From Lachnospiraceae bacterium (lineage in GTDB: Bacteria > Bacillota > Clostridia > Lachnospirales > Lachnospiraceae), in contig JAFSBX010000131.1 in assembly GCA_017437065.1 (NCBI GenBank), positions 21,772 through 85,771 on the forward strand: a stretch of DNA of 64,000 bases, written 5' to 3'. Below the pieces are notes generated by a model. It ran no database searches. It worked only from the letters and a program-made list of their open reading frames with translations, and was not told where the DNA came from. Both the position numbers and the translations under genes were made by a program. Numbering within the stretch: position 1 is the first letter of the stretch; each line of letters starts with the position of its first letter. Shown one piece after another: positions 1-64,000 of this stretch.

Positions 1-1073
1 TGGAATTTATCAGAGATTTGATTACTGCGGTGCCTACGTCCGCTAACATAAAATATTATGCAAACATTGTGGCAGAAAAGGCAACACTTCGTAAGCTGAT
101 TAAGCTGAATGAAGAAATTGCAAATACCTGTTATTTGGGAAAAGAAAGTCTGGAAGTCATTCTGGAAGAAACAGAGAAAAAAATATTTAATCTGGTACAG
201 AAGAGAAATACAGGAGAATTTGTACCTATTCGACAGGTTGTTATGAATGCCATGGAAAAGATTGAAACGGCCTCCAAAAACAAAGGTGCCGTAACAGGTA
301 TTGCAACCGGATTTATTGATTTGGATTACAGAACGGCAGGTATGCAGCCTTCTGACCTGATTCTGGTAGCGGCAAGACCATCTATGGGTAAAACAGCGTT
401 TGTATTAAATATTGCCCAGCATGTGGCATTCAAGCTGAATCAGACTGTAGCAATATTCAGTCTGGAAATGTCAAAGGAACAGTTGGTAAACCGTCTGTTC
501 TCTTTGGAATCACGAGTAGATTCCCAACATATCCGTACCGGACAGCTTTCTGATGCGGAGTGGGAAAATTTGATTGAAAGTGCCGGAGTTATCGGAAAAT
601 CAAATTTGATTATTGATGATACACCGGGTATCAGTATTGCGGACTTACGTTCCAAATGTCGTAAGTTTAAGCTGGAACATGATTTGAAAATGATTATTAT
701 TGACTACTTGCAGTTGATGTCAGGTAGCGGACGAAGCGATTCCAGACAGCAGGAAATTTCAGATATTTCCCGTTCTTTGAAGGCTTTGGCGAGAGAGCTT
801 AGTGTACCGGTGATTTCACTGTCACAGCTCAGCCGTGCGGTAGAACAGAGACCGGATCACAGACCAATGCTTTCCGACCTTCGTGAATCGGGAGCGATTG
901 AGCAGGATGCTGATGTGGTAATGTTTATTTACCGTGATGATTATTATAATCATGATACGGAACGAAAGGACATTGCGGAAATTATTATTGCCAAGCAGAG
1001 AAACGGTCCAATCGGAACGGTAGAATTGGCATGGTTACCGAATTATACGAAGTTTGCAAATTTGCAGAAATAA
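1..1073 (+). CDS. dnaB: Replicative DNA helicase DnaB, C-terminal part (5' end cut by window)
   Basis: The reading frame is open from base 3, so the gene begins upstream of the window and the TTG at 18 is not its start. What remains is the end of the N-terminal domain, the linker and the whole RecA-like motor domain. The Walker A motif reads ARPSMGKTAF and the Walker B region reads MIIIDYLQLM, followed by the conserved SRSLKALARELSVPVI and QLSRAVEQRP stretches and the DLRESGAIEQDAD motif typical of DnaB. It would unwind DNA ahead of the replisome as a hexamer. The loader-type genes dnaD and dnaC lie far away on the minus strand at 52.7-54.7 kb. Identification is secure; only the missing N-terminus limits the entry. 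Confidence 0.97.
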   Translation, partial: EFIRDLITAVPTSANIKYYANIVAEKATLRKLIKLNEEIANTCYLGKESLEVILEETEKKIFNLVQKRNTGEFVPIRQVVMNAMEKIETASKNKGAVTGIATGFIDLDYRTAGMQPSDLILVAARPSMGKTAFVLNIAQHVAFKLNQTVAIFSLEMSKEQLVNRLFSLESRVDSQHIRTGQLSDAEWENLIESAGVIGKSNLIIDDTPGISIADLRSKCRKFKLEHDLKMIIIDYLQLMSGSGRSDSRQQEISDISRSLKALARELSVPVISLSQLSRAVEQRPDHRPMLSDLRESGAIEQDADVVMFIYRDDYYNHDTERKDIAEIIIAKQRNGPIGTVELAWLPNYTKFANLQK

Positions 1074-1162
1074 TGGTAATTATTTTGTAACAGGAAAGAT
1101 GCAGACAGATAATAAAATATAGTAATTTTTCAGAGTAAAAGTGTATAAGAGATTTAGATTAC

Positions 1163-1199
1163 AAAAGAGGACAAGCTTAAGTAAGCCTGTTCTCTTTTT
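1163..1199 (+). terminator. Rho-independent terminator after dnaB
   Basis: An imperfect hairpin with arms AGAGGACAAGCTTA and TAAGCCTGTTCTCT is flanked by AAAA on the left and a T-run on the right. It lies about 90 bp after the dnaB stop and before the MerR-type gene. Confidence 0.8.
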
Positions 1200-1285
1200 A
1201 TGTAATAAAAAGTACTCGTATCTAGCGATAGGAAAGAAGTATCGTTGCCGGGTAATAATTGTGTAAAAGAAAGAGGGAAAGAAAA

Positions 1286-2002
1286 ATGGAACAGACATAC
1301 TATTTAATTTCAGATGCAGCAAAACAGGTGCAGGTGGAATCACATGTATTACGTTATTGGGAAGAGGAATTGGGTCTGCCGATTAAAAGAAATGAATTAG
1401 GTCATAGGTTTTACACAGAAGAGGATATTGAACGCTTTATTAGTATTAAAAGTTTAAAGGAAAAGGGGCTTCAGTTGAAGGCAATAAAACTTGTGTTACA
1501 GGATGAAGATAGTTTTGAGCAGGAAGTAGCTGAAAATCTGGAAGATGGCAGACAAGAGAATGGTAAAAGTATGGGAAAAGAGAATATGGGAAAGAGTAAT
1601 TTAAAAGAGAATGCCGGACAGGGTACAAAAAGGGAATCTTATACAGAGGAAAAAGGAAAGAAGATTATTTCTGTTATAACAAAAACGAATGTGGAAGCAG
1701 ATACGAAAACAGATAAAGTACTTCGGATGCAGATGCTTATGAGACAAATGATAGCCGAAGCGGTTCGTAATAATAATGAAGAATTATGTGAAAGTCTTAG
1801 GGATTCTATTGTGAAAGAATTGGATTATCAGTTCCGTACGATGGAAGAAAGAGAAGAGGAGAGGGCATCTGTAAGAGATAAAAAAGAAGAGGAACATTAT
1901 CAGAAAATTGATGAATTGTTGAGAAACAGATTCAAACCTCAAAAAGAAATGAAAACGAAGAAACATAAGTTATTTCGTGTAGAAAAACAGAGTAAGCAAT
2001 AA
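1286..2002 (+). CDS. MerR-family transcriptional regulator with long charged C-terminal tail
   Basis: The 238-residue product starts with a MerR-type winged helix (residues about 4-75): YYLISDAAKQVQV, then the hallmark LRYWEEELGL and the wing GHRFYTEEDIERF. The rest is highly charged, Lys/Glu-rich and probably coiled coil, ending very basic, so it resembles the short-domain MerR proteins of clostridia rather than a ligand-binding MerR. The ATG at 1286 is preferred because AGAGGGAAAG lies just before it; an in-frame TTG at 1259 has no comparable site. The gene stands alone between two terminators. The DNA target and effector cannot be read from the sequence. Confidence 0.8.
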   Translation: MEQTYYLISDAAKQVQVESHVLRYWEEELGLPIKRNELGHRFYTEEDIERFISIKSLKEKGLQLKAIKLVLQDEDSFEQEVAENLEDGRQENGKSMGKENMGKSNLKENAGQGTKRESYTEEKGKKIISVITKTNVEADTKTDKVLRMQMLMRQMIAEAVRNNNEELCESLRDSIVKELDYQFRTMEEREEERASVRDKKEEEHYQKIDELLRNRFKPQKEMKTKKHKLFRVEKQSKQ

Positions 2003-2048
2003 TATTAAATCTGAATATATGGAGAATTTATAAAATAAATTTATTTAG

Positions 2049-2076
2049 AAGTCTGGCTGCGTGGTCAGACTTTTTT
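2049..2076 (+). terminator. Rho-independent terminator after the MerR gene
   Basis: Arms AAGTCTG and CAGACTT enclose a 10-base loop and are followed by a run of six T. It separates the MerR gene from the lanthipeptide operon promoter at 2102. Confidence 0.85.
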
Positions 2077-2101
2077 GTCGATTTTTGAAGATGTAAAATC
2101 G

Positions 2102-2130
2102 TTGACGTGTCAGGTTCACTAGTATAGAAT
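2102..2130 (+). promoter_or_regulatory. Promoter of the GntR-lanthipeptide operon
   Basis: A -35 element TTGACG (2102-2107) and a -10 element TAGAAT (2125-2130) are separated by exactly 17 bp. The palindromic operator candidate begins at the last base of the -10 box, the layout expected for repression by the first gene of the operon. Confidence 0.75.
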
Positions 2131-2160
2131 GTACTTAAGCGATAAGTACATTAAGTACAT
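2130..2160 (+). promoter_or_regulatory. Operator candidate for the GntR/YtrA-like regulator
   Basis: A perfect inverted repeat, TGTACTTA (2130-2137) and TAAGTACA (2143-2150) with a 5-bp spacer, is followed at once by a third half-site TTAAGTACAT (2151-2160). It overlaps the -10 box and the predicted transcription start. YtrA-type GntR repressors bind such dyads upstream of their own operon; binding here is inferred. Confidence 0.65.
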
Positions 2161-2223
2161 TGATTATATTATCTATTTTAAGCATAAGATGAAAGTATGT
2201 AAGTATATACGATGAGGTACAAT

Positions 2224-2607
2224 ATGGAAATAATAATCAGCAGTAATGCAGACAAACCAATTTATGAACAAATAACATCACAAATTAAGGCCATGATAAT
2301 GTCCGGTGAATTGCAAACGGGAGATCCGATTCCATCTATGCGTTCTTTGGCTAAAACGATTCATGTTAGTGTGATTACGGTTCAGAAAGCATATGAAGAT
2401 TTAGCAAGAGACGGATTTATTGAAACAACGATTGGAAGAGGAAGTTTTGTAGCTGCACAGAATAAAGAGTTTATTAGAGAAGAACAACAAAAACAGATTG
2501 AGAAGCATTTGATAAAAGCGGTTGATAGTGCAAAGTGTAATGGAATTAAGTTAGAAAAGTTAACAGAATTACTTTCAATTTTTTATCTGGATGAGGGAGA
2601 GGAATAA
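2224..2607 (+). CDS. GntR-family (YtrA-like) transcriptional regulator
   Basis: The 127-residue product is the short YtrA type: a winged helix (residues about 8-75) with the typical KPIYEQITSQIKAMIMSGEL and PSMRSLAKTIHVS segments and the wing GRGSFV, then only a short helical tail for dimerisation and no large effector domain. I chose the ATG at 2224 because GAGGT sits 5 bp upstream; the ATG at 2212 lacks a ribosome site. YtrA regulators typically control linked ABC transporters, and here two ABC genes follow. The gene ends 5 bp before the DUF4097-like gene, so it is the first gene of the operon, and it probably represses its own promoter through the dyad at 2130. Confidence 0.88.
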   Translation: MEIIISSNADKPIYEQITSQIKAMIMSGELQTGDPIPSMRSLAKTIHVSVITVQKAYEDLARDGFIETTIGRGSFVAAQNKEFIREEQQKQIEKHLIKAVDSAKCNGIKLEKLTELLSIFYLDEGEE

Positions 2608-2612
2608 TAAAT

Positions 2613-3398
2613 ATGTTCAAAGTTATTGTTATTTTATTTGCTTTCATAACGATTTTGGGAGCGACATGCGAGAAGGCCTCTGCGAAGGAAGTTGATCTTA
2701 AAGATGGAGTAGCAGTGTTTACGGATATTAAAAAAATAGAAGCTGACATTACGGATGTTCCTATTACCATTATGGAAAGCGATGTCGAGGAAATTACTGT
2801 TACAAGTACAGTGGAAAATACAGGCATTGGAATTGTGACACAGCCGAAAGTCCGGGAGAAAGGAAACGTACTTCATTTTCATCAGGGGTATATGATTGGT
2901 TACGCTACAGAATCTACAGGTGTTGTGACAATAGAGATTCCGGAAGGAATGAATGTGGATATTGATATTACATCGGGAAGTGGTGATGTAACCATTGATA
3001 CATCAGCATCAAATAATATTTCGATAGATGCATCTGTAGGAGAAAAAACAGTAACATCAAAAGGCGAAAATCTTGTGATTGAATCAGTCAGTGGTGATAT
3101 CAATATTTATGGTGGTTTTACAAATACGAAAATTGATACAGTAAATAGTGATGTAAAAATGCATGCCGACGCTGATACGGAGAAAATATATTATAAGAGT
3201 GTTAGCGGTGATGCGGATATATGTGCCGATGGAGTAAAGGGATGTAATTTAAAATATAAGTATGCAGGTGGGAAAGCAGATGAATTTTTTGAGATGGAAG
3301 AAGATTCAAAAAAGACATTTGATGTAGAGGGAGATACTGTAGATGGAAGAATAAATATTGTAAATTGTGATGATAACTGCGATGATTTTAGTCAATAG
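2613..3398 (+). CDS. Secreted DUF4097-like beta-repeat protein
   Basis: The 261-residue product has an N-terminal hydrophobic signal segment (residues 1-19) and a likely signal peptidase I site after ASA (about residue 24). The body is a series of short Ser/Gly/Asp-rich strands such as ITSGSGDVTID and ESVSGDINIYG, the pattern of DUF4097 putative adhesin domains that fold as a beta-helix. It ends in an Asp/Cys-rich tail (NCDDNCDD). In Firmicutes such proteins often sit with GntR-ABC modules linked to envelope stress, as here. No sortase motif or convincing lipobox is visible. A role in immunity to the lanthipeptide is inference from position only. Confidence 0.7.
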   Translation: MFKVIVILFAFITILGATCEKASAKEVDLKDGVAVFTDIKKIEADITDVPITIMESDVEEITVTSTVENTGIGIVTQPKVREKGNVLHFHQGYMIGYATESTGVVTIEIPEGMNVDIDITSGSGDVTIDTSASNNISIDASVGEKTVTSKGENLVIESVSGDINIYGGFTNTKIDTVNSDVKMHADADTEKIYYKSVSGDADICADGVKGCNLKYKYAGGKADEFFEMEEDSKKTFDVEGDTVDGRINIVNCDDNCDDFSQ

Positions 3399-3430
3399 GA
3401 AGTTTCTGAGTACGAGAAGGGGAGCGAAAA

Positions 3431-4294
3431 ATGGATTATATCTTAGAAGTACAAAATTTATGTAAAACATATCCTGATAAAAATTTTATGTTAAATAATA
3501 TATCTTTTGGTGTAAATAAAGGGACGATTGTCGGGCTGGTAGGAAAAAATGGTGCAGGAAAAAGTACAACAATTAATACCATATTGAACATTATAAATAA
3601 AGACAGAGGGGTTATCAAATTATTTGGTAAAGAGATAAGTGATGCGGAAATTGATGTCCGCAATGATATAGCAGTTGTATTTGATAATATTAATTTTAAT
3701 GAAGAACTGACGCCTAAAAAGCTTGAAAAAGTTCTAAGTGAAGTATATAAAAACTGGGATAAAGAAGCGTTTTATCAGTTACTTAGCAGGTTTGATATAC
3801 CTTACGATAAAAAAATCAAGACGTTTTCCCGCGGTATGACAATGAAATTATCAATTGGCGTTGCTCTTTCGCATAAGGCAAGGTTGCTGATTTTAGATGA
3901 GGCAACAGCAGGACTTGATCCGGTTGTACGTGAAGAAATTCTGGATATTTTTCTGGAATTTATCGAAGATGAAAACAATGCAATTTTATTATCTTCACAT
4001 ATTTCAAGTGACCTTGAAAAAGTTGCTGATTATATTGTTTTTATCGATAATGGAACGATTATTTTGAATGAAACAAAAGACCGGCTGCTTTATGAGTATG
4101 GAATTGTCCGAATGAAACAAAAAGACTTTGAGAGTTTGGATAAAGCGGAATACATAGCTTTCAGGAAAAGAGGATTACAGTTTGAAGCTTTGGTTTCAAA
4201 TAAAAAACAATTCGCGAAAAAGTATCCGGATGTTGTGGTTGACAATACAACCATAGATGAAATGCTGGCATTGCTTACAAAGGGGGAAAAGTGA
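3431..4294 (+). CDS. ABC transporter ATP-binding protein (YtrB-like)
   Basis: A complete 287-residue ABC ATPase: Walker A GKNGAGKST, a divergent signature FSRGMTMKLSI, Walker B LLILDEATAGLDP and switch His in LLSSHISSDLEKVADYI. The last 70 residues form the variable C-terminal extension seen in drug or antibiotic exporters of this class. The next gene, a small permease, overlaps the stop codon, so the two form one transporter. Located between the GntR regulator and the LanKC gene, it is a candidate for self-protection or for sensing envelope damage. The substrate cannot be determined. Confidence 0.92.
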   Translation: MDYILEVQNLCKTYPDKNFMLNNISFGVNKGTIVGLVGKNGAGKSTTINTILNIINKDRGVIKLFGKEISDAEIDVRNDIAVVFDNINFNEELTPKKLEKVLSEVYKNWDKEAFYQLLSRFDIPYDKKIKTFSRGMTMKLSIGVALSHKARLLILDEATAGLDPVVREEILDIFLEFIEDENNAILLSSHISSDLEKVADYIVFIDNGTIILNETKDRLLYEYGIVRMKQKDFESLDKAEYIAFRKRGLQFEALVSNKKQFAKKYPDVVVDNTTIDEMLALLTKGEK

Positions 4295-4950
4295 TGAAAG
4301 GACTTATAAGACATAATATCTATTCTGTAGCGGATAAGATGAAACTGACAATCATCATAAATGTAATCGTAACGCTCGCATTTGCCATGGTAGGCATGTT
4401 TAACAAAGTAGTTTATTCGTGGGCAGCAGTTGTTATTTTATTGCAAATTTCAATTTATGCCGTGCAGGCTGTTTCGACATTACAGACAGATGCAAATTCT
4501 CAGTGGAATAAGTTTGAAATTACAATGCCGGTCAGACGAAAAGATGTGATAGGAGCCAGATACATTGGGTTTATATTATGTGGAATTGTTGGTATTATTA
4601 CAACATTAGTAACAATTGGAGTATTTTATTTATTTCAAACAAATGTAAACTTTGAAAGAGTAATATTCAGTGTTACTTTTGGAGTGGTACTTCTATTGTT
4701 AGTTCCTGCACTTACCCACCCATTGCTTTTGATTTTTGGGATAGATAAATCGGAAACAATGTCAGTGATTTCAATTTTTGCAGCAACTGTTTTGTATGTT
4801 GGTTCTTCAATGCTGTTTAATCTGGTATTACCTGATTTAAGTAATGGGGATCTTATTTTCAGGGGGATGATTATCATTATAAGTGGTATATTGTTTGCAA
4901 TTTCTTATGTAATTTCCAAACAGCTATACCAAAAAAGGGAGCTTAATTAA
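4294..4950 (+). CDS. ABC-2 type permease subunit
   Basis: The 218-residue product is almost entirely hydrophobic, with about six membrane segments, for example TIIINVIVTLAFAMVGMF and VIFSVTFGVVLLLLVPALTH. The soluble stretch SQWNKFEITMPVRRKDVIGA is typical of the ABC2 permease family found with YtrB-like ATPases. The ATG at 4294 overlaps the ATPase stop (TGATG) and fits the AGGGGG ribosome site; an upstream GTG would add one residue. Two copies with two ATPases would form the transporter. It ends 29 bp before the LanKC gene. Confidence 0.82.
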   Translation: MKGLIRHNIYSVADKMKLTIIINVIVTLAFAMVGMFNKVVYSWAAVVILLQISIYAVQAVSTLQTDANSQWNKFEITMPVRRKDVIGARYIGFILCGIVGIITTLVTIGVFYLFQTNVNFERVIFSVTFGVVLLLLVPALTHPLLLIFGIDKSETMSVISIFAATVLYVGSSMLFNLVLPDLSNGDLIFRGMIIIISGILFAISYVISKQLYQKRELN

Positions 4951-4979
4951 TTGTGTTTCAAGGTTAGGAGATGAAGTAA

Positions 4980-7535
4980 GTGAGTTACGATACGATGGGA
5001 AAATATTTAAATTATATCCATGCTGATTCGAACTATTACAAAAGAAGGGTTGCCGTTTCCGAAAAACAATTAGAAGTAGAAGGATTAACGGATGACTGGA
5101 AAATAACCGATGATGAAACATGGCGTTTCTATAATAACAGAAAGAGTCACCTGATGGAACAGGGATGGAAAATCCACATTAGCAGTCGTTATGAAGATAT
5201 CGAAGAAATGCTGAAAGTAGTAGCAGATATTCTGATTCCCATGAAGATATCATTCAAGCATTTGAAATCTAAGGAAATCGTATATTCCTGTTATTCAAAA
5301 AATGCGAATCGTCTGGTGGCCGGAAAGTTCATTACAGTTTATCCTGACGATAAACAATTTTTGCCACTATTGGATACACTATATACACAATTACAACAAT
5401 TTAAAGATGGTCCTTATATACTTACTGATAAGCAGTGGAAGGACAGTAATATCTATTATCGATATGGTGCTTTTGTAAAGATGTTATCCGATAAAAATGA
5501 GCTGTGTATTAAAGATCCTACCGGTAAATTAATTCCTGATGTAAGAAGTGCGTCTTACTATCTGCCGGAGTTTGTAGTTGAGCCGGAAGAATTGAAAAGG
5601 GCAGAAAAAATGTTCAATCCTCCCGCTAAAAAAGAGAATAAACTGGCAGCCTATGAGATTGAGAAAACAATACGATACTCGAATGCGGGTGGAATTTATT
5701 TAGCCAGACGAAAGGATACAAAAAAACAGTACATAATTAAAGAAGCAAGAAATGCGGTAGGGTTAGATTCAAAGTACAAAACAGCATTAGACAGATTAGA
5801 GAATGAAAATCACTTTTTAGATGCAACTTCCCGGATTGATGGCGTAGTTAAGAAAGTTGATTTCTTCAAAATATGGAAACATACTTTTTTGGTAGAAGAA
5901 TATGTTGAAGGAGATTCGCTGGCTCAGTGGATAGCCGGAAATTATCCTTTTACGAAGAAAGATAATGTGGATTTGTACTTTTCCAATTCGTTAAAAATCA
6001 TGAATGATATTAAAGAAACACTGATTAAAATGCATGATGCGGGTGTTTCCATGTGTGACCTGCAGCCACACAATATTCTGATAGATGAGAACTACAATAT
6101 TAAAATTATTGATTTGGAAACAGCTGCGGATGTAGAGGATAAACAAGAGTCCTCTATGGCTACCAAAGGATACTATGATAAAAGAAACGACACCGGCAGG
6201 GATAAAGACTGGTATTCATTAAATAGAATTTTTCAATATATGCTAATACCAATCGGAGCAGTTTATGATTTCGATATGAAACTTAATACTGTACATTGCC
6301 GATGGATTAGGGAACAGTTTGGATCAGCCAATTTTGAAAAGTTTCTTGAATTTCAAAAGAACACGTTAAAATACATATCAAAATCAAAAGAAATTTTTGA
6401 ATCTACATATGATGATTGTGTCAAAAACAATACGTCCGATATGATGTTGGAGGTAGCAAAAGATAAACTGTTAAAAGGTCTTATTTACAACTGTGATGAT
6501 ACATCGGAGAGTCTGATTAACGGGGATATTCGACAGTTTGAATATGATTGTGGGTTATTTAACTTATTAACAGGTGGTTTTGGAGCAATTACAGTCTTAA
6601 ACAAATATAATTATACTTCACCCATAATTAAGCAATGGATTGAAAAAACAATACCGGTCATAACAGATAACGAGTATAATCCGGGTCTGTTAACAGGCAG
6701 AGCAGGTATTGCATGTACGCTGTTCGAAAGTGGATATATAAATGAAGCCAAAACACTGATGGAACTCATTATAAAATCCTATGATGCAACAATGCAGGAT
6801 TTGACATTGCGATCAGGTATTTCAGGTATTGGACTGGCTTTGGTGGCTTTTTATAAGGCAACAGATCATAAGGAATATCTGGATGAGGCGGAAAAAATAG
6901 CGGCTATAATCGAAGAAAGAATAAAGGAGGAAGCTCCTTTGGCAACTTCGGATTGGGAAAGCTCTGAGACGGGATTAATTGACGGATATTCGGGAATGTC
7001 ATTATTATTTTCTGCAATTTACGGATGTACAAAAAAGACACAATATTTTGATTTTTCCAAAGAGTTAATATTTATGGATTTAGATAAATCTTTTCAATCT
7101 GACAGGGATGGTTCCTTGCAGACGCTGGATGCGGACAAGCTGTTACCATATTTGCGGAGCGGTAGTATAGGTATCGGAGTAGCGATAAAGACTTTAAATA
7201 ATGTGGGTGAGGAACAGGTATACACTGAGGAGTTGGAATCTATATTAAAAGTCGCGGATTATCGCTGCTGTTACGAGGCGGGCTTTTTGGATGGTATTGG
7301 TGGATTTTTTCTATGCCAATGCATAGATCACAATAAAAAAGATTATATGGAAAAGGCATATGAGAAATTAAAACTCTTTTTAGTACAGAAGGAGGACAAG
7401 CTGTTTCTGCCGGCAAAATATTTTTATAAATTATCACTGGATATGTATTCAGGAAGTGCGGGAGTACTGGCAGCAATATATTCAGCAGAGAAAGAAAATC
7501 CATTAGGATGGCTTCCTTTAATAGAATGTCTTTAA
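4980..7535 (+). CDS. lanKC: Class III lanthipeptide synthetase (LanKC)
   Basis: The 851-residue product has the three class III domains in order. Residues 1-210 match the phospho-Ser/Thr lyase, with the catalytic-type pair K64 and H66 in GWKIHIS. Residues about 225-480 are a Ser/Thr kinase with K254 (YIIKEAR), the catalytic loop CDLQPHNIL (D360, N365) and IIDLE (D378). Residues about 495-851 are a LanC-like cyclase with the glycine motifs LLTGRAGIA, LRSGISGIG and LIDGYSGMS. Where class I, II and IV cyclases carry zinc Cys/Cys-His, this protein has YLRSGSIGIG (about 724-733) and AGFLDGIGG (about 767-775), so the ligands are absent, which is the class III mark. It would phosphorylate and eliminate Ser/Thr and form thioether rings on the downstream peptides. 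It starts with GTG, with AGGAG 9 bp upstream. Confidence 0.93.
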   Translation: MSYDTMGKYLNYIHADSNYYKRRVAVSEKQLEVEGLTDDWKITDDETWRFYNNRKSHLMEQGWKIHISSRYEDIEEMLKVVADILIPMKISFKHLKSKEIVYSCYSKNANRLVAGKFITVYPDDKQFLPLLDTLYTQLQQFKDGPYILTDKQWKDSNIYYRYGAFVKMLSDKNELCIKDPTGKLIPDVRSASYYLPEFVVEPEELKRAEKMFNPPAKKENKLAAYEIEKTIRYSNAGGIYLARRKDTKKQYIIKEARNAVGLDSKYKTALDRLENENHFLDATSRIDGVVKKVDFFKIWKHTFLVEEYVEGDSLAQWIAGNYPFTKKDNVDLYFSNSLKIMNDIKETLIKMHDAGVSMCDLQPHNILIDENYNIKIIDLETAADVEDKQESSMATKGYYDKRNDTGRDKDWYSLNRIFQYMLIPIGAVYDFDMKLNTVHCRWIREQFGSANFEKFLEFQKNTLKYISKSKEIFESTYDDCVKNNTSDMMLEVAKDKLLKGLIYNCDDTSESLINGDIRQFEYDCGLFNLLTGGFGAITVLNKYNYTSPIIKQWIEKTIPVITDNEYNPGLLTGRAGIACTLFESGYINEAKTLMELIIKSYDATMQDLTLRSGISGIGLALVAFYKATDHKEYLDEAEKIAAIIEERIKEEAPLATSDWESSETGLIDGYSGMSLLFSAIYGCTKKTQYFDFSKELIFMDLDKSFQSDRDGSLQTLDADKLLPYLRSGSIGIGVAIKTLNNVGEEQVYTEELESILKVADYRCCYEAGFLDGIGGFFLCQCIDHNKKDYMEKAYEKLKLFLVQKEDKLFLPAKYFYKLSLDMYSGSAGVLAAIYSAEKENPLGWLPLIECL

Positions 7536-7609
7536 ACAGGTCATTGTTCGGAAGTATTTCTGAATTGACATAAAATGTTTATATTCAAAGAAAGGAGGAG
7601 TACATATTC

Positions 7610-7753
7610 ATGAGTGAAAAAGACATGGTTCTGGCTTTACAGGAAAATGAACCGGAAGCGACGGCTCTTGGGACGCTTACCATTACGGTAACTATTACAA
7701 CAAGAGTGACTATTGGCTGGTCAACAGCAAGTAACAACTGTGACAACGGGTAA
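7610..7753 (+). CDS. lanA1: Class III lanthipeptide precursor 1
   Basis: A 47-residue peptide directly after lanKC, preceded by AAAGGAGGAG. The leader begins MSEKDMVLALQENE and has the L-x-L-Q box that class III synthetases recognise in leaders. The C-terminal half is rich in Thr and ends VTIGWSTASNNCDNG, holding S38, S41 and C44 in a Ser-x2-Ser-x2-Cys arrangement, the pattern used for labionin or lanthionine rings. It is the divergent member of the three: its middle part differs, but the leader start and the last 15 residues are conserved with the other two. Expected product: a one-ring peptide with several possibly dehydrated Thr. Confidence 0.88.
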   Translation: MSEKDMVLALQENEPEATALGTLTITVTITTRVTIGWSTASNNCDNG

Positions 7754-7806
7754 AACAATTTGTAACTTGTAAAAATGTGTAAAAGGTGATGAAAGGGGAA
7801 ACAAAT

Positions 7807-7944
7807 ATGAGCGAAAAAGATATGGTTTTATCATTACAGGACAATGAGGAAGTAAGCGTAAAAGCTATTCCGATTACAATTACAACAATAACAACAGTAA
7901 CTATTGGCTGGTCAACAGCAAGCAATAACTGCGATAACAAATAA
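7807..7944 (+). CDS. lanA2: Class III lanthipeptide precursor 2
   Basis: A 45-residue peptide with AAAGGGG upstream. The leader MSEKDMVLSLQDNEE carries the L-x-L-Q motif and is acidic. The Thr/Ile-rich segment IPITITTITTVTIGW leads to STASNNCDNK, with S36, S39 and C42 as Ser-x2-Ser-x2-Cys. There is only one Cys, so at most one thioether or labionin ring can form; the Thr residues upstream may stay linear or become dehydrobutyrine. The product is identical in sequence to precursor 3. Confidence 0.9.
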   Translation: MSEKDMVLSLQDNEEVSVKAIPITITTITTVTIGWSTASNNCDNK

Positions 7945-7980
7945 TATAATTTATAAAAAGTGTAAAAGGAGAGAAAAAAT

Positions 7981-8118
7981 ATGAGCGAAAAAGATATGGT
8001 TTTATCATTACAGGACAATGAAGAAGTAAGTGTAAAAGCTATTCCGATTACAATTACAACAATAACAACAGTGACTATCGGCTGGTCAACAGCAAGCAAC
8101 AATTGCGATAACAAATAA
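7981..8118 (+). CDS. lanA3: Class III lanthipeptide precursor 3 (same peptide as precursor 2)
   Basis: The 45 residues are identical to precursor 2, although the genes differ at six positions, all third-codon and synonymous (for example GAG/GAA, AGC/AGT, ATT/ATC). AAAAGGAG lies upstream. The gene ends 5 bp before a strong hairpin at 8124 that separates the precursors from the exporter gene. Extra copies probably raise precursor dosage relative to the synthetase. Confidence 0.9.
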   Translation: MSEKDMVLSLQDNEEVSVKAIPITITTITTVTIGWSTASNNCDNK

Positions 8119-8123
8119 TATTA

Positions 8124-8166
8124 ACCCATGTCGGAGGCAAAGATTTCTTTGTATTCCGACATGGGT
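8124..8166 (+). terminator. Strong hairpin between precursor genes and exporter (attenuator or processing stem)
   Basis: Perfect 12-bp arms ACCCATGTCGGA (8124-8135) and TCCGACATGGGT (8155-8166) enclose a second inner stem CAAAGA/TCTTTG. No T-run follows, so it is not a classic full terminator. It more likely lowers read-through into the exporter or protects the precursor mRNA 3' end. Confidence 0.75.
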
Positions 8167-8210
8167 ATCATTAGCATGAGATGTTGTTTGTATTCAATGG
8201 GAGAAAATCT

Positions 8211-9818
8211 ATGAGGAAATACTTCTTTTTCTTAAAAAAATATTACAAAAAGCTAATTATATTATCGGTAGTTGTCCTATTTAGTTCTGTAATAAATATA
8301 ATGCTTACGTTTTTGTCAGGAGCTTATCTTGATGTTTTGGTTGAAAATGCTACATTGCAGAAATTACTTTTTTTGTGTTTTCTTTTTTTAGGAGCTTCAT
8401 GTATTAATTTAGTACTGCAATATTTAATATCCTATATTATGACACCTACAACTGAAAAGTTGATATTTGATATAAAAACATATTTATTAAAACATCTTAG
8501 AAGTATTCCGGTACTGAAATATAAGGAATACAATGTTGCTTATCTTTCTAAGAGAATTGAAGATGATTCACGTATTATCAGTCAGTTTTTTATAGATAAT
8601 TATATTTCATTAATTATTAAAGGAATCGAAATTATTACGATATTCATTTTGGTATTTAATATTAACAGTTATGTCAGTGCTTTGATGTTTATATTTTTAC
8701 CGTTATACTTTATGGTTTATAAAAAAATGAAAAAGTCTCTTTTTGATAAAAACATGATAGCCAGAGAAAAAAGTAATACGCTATTTCAAGATTATACATA
8801 TCAATTGGAGTATCTGGAAGAAAGTGTTATTAATGCAAATTTTGAAAATGATGACAGAATATTGGAACAAAAGTTTGGTGATTACATAAATAGTATAAAC
8901 TCCTTAGTTAAAGTAAACAGCAAGCTAACCTGTTCTCAAAATTTTATAATAGCAGCTATGAATATTTGTGTATTCATAGTAGGTGGAATCAGTGTTATAA
9001 ATGGAAATACCACAGTGGGCGGATTATCTGTTTTGATGTCATATTTTATGCAATTAATAAAAAATATAACATATTATATTCAATTAGGTCAGAAATATCA
9101 ATCTATTAAAGCTTCGATCCATAGAATTGATGAAATACTAAACATTCCTATTACGACAAATGGAACAAATCTGTGTAAAAGTATAGATCATATTGAAGCA
9201 AATATCAGTTTTGAAATTTTGAACCAGCAAATATTGTCAAATGTGATATTTGAATCTGTAACAGGTGATGTTATAGGAATAGTAGGCAACAATGGAAGTG
9301 GTAAATCAACATTAACTAAGGTGTTAATGGGAATCTATGATAGTAATAGTAAAATTGTGATTAATGAGAAAACCAATATGAACGATATAGATCTTTTTTC
9401 TATGAGAAGGGATATTATTTCTTATGTTCCACAGAAAATATCATATCGGGATGTTATGGTTGCGGATGTATTTGGCCAGGAAGGTATACTGATGCATGAG
9501 CAATTAATTGAGCTGTTTTCGGGATTAGGTATTCCGTTTTCGAATGAAGAACTGATTTTTATTCAAAGTAATTGGATGAAAAAAGTAAATGAATTGTCAG
9601 GTGGAGACCAGCAGTTTATTTCCATTTTGCATACAGTTATCAAACAAAAGAAAGTGATTATCTTTGATGAGCCGACAGCAAATTTAGATTTTCAGCGTGT
9701 AGAATTTTTTTGTAAAATAATTAATCTTTTAAAAGTAAACAAAATGATATTTATTATTAGTCATGATAATGAATTGGATAAATTGTTTACCCAAAAGATT
9801 AAACTTTCCAAATTATAA
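8211..9818 (+). CDS. ABC transporter with fused membrane and ATPase domains (lanthipeptide exporter)
   Basis: The 535-residue product has an N-terminal ABC exporter membrane domain (about residues 1-300, six hydrophobic segments) and a C-terminal ATPase. The ATPase has Walker A GNNGSGKST, signature LSGGDQQ, Walker B VIIFDEPTANLDF and switch His in FIISHDNEL. There is no C39 peptidase domain in front, so it cannot cleave the leader as bifunctional LanT exporters do. I prefer the ATG at 8211 (GGGAGA 6 bp upstream) over the ATG at 8181. It is the last gene of the locus, just after the precursors, and most simply exports the modified peptide. Confidence 0.88.
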   Translation: MRKYFFFLKKYYKKLIILSVVVLFSSVINIMLTFLSGAYLDVLVENATLQKLLFLCFLFLGASCINLVLQYLISYIMTPTTEKLIFDIKTYLLKHLRSIPVLKYKEYNVAYLSKRIEDDSRIISQFFIDNYISLIIKGIEIITIFILVFNINSYVSALMFIFLPLYFMVYKKMKKSLFDKNMIAREKSNTLFQDYTYQLEYLEESVINANFENDDRILEQKFGDYINSINSLVKVNSKLTCSQNFIIAAMNICVFIVGGISVINGNTTVGGLSVLMSYFMQLIKNITYYIQLGQKYQSIKASIHRIDEILNIPITTNGTNLCKSIDHIEANISFEILNQQILSNVIFESVTGDVIGIVGNNGSGKSTLTKVLMGIYDSNSKIVINEKTNMNDIDLFSMRRDIISYVPQKISYRDVMVADVFGQEGILMHEQLIELFSGLGIPFSNEELIFIQSNWMKKVNELSGGDQQFISILHTVIKQKKVIIFDEPTANLDFQRVEFFCKIINLLKVNKMIFIISHDNELDKLFTQKIKLSKL

Positions 9819-9824
9819 AATTGA

Positions 9825-9852
9825 GGGAGAATGCTTTGCACTCTCCCCTTTT
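9825..9852. terminator. Bidirectional terminator between exporter and ferredoxin
   Basis: Arms GGGAGA and TCTCCC, extended inward by TGC/GCA, with CTTTT on the right and AATTTT when read from the other strand. It lies between converging genes and can serve both. Confidence 0.8.
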
Positions 9853-9877
9853 AAGTACTGCTTAAATTTGAAATTTA

Positions 9878-10048
9878 TTATGCCTGTTCAATTGTACCTG
9901 TAGGGCAAGCACCAGCGCAAGAACCACAATCGATACATGTATCCGGGTTGATTTCGAATTTTCCATCTCCCATGCTGATTGCACCAACAGGACACTGAGC
10001 TTCACAAGCACCACATGCTACACAAGCATCACCAATACAATATGCCAT
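9878..10048 (-). CDS. 2[4Fe-4S] clostridial-type ferredoxin
   Basis: A 56-residue protein with two full cluster motifs: C-x2-C-x2-C-x3-CP in CVACGACEAQCP and again in CIDCGSCAGACP. The length and the pseudo-twofold pattern match clostridial 2[4Fe-4S] ferredoxins. It would carry low-potential electrons in the cytoplasm, for example for pyruvate oxidation or hydrogenase. AGGAGGATAT precedes the ATG. It lies between the lanthipeptide exporter and pflA and has its own leader region; a link to PflA activation is possible because that radical enzyme needs a reductant, but this is inference. Confidence 0.95.
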   Translation of the reverse strand: MAYCIGDACVACGACEAQCPVGAISMGDGKFEINPDTCIDCGSCAGACPTGTIEQA

Positions 10049-10171
10049 ACTAATATCCTCCTTGTATTTACCAAAATATTTGATATAAATTTATCAATAT
10101 CTAGAAACTATTTTAATATAAAACTTGTTTGAAAACAAGTAAAAATCAAAAAAAGATAAGGAAATTATTGA

Positions 10172-10930
10172 TTAAATTCCCAATTCTTCACGGCGTTTTC
10201 TGATACCATTAAGAATTACCTGCTTTTTCTCGACTACAGCGTCCTTTTCCATGGCAGGGATGCCTTTCAGTTTATAGTTCATACCAAGTTTTTCGTACTT
10301 GGTTTCACCCATGGTGTGATATGGGAGTACATCAAGAGCCTTTAAATTCTTAAGTTTTCCGATAAAGTAACCAAGCTTATATAAATATTCATCATCATCC
10401 GTAATCGTTGGAACGACTACATGACGTATCCAAACAGGTACATTTTTTTCGTCAAGATACTCTGCAAAGGCGAGAATACCTTCGTTTGGCTGAGCGGTCA
10501 GTTCTTTATGTTTCTCGGAATCAATATGTTTGATGTCCAGCATCACGAGGTCTGTCAGAGTCATTAAATGGTCTAATTTTGCCAGCCATTCAGGACTATT
10601 TGTTGTTTTGTATGCGATACCGGAAGAATCGATACAAGTATGAATGTCTTTTTCTTTAGCAAGTGTAAATAATTCAATAAGAAAATCTACCTGCATGAGT
10701 GGTTCGCCACCGGTAACAGTAATACCGCCACCTCTGTAAAAACTTTTGTTACGTTCATATTGTTCAATAATGTAAGAGGGTTCCATTTCTGTGCCGCCAT
10801 TCATTTCCCATGTATCAGGGTTGTGGCAGTAAGCACAGCGCATAGGACAGCCTTGTACAAAAACAACGAAGCGCACGCCGGGACCGTCTACAGTTCCAAA
10901 ACTCTCAAGTGAATGTATTCTACCTTTCAT
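10172..10930 (-). CDS. pflA: Pyruvate formate-lyase activating enzyme (radical SAM)
   Basis: The 252-residue product has the PflA start GRIHSLESFGTVDGPG and the radical-SAM C-x3-C-x2-C motif in QGCPMRCAYCHNPDTW, followed by GGGITVTGGEPLMQ for SAM binding. It generates the glycyl radical on pyruvate formate-lyase, in this genome presumably on G55 of the separate small protein at 21992-22234. I use the ATG at 10930, with AAAGG 9 bp upstream; a second ATG at 10936 would add two residues and sits too close to that site. It lies about 11 kb from the pfl genes rather than beside them, so it has its own promoter in the region shared with the GH16 gene. Confidence 0.95.
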   Translation of the reverse strand: MKGRIHSLESFGTVDGPGVRFVVFVQGCPMRCAYCHNPDTWEMNGGTEMEPSYIIEQYERNKSFYRGGGITVTGGEPLMQVDFLIELFTLAKEKDIHTCIDSSGIAYKTTNSPEWLAKLDHLMTLTDLVMLDIKHIDSEKHKELTAQPNEGILAFAEYLDEKNVPVWIRHVVVPTITDDDEYLYKLGYFIGKLKNLKALDVLPYHTMGETKYEKLGMNYKLKGIPAMEKDAVVEKKQVILNGIRKRREELGI

Positions 10931-11044
10931 AATCATAAACCTTTCTATCTATAATGTCTAAGTATACTATTCACAGATAGAAAAAGCCAGTGATGGCTTA
11001 GAAAAAATACAATGTTTTTTATGAAAAATAATGGTAATAAAATT

Positions 11045-11092
11045 AAAAAGGTGTCATATTTTTAGATTTTTCTAAAAATATGACACCTTTTT
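11045..11092. repeat. 22-bp perfect inverted repeat in the divergent pflA-GH16 intergenic region
   Basis: Arms 11045-11066 and 11071-11092 are perfectly complementary around a 4-base T loop; the inner part contains GGTGTCATATTTTTAGA. The A-run at the left and T-run at the right make it look like a bidirectional terminator, yet both neighbours point away from it. The rest of the 10931-11211 interval holds the two promoters; weak -35/-10 candidates for the GH16 gene (TTGTTA, TATACG) are visible near 11115-11142. Confidence 0.85.
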
Positions 11093-11211
11093 AAAAATAC
11101 AGAACTCAAAAGTTTTGTTAAAAAATTATAAAATCATATACGTGAAAAAGATTATAGTAGGCAAAACAACCAATTGCCTGCTTCTTTTATTTTATTAAAG
11201 GAGGAAAAATG

Positions 11212-14200
11212 ATGGGAAAAAACAGAACTTACATCAAACGTTTGTTGACATTTGTACTTTGTGCAGCAATGGTATTCACTTCATTGAATATACCATCTGT
11301 AACAGTACAGGCTGCTCAGGATATTGCGATTTCTGAGACAATTAGTGAAGAAACACAGCAACAGACGGAAGCAGAAGAATCAACCCAGTCACAAGAAACG
11401 ACGGTTGAGGAAACAGTAACACAGACAGAAACAGAGGAGGCAACTCAGTCAACGGAAACAGAGGCAGAATCAACAGAAGTAGCAACGGAAGTTGAAGAAG
11501 TAACTTTGCCGGAGGAAACTGAGGTTGAAGAAACGGAAACAACAACGGAAGTTGAAGAAACATTAACTGAGGTTGAAGAGACAACAACCGAAGTGATAGA
11601 GACAGAAGTTGAAACGGAAGTTATAGAAATAGAAGAAACTCTGACAGAAGAAGAGACAGAGGAAGCTGAATTTGGAATTAGCGGTGAAGTAGTTGCTTTA
11701 GATACAGCAGAAACAGAAGTAATTATTTCCGAGCAGCAGAATCAGGCATTTGTAGGTAATGCTGTTACATTAACATATGTGGCTAATACAGAGGATTTTG
11801 CTTTTGGTACGGATTATACTGTAAAAGTTAATGGAACAGATGCGAAGGATAAAGTGACAGTTAATGATTCAACTATCACATTGGATAGCAGTTTGTTCAC
11901 ATCTGAGGGAGTATATACAATTTTATTTGAAAAAGCAGGATGTGTAATTTCACCTGTATATCAGAAGGTATATGCGAACGGCAGTACGGATGAATGGAAT
12001 CTGGTATGGTATGATGAATTTGCCGGAAATGCACTTGATACAAGCAAATGGGATTACCAGACAGGAAACGGTTCTGCATACGGAATTTCAGGATGGGGTA
12101 ATGAAGAAGAGCAGTATTATACAGATTCTACAGAGAATACATCTGTAGGTGATGGTACTTTAACAATTACTGCCAAGAAAGATGGAAAATATGAAGGAAG
12201 TAATTATACTTCTGCAAGATTACGTACAGTAGTAGAAGAACTGGATGCTAATGGAAATGCTAAAACAGGTACACCGTTAAAAATCGGAACTTACGGTAAA
12301 ATTGAAGCAAAAATGAAATTACCGGCAGGAAAAGGTGTATGGCCGGCATTCTGGATGCTTCCACATGATTCTGAATACGGTTCATGGGCTACATCCGGTG
12401 AAATTGATATTATGGAAGCGAGAGGTCGTTTAACTAACACTGTATGCGGTACAATTCATTACGGCGGTGTATGGCCAAATAACGTACATAACGGCAAAGA
12501 CTATTATTTTGCTGAAGGAGACAGTTTTGAAGAGTATCATATCTATACAGTAGAATGGGATCCTACAGAAATCAGATGGTATGTTGACGGAGAAGAGTAT
12601 AGCGCTATTTCCAACTGGTATGCAGAAGCCGGTGAAGAAGGAAATTATCCGTTCCCGGCACCTTTTGATGAAGATTTCTATATTCTTTTAAACCTTGCCG
12701 TGGGAGGAACCTTTGATTCAGTTGCTTCAGAAGACGTTGAAGTAGATGAAAACGGTGTGTCCATGGATGTGGATTATGTCAGATGGTATCAGAGAGATCA
12801 GGAGGTTTATGATAACTGGGAAATTACAGGGCCTACAATTGAAAAAGATGAAACAGAAACAGCAGACGAATTACTTGCTAAAACAGATGAAAACGGTAAT
12901 TTTATAAAAGACGGTAACTTTACTGAAATGAATACAACTCCATATACGGCAGATGGAAGTTGGGAAATCAAAGACGGTTACTGGGCAGCATTACTTATTC
13001 CGGGGAATGGAGCAGGTGAAGCTGCATGGTCTAAAGTAGATAATAACGGAAAGAATTATTTGAAAGTAGAAGTAACAGAGGCAGGAAGCCAGACATATTC
13101 CTCACAGATGTTACAGTACTTACCGATGGTAAAAGGATATTCTTATGAAATATCTTATTCTGCTTATACAGACACACTGGCTACAAAAGCAGATGTATCT
13201 TTGAAAATCGGTGGAGATAATGATAACGGATGGGCAGTTTATTCAGGAAATTATACAGATGAATTAACTACCACTCCTACAACTTACACGCATAAGTTTA
13301 CAATGACAGGTGAAACAGATGCTACAGCGAGATTTGAATTTAACCTTGCAACTTCAGAAGGTAATGTATATCTCAGTGACGTATCTGTGAAACTTACAGA
13401 AATTAACGAAAATGATGGTGAAGATGATGCGAAAAAGCCATTGTCTGATGGAAACCATGTATATAACGGTGAGTTTAATATCGGTATGGACAGCCTGTTA
13501 TACTGGCACTGGACAGGAAATGATGATGTTGCAAAAGTTGCAGTAGGAAAAGAAGACGGAAACCGCGTAGCACAGGTAAAAGCAACAGCAGAAAGTCCTG
13601 TATCTGTTTGGCAGTTAGGTATGAATTTGCTTCAGAAGGATGCTTATGAGTTAACTTTTGATGTAAATAGTGAAGCAGCACAGAATATTGGAGTAGCATT
13701 TACAAGTGCAGACGGACAAACAACTTATTATACCGAAAATAAAGCTGTACAGGCAGGAAAATCTACAGTTACAATTAAATTTACACAGCCGGAAGGTAAA
13801 ACAGATGAAGCAGCAAAAATGATGTTTACATTTGCAGGAAATGCTTCTTTGGACAATGTGAAGTTAATTCGTAAAACAAACAGTAACGTAGACTTTAGTT
13901 CCATGGAAATTTGGCCTATTTATAATGGTGATTTCTTTAATGGAAAAGACGGATGGAATATCTGGAGTCAGGATGGCTGCGGTATTGGTTCCGAAGTAAA
14001 TGCAGACGGACAGTTAGAAACAAAAGTGACAATTGTCGGAGGTGCTGCATTCTATTCAGCGGGAATCCAGTCTGCCGGCATGAAACTGAATAAAGGAATT
14101 AACTATAGAGTTAAATTTGATTATGATATTCCTTCTGAAAAAACATATAAAATCGAATTAGCAGGTGTACAGAGAGACATTACATTACCTGCCGGAAAAG

Positions 14201-17200
14201 GTACTTATGTCAGTGAGCCGTTTACAGGAGCAGGTAATACAATGTTTACATTGTATCTTGGACCGGTTCAGGCAGCAGAATATACAATATTATTAGATAA
14301 TGTAGAAGTTTATATTGATCCGGACAGCCTGACAGTGCCGGAAGGTTATGCAAAACCGGTAAGTCTTGCTCAGGATGGTGAAGGAAATACAGTAGATGGT
14401 GCAGTTGTAAAATATTCTGAAAATACAGCATGGGAAGCGGCAGCAAATAAAGAATATTATATCAATGGAACAAAAGTTAGTGATACAAATGTAGTTGTAG
14501 ATAAAGAAAATAATTTAATTAAATTAGATGTTTCCTGTTTTGCAAAAGCAGGCAGCTATACATTTGCAGTTGCAGCAGATGGATTTACTACAACAAAAGC
14601 AATTACATTAACAGTCATGGATGCAGCAGATACCAACAAATTATTGAATGGTAATTTCTCTGATGGAACAAATTCATGGGGATTCTGGACAGATCCGAGT
14701 TGTTCAACGAATGCATTTACCGTAGAAGATGGAGTAGCAAAGGTTTACCACCATTACAATATCGGTAATGCATGGGATTTACAGCTCTTCCAGGAAGGCT
14801 TAGCATACGAAGCAGGTGATTATGTTCTTAGCTTTGATGCGTGGGCAGATGTAGAAAGACCGATTAACTTGCGTTTACAAAATGGAAATGATGCAGTGGC
14901 AGGTACAGACAATTATGTACTTCTTTCCACTACAAAACCGCAGAAGTCCTACACATTTTTATTAAGGAATTTGAATGCAAACCAAAATGTGAAATTAAAC
15001 TTCCAAATGGGTAGTATGACTTTTAATGGTGTACCGGCATTAAACGATGGAGCAAATCCTTATAATATTTATTTTGATAATATCATATTACGTCCGGCAG
15101 AAGAAAGTGATTATGACACTATGCCGGGAGTCATTGCAACACCGGGATCGGCAACCATAGGCGAGGATGTTGAAGTAACTTATACAGAGGCATTCAGCAA
15201 ATGGAAAAATGCGGAAAAAACAGTTTATGTAAATGGAAAAGCCGTAGCTAATGATAAGGTGACAGCAACAGACAACGGTTTGACAATTGACAAGAGTGTA
15301 TTTACAGCTACCGGAATTGGCAGATATGAGATTTATATTATTGCAGAGGGCTTTGACAAGACAAATTCTGTTTATAAGAATGTAATTGATTTAGACGGCA
15401 ACCATATTTTTGACGGTGACTTGAGTAAGCAGGGTGCTTGGGAAATCATTGACGAAAATAAAGAAGGTTTAAGTGCAGGTGTTATTGAAAATGGTGAATA
15501 CAAATTAGACTATAATGCCGGATATTATAGAGACGACTGGAAGTGTTGGGTAGACTGGTCCTCACAGTTAAAACAAAGCAATATTTCATTGGACGCAGGA
15601 ACGAGTTATGTGCTTCGCTTTGATGCAGAAACAAACCTTGCCGGCGGACGTGATATCAATATTGAAATGAGCGGACAGGGTAAGACAGCCGTATCACTTA
15701 CAGAAGAGAGAGGTACTTATGAAGTACAGTTCGATAATGCACAGGCTATAGATAATTTCTATATTACATTCCTCGTAGGACCGGTTGGAGAAAAACTTCA
15801 GCAGAACGATGGAAACAATGCTTGTGTTGTACCTCATACATTAACAATTGACAATATCTCTTTGACAGTAGCAGGAGAAGAGAAAGAAGGCTTAAGAGTA
15901 AGTCCTATTCCAAATCAGACATATACAGGTAAGGCAATTAAACCGGAACTGACTGTATTTGATGGTTATAAACGTCTGAGTGCAGGAAAAGATTACACAG
16001 TAACTTTTAAAAATAACAAAAATAAAGGTACAGCTAAAGTTACCGTAAAAGGAAAAGGTAACTATGCAGGTACAGCTACAACAGAATTTGAAATCGTACA
16101 GAAAAATGTAGCAGATGAAGATATTGTACTTATTTACAAAGATAAACTGGTAGAAACTACCAAAAATCAGAAGCCGTTATCCAAAGTAACTTATAATGGA
16201 AAATCCTTAACCGGCAAAGAGTATAAGGTAGAGTACTTCCAGCTTGCAGACGGAGAAGTACCGGAAGATGCAAAAGCTTTGTCACAGGTGAAAAAAGCAG
16301 GTACTTATCAGATGGTAATTACCGGAAAAGGTAACTTTACAGGCAGCAGAAGTGAAACAATTACGGTATATCCAAAGAACTCTGTGAAGGATATGAGCAA
16401 GCTGAAGGTAAAATTCAAAAAGGTAGACAGCAAAGGTAACGTAAGCTGGGCAAACAGCTATAGCGTAGTATGGGATGGCACTTTCCAGACACCGGAAATT
16501 GCAGTATTCGATGGAAACAAAATGGTGGAAGCAGCTAACTACATTGTGGAATATGATCCGGTAAGCTGTAACAAGGTAGGAACTGCTAGCATTAAAGTCA
16601 CCGGTGTCATGACAGAAACCGAGGATGGCATCAGCGGATATATCGGAAGCACAACCAAGACTTTCAAAATTAATGCGACCAAGCTTTCTAATGTAGCAGA
16701 AATTGATGCTACAAAATGGAAAAAGACAGTAAGCATTGATGAAGTAACAGGATTTGCTGTGCAGGAAAGTAACATGTTGAAGCTGAAAGCCGGAAAAGTG
16801 GATGAAAACTTTGGTGAAGGCAGTGCTTATACAGTAAGCTATACAAAGAACAATAAAGCGGGAACTGCAACCGTTATCTACAAAGGAATCGGAAAGTACA
16901 ACGGCACAATTAAAAAGACCTTTAGTGTAGCTGCTATCTCTTTATTTGAAAAGAATAAGAGTGGTGCATATGTTCCGGTAGAGGGCGTAGAAGTTAACGT
17001 AGAAGAAAGTGTACAATTTGTTCAGAAGGGAAGCAAAGCAGCGGTAACAGTAATCTACAAAGGCATTATTTTGGAAGAAGGAAAAGACTATAAGCTGACC
17101 TACAAGAACAACAAAGCAGTAACAACAGCAAAGACAAAAGAAAATAAGAAACCACAGGTAACAATTACCGGTATCAATGGTTACAAAGGAAAAATGACAG

Positions 17201-17781
17201 TCAAGTTTGTAATTGAACCAACAGATTTGTCAACCTTAAGTATCGTATCAAAAGATGTGGCATACCAGAACAAGAAAGGTAAATTCATGTCTGCACCGGT
17301 AGTAACAGACTTATACGGAAGCAAACTGAAAGCAGGAAGAGATTATACTGTAAAATATTACTTAGGTACTGAGGAAAATGCACCGGAAGTAACGAAACAG
17401 GATGTAGTAGATGCGAACGAAATAATTAAGGTAGTAGTAACAGCAAAAGAAAACGGCAACTATATCGGAAGCATTGAAACCTCCTATGTGGTAGTAATTC
17501 AGGATATTTCCAAAGCGAAGGTAACAGTAAAATCAAAACCTTACACTGGAAAAGCGATTACACTTACCCCGGAGGATTTCACAACCATTAAGGTAGGAGA
17601 TACCAAGCTGGTAGAAGGAAAACATTATGTAATCGTAGAAGACAGCTATGTAAATAACATCAACAAAGGAAAAGCCAGTGTAATCATTAGAGGTGTTAAT
17701 AATTACGGTGGAGAAAAGAAAGTAACCTTCACAATTACAAGCCGTCCAATGTCATGGGTTCAGAATCTTTTCAAATGGTAA
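11212..17781 (+). CDS. Large secreted GH16 beta-glucanase with multiple carbohydrate-binding and Ig-like domains
   Basis: The 2189-residue product has a signal peptide (residues 1 to about 35, ending VQAAQ), then a Thr/Glu-rich linker of short TE-type repeats to about residue 157, and one small Ig-like domain. A GH16 domain follows (about 260-540) with E397, D399 and E402 in GEIDIMEARG, the laminarinase/lichenase catalytic motif. Behind it are about five CBM4/9-like modules, each starting with a phrase such as KDGNFTEM, YNGEFNIG, YNGDFFNG, LNGNFSDG or FDGDLSKQ. The last 600 residues are repeated small beta domains with the phrase AGKDYTVTFKNNKNKGTA. No LPxTG motif is visible. It would hydrolyse beta-1,3 or mixed-linkage glucans outside the cell. 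The ATG at 11212 is better spaced from GGAGG than that at 11209. Confidence 0.92.
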   Translation: MGKNRTYIKRLLTFVLCAAMVFTSLNIPSVTVQAAQDIAISETISEETQQQTEAEESTQSQETTVEETVTQTETEEATQSTETEAESTEVATEVEEVTLPEETEVEETETTTEVEETLTEVEETTTEVIETEVETEVIEIEETLTEEETEEAEFGISGEVVALDTAETEVIISEQQNQAFVGNAVTLTYVANTEDFAFGTDYTVKVNGTDAKDKVTVNDSTITLDSSLFTSEGVYTILFEKAGCVISPVYQKVYANGSTDEWNLVWYDEFAGNALDTSKWDYQTGNGSAYGISGWGNEEEQYYTDSTENTSVGDGTLTITAKKDGKYEGSNYTSARLRTVVEELDANGNAKTGTPLKIGTYGKIEAKMKLPAGKGVWPAFWMLPHDSEYGSWATSGEIDIMEARGRLTNTVCGTIHYGGVWPNNVHNGKDYYFAEGDSFEEYHIYTVEWDPTEIRWYVDGEEYSAISNWYAEAGEEGNYPFPAPFDEDFYILLNLAVGGTFDSVASEDVEVDENGVSMDVDYVRWYQRDQEVYDNWEITGPTIEKDETETADELLAKTDENGNFIKDGNFTEMNTTPYTADGSWEIKDGYWAALLIPGNGAGEAAWSKVDNNGKNYLKVEVTEAGSQTYSSQMLQYLPMVKGYSYEISYSAYTDTLATKADVSLKIGGDNDNGWAVYSGNYTDELTTTPTTYTHKFTMTGETDATARFEFNLATSEGNVYLSDVSVKLTEINENDGEDDAKKPLSDGNHVYNGEFNIGMDSLLYWHWTGNDDVAKVAVGKEDGNRVAQVKATAESPVSVWQLGMNLLQKDAYELTFDVNSEAAQNIGVAFTSADGQTTYYTENKAVQAGKSTVTIKFTQPEGKTDEAAKMMFTFAGNASLDNVKLIRKTNSNVDFSSMEIWPIYNGDFFNGKDGWNIWSQDGCGIGSEVNADGQLETKVTIVGGAAFYSAGIQSAGMKLNKGINYRVKFDYDIPSEKTYKIELAGVQRDITLPAGKGTYVSEPFTGAGNTMFTLYLGPVQAAEYTILLDNVEVYIDPDSLTVPEGYAKPVSLAQDGEGNTVDGAVVKYSENTAWEAAANKEYYINGTKVSDTNVVVDKENNLIKLDVSCFAKAGSYTFAVAADGFTTTKAITLTVMDAADTNKLLNGNFSDGTNSWGFWTDPSCSTNAFTVEDGVAKVYHHYNIGNAWDLQLFQEGLAYEAGDYVLSFDAWADVERPINLRLQNGNDAVAGTDNYVLLSTTKPQKSYTFLLRNLNANQNVKLNFQMGSMTFNGVPALNDGANPYNIYFDNIILRPAEESDYDTMPGVIATPGSATIGEDVEVTYTEAFSKWKNAEKTVYVNGKAVANDKVTATDNGLTIDKSVFTATGIGRYEIYIIAEGFDKTNSVYKNVIDLDGNHIFDGDLSKQGAWEIIDENKEGLSAGVIENGEYKLDYNAGYYRDDWKCWVDWSSQLKQSNISLDAGTSYVLRFDAETNLAGGRDINIEMSGQGKTAVSLTEERGTYEVQFDNAQAIDNFYITFLVGPVGEKLQQNDGNNACVVPHTLTIDNISLTVAGEEKEGLRVSPIPNQTYTGKAIKPELTVFDGYKRLSAGKDYTVTFKNNKNKGTAKVTVKGKGNYAGTATTEFEIVQKNVADEDIVLIYKDKLVETTKNQKPLSKVTYNGKSLTGKEYKVEYFQLADGEVPEDAKALSQVKKAGTYQMVITGKGNFTGSRSETITVYPKNSVKDMSKLKVKFKKVDSKGNVSWANSYSVVWDGTFQTPEIAVFDGNKMVEAANYIVEYDPVSCNKVGTASIKVTGVMTETEDGISGYIGSTTKTFKINATKLSNVAEIDATKWKKTVSIDEVTGFAVQESNMLKLKAGKVDENFGEGSAYTVSYTKNNKAGTATVIYKGIGKYNGTIKKTFSVAAISLFEKNKSGAYVPVEGVEVNVEESVQFVQKGSKAAVTVIYKGIILEEGKDYKLTYKNNKAVTTAKTKENKKPQVTITGINGYKGKMTVKFVIEPTDLSTLSIVSKDVAYQNKKGKFMSAPVVTDLYGSKLKAGRDYTVKYYLGTEENAPEVTKQDVVDANEIIKVVVTAKENGNYIGSIETSYVVVIQDISKAKVTVKSKPYTGKAITLTPEDFTTIKVGDTKLVEGKHYVIVEDSYVNNINKGKASVIIRGVNNYGGEKKVTFTITSRPMSWVQNLFKW

Positions 17782-17825
17782 TTGTTTAAATTTAATGTGA
17801 AATATTAACATGAAAAGAGTAAGAT

Positions 17826-17863
17826 AAAAAAGAAGCAGATGAGCAATCATCTGCTTCTTTTTT
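17826..17863 (+). terminator. Rho-independent terminator after the GH16 gene
   Basis: Perfect 17-bp arms around a GCAA tetraloop, with core AGAAGCAGATGA / TCATCTGCTTCT and terminal A and T runs. The rest of the gap up to 18067 is AT-rich, with a TATAAT at 18009 that may serve the chemoreceptor gene. Confidence 0.92.
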
Positions 17864-18066
17864 GGATAGTCAAAGTTTTGTAGACAAATGAATAAAAAGA
17901 AATGGTGAAGATATGTTAACAATTTTGTATAAAAATGGAATATAGTTAAAAGATACAAAAAAATAGTTTAAGTATATAAAAAATAGTGCAAAAACAACAA
18001 TAAAATGATATAATTATCATATGATGATGACATATACATTGTTAACACAATTAAGGAGGGGTCCGT

Positions 18067-19776
18067 ATGAAGTTGAATTTAAAAGGGATGAAAATCCAGC
18101 AACGATTAACTGTAGGATTTAGAATCACACTTATAATTGCCAGTCTGGCATCTGTTATTGCACTTGTGGTTGTATTTATTATGACAAGCCAGTATGATCG
18201 AACACTTACATATTACGCTTTTCCACAAGGGGATATAGCTCTTGCGATGAATGAATTTGCAGAAGTGCGAAGTGCTACGCGAGCGGTTATCGGTTATGAA
18301 GAACAGTCGGCAATTGATACGACCATGGTACAGCACGAAGAAGCAGTTGCAGAACTGGAGCGTCTGATGGCAGTTGTAGAGCCTACTATGGTAACAAAAG
18401 AAGGGAAAGAGGCTTTTGCGGCAATTGAGGATGCACTTGTAAAGTATTATGAAGTAGAGGCGAGAGTACTTGAAATAGGAGCAACTACAGATCAGGAATT
18501 ATGTACACAGGCGCAGGAAATAGCGATAAATGAGTTGACACCTGTATATGATGCAGTAGATGATGCCTTTACAGCATTAATGAAAATTAATGTAGAAAAG
18601 GGTGATGGTACGCAGGCACTTTTGGATACTTTACGATTTATACTTGCCGGAGTGATTATAATTGTAATTGCAGTTGCTGCGGTAGTTTCTAATCAAATCG
18701 GTACTTCGATTGCCAAAAGTATAGGAAAGCCAATTAGAGTTTTGGTGGAACGATTAGGTGCATTTGGAGAAGGAGACCTTTCATCAGAATTTCCGGCGGT
18801 ACAAGGGAAAGATGAAATTGGGGATATAGCAAGGGCATGTGAATCTATGGCCAAAAAACTGAGTGTGATTATTTCTGATGCAGATCGATTGTTGGGTGAG
18901 ATGGCAAATGGTAATTTCTATATTGCAACAGATTGTGAAGATGCATATACAGGCGAATTTAATGGCTTGCTTATGGGCATGAGAAAGATGAACAGACAGA
19001 TGGATGCAACTTTAAAGGAAATCAATGGTGCATCGGAAATGGTATCAAGTGGGGCATCAAACCTTGCGGAAGGTTCACAGGCTTTGGCAGAAGGTGCAAC
19101 GGATCAGGCGGCATCTATCGAAGAAGTACAGGCTACAATTGATTCTGTAACGGATGGTCTGGAGAAAACAGTAGAACAGATTGATGAAGCATACACAGAA
19201 GCACAGAGATGTGTTCTTGAGGCAGAAAGAAGCCATGATGAGATGGAAACTATGAAAGAAGCTATGAGACGCATAGATGAGACATCTCAAAAGATTGGAA
19301 ATATTATCGGAGAAATTGAAGATATTGCCAGTCAGACCAATTTGCTTTCTTTAAATGCGGCAATTGAGGCAGCCAGAGCAGGAGATGCAGGAAGAGGATT
19401 TGCGGTAGTAGCAGACCAGATTCGTAGTCTGGCTGAGCAAAGTGCAGAATCAGCAGTAAATACAAGGCAGTTAATTGAAGATTCTATCAACGAAGTAGCT
19501 AAAGGTAATGAGGTTACGGAAAGAACAGCAAAGGTACTTGAGACAGTTGTTGACTCTATCCGTGTTATAGCAGATACATCAAAGGTGTTGAGTGAAAATT
19601 CAGAAGCACAGGTACAGGCAATGGAACAGGCAGTGGCCGGTATTTCAAGAATTTCCGAAGTTGTTCAATCGAACTCTGCTACTGCGGAAGAAACATCTGC
19701 TACAAGTGAAGAGTTATCTGCACAGGCTATCTCAATGAATGAATTAGTTGGAAGATTTAAGTTGAGACAAGAATAA
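18067..19776 (+). CDS. Methyl-accepting chemotaxis protein
   Basis: The 569-residue chemoreceptor has a first membrane segment at about residues 16-40, a four-helix-bundle-like extracellular domain of about 150 residues, a second membrane segment (about 192-213, [17 protein letters not shown]), a HAMP domain and a long coiled-coil signalling domain. The signalling tip contains the highly conserved [20 protein letters not shown] and [18 protein letters not shown]. It would relay an external signal to CheA/CheW at the membrane. GGAGGGG precedes the ATG. The gene is a single unit with its own terminator, so the ligand cannot be guessed from neighbours. Confidence 0.95.
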
Positions 19777-19788
19777 TGATAAAAAATA

Positions 19789-19830
19789 AGGGGCTGCACT
19801 AATTTAGAAATTAGTGAACAGCCCTTTCTT
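19789..19830 (+). terminator. Rho-independent terminator after the chemoreceptor gene
   Basis: Outer arms GGGCTG (19791-19796) and CAGCCC (19819-19824) with an inner stem CTAATTT/AAATTAG, followed by TTTCTT. Confidence 0.85.
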
Positions 19831-19983
19831 AGATATGTGACTCTGTAGTGAATAGAAGTTTTTTATGATACCTGAATTGTAATAGAAAATATGAAAAATA
19901 TATTTTTAAATTCGCAGAAAAGTGGTATGCTTTTAGGAGTGTAGTATTATCGAATACAAAAGAGATGATAGGGAGAAAAGAGA

Positions 19984-20904
19984 GTGAATATTGTATCAAT
20001 TATAGTACCTTGTTACAATGAGGAAGAGTCAATTGGGTATTTTTATAAAGCAATATGCGAAATAGAAGAAAAGCTGGAAGATGCTCAACTGGAGCTTGTA
20101 TTTGTAGATGACGGTTCAAAAGACAATACTTATGATAAATTGTGCGAGTTACATGAAAGTGATAAAAGAGTAAAATGTATCTCTTTTTCCAGAAATTTTG
20201 GAAAAGAAGCAGCAATATTTTCCGGACTTCGTGCCGGAGAAGGGGATTGTTTTGTGGTAATGGATGCAGATTTGCAGCATCCACCTGAAACGATTATTGA
20301 AATGTATGATTGTTGGAAACAGGGCTATGAAGTTGTAGAGGGAATAAAGAAAAGCAGAGGAAAAGAATCCGGGCTTCATAAGTGGTTTGCCGGTATGTTT
20401 TATGATATTATCAGCAGTGCAACGCATATGGATATGCGCAATTCTTCGGATTTTAAGTTAATGGACAAAAAAGTAGTAAAGGAACTTTGTTCTTTGACAG
20501 AGAAAAATACATTTTTTAGAGCTCTTGCATATTGGGTAGGATTTAAAAGTACTTCCGTATCTTATGAAGTGTGTGAACGAGTTGCCGGAACGACGAAATG
20601 GTCTTACTGGAAACTTGGAAAATATGCAATAAGGAATATTACGTCTTTTACTAATGTACCATTACAGATTATTAGTATTTTAGGCATAATTTTTCTGATT
20701 ATTGGAGCAATATTAGGAATTGATGCAATTGTAAGTGTGGCTCGCGGTTTGGCAGTAGGAGGGTATCCCACACTGTTACTTTTGATTGTGATTTCTACGG
20801 GAGCTATTATGTTGAGTCTGGGGATTATTGGAGTGTATATTTCTAAAATTTATGATGAAATTAAAAACAGACCGCAATACATTATCCGAGACAGTAAAAA
20901 GTAA
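19984..20904 (+). CDS. Membrane GT2 glycosyltransferase (GtrB/DPM1-like)
   Basis: The 306-residue product starts with a GT-A fold: VSIIVPCYNEEESI, VFVDDGSKDNT and the metal-binding VMDADLQHPPE. Two hydrophobic segments close the chain (about residues 230-255 and 265-290). This is the layout of GtrB or DPM1-type enzymes that move a sugar from a nucleotide donor to undecaprenyl phosphate. The GTG start at 19984 fits the upstream GGGAGAAAAG. The downstream deacetylase-like gene is only about 65 bp away, suggesting joint modification of a lipid-linked or envelope sugar. Donor and final target are unknown. Confidence 0.9.
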   Translation: MNIVSIIVPCYNEEESIGYFYKAICEIEEKLEDAQLELVFVDDGSKDNTYDKLCELHESDKRVKCISFSRNFGKEAAIFSGLRAGEGDCFVVMDADLQHPPETIIEMYDCWKQGYEVVEGIKKSRGKESGLHKWFAGMFYDIISSATHMDMRNSSDFKLMDKKVVKELCSLTEKNTFFRALAYWVGFKSTSVSYEVCERVAGTTKWSYWKLGKYAIRNITSFTNVPLQIISILGIIFLIIGAILGIDAIVSVARGLAVGGYPTLLLLIVISTGAIMLSLGIIGVYISKIYDEIKNRPQYIIRDSKK

Positions 20905-20969
20905 TAAGTGTAATGTTTTGTTCTATACCAGAAAATGGATATAGAACAAAAGAGGGAGAGAAAATATAT

Positions 20970-21878
20970 ATGAAAACAAGAGAGTGGTTCGATGTTCATG
21001 CCGATGATTATGGCGTTTCTTTAAATGGGGCAGAAGATATTCTGCAATGTATAAAAGAGGGGGCATTGGATAGTTTTAGTGTGATTACAAATATGTCCTG
21101 CTTTGATAAATGCGTGGAACGGTATAGTCAGGAAAAAGGAAAGTTCGTTAAGAAGCCCCTTATTACAGTGCATTTGAATATTATGGATGGAAAACCGCTT
21201 TTAAAGGCAGAAGAAGTTCCGGATTTGGTGGATGAGGATGGTTTTTTTATACTTACATGGGGAAAACTGCTTTTCTTAAATTATAGTATAGGGAAAAAAA
21301 AGAAATGTGTGAAAGAGCAATTGAAAAAAGAATTTTTGGCTCAGATAGAGATGGTGGAAAAATCCTTTGGAGTACGGGAAATTCGTTTAGACAGTCATCA
21401 GCATCCGCATATGATTCCATTTGTGTTTGATGTTCTTATGGAAATATGTGATGAGAAAAATGGAAAGGTAACTTTTGTGCGAGTAGCAAAGGAACCACTA
21501 TTACCGTTTATTTTATGCGGCTCATTATATTTGACATATAATTTGGCTAATTTGGTTAAGAATTTACTGTTAAATATATATTCCGTGGGAGCAATAAAAA
21601 AGCTTAGGAAAAAAGGATTGCCTTACGAATTAATGTGGGGACTTGTGATGAGCGGATATATGGATGAAAAACGCATAAAGAAATTACTTCTTCTGATGCA
21701 ACGTTCAACAATGAAGAAGAAAAAGAAATTAGAAATTCTGTTTCATCCGGGACTCATGCTTGAAAAAGAAAAAACGGAGGAATATAGAAAAGAAGGGTTT
21801 TATAAATTTTATTGTAGTGAGAACAGACTGGAAGAAAAGAAAGCAGTGATGAGTTTGAAAAATTTGTTGAAAAATTAA
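20970..21878 (+). CDS. YdjC/ChbG-like carbohydrate deacetylase
   Basis: The 302-residue product has the family's N-terminal metal-binding motif VHADDYGVS and a second His motif in DSHQHPHMIPF. ChbG/HpnK-type members remove acetyl groups from N-acetyl sugars. The ATG at 20970 is preceded by AGAGGGAGAG; the in-frame ATG further upstream has no ribosome site. Paired with a membrane glycosyltransferase, it may deacetylate a lipid-linked amino sugar. A hydrophobic stretch (LCGSLYLTYNLANLV) may touch the membrane. The specific substrate is inference. Confidence 0.82.
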   Translation: MKTREWFDVHADDYGVSLNGAEDILQCIKEGALDSFSVITNMSCFDKCVERYSQEKGKFVKKPLITVHLNIMDGKPLLKAEEVPDLVDEDGFFILTWGKLLFLNYSIGKKKKCVKEQLKKEFLAQIEMVEKSFGVREIRLDSHQHPHMIPFVFDVLMEICDEKNGKVTFVRVAKEPLLPFILCGSLYLTYNLANLVKNLLLNIYSVGAIKKLRKKGLPYELMWGLVMSGYMDEKRIKKLLLLMQRSTMKKKKKLEILFHPGLMLEKEKTEEYRKEGFYKFYCSENRLEEKKAVMSLKNLLKN

Positions 21879-21912
21879 TATTAAATGATTGACTGATATT
21901 ACAATAAATTAT

Positions 21913-21948
21913 AAAAAAGCTGATTGGAATTTCCAACCAGCTTTTTTT
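21913..21948. terminator. Bidirectional terminator between deacetylase and pfl genes
   Basis: A hairpin with arms AAAAAAGCTGATTGGAA and TTCCAACCAGCTTTTTT (one mismatch) lies between two converging units and can stop both. Confidence 0.9.
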
Positions 21949-21991
21949 GTTGTCGTCTATGACACTTATTTCAAATTAACATCTAAAAATA

Positions 21992-22234
21992 TTAGATAGA
22001 TTCATGGAATGTACGGGAAATAACGTCTGCCTGCTGTTCTGGTGTTAATTTGATGAAGTTAACAGCGTACCCGGATACACGAATTGTTAACTGAGGATAG
22101 TTCTCAGGATTTTTCTGTGCATCTAATAACGTATCTCTGTTAAGAACGTTTACGTTAAGGTGATGTCCGCCTTTTACTGCGTAACCATCTAATAATGAAA
22201 CCAAGTTATCTACTTGAGCTGTGCTTGCTGCCAT
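21992..22234 (-). CDS. Free-standing glycyl-radical domain of pyruvate formate-lyase (GrcA-like)
   Basis: The 80-residue product matches the last about 75 residues of normal pyruvate formate-lyase: [32 protein letters not shown], then [14 protein letters not shown]55 in RVSGYAV is the radical glycine. It has its own ATG with GGAGGT upstream, so it is a separate protein and not the tail of a frameshifted gene. E. coli GrcA/YfiD is a known free-standing domain of this kind that replaces a damaged one, but here the main enzyme lacks the domain altogether, so this protein should be required. Third gene of the unit, 31 bp after the 67-residue gene. Confidence 0.92.
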
Positions 22235-22265
22235 AGTTATATACCTCCATATAATTTTATTGTTA

Positions 22266-22469
22266 TTATTGATAATCGTCCAAACCTTGTTCCAAGGTAG
22301 GAACACTACAAGCTAACGGAGTGCGGGAACAATCCGTGCATCCTAAAGTTTGAACTGATTTATCTTTTGTGCTGTCAGAATCATAATCGATGTTGACATG
22401 TCCAACACCATTTGCCATACCGGCATCCAACATTTTCACTAAATCATCAATCATTGCTTTATCATCCAT
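22266..22469 (-). CDS. Small Cys-containing paralogue of the glycyl-radical domain start
   Basis: The 67-residue product resembles the first part of its neighbour: [20 protein letters not shown] compares with [20 protein letters not shown]. It then diverges and lacks the RVSGYAV radical loop. Instead it has C44, C47 and C54 in [14 protein letters not shown], which could bind a metal or form a disulfide. It has its own ribosome site (AAGGAG) and lies between the catalytic and radical subunits, 30 bp from the first. It may be an assembly, spacer or redox-control subunit of the split enzyme; this is inference, and I do not recognise a named family. Confidence 0.75.
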
Positions 22470-22499
22470 AGTAGTGCTCCTTCCTAATGGGTTTTTTAA

Positions 22500-24539
22500 T
22501 TATTTATTTAAGTCAAGTTCAATATCGCCTGCGAATACCTGATCTTCTTTACCAAGAGCACCCGGAATAATTGTAAATGTATTAGAAATACCATCCTGTG
22601 CATCTTTGAATGGAAGCTTGGATACAGAAGAAAGGGATGCTACTGCACCATGAGTATCACGACCATGCATTGGGTTAGCACCCGGAGCAAATGGCTGACC
22701 TTTCTTACGTCCGTCAGGTGTGTTACCTGTAGCCTTACCATATGTTACGTTAGATGTAATAGTAAGGATAGATGTTGTAGGAACACCATTTCTGTAAGTA
22801 TGATGTCTTCTGATTGCTGTCATAAATTTGTGAACGATTTCCTGAGCGATTAAGTCTACGCGGTCATCATCGTTACCATATTTAGGGAAGTCACCTGTTG
22901 TCTTGAAGTCAACGATGATTCCGTCTTCATCACGAATAACTTCTACTTTAGCATATTTAATAGCTGATAAGGAGTCAGCTACGATAGAAAGTCCTGCAAC
23001 ACCTGTAGCGAAGTAACGTTTTACATCTCTGTCATGAAGTGCCATTTCAGCTCTTTCATAGCAGTATTTGTCATGCATGTAGTGGATGATGTTCAATGTA
23101 TTAACGTATACATCTGCCTGCCATTCAACCATATCCATGAATTTCTGCATTACATCATCATAATCAAGAACGTCGCCTTCAACTGCACGGTATCTTGGTC
23201 CAACCTGTTTCTTTGTTACTTCGTCAACACCGCCGTTTAAAGCGTAAAGTAAACATTTAGCAAGGTTAGCACGAGCGCCGAAGAACTGCATTTCTTTACC
23301 GATTACCATGGAAGATACACAGCAAGCAATACCGTAGTCATCACCATGTGTTGCTCTCATAAGGTCATCGTTTTCGTACTGGATGGAAGAAGACTGGATA
23401 GACATCTTAGCACAGTATCTCTTGAAGTTTTCAGGAAGTCTTGTAGACCAGAGAACTGTTAAGTTCGGTTCCGGTGAAGCTCCTAAGTTTGTTAATGTGT
23501 GTAAGTAACGGAAGGACATCTTAGATACTAATGGACGTCCGTCAACACCAACACCACCGATGGATTCTGTTACCCATACCGGGTCACCAGCGAAGATCTG
23601 GTTGTATTCAGGTGTACGAGCAAATTTGATGCAACGTAATTTCATGATGAAGTGATCAACGAATTCCTGAATCTGTTCTTCTGTAAATGTTCCGTTAGCT
23701 AAGTCTCTTTCAGCGTAGCAGTCGATGAATGTGGATGTACGTCCGAGGGACATAGCAGCACCATTCTGCTCTTTAACTGCACATAAGTATCCGAAGTAAG
23801 TAGCCTGAATAGCTTCTTTTACGTTTGTAGCAGGTCTTGCGATGTCACATCCGTAGGAAGCAGCCATTTCTTTCATCTGTTTAAGAGCTACGATCTGTTC
23901 GGAGATTTCTTCACGAAGACGGATAACGTCATCTGTCATAACACGTCCTGTGGAATCTTTCTGCTCTAATTTATCTTCGATAAGTCTGTCAATACCATAT
24001 AAAGCAACACGTCTGTAGTCACCGATGATACGTCCACGTCCGTAAGCATCCGGAAGACCTGTGATGATGTGTGAAGAACGGCAAGCTCTCATTTCTGCAT
24101 TGTAAGCATCGAAACATCCTGCATTGTGTGTTTTTCTATGTGTAGAGAAGAACTCACTGATTTCAGGATCTACTTCATATCCGTTATCAGAGCAAGCTTT
24201 TTCTGCCATTCTGATACCGCCGTATGGCTGTAAAGAACGTTTGAAAGGTTTGTCTGTCTGGAAACCAACGATAGTTTCTTTGTCTTTGTCTAAGTATCCG
24301 GGACCGTGAGAAGTAATTGTAGAAATTACTTTTGTGTCCATATCAAGAACACCGCCTGCTTCACGTTCTTTTTTCTGTAAATCAAGTACCTGTGCCCACA
24401 AATCTTTTGTGTTCTGTGTAGCATCAGCTAAGAATGATTCATCTCCATCATATGGATGGTAGTTTTTCTGAATGAAATCACGAACATTGATTTCACTTTC
24501 CCATTTTCCGCCTACAAAATCTTTCCATTCTGGTCTCAT
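22500..24539 (-). CDS. pflB: Pyruvate formate-lyase catalytic subunit lacking the glycyl-radical domain
   Basis: The 679-residue product covers the PFL barrel and has the active-site Cys pair C406-C407 in YGIACCVSS. The usual enzyme is about 740-760 residues and ends with the radical loop. This one stops soon after the conserved [19 protein letters not shown], with a short unique end DIELDLNK and a clean TAA. Together with the 80-residue protein it would convert pyruvate and CoA to acetyl-CoA and formate. AGGAGG precedes the ATG. A promoter lies at 24657-24686, with a leader of about 110 nt. The break is a gene-architecture feature, since both downstream frames have their own start signals. 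Confidence 0.93.
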
Positions 24540-24584
24540 TTTGAAATAGCCTCCTATAAATTTGAAATTAGATTAATATATTAC

Positions 24585-24621
24585 ATGGATTCCGCAAGAA
24601 ATCCGAACACCGTTAAACGGT
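24585..24621 (-). promoter_or_regulatory. Hairpins in the pflB 5' leader
   Basis: Two small dyads lie in the leader: ACCGTT/AACGGT (24609-24621) and GGATT/AATCC (24585-24604). They are close together and about 50 bp upstream of the start codon. I do not see the conserved core of the ZTP (pfl) riboswitch in them. Confidence 0.4.
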
Positions 24622-24656
24622 ATTGTGTGCATTAAATATGCTAATCTTTGTAAATC

Positions 24657-24686
24657 ATTATAGGGTATTTCATCGACAAACGTCAA
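24657..24686 (-). promoter_or_regulatory. Promoter of the split pfl operon
   Basis: Read on the minus strand, TTGACG (24686-24681) and TATAAT (24662-24657) are separated by 18 bp. It points to pflB and leaves a leader of about 110 nt. Confidence 0.75.
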
Positions 24687-24781
24687 GTAAGGCAGTGTAC
24701 TTTTTTCTATACAAAAGGGTGATGTTTTGTATGTTTTTAGAAATGAATAATTTAAGATGCAAAACTCTTTAAAATATATTT

Positions 24782-24825
24782 TGTTCGTAAAATACTTGAA
24801 TAAACGAACATAGTTGTTTTATAAT
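24782..24825 (+). promoter_or_regulatory. Promoter and operator candidate of the HTH-kinase pair
   Basis: The -35 TTGAAT (24796-24801) and the -10 TATAAT (24820-24825) are 18 bp apart. A perfect 7-bp inverted repeat, TGTTCGT (24782-24788) and ACGAACA (24804-24810), flanks the -35 element, a position suited to repression, perhaps by the HTH product itself. Confidence 0.6.
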
Positions 24826-24878
24826 AAATATAGATTTTGACACGATTTTTTACAGATAAAACGTAACTATTTAGGATA

Positions 24879-24903
24879 GGTCGAAGCACTTGTTGCTGAG
24901 ACC
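24879..24903 (+). promoter_or_regulatory. 5' leader hairpin with tandem GA internal loop
   Basis: The leader of the HTH gene is about 120 nt long. In it GGTC/GACC and AGCA/TGCT stems are separated by a symmetrical GA/GA internal loop and capped by a 5-nt loop. Tandem G-A pairs are common in protein- or ligand-binding RNAs. I could not match it to a known riboswitch class. Confidence 0.45.
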
Positions 24904-24951
24904 GTAAGAACATGATTCAGGGGTGCAAAAAACTTAGGGGAGGTGTCCTGT

Positions 24952-25677
24952 ATGACAGAAAGAGAAAAGATGCAGGAGATGGAGATTGAACGATTGAAAA
25001 GAAAATTACAGAAAATGTCGGAGGCATATCAAAAAAAGGCGGCGGAGCTGGAAGCTTTGAAAAATGAAAATATGAAAAGGAACAGAAGAAAGAGGGGAAG
25101 ACCCGTAATTGATGAAAAAAAGAGGGTGCAGATTCTTTCTTTATGTCAAATGGGAAATACGATGCGTGAAATAGCAGGAAAAACGGAAGTGGCGTTGAGT
25201 ACGGTTCATAAAGTTATTGCAGAAGCGTCCAAGGAGTCAAGGGCTGTTTATGTATACATGAACCGAAAAGAGCCGGCAACCATTATTGATACAATCGAAT
25301 TAACCGGTAAAGTAAGAATAGAAAATATTACGGATGATATGTTAAGCCGAGCCTTTGGGGTAGAGGAAAAGCCTGATTGGGGAGACTTCCGCCAGTTTAT
25401 GGAAGATAGATGTATGCCGCGTACCCGCTATGGTGTGGAGGAAGAACTGAAAAGCATGGGAATTGACAGTTATGATCCATTTTTAATTATTGAGAAAACG
25501 GACGGACGTGTTTATGGTGACGGACAATGGTTAAAGAAAATGCCGATTGACTGGATTGTTCAGTATGATGAAATTGTAAAACAGAAGGATGAAGGACAAG
25601 GGAAGAAACAAAAGTTGAAAAGACTTATTCAGGAAAACCAAGAAATAAAAGGATATATTGAAAAATACTGTGAATGA
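24952..25677 (+). CDS. HTH DNA-binding protein with coiled-coil N-terminus
   Basis: The 241-residue product begins with a charged coiled coil (about residues 1-45), then GRPVIDEKKRVQILSL and REIAGKTEVALSTVHKVIAEA, a resolvase/homeodomain-like helix-turn-helix (about 45-90). The remaining 150 residues are unfamiliar, with a conserved-looking segment DWGDFRQFMEDRCMPRTRYG. AGGGGAGG supports the ATG at 24952. It ends 10 bp before a HipA-like kinase gene, so the two are one unit. A DNA-binding protein plus HipA-type kinase recalls hipBA modules, but this HTH is not the short Xre type, so the relation is only by analogy. Confidence 0.7.
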   Translation: MTEREKMQEMEIERLKRKLQKMSEAYQKKAAELEALKNENMKRNRRKRGRPVIDEKKRVQILSLCQMGNTMREIAGKTEVALSTVHKVIAEASKESRAVYVYMNRKEPATIIDTIELTGKVRIENITDDMLSRAFGVEEKPDWGDFRQFMEDRCMPRTRYGVEEELKSMGIDSYDPFLIIEKTDGRVYGDGQWLKKMPIDWIVQYDEIVKQKDEGQGKKQKLKRLIQENQEIKGYIEKYCE

Positions 25678-25687
25678 AGGAGTAACC

Positions 25688-26503
25688 ATGATAAATATAG
25701 AAAATTTACCACCAGCACAGGGAGAAAAAATAAATACATCTTCAAAAGGAAATCAGAACAAGTGGTTTTATCAGAACCGCTGGTATAAACAGGATGGTCT
25801 GGGATACGAAGCGTTGTCGGAAGTTCTGGTATCCAGGCTGCTTGAAAAAACAAATGTTGGAAACTATGTTCCATATCGCTTTGAGATATTGGAAAATCAA
25901 GGTCGGCAGTTTTGCGGCTGTGTGTCGGAGAATTTTATGAAACAGGAGGATGAACGTCTTATCTCGATTGAACGTCTGGTGCAGGCATATTATAGGGAAA
26001 GTGCAGCAGAAATGACAGCGGGAATTGCGGATATACAAGAGAGAATTAAATGTATTGAAGATGTGGTTAGTAAAATTACGGGACTAAAGGATTTTGGCAT
26101 TTATTTAAAAAAAATAATTACAATTGATGCGTTGTTTTTTAATGAAGACAGACATTTTCACAACATAGCGGTTGTGCAAAGAAAGGATGGTTCTTTTCGG
26201 GAGTGCCCTATTTTTGATAATGGTGCAGCTCTTTTTTCTGATATAAAACATGATTACCCGTTGCATTTATCGGTTGCTGATTGTGTGAGACGTATCAAAG
26301 CAAAGCCTTTTGCAATGGATTTTGATGAGCAGCTTGATGCCTGTGACATTCTTTATGGTGATTTTAGGTTCAGGGCGACGTTTACCATGGATGATGTAGA
26401 AAGGTGTGTTAAGGAATTTGAGGGGATATACAACACGGAAATTCTTGAACGTGTCAGAAATACTATGCGACAGCAAATGCGAAAATATTCCTATTTGTTT
26501 TAA
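25688..26503 (+). CDS. HipA/CtkA-like protein kinase
   Basis: The 271-residue product carries the HipA-fold catalytic signature FNEDRHFHNI (N152, D154, R155, H156, N159) and the metal-binding PIFDNGAAL (D177, N178). It is shorter than E. coli HipA (about 440 residues) and lacks the N-terminal subdomain, closer to CtkA-like single-domain kinases. It would transfer phosphate to a Ser/Thr of a protein target. The ATG at 25688 follows GGAG; an in-frame TTG at 25658 lies inside the preceding gene and is less likely. Forming a toxin-antitoxin or signalling pair with the upstream HTH gene is inference. Confidence 0.78.
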   Translation: MINIENLPPAQGEKINTSSKGNQNKWFYQNRWYKQDGLGYEALSEVLVSRLLEKTNVGNYVPYRFEILENQGRQFCGCVSENFMKQEDERLISIERLVQAYYRESAAEMTAGIADIQERIKCIEDVVSKITGLKDFGIYLKKIITIDALFFNEDRHFHNIAVVQRKDGSFRECPIFDNGAALFSDIKHDYPLHLSVADCVRRIKAKPFAMDFDEQLDACDILYGDFRFRATFTMDDVERCVKEFEGIYNTEILERVRNTMRQQMRKYSYLF

Positions 26504-26633
26504 GTTATAAGTTAGGAAAATCGGAAAAACAATGAATAACTTGCCAGAAACAAGGGAAAGTATTATACTAAGAAATGGTGGTTTGAACGCCGTAAAGCAA
26601 TATAATGATTTAGTTGATATAAGGAGGTTTATC

Positions 26634-26825
26634 ATGGCAGATATAACAAAAGAAATGACAATCGGAGAAATTTTAAGAGCATATCCTAATGCAGCACCGG
26701 TTTTAATGGAAGCAGGTATGCATTGTTTAGGATGTCCTTCCGCACAGGGAGAAAGCTTAGAAGAAGCTGTTATGGTTCATGGCATGAATATTGATGATTT
26801 AATGGCTAAGCTTACAGCATTATAA
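26634..26825 (+). CDS. DUF1858 small redox-type protein
   Basis: The 63-residue product matches the DUF1858 pattern: [20 protein letters not shown] followed by [18 protein letters not shown]. The C-L-G-C pair may form a disulfide or bind a cluster; the family is often called a hybrid-cluster-protein-associated disulfide domain. AAGGAGG lies upstream of the ATG at 26634. The frame is open upstream, but without another ribosome site. It stands alone, about 130 bp after the kinase gene. Partner unknown. Confidence 0.88.
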
Positions 26826-26918
26826 TTATAGGATTGAAAGATATCAGTAACGCTTCTGAGCGGTGCAGAGTGTATGAGGTATATGCTCTGCTTTTTTTAT
26901 TTTAACGAGGGGATGAGA

Positions 26919-27560
26919 ATGGGAAAAATTAGAATCCAGATTACAAAAGGTTATATAATAACACTACTATTTCTTGTTTTTGGTTTATTTAATTTTTTTA
27001 ATGGAATGAAAGCATACTATGATTCGAAGAATGCGGTTTTATTGTCGGAATTGAAATTTGATGAATGCGCTGAGGGGCAGTATGTGTGTGGAAGTATAGA
27101 ATCGTATGTTGTGAAAAGGTTAGAGACTAAATATTTTGGGAATAGTGGTACATTGATAACTGCAATGGGGACAGAATATAATTTTTATACAATTCCCACC
27201 GCGGATAATAAATATATCAGAATCATGATAAGGGATAAATCTGACACAGATGCATTAGAGGAATTTGTTCGGGGGCAGGGAGAAGGTGTGTATATTGAAG
27301 GGGAAATTGTGAAATCAGCTTTACCGTTGAACTACGGGTGGTATAAAGGGGTAGAAGGTTGGGAGAATAAGGTATTAGAGGAAATAGTGCATCCAAACTA
27401 TGTTATAAAAGAAATAGATTTCAGTAAAAAAATGAAGCAAGTGTATATAGGTATTGTTTTGATGCTGGGTGCAGTCGGCTGTTTTATATTGTCAGGTGGT
27501 ATAGAGGATTTTGTGATATTTGAAAAAAATGAGGCTGAGAATTCAGTACTATCTGATTAA
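26919..27560 (+). CDS. Unknown protein with two membrane segments
   Basis: The 213-residue product has one hydrophobic segment near the start (IITLLFLVFGLFNFF) and another near the end (VYIGIVLMLGAVGCFILS), with about 140 soluble residues between, probably outside the membrane. I do not recognise the family. GAGGG 8 bp upstream supports the ATG at 26919 over that at 26913. The gene ends just before a bidirectional terminator. Nothing in the sequence suggests an enzymatic role. Confidence 0.7.
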   Translation: MGKIRIQITKGYIITLLFLVFGLFNFFNGMKAYYDSKNAVLLSELKFDECAEGQYVCGSIESYVVKRLETKYFGNSGTLITAMGTEYNFYTIPTADNKYIRIMIRDKSDTDALEEFVRGQGEGVYIEGEIVKSALPLNYGWYKGVEGWENKVLEEIVHPNYVIKEIDFSKKMKQVYIGIVLMLGAVGCFILSGGIEDFVIFEKNEAENSVLSD

Positions 27561-27580
27561 TACAATATTTGGAAATACAT

Positions 27581-27625
27581 AAAAGGACAAAGCGAGGAAG
27601 TAGTTTCCAGGCTCTGTCCTTTTTG
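27581..27625. terminator. Bidirectional terminator between the membrane protein and mecA
   Basis: AAAAGGACA (27581-27589) and TGTCCTTTT (27615-27623) form the outer stem, extended by AGC/GCT. It lies between converging genes. Confidence 0.85.
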
Positions 27626-27627
27626 TG

Positions 27628-28386
27628 TTAAATTTCTGCTAATGCCTGTAAAGCAGAATCTTTGATCAAAGGTGTAAAATGTTCTTCCAGATAAGCTTCG
27701 CTTGCAGAAGAAAAACGCTCCAGTGTACCATATTCAGAAAGGATATTACAAATTTTGTTGTATTCTTCCGGTGTATGGTCGCCTTTAGCTAATGTTAACA
27801 GATAAGAATCCGTTGTTTCATTTTTATACAATGAATTAGATTCGTGATAATTATTATTGACTATGTGTGCAAGACGAATTAACTCATGCAACGTATGGAA
27901 AGAAAAAACCCGTATAAGACTCTTAGCCGCCGGAGTCTCTTTTTTTGATGTCTGCACGGGCTTTGAATCTTTTTCATCTTTGGAAAAATCAGAATTCAAA
28001 GTATCTTCATGAATTCTCTTGAATAAATCAAGGACTTCATCCGCCCCTTCGACAAGCTCATCAAGCAAATCATCTGTATCGTCATCGCCATCATGTATGG
28101 AAGGCGCAAATTTTGAGAAACGTGTATCCAGTTCTTCCGGATCTTCTACCTTAGTAATAATTAACACGATACATTCAGAATTCAAAGGGATAGCTTCAAT
28201 CATAAGCGGAATGTCTTCAGCTTCAAATCCGAACTCGAAAGCTGCCTGTTGCATCATGTCACGGAATAAGCTTTTCGCTTTTTCTGTTCCGTATGCAAGT
28301 TCACTGATTTTCAGCTCACGGTCTGCTAAATCCTCTCTGGTCAGAGTACAACGAATCTGATGGTCATTTACTTTTTCTATTTTCAT
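27628..28386 (-). CDS. mecA: MecA-family adaptor protein
   Basis: The 252-residue product has the MecA N-terminal domain (MKIEKVNDHQIRCTLTREDL, then FRDMMQQAAFEFGFE), an acidic linker with an Asp run (HDGDDDTDDLLDELVEG), and a C-terminal ClpC-binding domain (IRVFSFHTLHELIRLAHIV and YEESLYKNETTDSYLL-like pattern). MecA delivers substrates such as competence or sporulation regulators to ClpCP. The length is near the usual 210-240. It is a single-gene unit on the minus strand, opposite the structured-RNA candidate. Confidence 0.9.
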   Translation of the reverse strand: MKIEKVNDHQIRCTLTREDLADRELKISELAYGTEKAKSLFRDMMQQAAFEFGFEAEDIPLMIEAIPLNSECIVLIITKVEDPEELDTRFSKFAPSIHDGDDDTDDLLDELVEGADEVLDLFKRIHEDTLNSDFSKDEKDSKPVQTSKKETPAAKSLIRVFSFHTLHELIRLAHIVNNNYHESNSLYKNETTDSYLLTLAKGDHTPEEYNKICNILSEYGTLERFSSASEAYLEEHFTPLIKDSALQALAEI

Positions 28387-28560
28387 GCTATCACATCCTT
28401 ACTATATATATGATACTGCACAGATTAAGTTTGGTTCCTTTCATCTGTGAGCTGTTGAATATATTTGGTGTTTAAAGTATCTTATACTTTTCCGTCTTTT
28501 TAGTCAATAGTAGAGGAAAAGTGTTTAAAAAAATTTTATATATTTTTTTACAAATAAAGC

Positions 28561-28589
28561 TTGCAATATCCGGAAACAGCGAATATAAT
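28561..28589 (+). promoter_or_regulatory. Strong promoter with no protein gene directly behind it
   Basis: TTGCAA (28561-28566) and a perfect TATAAT (28584-28589) are exactly 17 bp apart. Transcription would start near 28596. The next start codon with a ribosome site is at 29030, so more than 430 nt would be untranslated. Confidence 0.75.
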
Positions 28590-28595
28590 ACAATG

Positions 28596-28906
28596 CAGAG
28601 ATACCTTTCGGATAATCAGCATCGAAAGGAGGCTTTATAGAAGTATACGCAGTACGGACGTTATCCGTGTATTTTATATTTCAATTTTAATCTTTAAACT
28701 TATCTGTCCTTAGGACATATCGAAATCCTTATTACCCAATGATTTTTTAAATTGATAGAAGAATAAAAATAAGGAAATCTTGCAAGCATATTAATGCGCG
28801 TGGTCAATGGTCAAAGATTAATTTTCCAAATATTTATCAGACTTATAATTCAAAAATTTATTTTATCGGGAATACTATATTTGTATTTGTATGTCCGGGT
28901 ATCTCT
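28596..28906 (+). ncRNA. Candidate structured non-coding RNA
   Basis: Starting just after a consensus promoter, the sequence has a long-range closing stem GAGATACC (28598-28605) with GGTATCTC (28898-28905). Inside are hairpins TTTCG/CGAAA near 28606-28626, ACGGA/TCCGT near 28653-28667 and TGTCC/GGACA near 28705-28718. The CC at 28604 could pair either in the closing stem or with the GG after CGAAA. No convincing ORF lies inside. It does not show motifs of RNase P, tmRNA or SRP RNA that I can recognise. The remainder of the 28387-29029 gap is AT-rich with no gene seen. Confidence 0.5.
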
Positions 28907-29029
28907 TGAACTCTATTAGTATTATCGGCATTTTTCCATGAATCTATAATGGTAATACAAACTAAATATATCGCGAAATCTCCTTTTTGGAAAAGTTTGT
29001 ATAAAAAATAACAGGGGGATGATACATAT

Positions 29030-29242
29030 ATGCTTTCAGAGGAAACAGAAGAAAATATGAGAAAAAATCTGGAAAAAGCAGTGCAGAGAGGTGCCAGTCT
29101 TTATCTGGAGGGAGTAAGGAGCACGCCGGAAGCTATTGTAAGATATTGCGTTAATGAAGAAATGTCTTATATGCCGGATTATGTATGGAATAACGAAGGA
29201 AAATTGACGGAAGTCAGATATGACAAAATCAGGCACACGTAG
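29030..29242 (+). CDS. Small hypothetical protein
   Basis: A 70-residue ORF starting ATG with AGGGGGA 10 bp upstream. It is helical and charged at the start (EETEENMRKNLEKAVQRG) and has no membrane segment or recognisable motif. A possible -10 TATAAT lies at 28945 without a good -35. I do not recognise it. It could be a small protein encoded on the transcript that begins near 28596, or an independent gene. The 200 bp behind it hold the GH18 promoter and nothing else that I see. Confidence 0.5.
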   Translation: MLSEETEENMRKNLEKAVQRGASLYLEGVRSTPEAIVRYCVNEEMSYMPDYVWNNEGKLTEVRYDKIRHT

Positions 29243-29387
29243 GCGGAAGAAGAAATAAGGTAAATTCTGCTCAAACTAAAGTTAGGAAATAGAGAGCGGC
29301 CCCTCTTGTATGATAATAAATGTGCAGAAAGTGCCGGAAAAATGTAAAAAAAGTACGGTGTTGGCTTGAAAAATGTCAAAATTGGTA

Positions 29388-29416
29388 ATGACGATAAGAA
29401 AATAGTTTGTTATAAT
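29388..29416 (+). promoter_or_regulatory. Promoter of the GH18 gene
   Basis: ATGACG (29388-29393) and TATAAT (29411-29416) are 17 bp apart and lie 29 bp before the start codon. Confidence 0.6.
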
Positions 29417-29444
29417 AGAGGGCGGTCAGAAAGGAGCTGGATTA

Positions 29445-31130
29445 ATGAAAAAAGCGATTCCGGTTATCATTGCGATTGCCCTCATTATTATAGTAGGTGT
29501 AGCATACATTGGTATGAAATTTTTGGGAAGATATACATATTCGGAAGAATATGCGGATTTAAACGAATATTATGCAGTAAGTGGAGAAGAAACCGCTATA
29601 GTGTTGCAGGATGAGATTGTAGAGGAGAAAGCATTACTGCGTGACGGCAGTTATTATTTTGATTATGCAACGGTTCGTAAATACTTTAACGACCGTTTTT
29701 ATGTGGATAAAACAGAAGGATTATTATTGTATACAACGGCAGTGGATACGATACGAACAGAAATTGGAAGCAACATTTATGTAAAAGATGGTATGGCTGA
29801 GGAAGAAAGCTATGTACTTTCTTTTTATGAAGGAGAAACGTTGTATCTGGCGGCAGACTATGTGAAGAAGTTTTCTAATTATTCCTATGAAGCATTTGCA
29901 AAGCCGAATCGTTTACAGGTGTATACGGAATGGGGAGAAATTCAGACAGCCCAAATTAAAAAAGATACGTCAGTACGTTATCAGGGTGGTGTGAAAAGTG
30001 ATATTTTAAAAGATGTTTATGCAGACGATACGGTGACGGTTTTGGAAGAGATGGAGAATTGGTCAAAGGTCAAAACGGCAGATGCAGTAATCGGTTATGT
30101 AGAAAATAAGCGTCTTTACGGAAAAACAACGACGGAACAGATTCCGATAACAGACTATGTAGAGCCGGAGTATACAAGCCTTACAAGAGATTATAAAATT
30201 AATCTGGCATGGCATCAGGTATGGTCGGCGGATGCTAACAGTACACTGGATGAGATGATGGCGGCAACAAAAACTGTGAATGTGATTTCACCTACATGGT
30301 TTTCGCTTTCCGATAATGAAGGAAATTTTACTAATATTGCATCAACTTCCTATGTACAAAGGGCACATGATATGGGATTGGAAGTATGGGCGTTGATTGA
30401 TAATTTTAGTACGGAAATTGACACAAAAACAATTCTTTCATCAACAACTAAAAGAGCATATTTGATTAATAATCTTGTTCAGACGGTAAAAGATTATGGT
30501 ATTGACGGAATCAATATTGACTTTGAGCAGGTTGCCATGGATGCAGGCGATGATTATATTCAATTTATCAGGGAACTTTCGGTTGTATGTCGTAAAGAAG
30601 GAATTGTACTTTCGGTAGATAATTACGTTCCTACTGCATATACCGCTCATTATAACAGAAAAGAACAGGGATTGTTTGCAGACTATGTGATTATCATGGG
30701 ATATGACGAATATTATGCGGGCAGTCCGGAAGCGGGACCGGTTTCTTCCATAGAATATGTAGAAAACGGAATTGCGGATACCGTAGAGGTAGTACCGGCG
30801 AATAAAGTAATTAATGCCGTACCGTTTTATACAAGGGTATGGAAAACCACAAACGGAACGCTGGACAGTGAGGCGGTATCCATGGATGTGGCAACGCAGT
30901 TTATTGCGAATAACGGAATTGAGACTTATTGGAATGAAACAACCTGTCACAATTACGGAGAAGCGCAAATAGGAGATGTGTTCTATCAGGTTTGGCTGGA
31001 AGATACACAGGCATTACAGGATAAATTGAATGTAATGAAAAAGTACAATCTTGGTGGTGTTGCAGAATGGAAACTGGGACTGGAAAATGCAGCAGCATGG
31101 GATTTAATTGCAAATTATATGAATGAATAA
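29445..31130 (+). CDS. Membrane-anchored GH18 family glycosidase with SH3-like domain
   Basis: The 561-residue product has one N-terminal hydrophobic segment (AIPVIIAIALIIIVGVAYI), a region like the copper amine oxidase N-terminal domain (to about 160), an SH3-type domain (about 165-225, DTSVRYQGGVKSDILKDVY and WSKVKTADAVIGYVENK), then a GH18 barrel. The catalytic motif is DGINIDFEQ, with the final Glu as acid. Proteins with this layout, such as spore-associated YaaH/SleL relatives, act on peptidoglycan or chitin-like polymers. It is anchored outside the cell. The next gene, cwlD-like, also acts on the wall, but a terminator separates them. Confidence 0.88.
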   Translation: MKKAIPVIIAIALIIIVGVAYIGMKFLGRYTYSEEYADLNEYYAVSGEETAIVLQDEIVEEKALLRDGSYYFDYATVRKYFNDRFYVDKTEGLLLYTTAVDTIRTEIGSNIYVKDGMAEEESYVLSFYEGETLYLAADYVKKFSNYSYEAFAKPNRLQVYTEWGEIQTAQIKKDTSVRYQGGVKSDILKDVYADDTVTVLEEMENWSKVKTADAVIGYVENKRLYGKTTTEQIPITDYVEPEYTSLTRDYKINLAWHQVWSADANSTLDEMMAATKTVNVISPTWFSLSDNEGNFTNIASTSYVQRAHDMGLEVWALIDNFSTEIDTKTILSSTTKRAYLINNLVQTVKDYGIDGINIDFEQVAMDAGDDYIQFIRELSVVCRKEGIVLSVDNYVPTAYTAHYNRKEQGLFADYVIIMGYDEYYAGSPEAGPVSSIEYVENGIADTVEVVPANKVINAVPFYTRVWKTTNGTLDSEAVSMDVATQFIANNGIETYWNETTCHNYGEAQIGDVFYQVWLEDTQALQDKLNVMKKYNLGGVAEWKLGLENAAAWDLIANYMNE

Positions 31131-31137
31131 AAATAGA

Positions 31138-31174
31138 GACCATCATGGGAGTGAATTCCTGTGGTGGTTTTTTT
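31138..31174 (+). terminator. Rho-independent terminator after the GH18 gene
   Basis: Imperfect arms ACCATCATGGGA and TTCCTGTGGTGGT followed by seven T. Confidence 0.8.
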
Positions 31175-31256
31175 GTAATAGGAAAGTTGAGGTATATTGG
31201 ACAGCTTGTAGTTAATATCTTAGTAGAAATTAGTAGTTGGTTATAAGAGGTCGATA

Positions 31257-31958
31257 GTGCGGGAAAGAGGGCAGCTGATTGTAAAAATAAGTGTATTGGT
31301 ATTATGTATTATTTCAGTGGTATATGCAGGAAAGGAAATGATATGGAAAGCGGGTTCGGATAGTGTGAAGGAAACGAGGGAGAAGTATTGCGTAGTAATT
31401 GATGCAGGTCATGGCGGTTTTGACCCGGGAAAAGTCGGAGTTAATGGTGCACTGGAAAAGGATATTAATCTGGCAATTGCGAAGAAAGTGAAACAGTTTT
31501 TGGAAGCGGAAGATGTTGAAGTTATCATGACAAGGGAAACGGAAGCAGGACTATATGAGGAGACTGATTCCAATAAAAAAGTGCAGGATATGAAAAAGCG
31601 AATTACAATTATCGAAGAAACAGTGCCGGATGTTACGGTTAGTATCCATCAGAACAGTTATCATGAAGAATACGTGCATGGTGCGCAGGTATTTTATTAT
31701 ACAGGCAGTGCGGAGGGGGAACAGTTTGCGAAGATTTTGCAAAACAGATTGATAGAGGGAGTGGATAAAGATAATACCCGCGTGGAAAAGGCGAATAACA
31801 GTTATTACCTGTTGAAAAAGACATCTACGCCGATTGTGATTGTGGAATGTGGGTTTTTGTCTAACAGGGAAGAAGCAGATGCACTGGCAAATGAACTGTA
31901 TCAGGAAAAGCTGGCTTGGGCGATTCACTTGGGTATATTGCAATATTTAAATCAGTAA
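31257..31958 (+). CDS. cwlD: N-acetylmuramoyl-L-alanine amidase, CwlD-like
   Basis: The 233-residue product has one N-terminal membrane segment and an Amidase_3 domain with the zinc ligands in VIDAGHGGFDPG (His), LEKDINLAI (Glu) and SIHQNSY (His). The catalytic Glu lies in VECGFLSNREE. CwlD makes the muramic lactam of spore cortex by removing the peptide side chain; the short single-domain form with a signal-anchor fits. The GTG at 31257 has AGAGG 6 bp upstream. It could also be a vegetative amidase, as the sporulation role rests on family resemblance. Confidence 0.88.
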   Translation: MRERGQLIVKISVLVLCIISVVYAGKEMIWKAGSDSVKETREKYCVVIDAGHGGFDPGKVGVNGALEKDINLAIAKKVKQFLEAEDVEVIMTRETEAGLYEETDSNKKVQDMKKRITIIEETVPDVTVSIHQNSYHEEYVHGAQVFYYTGSAEGEQFAKILQNRLIEGVDKDNTRVEKANNSYYLLKKTSTPIVIVECGFLSNREEADALANELYQEKLAWAIHLGILQYLNQ

Positions 31959-32004
31959 AAGAATGTTATTGAAAATGTTTGCGAAAATGTTTGTAAGTAC
32001 ATAC

Positions 32005-32033
32005 TTTCCATAAAAATAGGAGTGTGTTATACT
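32005..32033 (+). promoter_or_regulatory. Promoter of the tsaC/sua5-type gene
   Basis: TTTCCA (32005-32010) and TATACT (32028-32033) are 17 bp apart. Transcription from about 32040 rules out the most upstream in-frame start at 32022. Confidence 0.65.
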
Positions 32034-32096
32034 AAGCATGCAAAATTACGTCTGCATAGGTCAAATGTAATGAAAAGAGTGAAAGAAGAACCGAAT

Positions 32097-33149
32097 ATGG
32101 AAACAAAATTTTCTGTAATAGATGAAAAAAATATAGATAAAGAGGCAATTGCACAGGCAGGACAGATTTTAAAGGAAGGCGGTCTTGTTGCATTTCCAAC
32201 GGAAACGGTTTATGGTCTTGGTGGGGATGCGCTGAATAAGGAGTCATCAAGAAAAATTTATGCGGCCAAGGGACGTCCTTCTGATAATCCTCTGATTGTG
32301 CATATTGCAGAGCTGGATAAATTGGAAGCAATCGTACAGGAAATTCCGGAATCAGCTAAAAAACTGGCGAAAGAGTACTGGCCCGGTCCCTTGACGATGA
32401 TATTGAAAAAATCGCAGTTGGTTCCAATGGAAACAACGGGAGGGCTTCAGACAGTAGCAGTCAGAATGCCGAATCATCAGGTAGCGTTGGAACTTATTAA
32501 GGCAGCAGGAGGGTATGTTGCGGCTCCCAGTGCCAATACATCGGGAAAACCAAGTCCTACGTTGGCATGTTTTGTAAAAGAAGACATGGATGGCAGAATT
32601 GACATGATTCTGGATGGTGGTCAGGTAGGAATCGGACTGGAATCTACGATTGTGGATTTGACGGAGGAAATGCCAATCATTTTAAGGCCGGGATATGTTA
32701 CGAAGGAAATGTTGGAGAAGACTTTGGGCATTCCGGTGGCATCAGATCGTACCATGATGCATGCAGACTGTAAGGAAGCTCCCAAGGCACCGGGAATGAA
32801 ATACAGACATTATGCACCGAAGGGTGATTTGACGATTATAACAGGTGAAGAACAAAGTGTAGTGGAACGAATAAATTGTCTGACGAAAAGCATGCGGGAA
32901 AAAGGTGAAAAAGTAGGCATTATCGGTACAGACGAAACAATAGCAAAGTATCACGCCGATAGTGTGAAAAGTGCCGGAAACCGTAAGGAAGAGGAAACAA
33001 TAGCGAGAGAATTGTATCGTATTCTCAGGGAATTTGATGATGAAGGAATTACTGTAATTTATTCAGAAGGTTTTGCAGAAGACGGCATTGGACAGGCAAT
33101 CATGAACCGGTTGTTAAAGGCAGCAGGACATCATGTAGAGAACGTATGA
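32097..33149 (+). CDS. tsaC: Threonylcarbamoyl-AMP synthase (Sua5/YwlC type)
   Basis: The 350-residue product has a YrdC/TsaC domain with GLVAFPTETVYGLGGDAL, KGRPSDNPLIVHI and APSANTSGKPSPT, plus the C-terminal Sua5 domain after APGMKYRHYAPKG. It makes threonylcarbamoyl-AMP from Thr, bicarbonate and ATP for t6A37 in tRNAs reading ANN codons. The ATG at 32097 gives the usual N-terminus; an ATG at 32070 is also possible and neither has a perfect ribosome site. It lies upstream of rpiB and the deaminase gene and may be co-transcribed. Confidence 0.94.
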   Translation: METKFSVIDEKNIDKEAIAQAGQILKEGGLVAFPTETVYGLGGDALNKESSRKIYAAKGRPSDNPLIVHIAELDKLEAIVQEIPESAKKLAKEYWPGPLTMILKKSQLVPMETTGGLQTVAVRMPNHQVALELIKAAGGYVAAPSANTSGKPSPTLACFVKEDMDGRIDMILDGGQVGIGLESTIVDLTEEMPIILRPGYVTKEMLEKTLGIPVASDRTMMHADCKEAPKAPGMKYRHYAPKGDLTIITGEEQSVVERINCLTKSMREKGEKVGIIGTDETIAKYHADSVKSAGNRKEEETIARELYRILREFDDEGITVIYSEGFAEDGIGQAIMNRLLKAAGHHVENV

Positions 33150-33249
33150 AAAGAACCGGAGTTTGAAGAAGTAGCAACGAAATAATACAAATGTGGAAAA
33201 TTGATACAAAAAAAGAGCAAAAAAAATTAAATTAATGGAGGAAAAGAAG

Positions 33250-33684
33250 ATGATAGCATTAGGATGTGACCATGGTGGTTTTGATTTAAAACAGGAGGTA
33301 ATTAAGTATTTAGAGCAGAACAACATTGCTTATAAAGATTTTGGATGTATGGACAAGCAGTCCTGTGATTATCCGGAATTTGGACGTGCAGCAGCAAAGG
33401 CTGTAGCAGACGGTACATGTGAAAAAGGTATTGTAATTTGTACAACGGGAATTGGTATTTCTATTTCCGCAAACAAAATTGCTGGGGTACGTTGTGCTCT
33501 TTGTTCGGACACACTTTCAGCAAAAATGACAAGATTGCATAATGATGCAAATGTACTTGCGATGGGTGCAGGAATTGTAGGAACAAATCTGGCGCTTGAT
33601 ATTGTGGAAACTTTCCTGAATACGGAATTTTCAGGGGAAGAAAGACACCAGAGAAGAATTGATTTGATTGAGGCGGAAAACTAA
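33250..33684 (+). CDS. rpiB: Ribose-5-phosphate isomerase B
   Basis: The 144-residue product has the RpiB signature IALGCDHGGFDLK, the phosphate-loop region CTTGIGISISANK and the active-site Cys in IVICTTG. It interconverts ribose 5-phosphate and ribulose 5-phosphate in the pentose phosphate pathway. The ATG at 33250 has GGAGG 8 bp upstream; the ATG at 33235 overlaps that site and is rejected as the start. It also overlaps functionally with the PRPP synthetase encoded later in the window. Confidence 0.96.
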   Translation: MIALGCDHGGFDLKQEVIKYLEQNNIAYKDFGCMDKQSCDYPEFGRAAAKAVADGTCEKGIVICTTGIGISISANKIAGVRCALCSDTLSAKMTRLHNDANVLAMGAGIVGTNLALDIVETFLNTEFSGEERHQRRIDLIEAEN

Positions 33685-33712
33685 TTTTACAAAAGAAGAA
33701 GGTAGAAACGAA

Positions 33713-34198
33713 ATGATGAAAAGGCAGGATTATATATCATGGGATGAGTATTTCATGGGAGTTTCCATGCTTTCGGGGATGCGTTCAAAGGATCCGAATA
33801 CACAGGTGGGAGCATGCATTGTAAGTGAGGATAATAAAATACTTTCCATGGGGTATAACGGATTTCCTAAGGGATGTTCCGACGATGAGTTCCCATGGGC
33901 AAGAGAAGGAGAAAATCCTTTGGAGACAAAATACCCGTTTGTGACTCACAGTGAGTTGAATGCCATTTTGAATTACAGAGGTGGCAGTTTAGAGGGTGCA
34001 AAAATTTATGTTTCACTGTTCCCGTGCAATGACTGTGCGAAAGCGATTATTCAGGCGGGAATTAAAACAGTTGTGTATGACAGTGATAAATATGCGGATT
34101 TGCCGGCGACAAAAGCATCAAAAAGAATGTTGGATGCTGCCGGTGTGAGATATTATCAGTATCAGCACACAGGAAGAAAAGTAACATTAGATATGTAG
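33713..34198 (+). CDS. dCMP/cytidine deaminase family protein (ComEB-like)
   Basis: The 161-residue product has the zinc site of deoxycytidylate deaminases: HSELNAIL (His and catalytic Glu) and FPCNDCAKAI (C-x2-C). The segment DPNTQVGACIV is also typical. It deaminates dCMP to dUMP for thymidylate synthesis. Start ATG at 33713, with GAAGAAGG upstream; ATG at 33716 would remove one residue. It begins 28 bp after rpiB, suggesting one transcript. Confidence 0.92.
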   Translation: MMKRQDYISWDEYFMGVSMLSGMRSKDPNTQVGACIVSEDNKILSMGYNGFPKGCSDDEFPWAREGENPLETKYPFVTHSELNAILNYRGGSLEGAKIYVSLFPCNDCAKAIIQAGIKTVVYDSDKYADLPATKASKRMLDAAGVRYYQYQHTGRKVTLDM

Positions 34199-34254
34199 AA
34201 CTGACTGCAGGATGAGTGTGGAAGAAAACGGAAAGAGAAAGGCAGGTGAAGTAG

Positions 34255-35412
34255 GTGAGCATGAAAAACAGACAGAAAATTTCGGTAATATTGGTAATAG
34301 TGTTGCTGCTTGCTGCGGTTCCACTTACTTCTTATGCCACTACAACGCAGGAAAAATTAAATCAGGCGGAGCAGGAAAAAAAAGATACCGAAGAAAAGCT
34401 GGAAGACAAGCAGGAAGATATAGATGGGTTAAAGCAGGAGCAGAATACTTTAAAAGGCGAGCTGTCTAATCTGAATAATCAGCTGAGTGAGGTCAGTACG
34501 AATCTTTCGGATTTGGAAGAGGATATTTCTACAAAAGAATTGGAGATTGAAGTAACGGAACAGGCATTGGCAGAAGCTATGCAGATAGAAGAAGAACAGT
34601 ATACTGCCATGAAAAAAAGAATCCAGTTTATGTATGAACGCAGGGACTTTATGCTTATGGAAATGTTACTGGAAGCAGGAAGTTTCGGAGATTTTTTGAA
34701 TTTTAACGATTATATTGAGAAACTGTCGGAATATGATAAAAAGATGCTGGATGAGTATCAGGCGACAATTGTTACGATAGAAGAAGAAGAAGCCAGATTG
34801 AGAGAAGAAAAGGCAGAACTGGAAAATCTGAAAGCACAGGCAGAGGCAGAGAAAAGTCGTGTGGCAGGATTGGTAAGTACGACATCTAACAATATTGCAG
34901 CATATTCAAATCAGATATCTGATGCGGAAGCGGAAGCATTAGCGTATGAACAGCAGATAAAAGAACAGGAAGAAAATATTGAGTATCTGAAAAAGAAGCT
35001 GGCGGAAGAAATTGCCATGTCACAGCTGGCAGCGAACTCTGCAAGACGTAATATTTCGGAGGTAACATTTGCGGATGGTGACAGATATCTGCTTGCAAAC
35101 CTGATATATTGCGAAGCGGGTGGAGAGCCTTATGAAGGACAGGTTGCGGTAGGTGCTGTTGTTATCAACAGGGTACTTAGTTCAGTATATCCGGATACGG
35201 TAGTTGGTGTGATTTATCAGAATAAGCAGTTTTCGCCGGTTGCCAGTGGTCGTCTTGCACTTGCATTGGCAGAAGGAAGAGCAACGGAAAGCTGTTACAG
35301 GGCGGCGGATGAAGCTATGGCAGGAGTGACAAACGTAGGGAATTGCGTGTATTTCAGAACGCCAATAGAAGGTCTGACAGGGATTAGAATAGGTGGACAT
35401 ATTTTTTACTAA
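34255..35412 (+). CDS. Secreted coiled-coil protein with SleB-like cell wall hydrolase domain
   Basis: The 385-residue product has a signal peptide (VILVIVLLLAAVPLTSYAT), a long coiled coil (about residues 30-260) resembling the PcsB/CwlO-type N-terminus, and a C-terminal Hydrolase_2 domain (about 275-385). That domain starts LLANLIYCEAGGEPYEGQVA, with the catalytic Glu of SleB-type lytic enzymes, and ends GNCVYFRTPIEGL. It would cut peptidoglycan, either spore cortex or dividing wall. The GTG at 34255 has AGGTGA 5 bp upstream, and the ATG at 34261 is the alternative. The fusion of a coiled coil with a SleB domain is typical of clostridia. Confidence 0.88.
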   Translation: MSMKNRQKISVILVIVLLLAAVPLTSYATTTQEKLNQAEQEKKDTEEKLEDKQEDIDGLKQEQNTLKGELSNLNNQLSEVSTNLSDLEEDISTKELEIEVTEQALAEAMQIEEEQYTAMKKRIQFMYERRDFMLMEMLLEAGSFGDFLNFNDYIEKLSEYDKKMLDEYQATIVTIEEEEARLREEKAELENLKAQAEAEKSRVAGLVSTTSNNIAAYSNQISDAEAEALAYEQQIKEQEENIEYLKKKLAEEIAMSQLAANSARRNISEVTFADGDRYLLANLIYCEAGGEPYEGQVAVGAVVINRVLSSVYPDTVVGVIYQNKQFSPVASGRLALALAEGRATESCYRAADEAMAGVTNVGNCVYFRTPIEGLTGIRIGGHIFY

Positions 35413-35441
35413 AGTGGATAATATATAAATTCAGATAAAAT

Positions 35442-35471
35442 AAAATGGGAGGCATTAAGCTTCCCATTTTT
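35442..35471. terminator. Bidirectional terminator between SleB-like and DUF402 genes
   Basis: AAAATGGGA and TCCCATTTT arms with an inner GC/GC pair. It overlaps the 3' end of the DUF402 gene, whose stop is at 35455. Confidence 0.85.
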
Positions 35472-35934
35472 CAATATTTGCTTTTAAATTATCAAATTCA
35501 CCGGCATAAATTAAGCCAAGTAAGTGGTTCAGACGTCTTAAGGAAAGAACAATCAGTTGTTCGGATAAATTATGCTGTTCCAGTATATCGGCAAGCTCGT
35601 CCAAATCAACGACTCTGACAAATCCGTCCGGTTCAATAATCACATCGGCAAGAAGGTCTGTGGCGGTTAAGGAATGTTCTTCTTCATTGTAATCATAGTC
35701 TACAATGTCACAATACCAGCACATCAGGGAGTTATCTTCCCGATAAAATTTACTGATTTTAAATCCTTCTTTTAGAAAAAAACAGGAATATCCGTGATGT
35801 AAATCCTTTTTCGGTTTCAGGGTATTCCATTTGGTAATAATAAATTCCTCATTTGCGGAGAGAATAATATCATCCTTCAGCAAAACACATTCGTTAGGAA
35901 TAATTCGTTTACGAAAAAGCTTTAAATTCGGCAT
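35455..35934 (-). CDS. DUF402 domain protein
   Basis: The 159-residue product has the DUF402 pattern: an N-terminal basic stretch, WNTLKPKKDLHHGYSCFF, then WYCDIVDYDYNE and the acidic site LTATDLLADVIIEPDG and VRVVDLDELADIL. Relatives include FomD-like nucleoside-diphosphate/phosphonate hydrolases. The metal-binding Asp cluster looks present. The ATG at 35934 is 6 bp after AAAAGGAGG; an ATG at 35940 touches the site. Its substrate is unknown, and it lies alone upstream of the ATPase operon in the opposite direction. Confidence 0.82.
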   Translation of the reverse strand: MPNLKLFRKRIIPNECVLLKDDIILSANEEFIITKWNTLKPKKDLHHGYSCFFLKEGFKISKFYREDNSLMCWYCDIVDYDYNEEEHSLTATDLLADVIIEPDGFVRVVDLDELADILEQHNLSEQLIVLSLRRLNHLLGLIYAGEFDNLKANIEKWEA

Positions 35935-36001
35935 AATCATCCTCCTTTTCAAAATCTTACTATTGCATGAAAGAAAAGTCAACGGAAATGTCTGATTTTA
36001 C

Positions 36002-36030
36002 TAGACAATATTGTCGAAAATAGTTATAAT
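36002..36030 (+). promoter_or_regulatory. Promoter of the ATP synthase operon, with palindrome in the spacer
   Basis: TAGACA (36002-36007) and TATAAT (36025-36030) are 17 bp apart. A perfect 12-bp palindrome GACAATATTGTC (36004-36015) overlaps the -35 element, a possible operator. Confidence 0.75.
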
Positions 36031-36095
36031 TTACTATGTGACATCGAAGTTTTTAGGAAAATATTTACAGCAAAAAATTAGAAAGGAAACGGCAT

Positions 36096-36353
36096 GTGAA
36101 ATTAAATAATTCAGTATATCAGTCATTAGCATTAATAACACAATTTTCGATAAATATGCTGGTTCCTATTTTTTTATGCTCTTTTATCGGATGGTATGCT
36201 GATGATAAATTAGGAACTTCATTTTGGTTTGTTGTGCTGTTCTTTGTGGGGGCGTTAGCGGGTTTTCGAAATGTATATATTCTGGCGAAAAAGATATACA
36301 GTCAGAAAGAAGGGAAACATGGTTATGAAAGAGAAAATCGCAGACGTAAATAA
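36096..36353 (+). CDS. AtpZ/AtpI-like small membrane protein of the ATP synthase operon
   Basis: The 85-residue product has two membrane segments (FSINMLVPIFLCSFIGWYA and FWFVVLFFVGALAGFRNVY) and a charged tail. The AtpZ-like family usually sits at the head of F-ATPase operons, where it assists c-ring assembly or Mg2+ handling. Start GTG with AAAGGA upstream. Its end overlaps the following gene by 35 bp. Confidence 0.8.
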   Translation: MKLNNSVYQSLALITQFSINMLVPIFLCSFIGWYADDKLGTSFWFVVLFFVGALAGFRNVYILAKKIYSQKEGKHGYERENRRRK

Positions 36354-36741
36354 AACGCTTTTAGAGTTATTAGCAGGGATTTTTATTTATGGGATAATTT
36401 GTCAGGTTGTTGGTTTTGTACTGGTTGAGGACAGATTTTCTTACAGCACCGGATTATGGATTGGGATTATCACGGCAATTGCAGCAGCCATTCATATATG
36501 GAAAAGTCTTGACCGTGCTTTGGATTTTGACGAGGGTACGGCAGGAAAAAAGATGCAGGCACAAAGTGTGATACGTTATGTTATCATTGTGATTATTATG
36601 GGACTTACCATGATAAACGGAGTGACGAATCCGTTAGCAGCCTTTTTAGGCATTATGGGATTGAAAGTAGCGGCATATTTACAGCCGTTTACTCATAAAT
36701 TATTAATCAGATTTTTTAGAGGAAAAAAACCTGAAAGTTAA
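36319..36741 (+). CDS. atpI: ATP synthase I subunit-like membrane protein
   Basis: The 140-residue product has four probable membrane segments, such as LLELLAGIFIYGIICQVVGF and VIIVIIMGLTMINGV. AtpI-family proteins assist rotor-ring assembly. Start at 36319 with AGAAGG 5 bp upstream; ATG at 36325 is the alternative. The gene overlaps the preceding one and ends 12 bp before atpB, so its place in the operon is clear. Confidence 0.8.
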   Translation: MVMKEKIADVNKTLLELLAGIFIYGIICQVVGFVLVEDRFSYSTGLWIGIITAIAAAIHIWKSLDRALDFDEGTAGKKMQAQSVIRYVIIVIIMGLTMINGVTNPLAAFLGIMGLKVAAYLQPFTHKLLIRFFRGKKPES

Positions 36742-36753
36742 GGAGGTGAACGT

Positions 36754-37485
36754 ATGGAGCAGGGTATTTTGTTATCCGCCGATAATCTGGACTTTATGAT
36801 TCATGGTGTCTTCTCTTATGAAATATTTGGACAGACCGTATGGATAACAACATCGCATGTTTGCATTCTTATTGTAATGCTCGTCCTGATGGGATTCGCT
36901 TTAGCGGCAAACAGGGCAATGAAACGTGCAACAGAAGTGCCCGGGACATTCCAAAATGTTGTCGAACTGATTGTGGAAATGCTTGATAATATGGCAAATG
37001 GTGTAATGGGGAAATATGCAGTGGCATTTAGGAACTACATCGGAACCATCTTTATTTTTATCCTTGTCAGCAATATATCAGGTATCTTCGGACTCAGACC
37101 GCCTACAGCGGATTACGGTACAACGCTGGCGCTTGGTCTTTTGTCCTTTACAATCATCCATTTTGTTCAGTTTAAGCACAATTCGCTGAAATCAATCTGG
37201 GTTGATATGTGTTCTCCACTGCCACCATGGTTACCGATTTGGTTTGTGATTAACCTGATTGGTGAGATTGCAGTACCGATTTCTTTATCACTGCGTTTGT
37301 TTGCAAACGTATTATCGGGAACTGTTATGATGGCATTAGTCTACGGATTATTAGGATGGGTGGCAACTATCTGGCCGGCAGCACTCCATGTGTATTTTGA
37401 TTTGTTCTCAGGAGCAATTCAGACCTATGTATTCTGTATGTTAACAATGACGTATATTAAAAATGCGTATCCGGCAGAATCTTAA
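36754..37485 (+). CDS. atpB: F0 subunit a
   Basis: The 243-residue product has the subunit a pattern of five to six membrane helices with the essential Arg in SLSLRLFANVLSG. It forms the ion half-channels at the c-ring. AAGGAGGTG lies upstream. With the Na+-type c subunit it would conduct Na+ rather than H+, which is inference from subunit c. Confidence 0.97.
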   Translation: MEQGILLSADNLDFMIHGVFSYEIFGQTVWITTSHVCILIVMLVLMGFALAANRAMKRATEVPGTFQNVVELIVEMLDNMANGVMGKYAVAFRNYIGTIFIFILVSNISGIFGLRPPTADYGTTLALGLLSFTIIHFVQFKHNSLKSIWVDMCSPLPPWLPIWFVINLIGEIAVPISLSLRLFANVLSGTVMMALVYGLLGWVATIWPAALHVYFDLFSGAIQTYVFCMLTMTYIKNAYPAES

Positions 37486-37514
37486 CAGACAATTGAATAA
37501 TATTATATTTTTAG

Positions 37515-37778
<264 letters not shown>

Positions 37779-37830
37779 TTCAAAGTGCCGGTATGGCAGA
37801 CGGTAATAAAGAAAAGAAAGGAGGCAGGAG

Positions 37831-38333
37831 ATGGAGAGACTTTTTAATTTGGACTTTCAGCTGATCACCGATGCTTCATTGATGATTATTGCGATATTTG
37901 TGCTGTTTTTGTTCCTGTCATATTTCTTATTCAATCCGGCTCGTAAGATGCTGGAAAGCAGAAAAGAAAAGATTAAAAATGAACTGGATGCAGCAGAAAA
38001 AGACATGGCTGATGCCAAGGATTTAAAGCTGGAATACGAAGCAAAATTAAAAGAAATTAATAAAGAAGCCGAAGAAATTTTAAGCGATGCAAGAAAGAAA
38101 GCACTTGCAAATGCTGCTAAAATCGAAGCAGATGCAAAAGAAGAAGCAGCAAGAATTATGGAAAGAGCAAGACAGGAAGCAGAGCTTGAAAAACAGAAGG
38201 CTGCAGATGATGTTAAGAGAGAAATGGTTTCCATCGCATCGTTAATGGCAGGCAAGGTTGTCGCTGCTTCTATCGATACCACGGTGCAGGAAAGCCTGAT
38301 TAACGAAACTTTGAAGGAAATAGGTGAAAGCAC

Positions 38334-38346
<13 letters not shown>
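37831..38346 (+). CDS. atpF: F0 subunit b
   Basis: The 171-residue product has one N-terminal membrane segment (ASLMIIAIFVLFLFLSYFLF) and then a long, Glu/Lys/Ala-rich helical region that forms the peripheral stalk, ending with the delta-binding part. AAAGGAGG upstream. Its end overlaps atpH by 13 bp. Confidence 0.96.
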
Positions 38347-40410
<2,064 letters not shown>

Positions 40411-40431
40411 CAGGAAAGGTTAGGTGACAGT

Positions 40432-41292
40432 ATGGCGTCAATGCGCGATATCAAAAGACGTAAGGGTAGTATTCAAAGTACCCAGCAGATTACCAAAGCC
40501 ATGAAACTTGTTTCTACTGTTAAGCTGCAGAGAGCAAAAGGACGTGCGGAGAAATCAAAATCCTATTTTGAATGCATGTATGAAACCGTAACTTCCATGC
40601 TTGCGAAGACAGGAAATCTGGAACATAAATATTTGAAAGCAGGAGATTCCCGGAAGAAAGCAGTAATTCTGATTACTTCTAACCGAGGACTTGCAGGAGG
40701 ATATAACTCCAACGTAATCAAACTGATTACACAGGGAGATTTTAAGAAAGAAGATTTAGCTATTTATGCAGTGGGTGGTAAAGGTAGAGATACTTTGAGC
40801 CGCTACGGCTATGATGTGAAGGCAGACTATTCCGATTGCATTGAGGAACCGGCATATGTGGATGCAATGAATATCAGCAAAGAGCTGCTTAATGGCTTTG
40901 CAGCAGGTGAATTCGGAGAGATTTATCTGGCGTATACTTCTTTTAAGAATACGGTAAGCCATGAGCCGAAGCTGTTAAAACTGTTACCCGTAGAAATAGA
41001 AGAAACGGAAGCAGAAGATGATAAAACAAGCAAGGCGCTGATGAGCTTTGAACCGGAAGATGATCAGGCACTTGACCTGATTATTCCGAAATATATAACC
41101 AGTCTGATTTTCGGAGCTATGGTAGAGTCAGCAGCAAGTGAAAACGGTGCCAGAATGCAGGCAATGGATTCAGCAACAAGCAATGCTGAAGAAATGATAG
41201 GTAATCTGACCCTTATGTACAATAGAGCACGTCAGGGCTCTATTACACAAGAGTTGACCGAAATTATTGCAGGTGCTAATGCGATTTCGTAA
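40432..41292 (+). CDS. atpG: F1 subunit gamma
   Basis: The 286-residue product begins with the rotor-shaft helix SMRDIKRRKGSIQSTQQITK and ends with the paired helix containing the signature GARMQAMDSATSNAEEMI. It is the rotor axis that couples ion flow to catalysis. GGAAAGGTTAGG lies upstream. Confidence 0.97.
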   Translation: MASMRDIKRRKGSIQSTQQITKAMKLVSTVKLQRAKGRAEKSKSYFECMYETVTSMLAKTGNLEHKYLKAGDSRKKAVILITSNRGLAGGYNSNVIKLITQGDFKKEDLAIYAVGGKGRDTLSRYGYDVKADYSDCIEEPAYVDAMNISKELLNGFAAGEFGEIYLAYTSFKNTVSHEPKLLKLLPVEIEETEAEDDKTSKALMSFEPEDDQALDLIIPKYITSLIFGAMVESAASENGARMQAMDSATSNAEEMIGNLTLMYNRARQGSITQELTEIIAGANAIS

Positions 41293-41333
41293 GTAAAGTA
41301 CCTGAAAAACAGAGCGAAAAGATGAAAGGATAA

Positions 41334-42794
<1,461 letters not shown>

Positions 42795-42805
42795 GGGGTG
42801 AGCGT

Positions 42806-43210
42806 ATGGCAGATGACAAAAACTTTTTATTAAGAATTATTACTCCGGAAAGAGTGTTTTTTGAAGAAGAAGCCAGCATGGTGGAATTTAATACGACAGA
42901 GGGAGAAATTGGTGTTTATAAAAACCATGTTCCCATGACTGTTATTGTGAAACCGGGTATTCTTACCATTACACAGGATGATGGAGTAAAAGAAGCTGCA
43001 CTTCATTCAGGATTTGTACAGATTTTGCAGGATGAAATAACCATTCTTGCAGAAATTGTGGAGTGGCCGGAAGAAATTGACGCAGCAAGAGCCGAAGCCG
43101 CAAAAGCGCGTGCTGAGGAAAGAATCAAAAACAATAGTTCCGAGACGGATATGGCGAGAGCCGAAGTTGCTTTACAGAGAGCAATGGCACGTATCGAGAT
43201 ACTGAAATAG
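42806..43210 (+). CDS. atpC: F1 subunit epsilon
   Basis: The 134-residue product has the N-terminal beta barrel (ITPERVFFEEEASMVEFNTT, GEIGVYKNHVPMTVIVKPG) and a C-terminal two-helix region with repeated RAEAAKAR-type sequence. It regulates and couples F1. It is the last gene of the operon, 11 bp after atpD. Confidence 0.96.
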   Translation: MADDKNFLLRIITPERVFFEEEASMVEFNTTEGEIGVYKNHVPMTVIVKPGILTITQDDGVKEAALHSGFVQILQDEITILAEIVEWPEEIDAARAEAAKARAEERIKNNSSETDMARAEVALQRAMARIEILK

Positions 43211-43221
43211 TTATTATTCAT

Positions 43222-43252
43222 AAACAGCCTGACACTTGTTGTCGGGCTGTTT
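43222..43252 (+). terminator. Terminator of the ATP synthase operon
   Basis: Perfect 13-bp arms AAACAGCCTGACA and TGTCGGGCTGTTT (one G-T pair) around a 5-nt loop. The T-run is short. Confidence 0.85.
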
Positions 43253-43326
43253 GGTTATATGATTCTGTAACCTGAAATAAGGGAAGCTGCATATGATAAT
43301 CATAAAAGAACAAAGAGTGGAGTATT

Positions 43327-43725
43327 ATGGATCATCATAGAATTCTACCTTTTTACATGACCTATCCGCTACCCTTATTCTATCAGGAAGAAGATAAGGT
43401 GCAGAGAGATTTGGAGTACTTGCAACAAATGTATCCCACAGAGGCAAAACGCTATCAGCAAAAGATTGCGTCTATGTTGGATAAAATTGATTATGACGGA
43501 AGTATGATTTATGATGAATATCCTGACAGAATGAGACTGTATAGTCTCGCACAGGATATCGTAAATCAGATAAAAAAAGAGGAGAGCATGAATCCAATGA
43601 GCAACATGAGTGATTCTGATAATCCGGAAAAATGGGAACATCTTAGTGAACTGGTACAAATTCTGTTATTCTATGAAATATACAGACGCCGTCATACAAA
43701 TCACAGAGGTATTTTAAAATTTTAG
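43327..43725 (+). CDS. Conserved-looking hypothetical protein
   Basis: The 132-residue product starts MDHHRILPFYMTYPLPLFYQ, and the rest is helical and charged, with no membrane segment, signal or motif I recognise. The composition and the plausible ribosome site (GAGTGGAG) suggest a real gene. It lies alone between two terminators, after the ATPase operon. Function unknown. Confidence 0.65.
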   Translation: MDHHRILPFYMTYPLPLFYQEEDKVQRDLEYLQQMYPTEAKRYQQKIASMLDKIDYDGSMIYDEYPDRMRLYSLAQDIVNQIKKEESMNPMSNMSDSDNPEKWEHLSELVQILLFYEIYRRRHTNHRGILKF

Positions 43726-43750
43726 TTGTGGTTTTCCATAAAGGAAAGTA

Positions 43751-43799
43751 AAATATAGTCATAGTGGTGTATAGAAATGTATGCCCTATGACTATATTT
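43751..43799 (+). terminator. Hairpin terminator after the hypothetical gene
   Basis: Perfect 14-bp arms AAATATAGTCATAG and CTATGACTATATTT, with a 21-nt loop and a T-rich tail. Confidence 0.8.
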
Positions 43800-43839
43800 A
43801 TTTTATTATGACAAGAAAAAGTTTTAGGATAGCGGATAC

Positions 43840-45009
43840 ATGGAACAGTTAAAGAATATTTTAAACGATGGAATCAATGAAAATTTATATCAGATTATAT
43901 TAAGTAATCCAAGAAAAACGGGCGGTGTTGAGAAAGTTAAAATCCGTCCTGTTTTAATGAAGGGAAAATTAGAGTTTCAGGAAACCTCTTATGTAGGTAC
44001 AAAGGTATTTCATGAAAACTTTTCAAAAGATAAATTGATAGAGCGGATTTTAACAGCACTTACAGAGAGTTTTAAGCAGGGAGAGTTGGAAAATAAAGAA
44101 TTCCGTGCAACAGTCCTTGTCAGTAAAAAAGGAAAAATTACTGTAAAAACAAAGAAAAATGTAGGAGAAAAGAAAGAAATCGACTTATCACATAACAGAG
44201 TAAAACATTATATATTAGAAGAGGGGACAGTGGTTCCCTTTTTGGTAGAGCTTGGTGTACAGAGTAAAGATGGAAAAATCATTAAATCAAAATATGATAA
44301 ATTTAAACAGATTAATCGTTATCTTGAATTTATCAGAGATGTTTTGCCAATACTTCCAAAGGACAGAACCGTGAATATTATAGATTTCGGATGTGGTAAG
44401 TCGTATTTAACATTTGCGATGTATCATTATTTGAAAGTGTTGAACGGTTATGATATTCGTGTGATTGGTCTGGATTTGAAGGATGATGTTATAGAAAAAT
44501 GCAACCGACTGGCAGAAAAATTTGGTTACAGCAGTGCTTTGAAATTCATACGTGGAGATATCAGTACCTTTGAAGGTGATTATCAGCCGGATATGGTAGT
44601 AACTTTACATGCCTGTGATACAGCCACAGACTATGCTTTGGAAAAAGCAGTACGCTGGGGTGCAAAAGTAATCCTGTCTGTGCCATGTTGCCAGCATGAA
44701 GTGAATAAGCAGATTGAGTGTAAGGAGTTAGAACCGGTATTAAAATATGGATTGCTCAAAGAAAGAATGTCTGCACTTATAACGGATGCAGTACGGGCAA
44801 ACATGTTGGAAGAGCTTGGATATGATGCACAGATACTGGAATTTATTGATATGGAACATACGCCGAAGAACCTGCTAATCAGGGCAGTAAAACGGCAGGA
44901 AACAGGAAATGTGCAGGAAAAGACAGGGGAAACATCATCAGAAATGGCGGAATTTTTGGAATTTCTGCATACAAAACAGACATTAAATGAGTTATTTAGA
45001 AAGGCATAA
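43840..45009 (+). CDS. SAM-dependent methyltransferase (Methyltransf_32-like)
   Basis: The 389-residue product has a class I Rossmann methyltransferase domain (about 170-330): SAM motif VNIIDFGCGKSYLTF, acidic loop VIGLDLKDDVI and motif VTLHACDTATDYALEKA. The segment ILSVPCCQHEVN is a typical feature of the Methyltransf_32 family, whose members act on RNA or protein. The N-terminal 150 residues are a family-specific extension. The substrate is not known. It lies 8 bp upstream of the next gene, so the two are co-transcribed. Confidence 0.82.
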   Translation: MEQLKNILNDGINENLYQIILSNPRKTGGVEKVKIRPVLMKGKLEFQETSYVGTKVFHENFSKDKLIERILTALTESFKQGELENKEFRATVLVSKKGKITVKTKKNVGEKKEIDLSHNRVKHYILEEGTVVPFLVELGVQSKDGKIIKSKYDKFKQINRYLEFIRDVLPILPKDRTVNIIDFGCGKSYLTFAMYHYLKVLNGYDIRVIGLDLKDDVIEKCNRLAEKFGYSSALKFIRGDISTFEGDYQPDMVVTLHACDTATDYALEKAVRWGAKVILSVPCCQHEVNKQIECKELEPVLKYGLLKERMSALITDAVRANMLEELGYDAQILEFIDMEHTPKNLLIRAVKRQETGNVQEKTGETSSEMAEFLEFLHTKQTLNELFRKA

Positions 45010-45017
45010 ATAATAGA

Positions 45018-47549
45018 ATGAAAAAAACACTTATAAAAGCAGCAGTTTTTGTATGTACATTTTTTATTTCTCTGTTTGTAATCAGCAAGATTATGAATCA
45101 TGGAAATACGGATATGACAGCAGAAATGAGTCCTGCTACTTTTCCGCTGATTTATATGAATATAGGTGGAGAGAGGGTGAACTGTCTTCATGGTTACTCG
45201 CAGGAAATGGAAGGGAGTTATTTAAGAGATACGATTACTGTAGTTCCGGAGGGAAGAACAGTACAGTTTGAGATAGAGAAATATGATGCCATAATCTCAG
45301 CGATTTCTTATGAGCTTAGAAGCGTAGATGGGGAAAGACTGATTGAAAATGGTGAAGTGGTTAATAAACAGGAAGAAAGCAAAAGTATAAGTGCTACTAT
45401 AACATTGAAGGATCTGATAGATGCAAAGACGGAGTATAGTCTGATTCTTATTTTAGAAGTAGATGGAAGAGAAATTAGTTATTATACCAGAGTTATTTTA
45501 GCGGAAGATTATTTTATTAAAGAAAAGCTTGATTTTGTCAAAGACTTTCATGATAGAACTTTTGATAAAGAAGCCGCAAAAGAGCTGACTAAGTATTTGG
45601 AGTCAAATTCAGAGGGGGATAATACAACTTTTGCAAAAGTGAATATTCATTCCAGCTTTAACCAGATAACCTGGGGTGACTTGGAAGTAAAGCTGGTTAT
45701 AAATCCCATTATAGATGTAAAGGAAATTTCAAATCAGACAGGTGCTTTTGAGTTGAATTATATAGTGTCTACTTCCGAAGGAAAATACACATATTACTAT
45801 TATGTACAAGAGTATTATAGGGTGCGGTATACCACAGAGCGTATGTATTTGCTGGATTATGAAAGGACAGTGAATCAGATTCTGGATGAAGAGACGGATG
45901 TTTATACAAACAATAAAATTTCGCTTGGCATAATGAATGATGATATACAGTTTGTCGAGAGTGATGGAGGCGGTATATTTGCGTTTGTAAATGCTAATCG
46001 TCTTTACAGTTATAATGTTTTTGATAATAAAATGGCATTGATTTATAGTTTTTATGATAAAGAGAATGCAGATGCGCGGACAATGTATAATCACAATGGT
46101 ATTCGAATACTCAGCGTTGATGAAACAGGCAATGTGCAGTTTATTGTATATGGCTATATGAACCGTGGCAGACACGAGGGTGGCGTAGGAATTCAAGTTT
46201 GTACCTATAACAGTCAGATGAATACTGTTGAGGAAGAGATTTATATTCCGTATGCAAAATCATGGCAGGTGTTGCAGTCTGATGTAGAGCAGCTTGCCTA
46301 TATAAGTAGGACGAATCAGTTTTATATTATGCTTGACCGTACTATTTATGCAGTAAATCTGTCAGCAAAAACCTATGAAGTGCTGGCATCAGATTTGTAT
46401 GACGGAAGTTATCAGATTTCAGAAAGCAATGCCCGAATAGCATGGCAGAACAGTCAGGAACGATATGCCGGTACAGCCTTGATTATTATGGATTTGAATT
46501 CCCAAAAAAGAACGGAAATTCAGGCAGATGCGGGAGAACTGATAGCACCGTTAGGGTTTATGGGAGAAGATATTATATATGGGCTTGCTAAAAAAGAAGA
46601 TGTTGTAGAGGATGAGACAGGAAGAGTTACATTCCCAATGTATAAGGTCATTATACAGGATGAACTTGGGAAAGTAATTCACACTTACGAACAGGATAAT
46701 GCCTATGTTGTGGAAAGTAAGATTCAGGATAATCAGCTAAGTATGACGAGAGTGCGTAAGAAGGAAAATGGAGGCTATGAAGGCATAACTGATGATCAGA
46801 TTATGAGTACGGAAGAGACAGAAGTCGGGACAAATTATGTGGAAACGGTTACAACACAGAAATATGAGAAAATTTTCCAGATTGCGGTCAAAAATAGTAT
46901 CGACGATAAGACATTGCAGGTATTGACTCCGAAAGAAGTATTATTTGAAGGTGGGAGAGAACTTGATTTCAAACAGGAACAGGGACAGAAGGAGTTTTAC
47001 TATGTTTATGGAAAAGGAAGTATTGCCGGAATATTTATGAACCCTGGAAGTGCGGTAGAGCTTGCAAATTCCATATCAGGAGTGGTTGTAAATGATAATG
47101 GTGCTTATGTATGGCAGAAAGGTGGAAGAAACACGAAGAATCAGATTATGGCGATTACAGGGACACAGGTGACGGAAGAGAAAAACAGTCTTGCAGTGTG
47201 TCTGGATACCATATTAGAATTTGAAGGTGTTATGCGAAATACAGAGAATCAGCTGAATCAAGGTGATACAGTAATAGAGATATTGAAAGACGGAATGCCG
47301 GAAGCGCATATTCTTGATCTGACCGGATGTAGTCTGGACTCTATATTGTATTATGTAAATCAGGACATTCCGGTTTTGGCAACATTGAATGATGGTGGTG
47401 CGGTATTGGTAATTGGGTTCAATGAGTTAAATATTGTAATTATGGATCCGGTAACGGGAACTGTTTACAAAAAGGGAATGAATGATTCAGTAAAGTGGTT
47501 TGAGGAAAATGGAAATTGCTTTATTACTTATGTCATGGATAAGCAGTAG
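45018..47549 (+). CDS. Large membrane-anchored protein of unknown function with C39-like end
   Basis: The 843-residue product has one N-terminal membrane segment (FVCTFFISLFVISKIM), with the rest outside. A middle region is rich in beta strands and repeats of short hydrophobic patterns. The last 120 residues resemble a C39-like papain-fold domain: LAVCLDTILEFEGV near the Cys position and NIVIMDPVTGTVY near the Asp, but the expected His before VLVIGFNE is replaced by Ala, so it is probably not catalytic. I do not recognise a named family. It is followed by a c-di-GMP-related gene and may be part of an extracellular sensing unit; this is inference. Confidence 0.7.
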   Translation: MKKTLIKAAVFVCTFFISLFVISKIMNHGNTDMTAEMSPATFPLIYMNIGGERVNCLHGYSQEMEGSYLRDTITVVPEGRTVQFEIEKYDAIISAISYELRSVDGERLIENGEVVNKQEESKSISATITLKDLIDAKTEYSLILILEVDGREISYYTRVILAEDYFIKEKLDFVKDFHDRTFDKEAAKELTKYLESNSEGDNTTFAKVNIHSSFNQITWGDLEVKLVINPIIDVKEISNQTGAFELNYIVSTSEGKYTYYYYVQEYYRVRYTTERMYLLDYERTVNQILDEETDVYTNNKISLGIMNDDIQFVESDGGGIFAFVNANRLYSYNVFDNKMALIYSFYDKENADARTMYNHNGIRILSVDETGNVQFIVYGYMNRGRHEGGVGIQVCTYNSQMNTVEEEIYIPYAKSWQVLQSDVEQLAYISRTNQFYIMLDRTIYAVNLSAKTYEVLASDLYDGSYQISESNARIAWQNSQERYAGTALIIMDLNSQKRTEIQADAGELIAPLGFMGEDIIYGLAKKEDVVEDETGRVTFPMYKVIIQDELGKVIHTYEQDNAYVVESKIQDNQLSMTRVRKKENGGYEGITDDQIMSTEETEVGTNYVETVTTQKYEKIFQIAVKNSIDDKTLQVLTPKEVLFEGGRELDFKQEQGQKEFYYVYGKGSIAGIFMNPGSAVELANSISGVVVNDNGAYVWQKGGRNTKNQIMAITGTQVTEEKNSLAVCLDTILEFEGVMRNTENQLNQGDTVIEILKDGMPEAHILDLTGCSLDSILYYVNQDIPVLATLNDGGAVLVIGFNELNIVIMDPVTGTVYKKGMNDSVKWFEENGNCFITYVMDKQ

Positions 47550-47587
47550 CAAAGTAGGAAACAAATGAAGAAGGGATCGCGGGTGTT

Positions 47588-49849
47588 ATGGCGAAAAAAA
47601 AGAAAAAATTTGTATTCAGAATAGGATACATTACGATTCTGATGGTGGTTATGATAGGAGTTTTGATAGGATATTCCCAGACATTAGAAAATGAACTTAG
47701 AAAAGAAATACAAAGTACATTGAAGGATGTTTCGAGTCAGAATGCTCTTATTATACAAAATGAAATAGAAGGTTATAAAAATACGCTGACAGAAGTAGCA
47801 GAACGAGTTAGTGAATCGGAGGAGTCTGATGAATGGGAAATTGTAGAGACTCTTAAACCAATTGCGCAGAGATATTCCTTTTATCGAATGGGATATTTTA
47901 AAGCAAATGGTTTGGCTTATACGACAGATGGAGTAGTAATGAATATTTCTGATTGCGAGTATTTTCAGGAGGTAATGCAGGGAATCATCCGACCATCGAA
48001 TCCTTTAACTGACAAGATAAGTGGAGAGAAAGTTGCTATATTTAGTGTTCCCATTGTAAAGGATAATAAAGTTATAGGTGGTATTACTGCATCATACAGT
48101 ATAGACAGTTTAAAGGAAGTTTTAGCAGTGTCTTCTTTTGATGGAGAGGGTTACAGTTATATTGTAAGGAAAGATGGAGCTAAAGTAATTGATTCTGTGA
48201 ATCCAAACAGTTTTAAAAATATGAATAATATTCTTGAATCTATGGAACAGATGGATGAAAGAAATGCGGAAGCGATACAGATATTAAAAACATATTTGGA
48301 GAATGAGCAAAGCGGATATGTTATTTTTTATAACAGTATTGCAAAATATATGTACTGCACTCCGTTAGGGATTAATGATTGGTATTTGCTTGATGTAGTT
48401 CCAGTTGAGGTTATGGAGACAAGTACTAACTATATTATGCATAGAACATATGCAATTTGTTTTGCGTTAATTGTTGTATATACGGTTATCATTGTTTTGA
48501 TTTTCATGGAAGAATACAAGAAAAAGAAGCAGATGCGGGAATTGCTCTATGTAGATAATCTGACAGGTGGGAATACTTATGCCAAATTTAAGGAAGAAGT
48601 AGAAAAAAAGAAAAGAAATTCTTATACATCAAAAGCGTTTATTATTATGGATATTAAGGATTTTAAGCTGGTAAACGAGTTGTTTGGACATGATGAAGGT
48701 AATAAGGTATTGTGTTATATCTGGGAGGTGATTCAAGAAAATTGCAGGGAAGGTGAGGTGGCAGCACGAAGAATTGCAGACCGTTTTACTCTGTTTTTCT
48801 ATTATGGGGAAAAGAAAGAAGTAGAAGAACGTGTAATGAAAATTGCCGAGAAAATAAAGAGTTATAGTATACAGAAGGCAGGAGAGTATATTGTACAGCC
48901 TGTTTTTGGTATTTATTATATTGAAAAAGATACAGAAGATGTGGATGATATGTTGAATTGTGCTACGTTGGCACACAACATTGCAAAAAAAGAAGCAGAA
49001 GGTGTATATTTTGTTTACAACAATGATATTAAAGACAAGATGTTGAAAAAAAAGCAGCTTTCTGACCAGATGGATCATGCGTACAGACATCATCAGTTTG
49101 TAGTGTTTTATCAGCCTAAGTATGCTGCGGAGACGAAAGAACTGGCGGGAGCAGAAGCTTTGGTAAGATGGAGAAAGTCTGATGGAACAATGGTGCCGCC
49201 GGGAATGTTTATTCCACTTGCAGAAGAAACCAATTTTGTATGTAAACTGGACAAGTATGTATTTCAGGAAGTGTGTCTGGCACAGAAACGTTGGATGGAT
49301 AAAGGGATGAAGATTGTTCCTATTTCTGTAAACCTGTCACGCAGGCATTTAAATAATCCGGAATTTATAGAAGAGTATAAAGCAATATTGGATGAATCAG
49401 GTATACCTATTGACTGTGTGCAGCTTGAAATTACGGAAAGTGCCATGTACGAGAAACAGGAAGAGTTCATTCGGATAATGGAAAAGCTACATGAGACGGG
49501 ATTTAAGATTTTGATGGATGATTTTGGAACAGGTTATTCTTCGCTTACTATGTTACGACAGATTCCTATTGATGTTATGAAACTGGATAAAACTTTTGTT
49601 GATGACTATAAAGATGTAAAAAGTGAGCAGATTATCAGATGTGTTTTGCGGATGGCACAGAATCTGGATATCTCTATTACCGCTGAAGGTGTAGAGACAG
49701 AAGAACAATATATTTTCTTAAGGGAAATCGGATGTGATACGATTCAGGGATATTATTTTGCGAAACCCATGCCGGAAAGTGATTATGAAAAGTGTATGGA
49801 GAAGAAACAGGAGGAGAAAGCAAATGAAGAAATTTGTGAAAGAATTTAA
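47588..49849 (+). CDS. Membrane sensor with degenerate GGDEF and active-looking EAL domain
   Basis: The 753-residue product has two membrane segments (about 10-30 and 287-308) around a Cache-like sensor domain, then a GGDEF-like domain with the signature degraded to RRIADRF, and an EAL domain (about 490-735). EAL motifs are intact: [45 protein letters not shown] and QGYYFAKPM. It should degrade c-di-GMP in response to an external signal rather than make it. Its end overlaps mscL by 26 bp. The Cache ligand is unknown. Confidence 0.92.
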
Positions 49850-50240
49850 AGCATTTATAGCTCGTGGTAGTGTAATGGATATGGCAGTTGGTATTATTAT
49901 TGGTGGTGCGTTCACCGGAATTGTAACTTCTTTAGTAGAAGATATAATCAATCCCATTATCGGAGTTTTCGGTGGTATGAATTTCGATCAGTTAAGTATT
50001 ACTCTGGCAGGTGATGCAACATTGAATTATGGTAAGTTTATTACTGCAGTTATAAACTTTCTGATTATGGCATTTGTAGTTTTTATGATTGTAAAAGTTA
50101 TGAATGGTACAGCAGCAAAATTTGCAAAAAAGAAAGAGGCAGAAGCACCAAAAAAGAAGAAATGTCCATTTTGTAAAAGTGAAATTCATATAGAAGCAAG
50201 CAGATGTCCACACTGTACTTCTATGTTAGAAGAAAAATAA
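49824..50240 (+). CDS. mscL: Large-conductance mechanosensitive channel with C-terminal zinc ribbon
   Basis: The 138-residue product begins [25 protein letters not shown], the MscL start, followed by a loop and a second membrane helix ([20 protein letters not shown]). A zinc ribbon is added at the end: C114, C117, C128, C131 in CPFCKSEIH and RCPHC. It opens under membrane tension to release solutes. The ATG at 49824 has AGGAGG upstream and lies inside the end of the EAL gene. Confidence 0.94.
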
Positions 50241-50251
50241 GTATTTTGTAT

Positions 50252-50289
50252 TCCCCTGTTATTGGATGGTGCATCCGAATAACAGGGGA
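50252..50289. terminator. Bidirectional terminator between mscL and the esterase gene
   Basis: Perfect 12-bp arms TCCCCTGTTATT and AATAACAGGGGA with inner GGATG/CATCC stem and AT-rich flanks. The converging genes share it. Confidence 0.9.
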
Positions 50290-50300
50290 TATTTTATATC

Positions 50301-51362
50301 TTACCAATGCATAATTTCTTTGATTTTTTTTGTGGCAGTTTCAGAAGTGATTTTATGAGTGGCTTCGGTAGGATGCCAGCTGGCCGCATAACCCAATGAG
50401 CCGTCCTGTGTGGGAAGCTCTATCAGAGATATTTTGTAATCATTGCAAGTTTTTGAATAGTTGTCTATTGCTGTTTTTATAGAAGGCATCATTGCAACAT
50501 TCATCACCCCATATGCACAGAATATATGTGCCAAAGGGTTCTTTTCACGGACTTGTTTAAGAAAATCTATATATGCAGCAGCAAATTCATCAAACTTTTT
50601 GGCTGTGTTACAGTAACTTTCATCATTAGTTCCTAAATTAATTACAACGGCTTCCGGCTCAAAGACGGAAAAATCCCACTCTAAATTTTGGGGAGCAATA
50701 GAGTCTTCAAATTTGTTAATAGAAAACCCTAATTTATTGTAATATGTAGGGAGAAGTTGGTTTTCGCATTTCAAATCAGGATTGTCTGTATAGCCGGAAA
50801 TAATACCATATCCACTGAGGGATACCATGCTGTAATCTGCATCAAGAGCTGTAGCTGTTTTGTATGCATAAGCTTTGGTAACATCCTCGGTAGAGGTGTG
50901 AAAAGGATGATTTTCGTCTTCATCATCAACCCCATATCCGCAAGTAATGGAGTCACCAATAAACTCTACTTTGTGCTTTTGTGGGGCAGTTGGAATTAAA
51001 GTTTCGGTATCAGCTATTTCGATAGGTTTAATGCCTATGATTGACATAGCAGATTCAGAAAGCTTAATAATTTTTACAGTAATTGTTTTTGCTTCACCTT
51101 CGTAAACAGATAGAGTTTGCGAGGAGGAGGTAAGCATTTGGTCGATGATACGATTATTATTAACATATATAGCAATCCGGGCCTGATTATCCACATCACA
51201 AAATGCATTATCTGCAATAAGAGTAACTGTAAGATGTGTGCCGGTGTATTGGAATTCGATACCGGTGCCGGAAAATGCACACCAGAGAGTGTCATTGATC
51301 ACATGAGTACGTCCGAGTAGTTTGACATTATTTGCGGTAATGGGTATGAGTTTCTTTTTCAA
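50301..51362 (-). CDS. CE2-type SGNH acetyl esterase
   Basis: The 353-residue product has an N-terminal jelly-roll-like domain (residues 1-120) and an SGNH hydrolase domain: FIGDSITCGYG with the nucleophile Ser, LGTNDESYC, and the catalytic His in SWHPTEATH. This two-domain layout is that of CE2 carbohydrate esterases that deacetylate xylan or other polysaccharides. No signal peptide is seen, so it may act on imported oligosaccharides. Confidence 0.87.
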   Translation of the reverse strand: MKKKLIPITANNVKLLGRTHVINDTLWCAFSGTGIEFQYTGTHLTVTLIADNAFCDVDNQARIAIYVNNNRIIDQMLTSSSQTLSVYEGEAKTITVKIIKLSESAMSIIGIKPIEIADTETLIPTAPQKHKVEFIGDSITCGYGVDDEDENHPFHTSTEDVTKAYAYKTATALDADYSMVSLSGYGIISGYTDNPDLKCENQLLPTYYNKLGFSINKFEDSIAPQNLEWDFSVFEPEAVVINLGTNDESYCNTAKKFDEFAAAYIDFLKQVREKNPLAHIFCAYGVMNVAMMPSIKTAIDNYSKTCNDYKISLIELPTQDGSLGYAASWHPTEATHKITSETATKKIKEIMHW

Positions 51363-51431
51363 AATAGTGTCTCCTTTAAAAATAAATGTGTTCTGCTTAT
51401 AGAATCAAGCGTTAAGTTTGAATAACGCAAA

Positions 51432-51453
51432 AGAGCCGGATTAATCCAGCTCT
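51432..51453 (-). terminator. Terminator of the dnaD-dnaC-prs unit
   Basis: Arms AGAGC and GCTCT with a central GGATTAATCC palindrome, overlapping the stop of the PRPP synthetase gene. A TTTT follows on the minus strand. Confidence 0.75.
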
Positions 51454-52628
51454 CCTGTTTTATATTTTGACACAACTGACTGTATGCGTTCACTTGGATT
51501 AAGTAAATCGCTGATAGAAGAGTCATGATTTAATGTATCAATAATGTATGCAATATATTTACTCATATCACAGCTGATGTACCAGTCACGGCTTAATAAT
51601 TCAGGTGTCTGGTAAATCAGGTTAGTTGTGAGAATTTTGTCAATTAAGCCATCTTCATAAGCTTTATCAAATTTATCAAGACCATTTGTAAATAAACCGA
51701 AAGTAGAAAATATAAAAATCTTGTTTGCTTTTCGTTCTTTTAATGCTGCTGCAACTTCAAGAACACTTTCTCCGGAAGAAATCATATCATCAATGATAAT
51801 CATATCTTTACCTTCAACGCTTGTACCTAAAAATTCATGAGCAACAATAGGGTTACGTCCGTTTACAATCTTTGTATAATCTCTTCTCTTATAGAACATA
51901 CCCATATCAAGACCGAGAACATTGGCAATATAAATAGCACGTCCCATACCGCCTTCGTCAGGACTGATTACCATCATATGGTCGGAGTCAATCTGAAGTC
52001 CTTTTACATTGCTCAGAAGTCCCTTGATAAACTGGTACGCAGGCTGTACGGTTTCAAATCCATGAAGTGGAATTGCATTCTGTACTCGTGGGTCATGAGC
52101 ATCAAAAGTAATAATGTTATCAACCCCCATGCTTACCAATTCCTGAAGTGCAAGAGCACAGTCTAAGGATTCACGGGAAGTTCTCTTATGCTGTCTGCTT
52201 TCATAAAGGAATGGCATAATAACAGTGATACGTCTTGCTTTACCACCTACAGCAGCAATAATACGTTTTAAATCCTGATAATGGTCGTCAGGAGACATAT
52301 GGTTTTCATGACCACATAAAGAATAAGTCAGACTGTAGTTAGCCACGTCTACTAAAAGATAAAGGTCTGAACCACGTACGGATTCTAAAATAACACCTTT
52401 AGCTTCACCTGAACCAAATCTCGGAACTTTAGTTTTCAGAATATAGGAATCTCTCTGATAACCGGAGAATGCAAGGCTGTCTTTGTGCTCGCTTTCTCTT
52501 TCAGTTCTCCATTTTACAAGATAGTAGTCAACTTTTTCGCCTAAGGACTTACAGCCCTCTAAAGGAATCATACCTAAGGAACCTACAGGTATTGTCTCCA
52601 AGTTTCTTTTCTCCTCACGTTTTGCCAT
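51441..52628 (-). CDS. prs: Ribose-phosphate pyrophosphokinase, extended variant
   Basis: The 395-residue product has the PRPP synthetase core: VIMPFLYESRQHKRTSRESL with pyrophosphate-binding features, FDAHDPRVQNA, SPDEGGMGRA and the PRPP motif MIIIDDMISSGESV. It is longer than the usual about 315 residues, with additional N-terminal sequence of about 70 residues and a longer C-terminus. It makes PRPP for nucleotide and amino acid synthesis. It lies downstream of the dnaC- and dnaD-like genes, 43 bp away, in the same direction. Confidence 0.9.
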   Translation of the reverse strand: MAKREEKRNLETIPVGSLGMIPLEGCKSLGEKVDYYLVKWRTERESEHKDSLAFSGYQRDSYILKTKVPRFGSGEAKGVILESVRGSDLYLLVDVANYSLTYSLCGHENHMSPDDHYQDLKRIIAAVGGKARRITVIMPFLYESRQHKRTSRESLDCALALQELVSMGVDNIITFDAHDPRVQNAIPLHGFETVQPAYQFIKGLLSNVKGLQIDSDHMMVISPDEGGMGRAIYIANVLGLDMGMFYKRRDYTKIVNGRNPIVAHEFLGTSVEGKDMIIIDDMISSGESVLEVAAALKERKANKIFIFSTFGLFTNGLDKFDKAYEDGLIDKILTTNLIYQTPELLSRDWYISCDMSKYIAYIIDTLNHDSSISDLLNPSERIQSVVSKYKTGELD

Positions 52629-52670
52629 GAAAAGGTCCTCACTTTCTGTTGGATAATTATTTATAATATA

Positions 52671-53639
52671 TTATTTAACATTGTTAAAAAGTTTTTTGAG
52701 TCTTATATCCGGTCCTGATAACCGGCAGACTGTATAGTTGCTGGTAATTCTCGAGAAAACCCTGTCAGAATAACGTTCACGCAGTTCTTCCAGAGAAAGA
52801 TTCGTAGAAATCAATGTTGATTTCTTGCGAATATGCCTTTCGTTCAAGCAGGAAAAAAGCTGGGAAGTAACAAAACTGTTTGTAACTTCGGTGCCTAAAT
52901 CATCTAGAATTACCAAATCACAATTATATAAGTCTTCGAAGGTATTGTAAAGGTTTTCTTTATTTTTATAGTCAAAAGAATATCTGGATAAAAATTCGAA
53001 CAGACCAATTGCACTAAAATAAATAATGGAATGTCCTGTCTCAATCAACTCTTTCGCAATACATCCGGATAGAAAAGATTTTCCGCAGCCAACTTTACCA
53101 TAGAAGAACAGATTGTGATAATTTTTATCAAAGCTCTGAATAAATGATTTTGAAGTTTCCACTGCTCTCTCAAAAAGAAGTAAGTCTTCTCCTGAATAGT
53201 ATTCATAAGAAAGATTCGAAAAATTCTCCGTTTCTAACATTTCGTGTATATTTGATTGTTCGTACAGGATAGAAATCATTTGCTGTTTAAAACAGTGACA
53301 TTTTTCACCGTTTATATACCCTGTGTCCTGACAGTCAGGACAGTCATATATAGGGGCGAGGTAGTCAGAAGGAAAACCAGCAGAAACTAAAAGGTGGTTT
53401 TTCTTAGCTGACAGGTTATGAAGCTGTTCTTTTAATTCGGATAAGGCATTTTCGTCACCTTCAAGCATCCGTTTACCACATTCCACTGAAACAGAAGAAA
53501 CCGAAGAATCCAGTTCCCGATAACCGGCAATCTGTTTATAAACCTGTTCTGTACGTTCATTAAGAATATGTCGGTTTTTATTTTGTCTGTTTTCGTAATT
53601 CCGACGAATGGATTCATATTGTGAATTCGTAAGTGGCAA
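52671..53639 (-). CDS. DnaC/DnaI-like helicase loader ATPase
   Basis: The 322-residue product has an N-terminal helical and zinc part (CPDCQDTGYINGEKCHC) and an AAA+ ATPase domain with Walker A YGKVGCGKSF, Walker B LVILDDLGTE, sensor region STNLSLEELRERYSDRV. DnaI/DnaC proteins load DnaB onto origin DNA. It sits directly behind the DnaD-like gene. The zinc motif and length favour a DnaI-type loader of Firmicutes over a transposon IstB protein. Confidence 0.9.
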   Translation of the reverse strand: MPLTNSQYESIRRNYENRQNKNRHILNERTEQVYKQIAGYRELDSSVSSVSVECGKRMLEGDENALSELKEQLHNLSAKKNHLLVSAGFPSDYLAPIYDCPDCQDTGYINGEKCHCFKQQMISILYEQSNIHEMLETENFSNLSYEYYSGEDLLLFERAVETSKSFIQSFDKNYHNLFFYGKVGCGKSFLSGCIAKELIETGHSIIYFSAIGLFEFLSRYSFDYKNKENLYNTFEDLYNCDLVILDDLGTEVTNSFVTSQLFSCLNERHIRKKSTLISTNLSLEELRERYSDRVFSRITSNYTVCRLSGPDIRLKKLFNNVK

Positions 53640-53652
53640 AGCCGTGTCCCTC

Positions 53653-54723
53653 CTACTGACTTAAAATAGCACGTTCAATTGCATCAAAGTCATAATCATG
53701 TTGTTTAAACTGGTTGAATTTATTATTTGCAGGCTGTTTGTTTGCAAAAGCTGTTGCATTTTTTTTCTTTTGATAAAGTTCATCTATTTTTTGAATATCG
53801 GCTTTATGATGTACTTCTGCATTTTTCCAACTGGAAAGAATCTTGTCCGCATATTCAAAACGATGATTTTCAGTAGCCAGAACAGTGCGTTCACAAGCTT
53901 CAAAAATAACATCTGTTTCAAAACCATATTCATCTGTCCAACGTTTAATAAATTCCACCTCTTTTGGAGAAGGAGAATTGGACTTTCCAAGTGCATTCAT
54001 AATAGAATAAATGGTTTTATCATATTTATGTGCATATTTTTCTGCTTCCTGAGGAGTTGTAACGTGGTTTTCAGCCCAGCTTATGGCAACTTTCTCTATG
54101 TAGCGGAAATCTTTTTTGCCTCTGTCTACACAGTATTGTACTAAATAATCGATTAAATCATCTGAAAAATGTAACTTGTCCGATAAAAATAAAATAGTAT
54201 TAATATCGGCAACGCTCAAAGGTTTCTGGAGATACTGCTCCATAATAAAAATCAGCTGTTCTGTAGATTCTTTTTCTTTAAATAACTTTATTTCGTCCAA
54301 ACTATAGGAAGGTTTCTGTGGAATAACAGCTTCCTGAACAGCAATATTTTCTATCGGATAAGTTGTTTCGGCAGTTTTTGACATGGAAACAACCGGAGCA
54401 AGTGGAATAATTTCACCGGCCTGTTTTCCGGTCGGTTCTTCCATGTGGATACCGATAATGTTTTTATTTGAATCATATTCTAATGAAAGGAGATGATGTT
54501 TCTCCCAATATGTAAGGGCACGTATAATATCTTTTTCGGTATGGTTAAATAAATCAGCCATATCAGAAATGCTGGTAGCAGCATTGGAGTTCATCACACG
54601 TAACAGATAGATATATACTTTTAACTGTGCATCATTTGCATCTTTCATATATTCATCAATAAAAAGATTGGATACAACAGTAGAATCCATGTAGTTATTT
54701 TTGTAAATTGTAATTTGTCCCAT
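53653..54723 (-). CDS. dnaD: DnaD-domain replication initiation protein
   Basis: The 356-residue product has an N-terminal winged-helix region (about 10-100, STVVSNLFIDEYM, VYIYLLRVMNSNAAT and ISDMADLFNHTEKDIIRALT) and DnaB/DnaD C-terminal domains, including the typical end EVEFIKRWTDEYGFETDVIFEACERT and KILSSWKN with the YxxxIxxxW-like motif. DnaD binds DNA at the origin in Firmicutes. The ATG at 54723 is 7 bp after AGGAGTG; a GTG at 54732 would be too close. A TATAAT-type -10 lies at 54790-54785. Confidence 0.9.
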   Translation of the reverse strand: MGQITIYKNNYMDSTVVSNLFIDEYMKDANDAQLKVYIYLLRVMNSNAATSISDMADLFNHTEKDIIRALTYWEKHHLLSLEYDSNKNIIGIHMEEPTGKQAGEIIPLAPVVSMSKTAETTYPIENIAVQEAVIPQKPSYSLDEIKLFKEKESTEQLIFIMEQYLQKPLSVADINTILFLSDKLHFSDDLIDYLVQYCVDRGKKDFRYIEKVAISWAENHVTTPQEAEKYAHKYDKTIYSIMNALGKSNSPSPKEVEFIKRWTDEYGFETDVIFEACERTVLATENHRFEYADKILSSWKNAEVHHKADIQKIDELYQKKKNATAFANKQPANNKFNQFKQHDYDFDAIERAILSQ

Positions 54724-54824
54724 ATCTATCACTCCTAATTCATTAGTCCAAAATGTAAATAACTTATTTCTCTAAGGCAATTGAATTATAGCATAAGGGT
54801 TTGAAAAAAGAAATAGCAACTTTC

Positions 54825-54855
54825 CCGCAAACCCTTGAAAATACGGGGTTTGCGG
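54825..54855. repeat. 10-bp inverted repeat upstream of dnaD
   Basis: CCGCAAACCC (54825-54834) and GGGTTTGCGG (54846-54855) around an 11-bp spacer, between the dnaD -10 box and the DnaA boxes. No T-run, so more likely an operator than a terminator. Confidence 0.6.
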
Positions 54856-54860
54856 CTTCC

Positions 54861-55044
54861 TGTGGATAATGTGGAAAGTGTGGATAAAGAAAAGAATAAC
54901 TTTGGTTAATAGATAGAAAATCCTTTGTATATATAGGTAGAACAGGAAGTGGAGAGAAACAAAAACTATCCACAATAAAGCAAAAGAATATCCACAAAAA
55001 ATGATGGGGATTAATCCCCAATTTTTTGTGGATATTGTGGATAA
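54861..55044. promoter_or_regulatory. DnaA-box cluster between murC and dnaD
   Basis: Three perfect boxes TGTGGATAA (54861-54869, 54879-54887, 55036-55044) and three with one mismatch: CTATCCACA (54966-54974), ATATCCACA (54988-54996) and TGTGGATAT (55027-55035). The last two boxes are contiguous. The boxes lie 70-250 bp upstream of the dnaD -10, suggesting DnaA control of helicase-loading genes; a role as an origin-like or DnaA-titrating site is an alternative. Confidence 0.8.
54988..55035. terminator. 48-bp near-palindrome containing two DnaA boxes; terminator of murC
   Basis: A central perfect 16-bp palindrome TGGGGATTAATCCCCA (55005-55020) is flanked by 15-bp arms ATATCCACAAAAAAT and ATTTTTTGTGGATAT, interrupted only by a 2-bp GA. 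On the minus strand it forms a hairpin and T-run after murC. The DnaA boxes at both tips are part of the palindrome. Confidence 0.85.
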
Positions 55045-56421
55045 CTATTTTTTTAGTAGATTTTCTCCGATTTTATGCACATCTCCTGCACCCATAGTTA
55101 TCAACAGATCACCGTTGATACAATTTTTTAATAAAAATTTTTCAATTTCTTCAAAAGAGGGGAAATGGTAGCATGTATGCCCCAGTTTTTCAATCTCTTC
55201 TTTTAAAGTTTCTGAGCTGATTCCCAGCGTATCTGTTTCTCTTGCGGCATAAATATCTGCCAGTACAACATGGTCTGCTAAACTGAGTGCCTGTGCGAAT
55301 TCCGGAAGGAATGCCTTGGTCCGTGTGTAAGTATGTGGCTGGAATACACACCATATGGATTTGTTAGGATAATTTTTCGCTGCGGACAAAGTTGCGGTAA
55401 TTTCTGTCGGGTGGTGTGCATAATCATCTATTATAGTGATTCCGTTTAAGGAACCTTTATATTCGAAGCGTCGATTTGTTCCCGTAAACTGTGCAAGGGC
55501 AGAAGTAATATCTTTATCTGCCAGCTTTAACAAGTCAGCAAGGGCAATGGCGGCCAGTGCGTTTGAGACATTGTGGCTGCCCGGAACTGCAAGGGAAAAG
55601 GTTCTTTCGGTATCGTTAGATTTTAATGTAAAAGTAGGGTGCGCCTGCTCGTCATAGCTTATATTTTCTGCATAATAGTCATAGGAGGGGGAAGAACCAT
55701 AAGTAATGACACGACATGCGAGCCCATCTGTAATTTCTTTATAATTGTCAATCTCTCCGTTGATAATTAGAGTACCGTCTGCCGGCAATAATTCTGCAAA
55801 GGCACGGAAAGAATGCCGGATATCATTGATATCTTTAAAAAAGTCAAGATGGTCTTCTTCTATATTAAGGATAATACCGATTTTTGGGAAAAAACTTAAA
55901 AAGCTGTTTGTGTATTCACATGCTTCCGTTACAAAATAGCCGGATTTTCCTATACGGATATTTCCTTCAATAGACTTTAATATGCCACCGATGGATAATG
56001 TAGGATCGGTTTCGGCGTGAAGCAGAATTTCTGAAACCATGGAAGTGGTAGTAGTTTTTCCATGAGTACCACTGATTGCAATCGGAACTTCATAATTTTT
56101 CATAATCTGTCCTAAAAGCTGTGCGCGGGAAAGAGAGGGAATCTGTAGTTCTTTCATGGCAATGTATTCCGGGTTATCCGGATGAATGGCACTTGTATAC
56201 ACGACAAGATCGATATCTGAGGTGATGTTTTCAGCATTCTGGCCAATGAAAATGTGTGCGCCTTTCTTTTCGAGAGCATCTGTAAGAGCGGACTTATGAG
56301 CATCAGAACCGGATACTTTAAAATTTTCCGTAATAAGTATTTCGGCAAGACCACTCATGCTGATGCCGCCGATACCAATAAAATATATGTGTACTGGATG
56401 GTTGAAATCTATTTGATACAT
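55045..56421 (-). CDS. murC: UDP-N-acetylmuramate--L-alanine ligase
   Basis: The 458-residue product has the MurC pattern: N-terminal Rossmann start YFIGIGGISMSGLAEI, ATP-binding ISGTHGKTTTTSMV, central NIEEDHLDFF and DDYAHHPTEI, C-terminal domain GAGDVHKIGE. It adds L-Ala to UDP-MurNAc. I use the ATG at 56421; the frame is open further upstream, but that stretch is hydrophobic and unlike MurC. It ends one base from a DnaA box. Confidence 0.96.
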   Translation of the reverse strand: MYQIDFNHPVHIYFIGIGGISMSGLAEILITENFKVSGSDAHKSALTDALEKKGAHIFIGQNAENITSDIDLVVYTSAIHPDNPEYIAMKELQIPSLSRAQLLGQIMKNYEVPIAISGTHGKTTTTSMVSEILLHAETDPTLSIGGILKSIEGNIRIGKSGYFVTEACEYTNSFLSFFPKIGIILNIEEDHLDFFKDINDIRHSFRAFAELLPADGTLIINGEIDNYKEITDGLACRVITYGSSPSYDYYAENISYDEQAHPTFTLKSNDTERTFSLAVPGSHNVSNALAAIALADLLKLADKDITSALAQFTGTNRRFEYKGSLNGITIIDDYAHHPTEITATLSAAKNYPNKSIWCVFQPHTYTRTKAFLPEFAQALSLADHVVLADIYAARETDTLGISSETLKEEIEKLGHTCYHFPSFEEIEKFLLKNCINGDLLITMGAGDVHKIGENLLKK

Positions 56422-56700
56422 TTTAAAACCTGCCTTTATAATTAATTCTTCCCCTGTATTATACGCATTATACACATAAAAAACAAATAAGAAATCAAAG
56501 TTTTTCAGAAATACTGTAAAAATAATAGAAAACAAATATATAAGATAAAATTGACAAATTAATACATATTTATCACACGATTTTGCTGAATTGAAAATTA
56601 AATAGTAAGAATTGAATGAAGTTGTGGAAAATAGATGTAGATAAAGTGGGAAAAATATACAAAAAACATAAAATATATTGAAAATTTTCTGTCGTAAATA

Positions 56701-56729
56701 TTCACTTTCTGACGGAATTGTGCTATAGT
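56701..56729 (+). promoter_or_regulatory. Promoter of glgC
   Basis: TTCACT (56701-56706) and TATAGT (56724-56729) are 17 bp apart, about 50 bp before glgC. The remaining gap from 56422 is AT-rich, with no gene seen. Confidence 0.7.
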
Positions 56730-56779
56730 GGATATACACAGATTCCGTTTGTGAAAGAAGACTAGAATGAGGTGATGAC

Positions 56780-58048
56780 ATGATAAAGAAAGAAATGATT
56801 GCCATGTTACTAGCCGGGGGACAAGGAAGCCGATTAGGGGTTTTAACTTCTGAAGTTGCAAAGCCGGCAGTTTCATTTGGGGGAAAGTACAGAATTATTG
56901 ATTTTCCGTTAAGTAACTGTATTAATTCGGGTATTGATACGGTCGGAGTTTTGACACAGTATCAGCCGCTTAGATTAAATACACATATCGGTATTGGTAT
57001 TCCGTGGGATTTGGATCGTAACATCGGAGGTGTTACGGTGTTACCGCCATATGAAAAGAGCGAAGGAAGCGAATGGTATACGGGAACCGCAAATGCCATT
57101 TATCAGAACCTGGCTTATATGGAAGCGTATAATCCGGAATACGTATTGATTTTGTCAGGTGACCATATTTATAAGATGGATTATGAAGTTATGTTGGATT
57201 TCCATAAGGCCAACAATGCAGATGTAACTATTGCTGTAATGCCTGTTCCTATGGAAGAGGCAAGCCGTTTTGGAGTGGTAATTGCAGATGAACATAAAAG
57301 AATAACGGAATTTGAAGAGAAACCGGCAAATCCAAGAAGTAATCTTGCTTCTATGGGAATTTACATTTTTTCATGGAAAGTGTTGCGTGAAGCTTTGATT
57401 GCTAAAAAAGATCAGGCAGGACTTGACTTTGGTAAACATGTAATTCCGTACTGCCATGAGAACGGAAGACCGATTTATGCATATGAGTTTAATGGTTATT
57501 GGAAGGACGTAGGAACATTAAGCTCTTATTGGGAAGCAAATATGGAACTGATTGATCTTGTTCCTGAATTTAACCTCTATGAGGAATATTGGAAAATATA
57601 TACCAAGAGTGAGATACTTCCGCCGCAGTATATTTCAGCAGACAGTAAGATAGAAAGAAGTATTATCGGTGAAGGTAGCGAGGTTTATGGTGAAGTTTAT
57701 AATTCGATTATCGGATGCGGTGTAGTAATTGGTAAAGGTACAGTTGTAAGAGATTCCATTATTATGAATTCTACAACAATTGGTGACGGATGCCAGATAA
57801 ATAAAGCGATTATTGCCGAGAATGTAAAAGTTGCAGACAATGTTATCGCCGGAGAGGGCGAAGAAGCACCGAATGAAAAGGCAGCTCATATTTATACGGA
57901 TGGACTGGTAACAATCGGAGAAAAGAGCGAGATTCCATCAAATGTTAAGATAGGAAAAAATACGGTTATTTCCGGTTGTACTACAGCAGAAGACTATCCG
58001 GATTCTTATCTCATGAGTGGAAAAGCATTAATTAAGGCAGGTGAATGA
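56780..58048 (+). CDS. glgC: Glucose-1-phosphate adenylyltransferase, catalytic subunit
   Basis: The 422-residue product has the nucleotide-binding [16 protein letters not shown] and catalytic-site [11 protein letters not shown], with a left-handed beta-helix at the C-terminus. It makes ADP-glucose for glycogen synthesis. GAGGTGATG lies upstream. The downstream glgD-type subunit begins 2 bp after the stop, so they are co-translated as in other Firmicutes. Confidence 0.96.
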
Positions 58049-58050
58049 TT

Positions 58051-59169
58051 ATGAGAGCAATAGGAATTATTTTAGCGGGTGGTAATAACCATAGAATGAA
58101 AGAACTTTCACAAAAGAGAGCAATTGGTGCAATGCCGATTGCAGGAAGCTACAGAAGTATTGACTTTGCACTCAGTAATATGTCAAATTCACATATTCAG
58201 AAAGTTGGTGTCTTTACACAGTACAATGCGAAAAGTCTGAATGAACATTTGAATTCTTCCAAATGGTGGGATTTTGGTAGAAAACAGGGTGGATTATATG
58301 TATTTACGCCAACTGTTACAGCAGAAGGAAGTTTTTGGTATCGCGGAACAGCGGATGCGATTTATCAGAATATTTCTTTCTTAAAAAACAGTCATGAACC
58401 GTATGTAGTAATTGCTTCGGCAGACTGTGTATATAAGATGGATTTCAATGCTGTATTAGAATATCACATTTCCAAGAAGGCTGATGTTACCGTTGTATGC
58501 AAAGAAATGCCGGCGGGAACGAATATTGAGCGTTTTGGAACGATAAAAATGAATGAAGACAGTCGTATTGAAGAATTTGAAGAAAAAGCTATCATTGCAA
58601 AGTCCAATACGATTTCATGTGGTATTTATGTTATCAGAAGAAGACAATTGATTGAAATGATAGAGAAATGTGCAGAAGAAGGAAGATTTGATTTCGTAAA
58701 TGATATTTTAATCCGTTATAAGAATATGAAACGAATTTACGGCTATAAGATTAAAGAGTATTGGCGTAATATCGCATCTATTCAGGATTATTACGATACA
58801 AATATGGATTTCTTAAAACCGGAAATAAGAGATTACTTCTTTAAACAGTATCCGGACGTTTACTCTAAAGTAGAAGATCTTCCACCGGCAAAATATAATG
58901 TTGGTGCAGATGTGAAAAACAGTCTTGTATCCAGTGGATGTATTGTAAATGGTAAGGTAGAGAATTCCATTATCTTCAAGGAAGCTTATATTGGAAATAA
59001 TTGTACGATTAAAAATTCAATTATTTTGAATGATGTTTACATTGGAGACAATACATACATTGAAAATTGTATAGTGGAAAGTCGTGATACAATTCCGGCA
59101 AATTCGTACCATAAAGGTGAGGATGAAATTAAGATTGTTGTAGAACGAAATGCACGGTATGTGCTATAA
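58051..59169 (+). CDS. glgD: ADP-glucose pyrophosphorylase regulatory subunit
   Basis: The 372-residue product is homologous to GlgC but the nucleotide loop is altered (ILAGGNNHRMKELS instead of GGQGSRLG) and the catalytic loop reads ASADCVYKMDF instead of [11 protein letters not shown], matching GlgD, a non-catalytic partner that forms mixed tetramers with GlgC. Start ATG at 58051 with AGGTGA upstream; the ATG at 58045 overlaps glgC's stop. Confidence 0.93.
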   Translation: MRAIGIILAGGNNHRMKELSQKRAIGAMPIAGSYRSIDFALSNMSNSHIQKVGVFTQYNAKSLNEHLNSSKWWDFGRKQGGLYVFTPTVTAEGSFWYRGTADAIYQNISFLKNSHEPYVVIASADCVYKMDFNAVLEYHISKKADVTVVCKEMPAGTNIERFGTIKMNEDSRIEEFEEKAIIAKSNTISCGIYVIRRRQLIEMIEKCAEEGRFDFVNDILIRYKNMKRIYGYKIKEYWRNIASIQDYYDTNMDFLKPEIRDYFFKQYPDVYSKVEDLPPAKYNVGADVKNSLVSSGCIVNGKVENSIIFKEAYIGNNCTIKNSIILNDVYIGDNTYIENCIVESRDTIPANSYHKGEDEIKIVVERNARYVL

Positions 59170-59230
59170 ATTACAGAATCTCAGTGCTGAACAGACAGGG
59201 ATGGCATAATGACAGACAGGGGGACACAAA

Positions 59231-59506
59231 ATGAAGATTACAGATGTTAGAGTGCGCAAAATCACCAAAGAAGGAAAAATGAAGGCAATTGTTTCAATTA
59301 CAATTGATGATGAATTTGTAGTTCATGATATCAAGGTAATTGAAGGAGAAAAAGGATTATTTATAGCAATGCCAAGCAAAAAGGCTACAGATGGGGAATA
59401 TCGTGATATAGCTCATCCGATTAATTCCGGAACAAGAGAAAGTATTCAGAGCATTATTTTAGAAAGCTATGAAAAGGCTCTTTTAGAACCGGAAGAAACT
59501 GAATAA
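59231..59506 (+). CDS. spoVG: SpoVG
   Basis: The 91-residue product has the SpoVG pattern: [40 protein letters not shown] and [10 protein letters not shown]. SpoVG is a small nucleic acid-binding regulator of septation, sporulation and virulence genes. AGGGGGA lies upstream. It is a single gene with its own terminator. Confidence 0.97.
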
Positions 59507-59522
59507 ATATAGTGTAAACCTT

Positions 59523-59546
59523 GAGGGATGTCAATTGACATCCCTC
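59523..59546 (+). terminator. Terminator of spoVG
   Basis: Perfect 24-bp palindrome with arms GAGGGATGTCAA and TTGACATCCCTC followed by GTTTTTATT. Confidence 0.92.
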
Positions 59547-59599
59547 GTTTTTATTGATACGATTGGAAGAGTATCAATGAGAAAGGTTTGGATATTGCT

Positions 59600-60172
59600 A
59601 TGTACATTATTGTCGGACTTGGAAACCCTACAAAGGAATATAATAATACGAGACATAATATCGGTTTTGACGTAATTGATGCCATCGCCGAAAAATATGA
59701 TATATCTGTTTTGGAGAAAAAACATAAAGCACTGATTGGAAAAGGCTATATTGACGGACAAAAAGTCATATTGGCTAAGCCTTTGACATATATGAATTTA
59801 AGCGGAGAAAGTGTAAGAGAACTGGTGGATTATTATAAAATCAATGAACAGGAAGAATTGATTGTAATTTATGATGATATCAGTCTTGATGTAGGCCAGC
59901 TTCGCATCAGAAAAAAGGGAAGTGCCGGCGGACACAACGGTATTAAAAATATTATTGCACATTTAGGGCATGATACTTTTATGCGTATTAAAGTCGGAGT
60001 AGGAGAGAAGCCGAAAGGATATGACCTTGCTGATTATGTACTGGGACATTTTACCTGGGCAGAGCGCAAAATTATGGATGAAAGTGCAGAAAAAGCTACA
60101 GATGCGATTAAAATGATGATGTTTGAAGACGCGGATGCGGCGATGAATGTATATAATAAGAAAAGAGGGTAA
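59600..60172 (+). CDS. pth: Peptidyl-tRNA hydrolase
   Basis: The 190-residue product has the Pth pattern: VGLGNPTKEYNNTRHNIGF with the catalytic His, PLTYMNLSGESV and YDDISLDVGQLRIRKKGSAG, GGHNGIKNI. It recycles peptidyl-tRNAs. The ATG at 59600 gives the usual N-terminus; a TTG at 59588 is in frame, with AAAGG upstream at 59582. mfd follows 3 bp after the stop. Confidence 0.97.
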   Translation: MYIIVGLGNPTKEYNNTRHNIGFDVIDAIAEKYDISVLEKKHKALIGKGYIDGQKVILAKPLTYMNLSGESVRELVDYYKINEQEELIVIYDDISLDVGQLRIRKKGSAGGHNGIKNIIAHLGHDTFMRIKVGVGEKPKGYDLADYVLGHFTWAERKIMDESAEKATDAIKMMMFEDADAAMNVYNKKRG

Positions 60173-60175
60173 GCT

Positions 60176-63100
60176 ATGCGTGCATTGACGGCTCCTTTGC
60201 AGGAACTTGGTGCATTTGAAGAAATAAAAACGGCACTGCGGCAGGATAGAGCGAATATTTCCGTGACAGGATGTGTAGATTCGCAGAAACTTCATATGAT
60301 TTATGGATTAAGCGATGGTTTTCAGTATAAAATCATCGTTACTTTTAGTGATTTAAAAGCCAAAGAATTATATGAAGATTATAAATTTTATGACAGGAAT
60401 GTAAGACTGTATCCCGCGAAGGATTTGATTTTTTACCAGGCAGATATTCATGGAAATCAGTTGGTTACTGAGAGAATCAAATGTTTGAGAAGAATTATTG
60501 AAAAACGCCCTATGACAATTATTACAACCTTTGCGGCTCTTATGTCACCGCAGGTGCCGATTGAGGTATTTGAAAAGAATGTGATACGAATCCGAAAAGG
60601 TGGGGAAATTGATGAAAAGCAACTGGCAAAACAGTTAGTTGCAATGGGATACGAAAAAAATTATCAGGTGGAGTCGCCGGGGCAGTTTTCTGTTCGTGGC
60701 GGAATTGTTGATATTTTTGATTTGACAGAAGAAAATCCCTACCGTATTGAGCTTTGGGGGGAAGAAGTTGATTCTATCAGAAGTTTTGATATCTTGAGCC
60801 AGCGTTCCATTGAAAAGCTGGAGTCGGTCAGCATTTATCCGGCAACGGAGCTGATACTTGGTGATTCGGAATTGAAAGCGGGAATGGACAAAATCGAAAA
60901 GGAAGCAGAGCAGTGTGCGGAAACCTTACGCAGTCAGTTTAAAACAGAGGAAGCAGCGAGGATTCGCAGTCATGTAAAGGAATTAAAAGAGCAGGTTTTC
61001 GAGTTTCAGTCCATAGTGAATCTGGAAAGCTATATTCATTACTTCTTTGAGGAAACGGCCTCTTTTTTAGATATCTTTAAGGAGAAAAAAAGCTGTATTT
61101 TTATGGATGAACCTGCAAGGGTAGGAGAGCATGTAGCGGCAATTGAGCTGGAATTTAAGGACAGTATGATACATCGTCTGGAAAAGGGATATATTTTACC
61201 GGGGCAGATGGAACTGCTTTATACAAGGGAAGAGATTGCTGCAAGAATGTCAAAAATGCGTGTAGTAAGCATTGCTATGATGGATGGGAAAAATCCGATT
61301 TTGAAGGCAGAGAAAAAGTATGGCATAGAAGCAAAGAGCATGTCTTCTTATAATAGCAGTTTTGAAGAACTGGTGAAGGATTTGAAACGGTATAAGAAAA
61401 ACGGTTATCGTATTTTGTTATTGTCCGGTTCAAGGACAAGGGCGAAACGTCTGGCAGAGGATTTGCGGGAACAGGAGCTTACTGCATTTTATACGGAAAA
61501 TCCGGACAGGGAAGTTGCCTCCGGAGAGATTATGACTTATTACGGCAGGGTGTTAAAAGGTTTTGAATACCCTATGTTAAAGTTTGCCGTAATTGCGGAA
61601 AGTGATATTTTCGGAGCAGAAAAGAAAAAGAAGAAGAAAAAGAAAACCTACGAAGGACAGAAAATCAATGATTTTGCGGAGCTGAAGGTAGGAGATTATG
61701 TAGTTCATGAAAATCACGGACTTGGTGTTTACAAAGGAATCGAAAAAGTAGAAGTTGAGAAGGTTGTAAAGGATTATATTAAAATTGAGTATCGGGATGG
61801 CGGAAATTTATATATTCTTGCTACCGGACTTGATGTCATTCAAAAATATGCTTCTGCAGAAGCGAAAAAGCCGAAATTAAATAAGCTGGGAACGCAGGAA
61901 TGGAATAAGACCAAAACAAAGGTCAGAGGAGCTGTTTCAGAGGTTGCCAAAGATTTGGTGGAGCTTTATGCCATCAGACAGCAGAAGGAAGGCTTTTCTT
62001 ATGGGAAGGATACGGTGTGGCAGAGAGAATTTGAAGAAATGTTTCCTTTTGAAGAAACGGAAGACCAGTTAAATGCCATTGAAGCTACGAAGAGGGACAT
62101 GGAAAGCACGAAGATTATGGACAGACTTGTCTGTGGTGACGTAGGCTACGGCAAGACAGAAATTGCAATTCGTGCAGCATTTAAGGCAGTTCAGGAGGAT
62201 AAACAGGTTGTCTTTTTAGTGCCGACAACGATTCTTGCACAGCAACATTATAATAACTTTACGCAGCGTATGAAAGAATTTCCGGTAAGGATAGAATTGC
62301 TTTCCCGTTTCCGTACGGCTGCGGAACAGAAAAAGACAATACAGGACTTGAAAAAAGGTCTGGTGGATATTGTAATAGGAACGCACAGGGTGCTGTCAAA
62401 GGACGTGGAGTATAAGGATTTAGGGCTTCTGATTATTGACGAGGAACAGCGGTTTGGGGTAACTCACAAAGAAAAAATCAAGAAGCTGAAAGATAATATT
62501 GATGTGTTGACATTGACGGCAACACCTATTCCGCGAACATTGCACATGAGCCTGATAGGAATCAGGGATATGAGTGTGCTGGAAGAAGCACCTAATGAAC
62601 GTATGCCGATTCAGACGTATGTCATGGAATATAACGAAGAAATGGTGCGTGAGGCTATTGTCAGAGAGCTTTCCAGAAACGGACAGGTGTATTATGTATA
62701 CAACCGGGTGAATAATATTGAGGATGTGGCAATGCGAATACAAAGTCTTGTACCGGAGGCAAATGTGTCATTTGCACATGGTCAGATGAAGGAGCAGGAA
62801 TTGGAACGGATTATGTATGATTTCATTAATGGTGAGATTGATGTTTTGGTATCCACAACGATAATTGAAACGGGTCTGGATATTTCCAATGCGAATACGA
62901 TGATTATTCATGATTCTGATAATCTGGGGCTTTCCCAGCTTTATCAGCTCAGGGGGCGTGTAGGGCGCTCGAATCGGAATGCGTATGCCTTTTTAATGTA
63001 CAAACGGGATAAGATGCTTAAGGAAGTAGCGGAGAAACGATTGCAGGCAATAAAAGAATTTACGGATCTGGGAAGCGGCTTTAAAATTGCCATGAGAGAC

Positions 63101-63703
63101 TTGGAAATCAGAGGAGCCGGTAATCTGTTAGGCCAAAAGCAGCATGGGCATATGGAGGCGGTAGGTTACGATTTGTACTGCAAAATGTTGAATGAAGCGG
63201 TAAAGCATTTGAAAGGAATCAGTACAATAGAAGACTTTAATACTACCATTGACTTAGATGTAGATGCTTATATTCCGCCATCTTATATTGTGAATGAGGT
63301 ACAGAAGCTTGATATTTATAAGAGAATTGCCGGTATTGAAAATAAAGCGGAAAGTGAAGACATGAAAGAGGAGCTACTGGATCGTTTTGGCGAAATACCG
63401 AAATCTGTAGATAATCTGCTTCGTATAGCGTTAATAAGAGTAAAAGCCCATAAGCTTTATATGTCAGAAATAAAAGGGCGTAATGAGGAAATTCGATTTG
63501 TATTTCATGAGGAAGCTAAGATTAAAGTAGAACAGATTCCACAGCTTTTAGAGCAGTACCAAAAGAAGCTGAGCTTTAATCCGAAGGGCGTACCCAGTTT
63601 TCTTTATCGGTATAAGAAATTTGGTGTAGTAGAGAAAGATGCAGAGAAGTTGCTGGAATTCACGGAAAGTATTTTGGAAGATATGGAAAACCTTTTAGTG
63701 TAA
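60176..63703 (+). CDS. mfd: Transcription-repair coupling factor
   Basis: The 1175-residue product has UvrB-like domains, the RNA polymerase interaction domain (ELKVGDYVVHENHGLGVYKG, about 500-570), the translocase domain with Walker A GDVGYGKTEIAI and IIDEEQRFGV, ETGLDISNANTMIIHD and the C-terminal TRCF domain. Mfd removes stalled RNA polymerase and recruits UvrA. A lysine run (EKKKKKKKKTYE) lies at about 483-494, just before the RID. It starts 3 bp after pth. Confidence 0.97.
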   Translation: MRALTAPLQELGAFEEIKTALRQDRANISVTGCVDSQKLHMIYGLSDGFQYKIIVTFSDLKAKELYEDYKFYDRNVRLYPAKDLIFYQADIHGNQLVTERIKCLRRIIEKRPMTIITTFAALMSPQVPIEVFEKNVIRIRKGGEIDEKQLAKQLVAMGYEKNYQVESPGQFSVRGGIVDIFDLTEENPYRIELWGEEVDSIRSFDILSQRSIEKLESVSIYPATELILGDSELKAGMDKIEKEAEQCAETLRSQFKTEEAARIRSHVKELKEQVFEFQSIVNLESYIHYFFEETASFLDIFKEKKSCIFMDEPARVGEHVAAIELEFKDSMIHRLEKGYILPGQMELLYTREEIAARMSKMRVVSIAMMDGKNPILKAEKKYGIEAKSMSSYNSSFEELVKDLKRYKKNGYRILLLSGSRTRAKRLAEDLREQELTAFYTENPDREVASGEIMTYYGRVLKGFEYPMLKFAVIAESDIFGAEKKKKKKKKTYEGQKINDFAELKVGDYVVHENHGLGVYKGIEKVEVEKVVKDYIKIEYRDGGNLYILATGLDVIQKYASAEAKKPKLNKLGTQEWNKTKTKVRGAVSEVAKDLVELYAIRQQKEGFSYGKDTVWQREFEEMFPFEETEDQLNAIEATKRDMESTKIMDRLVCGDVGYGKTEIAIRAAFKAVQEDKQVVFLVPTTILAQQHYNNFTQRMKEFPVRIELLSRFRTAAEQKKTIQDLKKGLVDIVIGTHRVLSKDVEYKDLGLLIIDEEQRFGVTHKEKIKKLKDNIDVLTLTATPIPRTLHMSLIGIRDMSVLEEAPNERMPIQTYVMEYNEEMVREAIVRELSRNGQVYYVYNRVNNIEDVAMRIQSLVPEANVSFAHGQMKEQELERIMYDFINGEIDVLVSTTIIETGLDISNANTMIIHDSDNLGLSQLYQLRGRVGRSNRNAYAFLMYKRDKMLKEVAEKRLQAIKEFTDLGSGFKIAMRDLEIRGAGNLLGQKQHGHMEAVGYDLYCKMLNEAVKHLKGISTIEDFNTTIDLDVDAYIPPSYIVNEVQKLDIYKRIAGIENKAESEDMKEELLDRFGEIPKSVDNLLRIALIRVKAHKLYMSEIKGRNEEIRFVFHEEAKIKVEQIPQLLEQYQKKLSFNPKGVPSFLYRYKKFGVVEKDAEKLLEFTESILEDMENLLV

Positions 63704-63757
63704 TCATTAACTTTTCTTGAGTGGTATAACAGAGTGTCCAAGATATTTGGATAAAGA

Positions 63758-63803
63758 AAACCGATGGTTTTACTTGATTAGTTCAAGTCTATACCATCGG
63801 TTT
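63758..63803 (+). terminator. Terminator of pth-mfd
   Basis: Outer arms AAACCGATGGT and ACCATCGGTTT with an inner stem ACTTGA/TCAAGT. The tail TATTT is short. The remaining gap up to 63943 holds no gene seen. Confidence 0.85.
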
Positions 63804-63943
63804 ATTTAATGCAAGCTAGGGTCTGTACAGTAACGAATTTACCTTTCGGAGCTGATGAAAGTGCAAGATAAACGCATGAGTTAATAAATTGTGAACAACC
63901 CCATTTTATCTGTTACAATAAAAGAAAAACGGATGGTGGGCAT

Positions 63944-64000
63944 ATGGAACAATTATTACAGTGGATGGAAATTATTGAAGATGTAAGACAACAATCAAAA
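63944..64000 (+). CDS. Start of an unidentified gene (cut by window end)
   Basis: ATG at 63944 with GGATGGTGGG upstream and TACAAT (63914-63919) as a possible -10 box. Only 19 codons are visible (MEQLLQWMEIIEDVRQQSK), too few for an identification. Confidence 0.45.
   Translation, partial: MEQLLQWMEIIEDVRQQSK

Follow-up and report, generated by a model that had tools for sequence, protein, structure and literature searches.

A 7.9 kb gene block of a Lachnospiraceae bacterium that probably directs the synthesis of an andalusicin-type class III lanthipeptide

Introduction

A stretch of 64,000 nucleotides from a Lachnospiraceae bacterium (referred to as the window below) carries at positions 2102-9818 a set of genes, all on the plus strand, that raises the question of which lanthipeptide these genes make and whether the set is complete. 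The initial annotation described a complete class III lanthipeptide locus with its own regulator and transporters, and a product that may be new. We conclude that the block very probably makes an andalusicin-type class III lanthipeptide, with a proposed immunity function and autoregulation. The peptide class is known, and the unusual aspect is the pairing of the peptide parts. Our literature search did not recognise any report of a class III peptide from Lachnospiraceae; one class III-IV hit is counted in the excerpt of the Hungate1000 paper. The other published systems are likewise quoted from excerpts of the cited papers.

Results

Organization of the gene block

The block has a size of 7.9 kb and, according to the list of open reading frames of the window, contains genes for a GntR regulator, a DUF4097 protein, an ABC ATPase and permease, a class III LanKC, three precursors, and an ABC exporter:

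2102-2130, plus strand: predicted promoter TTGACG-17-TAGAAT (10/12 consensus)
2128-2161, no strand assigned: operator-like sequence, a perfect 10-bp inverted repeat (2128-2137/2143-2152) with a third half-site (2151-2161)
2212-2607, plus strand: small GntR-family regulator, YtrA/PmtR-like (Pfam GntR, 1.6e-16)
2613-3398, plus strand: DUF4097 "toastrack" protein, LiaG/LiaX-like (Pfam, E 1.2e-11)
3431-4294, plus strand: ABC ATPase, PmtA-like (NCBIfam PmtA 271.2 bits, cut-off 350)
4291-4950, plus strand: ABC permease, ABC2_membrane_5 (Pfam, 2.9e-29)
4980-7535, plus strand: LanKC, class III lanthipeptide synthetase with lyase, kinase, and zinc-free cyclase (NF038151; 8sap alignment)
7610-7753, plus strand: precursor peptide 1, 47 aa (NF038154 20.5 bits; leader LALQ, core STASNNC)
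7807-7944, plus strand: precursor peptide 2, 45 aa (NF038154 30.6 bits)
7981-8118, plus strand: precursor peptide 3, 45 aa (NF038154 30.6 bits; protein identical to precursor 2)
8124-8166, plus strand: strong RNA hairpin separating the precursors from the exporter (-28.1 kcal/mol, z -9.15)
8181-9818, plus strand: ABC exporter, TM and ATPase (main Pfam matches ABC_membrane and ABC_tran)
9824-9848, no strand assigned: terminator-like hairpin 3' of the exporter (detected on the minus strand)

All parts named in the initial annotation were found in place, but the DUF4097 gene had been overlooked. The gaps between the first five genes (5, 32, -4, and 29 bases) suggest a single transcript from GntR to LanKC, and, judged from the sequence, one transcript starting at 2102 is plausible. 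The promoter sequence postulated there is indeed present, but such sites are not enriched: the region holds 39 promoter-like sites compared to 43.7 expected from shuffles, which is not above chance. The hairpin between the precursors and the exporter is not equalled by any of 200 shuffles and lacks a T run; the one behind the exporter, if scored on the plus strand, has a z of -2.66 and is equalled by 4 of 200 shuffles. By reading, the ATG at 8211, which is preceded by a Shine-Dalgarno sequence, appears to be a better start for the exporter than 8181. No C39 peptidase was found in this protein with Pfam, and it aligns to the peptidase-exporter models of NCBIfam only past their N-terminal domain.

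In both same-genus species searched, zero genes lie between the flanking genes at this site. Because the site is empty in both, the gene set was gained or lost as a single block. Together with the Pfam and NCBIfam matches and the occurrence of the ABC pair near other LanKC genes, this supports the earlier description of a block that carries a regulator and transporters of its own.

The synthetase belongs to class III

LanKC combines RamC_N, Pkinase, and LANC_like domains (Pfam) in a single chain. Its score lies above the cut-off of the NCBIfam class III model NF038151 (737.1 bits, cut-off 575) and below that of the class IV model NF038150 (312.6 bits, cut-off 650). Both YLRSGSIGIG and AGFLDGIGG, noted before as replacements of the zinc-ligand positions, are present, and the ligands C284/C330/H331 of NisC correspond, via the ThurKC alignment, to R726/L770/D771, so that zinc ligands are absent. 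The class III assignment is thus supported, and the alternative of a class IV enzyme with zinc ligands was rejected based on the score and the missing ligand residues.

The protein aligns with 8sap from residue 9 to 849 (585 bits, E 1.8e-174). We take 8sap and 8sam to be ThurKC, because numbering and leader fusion agree with PMC10604976. With residue positions transferred by hand from the 8sap alignment, 20 of the 25 ThurKC residues named in PMC10604976 are identical in the window enzyme, among them all eight lyase residues, seven of eight kinase residues, and the cyclase residues R518, R611, D658, D668, and D771. The five changed positions are F236->Y233, F383->L379, S608->T609, S726->R726, and F770->L770. 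As far as can be judged by sequence comparison, these differences would speak against an andalusicin-type enzyme, not least the one at F770, since F770A impaired ring formation in ThurKC (PMC10604976).

Precursors and the proposed pathway

Two of the three precursors exceed the NF038154 cut-off of 22 bits, and precursor 1 falls slightly short of it. The genes of precursors 2 and 3 are identical at 132/138 positions. As initially read, all three peptides carry the leader box L-A/S-L-Q and a core with S-T-A-S-N-N-C (that is, S-x2-S-x2-C); the core includes GWSTASNNC.

The andalusicin system of Bacillus thuringiensis (ThurKC-ThurA1-7; AncKC) has a LanKC that is homologous to that of the window nearly end to end. 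It likewise has several near-identical precursors with a Thr-rich core and a C-terminal ring motif, and a protease encoded outside the cluster (PMC10604976). Assuming, as we infer, that the leader is cleaved off just before A20, the Cys of the window core is at position 23, as in andalusicin. In contrast to that system, the set does not encode a methyltransferase for N-terminal dimethylation (Pfam), an M16B pair was not found, three additional residues follow the Cys, and the block has its own GntR and DUF4097 genes. Paenithopeptins and bacinapeptins are further Bacillota class III peptides with proteases outside the cluster, and paenithopeptins combine labionin plus disulfide with M16B proteases (PMC8960859).

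By analogy, LanKC would bind the L-x-L-Q leader, phosphorylate Ser and Thr residues of the core, and then eliminate the phosphate. The Thr-rich first half of the core would become a row of dehydrobutyrines and S-T-A-S-N-N-C a labionin or lanthionine ring, formed zinc-free, with possibly up to nine dehydrations in the core of precursors 2 and 3. For the full-length peptide of precursors 2 and 3, the calculated [M+H]+ is 4897.42 without modification and 4735.32 after nine dehydrations. The ABC exporter would move the peptide out of the cell, and a host protease encoded elsewhere would remove the leader. The ABC ATPase/permease pair, perhaps together with the DUF4097 protein, may protect the producer.

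The peptide could also be a signal or a surface-active morphogen instead of an antibiotic, as is said of SapB in Streptomyces. Many class III products lack antibacterial activity, and the Thr/Val/Ile-rich core is hydrophobic. We nevertheless consider this unlikely, given the presence of an immunity-like ABC pair and the fact that Bacillus cereus is inhibited by andalusicin, whose core is built to the same plan (PMC11557216; PMC10604976).

Regulator, operator-like site, and putative immunity genes

The arrangement at the 5' end of the block resembles PmtR-PmtABCD of Staphylococcus, where a small YtrA-type GntR repressor likewise precedes peptide-handling ABC genes and the repressor site extends across the transcription start; PmtR protects 36 bp across its own start site (PMC5080381). 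In the window, however, the DUF4097 gene is interposed, there is a single ABC pair, and neither GntR (118.8 bits, cut-off 200) nor the ATPase passes the NCBIfam equivalog test for PmtR or PmtA, respectively. The palindrome TGTACTTA-N5-TAAGTACA overlaps the predicted promoter and is found as an exact copy only once in the 3.9 Mb genome. With two mismatches allowed, it matches two sites compared to six for the reversed control, and is therefore rarer than the control. We propose that GntR would repress the operon through this palindrome until the peptide builds up, similar to PmtR with its own peptides.

The DUF4097 protein scores far below the cut-offs for both LiaG (31.2 bits, cut-off 285) and LiaX (22.7 bits, cut-off 350), and its N-terminus reads as a predicted signal peptide. 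Relatives at E 1e-10 occur in 2 of 299 genomes of the family, the window's own included. In the other genome (G034), LanKC, GntR, and ABC-pair homologues are absent within the 13 kb examined; DUF4097 was consequently rejected as a marker of lanthipeptide loci.

A scan of genome contigs with a single protein did not find any relatives; the scan with an alignment found at least 576, of which the best 80 were used as class III loci. Homologues of GntR and DUF4097 were found in none of these 80 and in none of a further set of 10 loci, so that the link of both genes to the lanthipeptide rests on one block. These counts would agree with GntR, DUF4097, and the ABC pair being an independent YtrA-type module for envelope stress or peptide resistance, with the lanthipeptide genes behind it by chance, as would two further genomes from this order (L143, L144), which have GntR and ABC ATPase/permease genes while LanKC is absent within the stretch examined. 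But such independence is quite improbable: none of these genes is present at the site in either congener searched, which indicates joint gain or loss, the short gaps suggest a common transcript, and of the 24 Bacillota class III loci among the best 80 of at least 576, six have homologues of both ATPase and permease next to LanKC.

Descent of the core

The core had initially been regarded as unlike known class III products. This claim did not hold: GWSTASNNC is almost equal to the corresponding part of Paenibacillus and Shouchella cores, and the pattern PITIT.T.TT....WSTASN.C is largely shared by the window, P. lentus, P. massiliensis, P. faecalis, and Shouchella miscanthi. A related core is also present in Thermoactinomycetaceae. 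For the class III peptide of P. lentus P8CEA5, which has a close core, a colony MALDI mass was assigned with seven dehydrations (PMC11594732). A novel core was thus rejected due to similar precursors in related loci and a match to one core string in one paper, which leaves the suggested novelty of the product weakly supported.

The window core aligns with the Paenibacillus core over its full length with one gap, and 0 of 300 shuffles match this alignment. Of the 25 distinct DNA forms, 23 encode the first ring Ser by TCN and the second by AGY, among them all three window precursors (22 of 24 without the form of locus L055, which is probably a chance pattern fit). For WSTASN, the codons of the window and Shouchella agree in up to 18/18 bases, in a comparison that covered two of the window's three precursors. 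Because of the shared Ser codon classes, we argue for common descent of the window core and those of Bacilli, as read from these sequences. Convergent evolution of a readily dehydrated Thr-rich strand plus ring motif, to which the low-complexity composition, a LanKC identity to the Paenibacillus enzyme of just 39%, and the position of L027, one of the two codon exceptions, in the clade of the window enzyme would fit, is very improbable in view of these codon classes, the WSTASN match, and the whole-core alignment.

Enzyme and core side with different clades

In the LanKC tree, the window enzyme groups with those of genome G120 (L034), genome G074 (L025-L028), and a Defluviitaleaceae MAG (L048) with an SH-aLRT support of 99. 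This tree has 33 rows, the B. thuringiensis enzyme not being among them. It omits L038, L040, and L049 (the same records as L051, L027, and L028), the broken L039, the truncated L075, L060 (without a long LanKC frame), and 52 of 56 loci taken as actinobacterial. Identity to the enzymes of this clade is 44% (G120), 41-43% (three of the four G074 copies), and 37% (L048), and 38-39% to those of P. massiliensis, P. faecalis, and Shouchella miscanthi.

Leaders and cores were compared for 17 hand-picked peptides, which are part of those found and were in some cases trimmed to an inner Met. The L034 and L048 leaders have K-D/E-x-V-L-S-L-Q in common with the window leaders; neither of the two G074 leaders in the comparison is close (z 1.7 and 0.4). 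The exporters of three G074 loci are related to the window exporter (34-41%). The four clade peptides in the comparison have cores without relationship to that of the window (z about 0), and the leaders of Paenibacillus and Shouchella do not exceed shuffle expectation when compared with the window leader (z 0.9 to 1.4). On these comparisons, the enzyme, and partly the leader, sides with a different clade than the core.

Maturation

Pfam did not reveal a leader protease among the genes of the set. A search of the own genome for the PF05193 family, with B. subtilis as control, did not find an M16B pair; the sole match is a PreP-type M16C protein. Since this only M16 match is not M16B, the kind known for such peptides, maturation is unexplained and the earlier claim of a "complete" locus unproven. 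The result points towards an unknown maturation protease.

Discussion

The andalusicin-type pathway remains our preferred reading of the block. A more far-reaching proposal is speculative, and we doubt that it holds in all its parts: the precursors would be mosaics of a leader that, like LanKC, stems from the host's order and a core of descent shared with Bacilli; core modules would move or persist independently; maturation would depend on a kind of protease without a known link to class III; and the secreted DUF4097 protein and the ABC pair would form a new self-protection system under a peptide-sensing GntR.

LanKC scored above the cut-off in 2 of 397 genomes of the family, the window's own included (at most two candidates scored per genome). 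The block would therefore widen the range of andalusicin-type class III peptides by a family in which LanKC is rare, and the disagreement of the core with the enzyme clade would provide a natural test of the tolerance of class III enzymes for foreign cores.

Organization and genomic context of the block

The window lies within contig C123 of a 3.9-Mb genome (156 contigs, 99.98% complete, 5.58% contamination). At positions 2102-9848, a promoter-like site is followed by these genes, all on the plus strand:

2212-2607, plus, GntR regulator
2613-3398, plus, DUF4097 protein
3431-4294, plus, ABC transporter ATPase
4291-4950, plus, ABC transporter permease
4980-7535, plus, LanKC
7610-7753, plus, precursor 1
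7807-7944, plus, precursor 2
7981-8118, plus, precursor 3
8181-9818, plus, ABC exporter

The intergenic gaps are short (5, 32, -4, 29, 74, 53, 36, and 62 bases, in order). All genes of the initial annotation were recovered, but it had omitted the DUF4097 gene, whose product begins with what looks like a Sec signal peptide (A-S-A site).

We compared this region with two species of the same genus (G001 and G002). In both, the order is dnaB, merR, ferredoxin, and radical-SAM activase, and the merR-ferredoxin interval contains no gene (counting frames of at least 50 aa with a match to the window, or at least 110 aa without). To the right, the window DNA again resembles G001 from ∼9871 (83%) and G002 from ∼9877 (92%). 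On the left edge, divergence extends into merR (60-63% of residues alike); here G002 gives its last clear DNA match at 1941-1966, and G001 gives none. The GC content is 33.1% in the block versus 37.6% in the flanks, and no mobile-element gene was recognised within the block. Since the whole set is absent from this site in both species, lanKC was gained or lost together with the genes for GntR, DUF4097, and the ABC pair. With two species compared, insertion seems more probable than loss because LanKC is rare among relatives: 2 of 98 relatives, 2 of 397 family genomes, and 4 of 398 phylum genomes have one scoring above the cut-off, and protein matches at 1e-60 occur in 3 of 392 genomes of the order (own genome included in each; the sets overlap, and at most two candidates per genome were scored in the order, phylum, and family scans). 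A second variable spot lies beside the block: window positions 11209-21878, including the gene for a 2190-aa protein that we read as a secreted glycosidase, are absent from the corresponding site of G002; there, a homologue of the window gene at 21992 follows the activase gene.

LanKC is a class III enzyme

LanKC reached 737 bits against the NCBIfam class III model (cut-off 575) and 312.6 bits against the class IV model, below its cut-off of 650, in agreement with the initial assignment to class III rather than to class IV with zinc ligands. The closest solved structures by sequence are 9wop/9wj0 and 8sap/8sam/8sao, with alignments spanning residues 9-849. We take the latter three to be ThurKC, the andalusicin enzyme of Bacillus thuringiensis, because their numbering and leader fusion fit the available sections of PMC10604976. 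Twenty of the 25 ThurKC residues named in those sections are identical in the window enzyme when mapped by hand and read out, namely all eight lyase residues (K64, H66, K93, K107, K116, D150, R161, and R189; ThurKC numbering), the kinase residues K254, R272, E276, D360, D378, E380, and T395, and the cyclase residues R518, R611, D658, D668, and D771. Changed positions are F236 (Y233), F383 (L379), S608 (T609), S726 (R726), and F770 (L770). The mapping, including the last two changes, bears out the claimed absence of zinc ligands from the cyclase. Ring formation by ThurKC is hindered by F770A according to the same sections, and L770 would therefore leave some doubt on the ring yield of the window enzyme.

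Other lanKC loci were also inspected. In the G074 MAG, from the same order, four LanKC genes exceed the class III cut-off. Each lies on a contig of its own (L025, L026, L027, and L028) and has one or more precursor-like frames in its vicinity. In L028 (596-4804; contig C124), exporter and synthetase share a single 1402-aa frame: residues 15-493 match the ABC exporter domains ABC_membrane and ABC_tran, and a class III LanKC follows, with RamC_N from residue 583. A 39-aa frame with VLSLQ lies immediately ahead. The 1402-aa frame is a predicted LanT-LanKC fusion, found in one MAG; L049, from a Defluviitaleaceae MAG, is the same record. Locus L035 of genome G749 contains six consecutive class III precursor-like frames on one strand (5980-7252).

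Accessory genes and leader removal

Of 24 Bacillota class III loci, 6 have homologues of the ABC pair next to LanKC (L041, L043, L044, L046, L047, and L108; 43-46% identity for the ATPase, 24-27% for the permease); none of 56 loci read as actinobacterial by title does. Homologues of GntR and DUF4097 were found in none of these 80 class III loci, the best 80 of at least 576 (blastp, E 1e-6, frames of at least 80 aa; some loci are incomplete), nor in a separately inspected set of 10 LanKC loci. A permease relative at 1e-8 is present in 6 of 41 genomes, own included. We read the ABC pair as a putative self-protection or export system. Among 299 family genomes, a single further DUF4097 relative was found at E 1e-10 (L147, 5943-6755); it is preceded by a PadR-like regulator frame (our own reading) and a small membrane-protein gene, with no LanKC homologue within the 13 kb fetched.

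A profile search revealed no C39 peptidase in the exporter at 8181. The leaders of andalusicin and paenithopeptin are cut off by M16B pairs, according to the available sections of PMC10604976 and PMC8960859. Searching the own genome with PF05193 gave a 1021-aa PreP-type M16C protein as the sole match and did not find an M16B pair. Either another protease acts here or a pair was missed; the genome is nearly complete.

Putative regulatory elements

A perfect 10-bp inverted repeat with a third half-site lies over and just past the -10. The 3.9-Mb genome has a single exact copy of the palindrome; with two mismatches allowed there are 2 sites versus 6 for the reversed control, so that only the exact palindrome is notable. 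The GntR protein is of the same small YtrA kind as PmtR, which occupies 36 bp across its start site until its peptides displace it (available sections of PMC5080381). A hairpin at 8124-8166 (-28.1 kcal/mol, z -9.15, without a T run) may keep the precursor message high relative to the exporter message.

A core like those of Bacilli, with an enzyme of another clade

All three precursors contain the L-x-L-Q leader motif and the S-T-A-S-N-N-C core motif described initially. Precursors 2 and 3 are one identical protein (132 of 138 bases alike) and pass the cut-off of precursor model NF038154, which precursor 1 misses by 1.5 bits. If precursor 2/3 is cleaved before A20, as we infer, the core comprises 26 residues with nine Ser/Thr and Cys at 23, the number that Cys also bears in andalusicin (PMC10604976, available sections). 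The core had been thought unlike known class III products, but near-equal cores exist. AFPITITWTVTTVTVGWSTASNHC is encoded twice by Paenibacillus massiliensis (L041) and is also found in P. faecalis (L057), the five precursor copies of Shouchella miscanthi (L108) end in GWSTASN[D/S/G]C, and STxSNNC is present in Baia, Thermoactinomyces, and G749. Of five core strings used in a literature text search, one matched, in PMC11594732 alone, whose available sections print a P. lentus precursor with PITITWTVTTTVATWSTASNHC and assign to this precursor a colony MALDI mass with seven dehydrations.

We then compared Ser codons in 25 distinct DNA forms from 31 sources (S[TS]xS[NV] then Cys, L-x-L-Q upstream). 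In 23 of them, including all three window precursors, a TCN codon for the first Ser is paired with AGY for the second; the exceptions are L027, from the window enzyme's own clade, and L037. Based on the usage in four block genes (86 TCN, 43 AGY; n=129), this pair is expected in ∼2/9 of independent cases; the 25 forms are non-independent, with several per genome, but derive from at least seven genera. For WSTASN, the codons of two window precursors and those of Shouchella agree in as many as 18 of 18 bases. These codon classes argue for a common descent of the window core and the Bacilli-type cores.

In a LanKC tree calculated by a quick method without bootstrap, the window enzyme falls into a seven-row clade together with the Defluviitaleaceae MAG L048 and two genomes of its own order, G120 and G074 (SH-aLRT 99; 97 for six rows without L028). 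The enzymes of L041, L057, L108, and L035 belong to a separate clade of twelve, whose named members are all Bacilli. Among 17 hand-picked peptides, the window leader matches those of L034 (from G120; z 5.1) and L048 (z 6.4) from its own clade, scores that none of 300 shuffles reached. The two G074 leaders compared do not match (L025, z 1.7; L027, z 0.4). The remaining leaders gave z 0.4 to 1.8, none clearly close, and S. suis 3.1. In contrast, the window core scores z 14.4 and 14.9 against two Paenibacillus cores and about 0 against four peptides of its own LanKC clade. From these sequence comparisons, the mismatch between core and enzyme suggests either that cores were exchanged or that the core is old and has disappeared from the small number of clade members sampled. 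Taken together, the class III cluster of this Lachnospiraceae bacterium is real and intact-looking; its expected chemistry is ordinary, and it is the combination of parts that is interesting.
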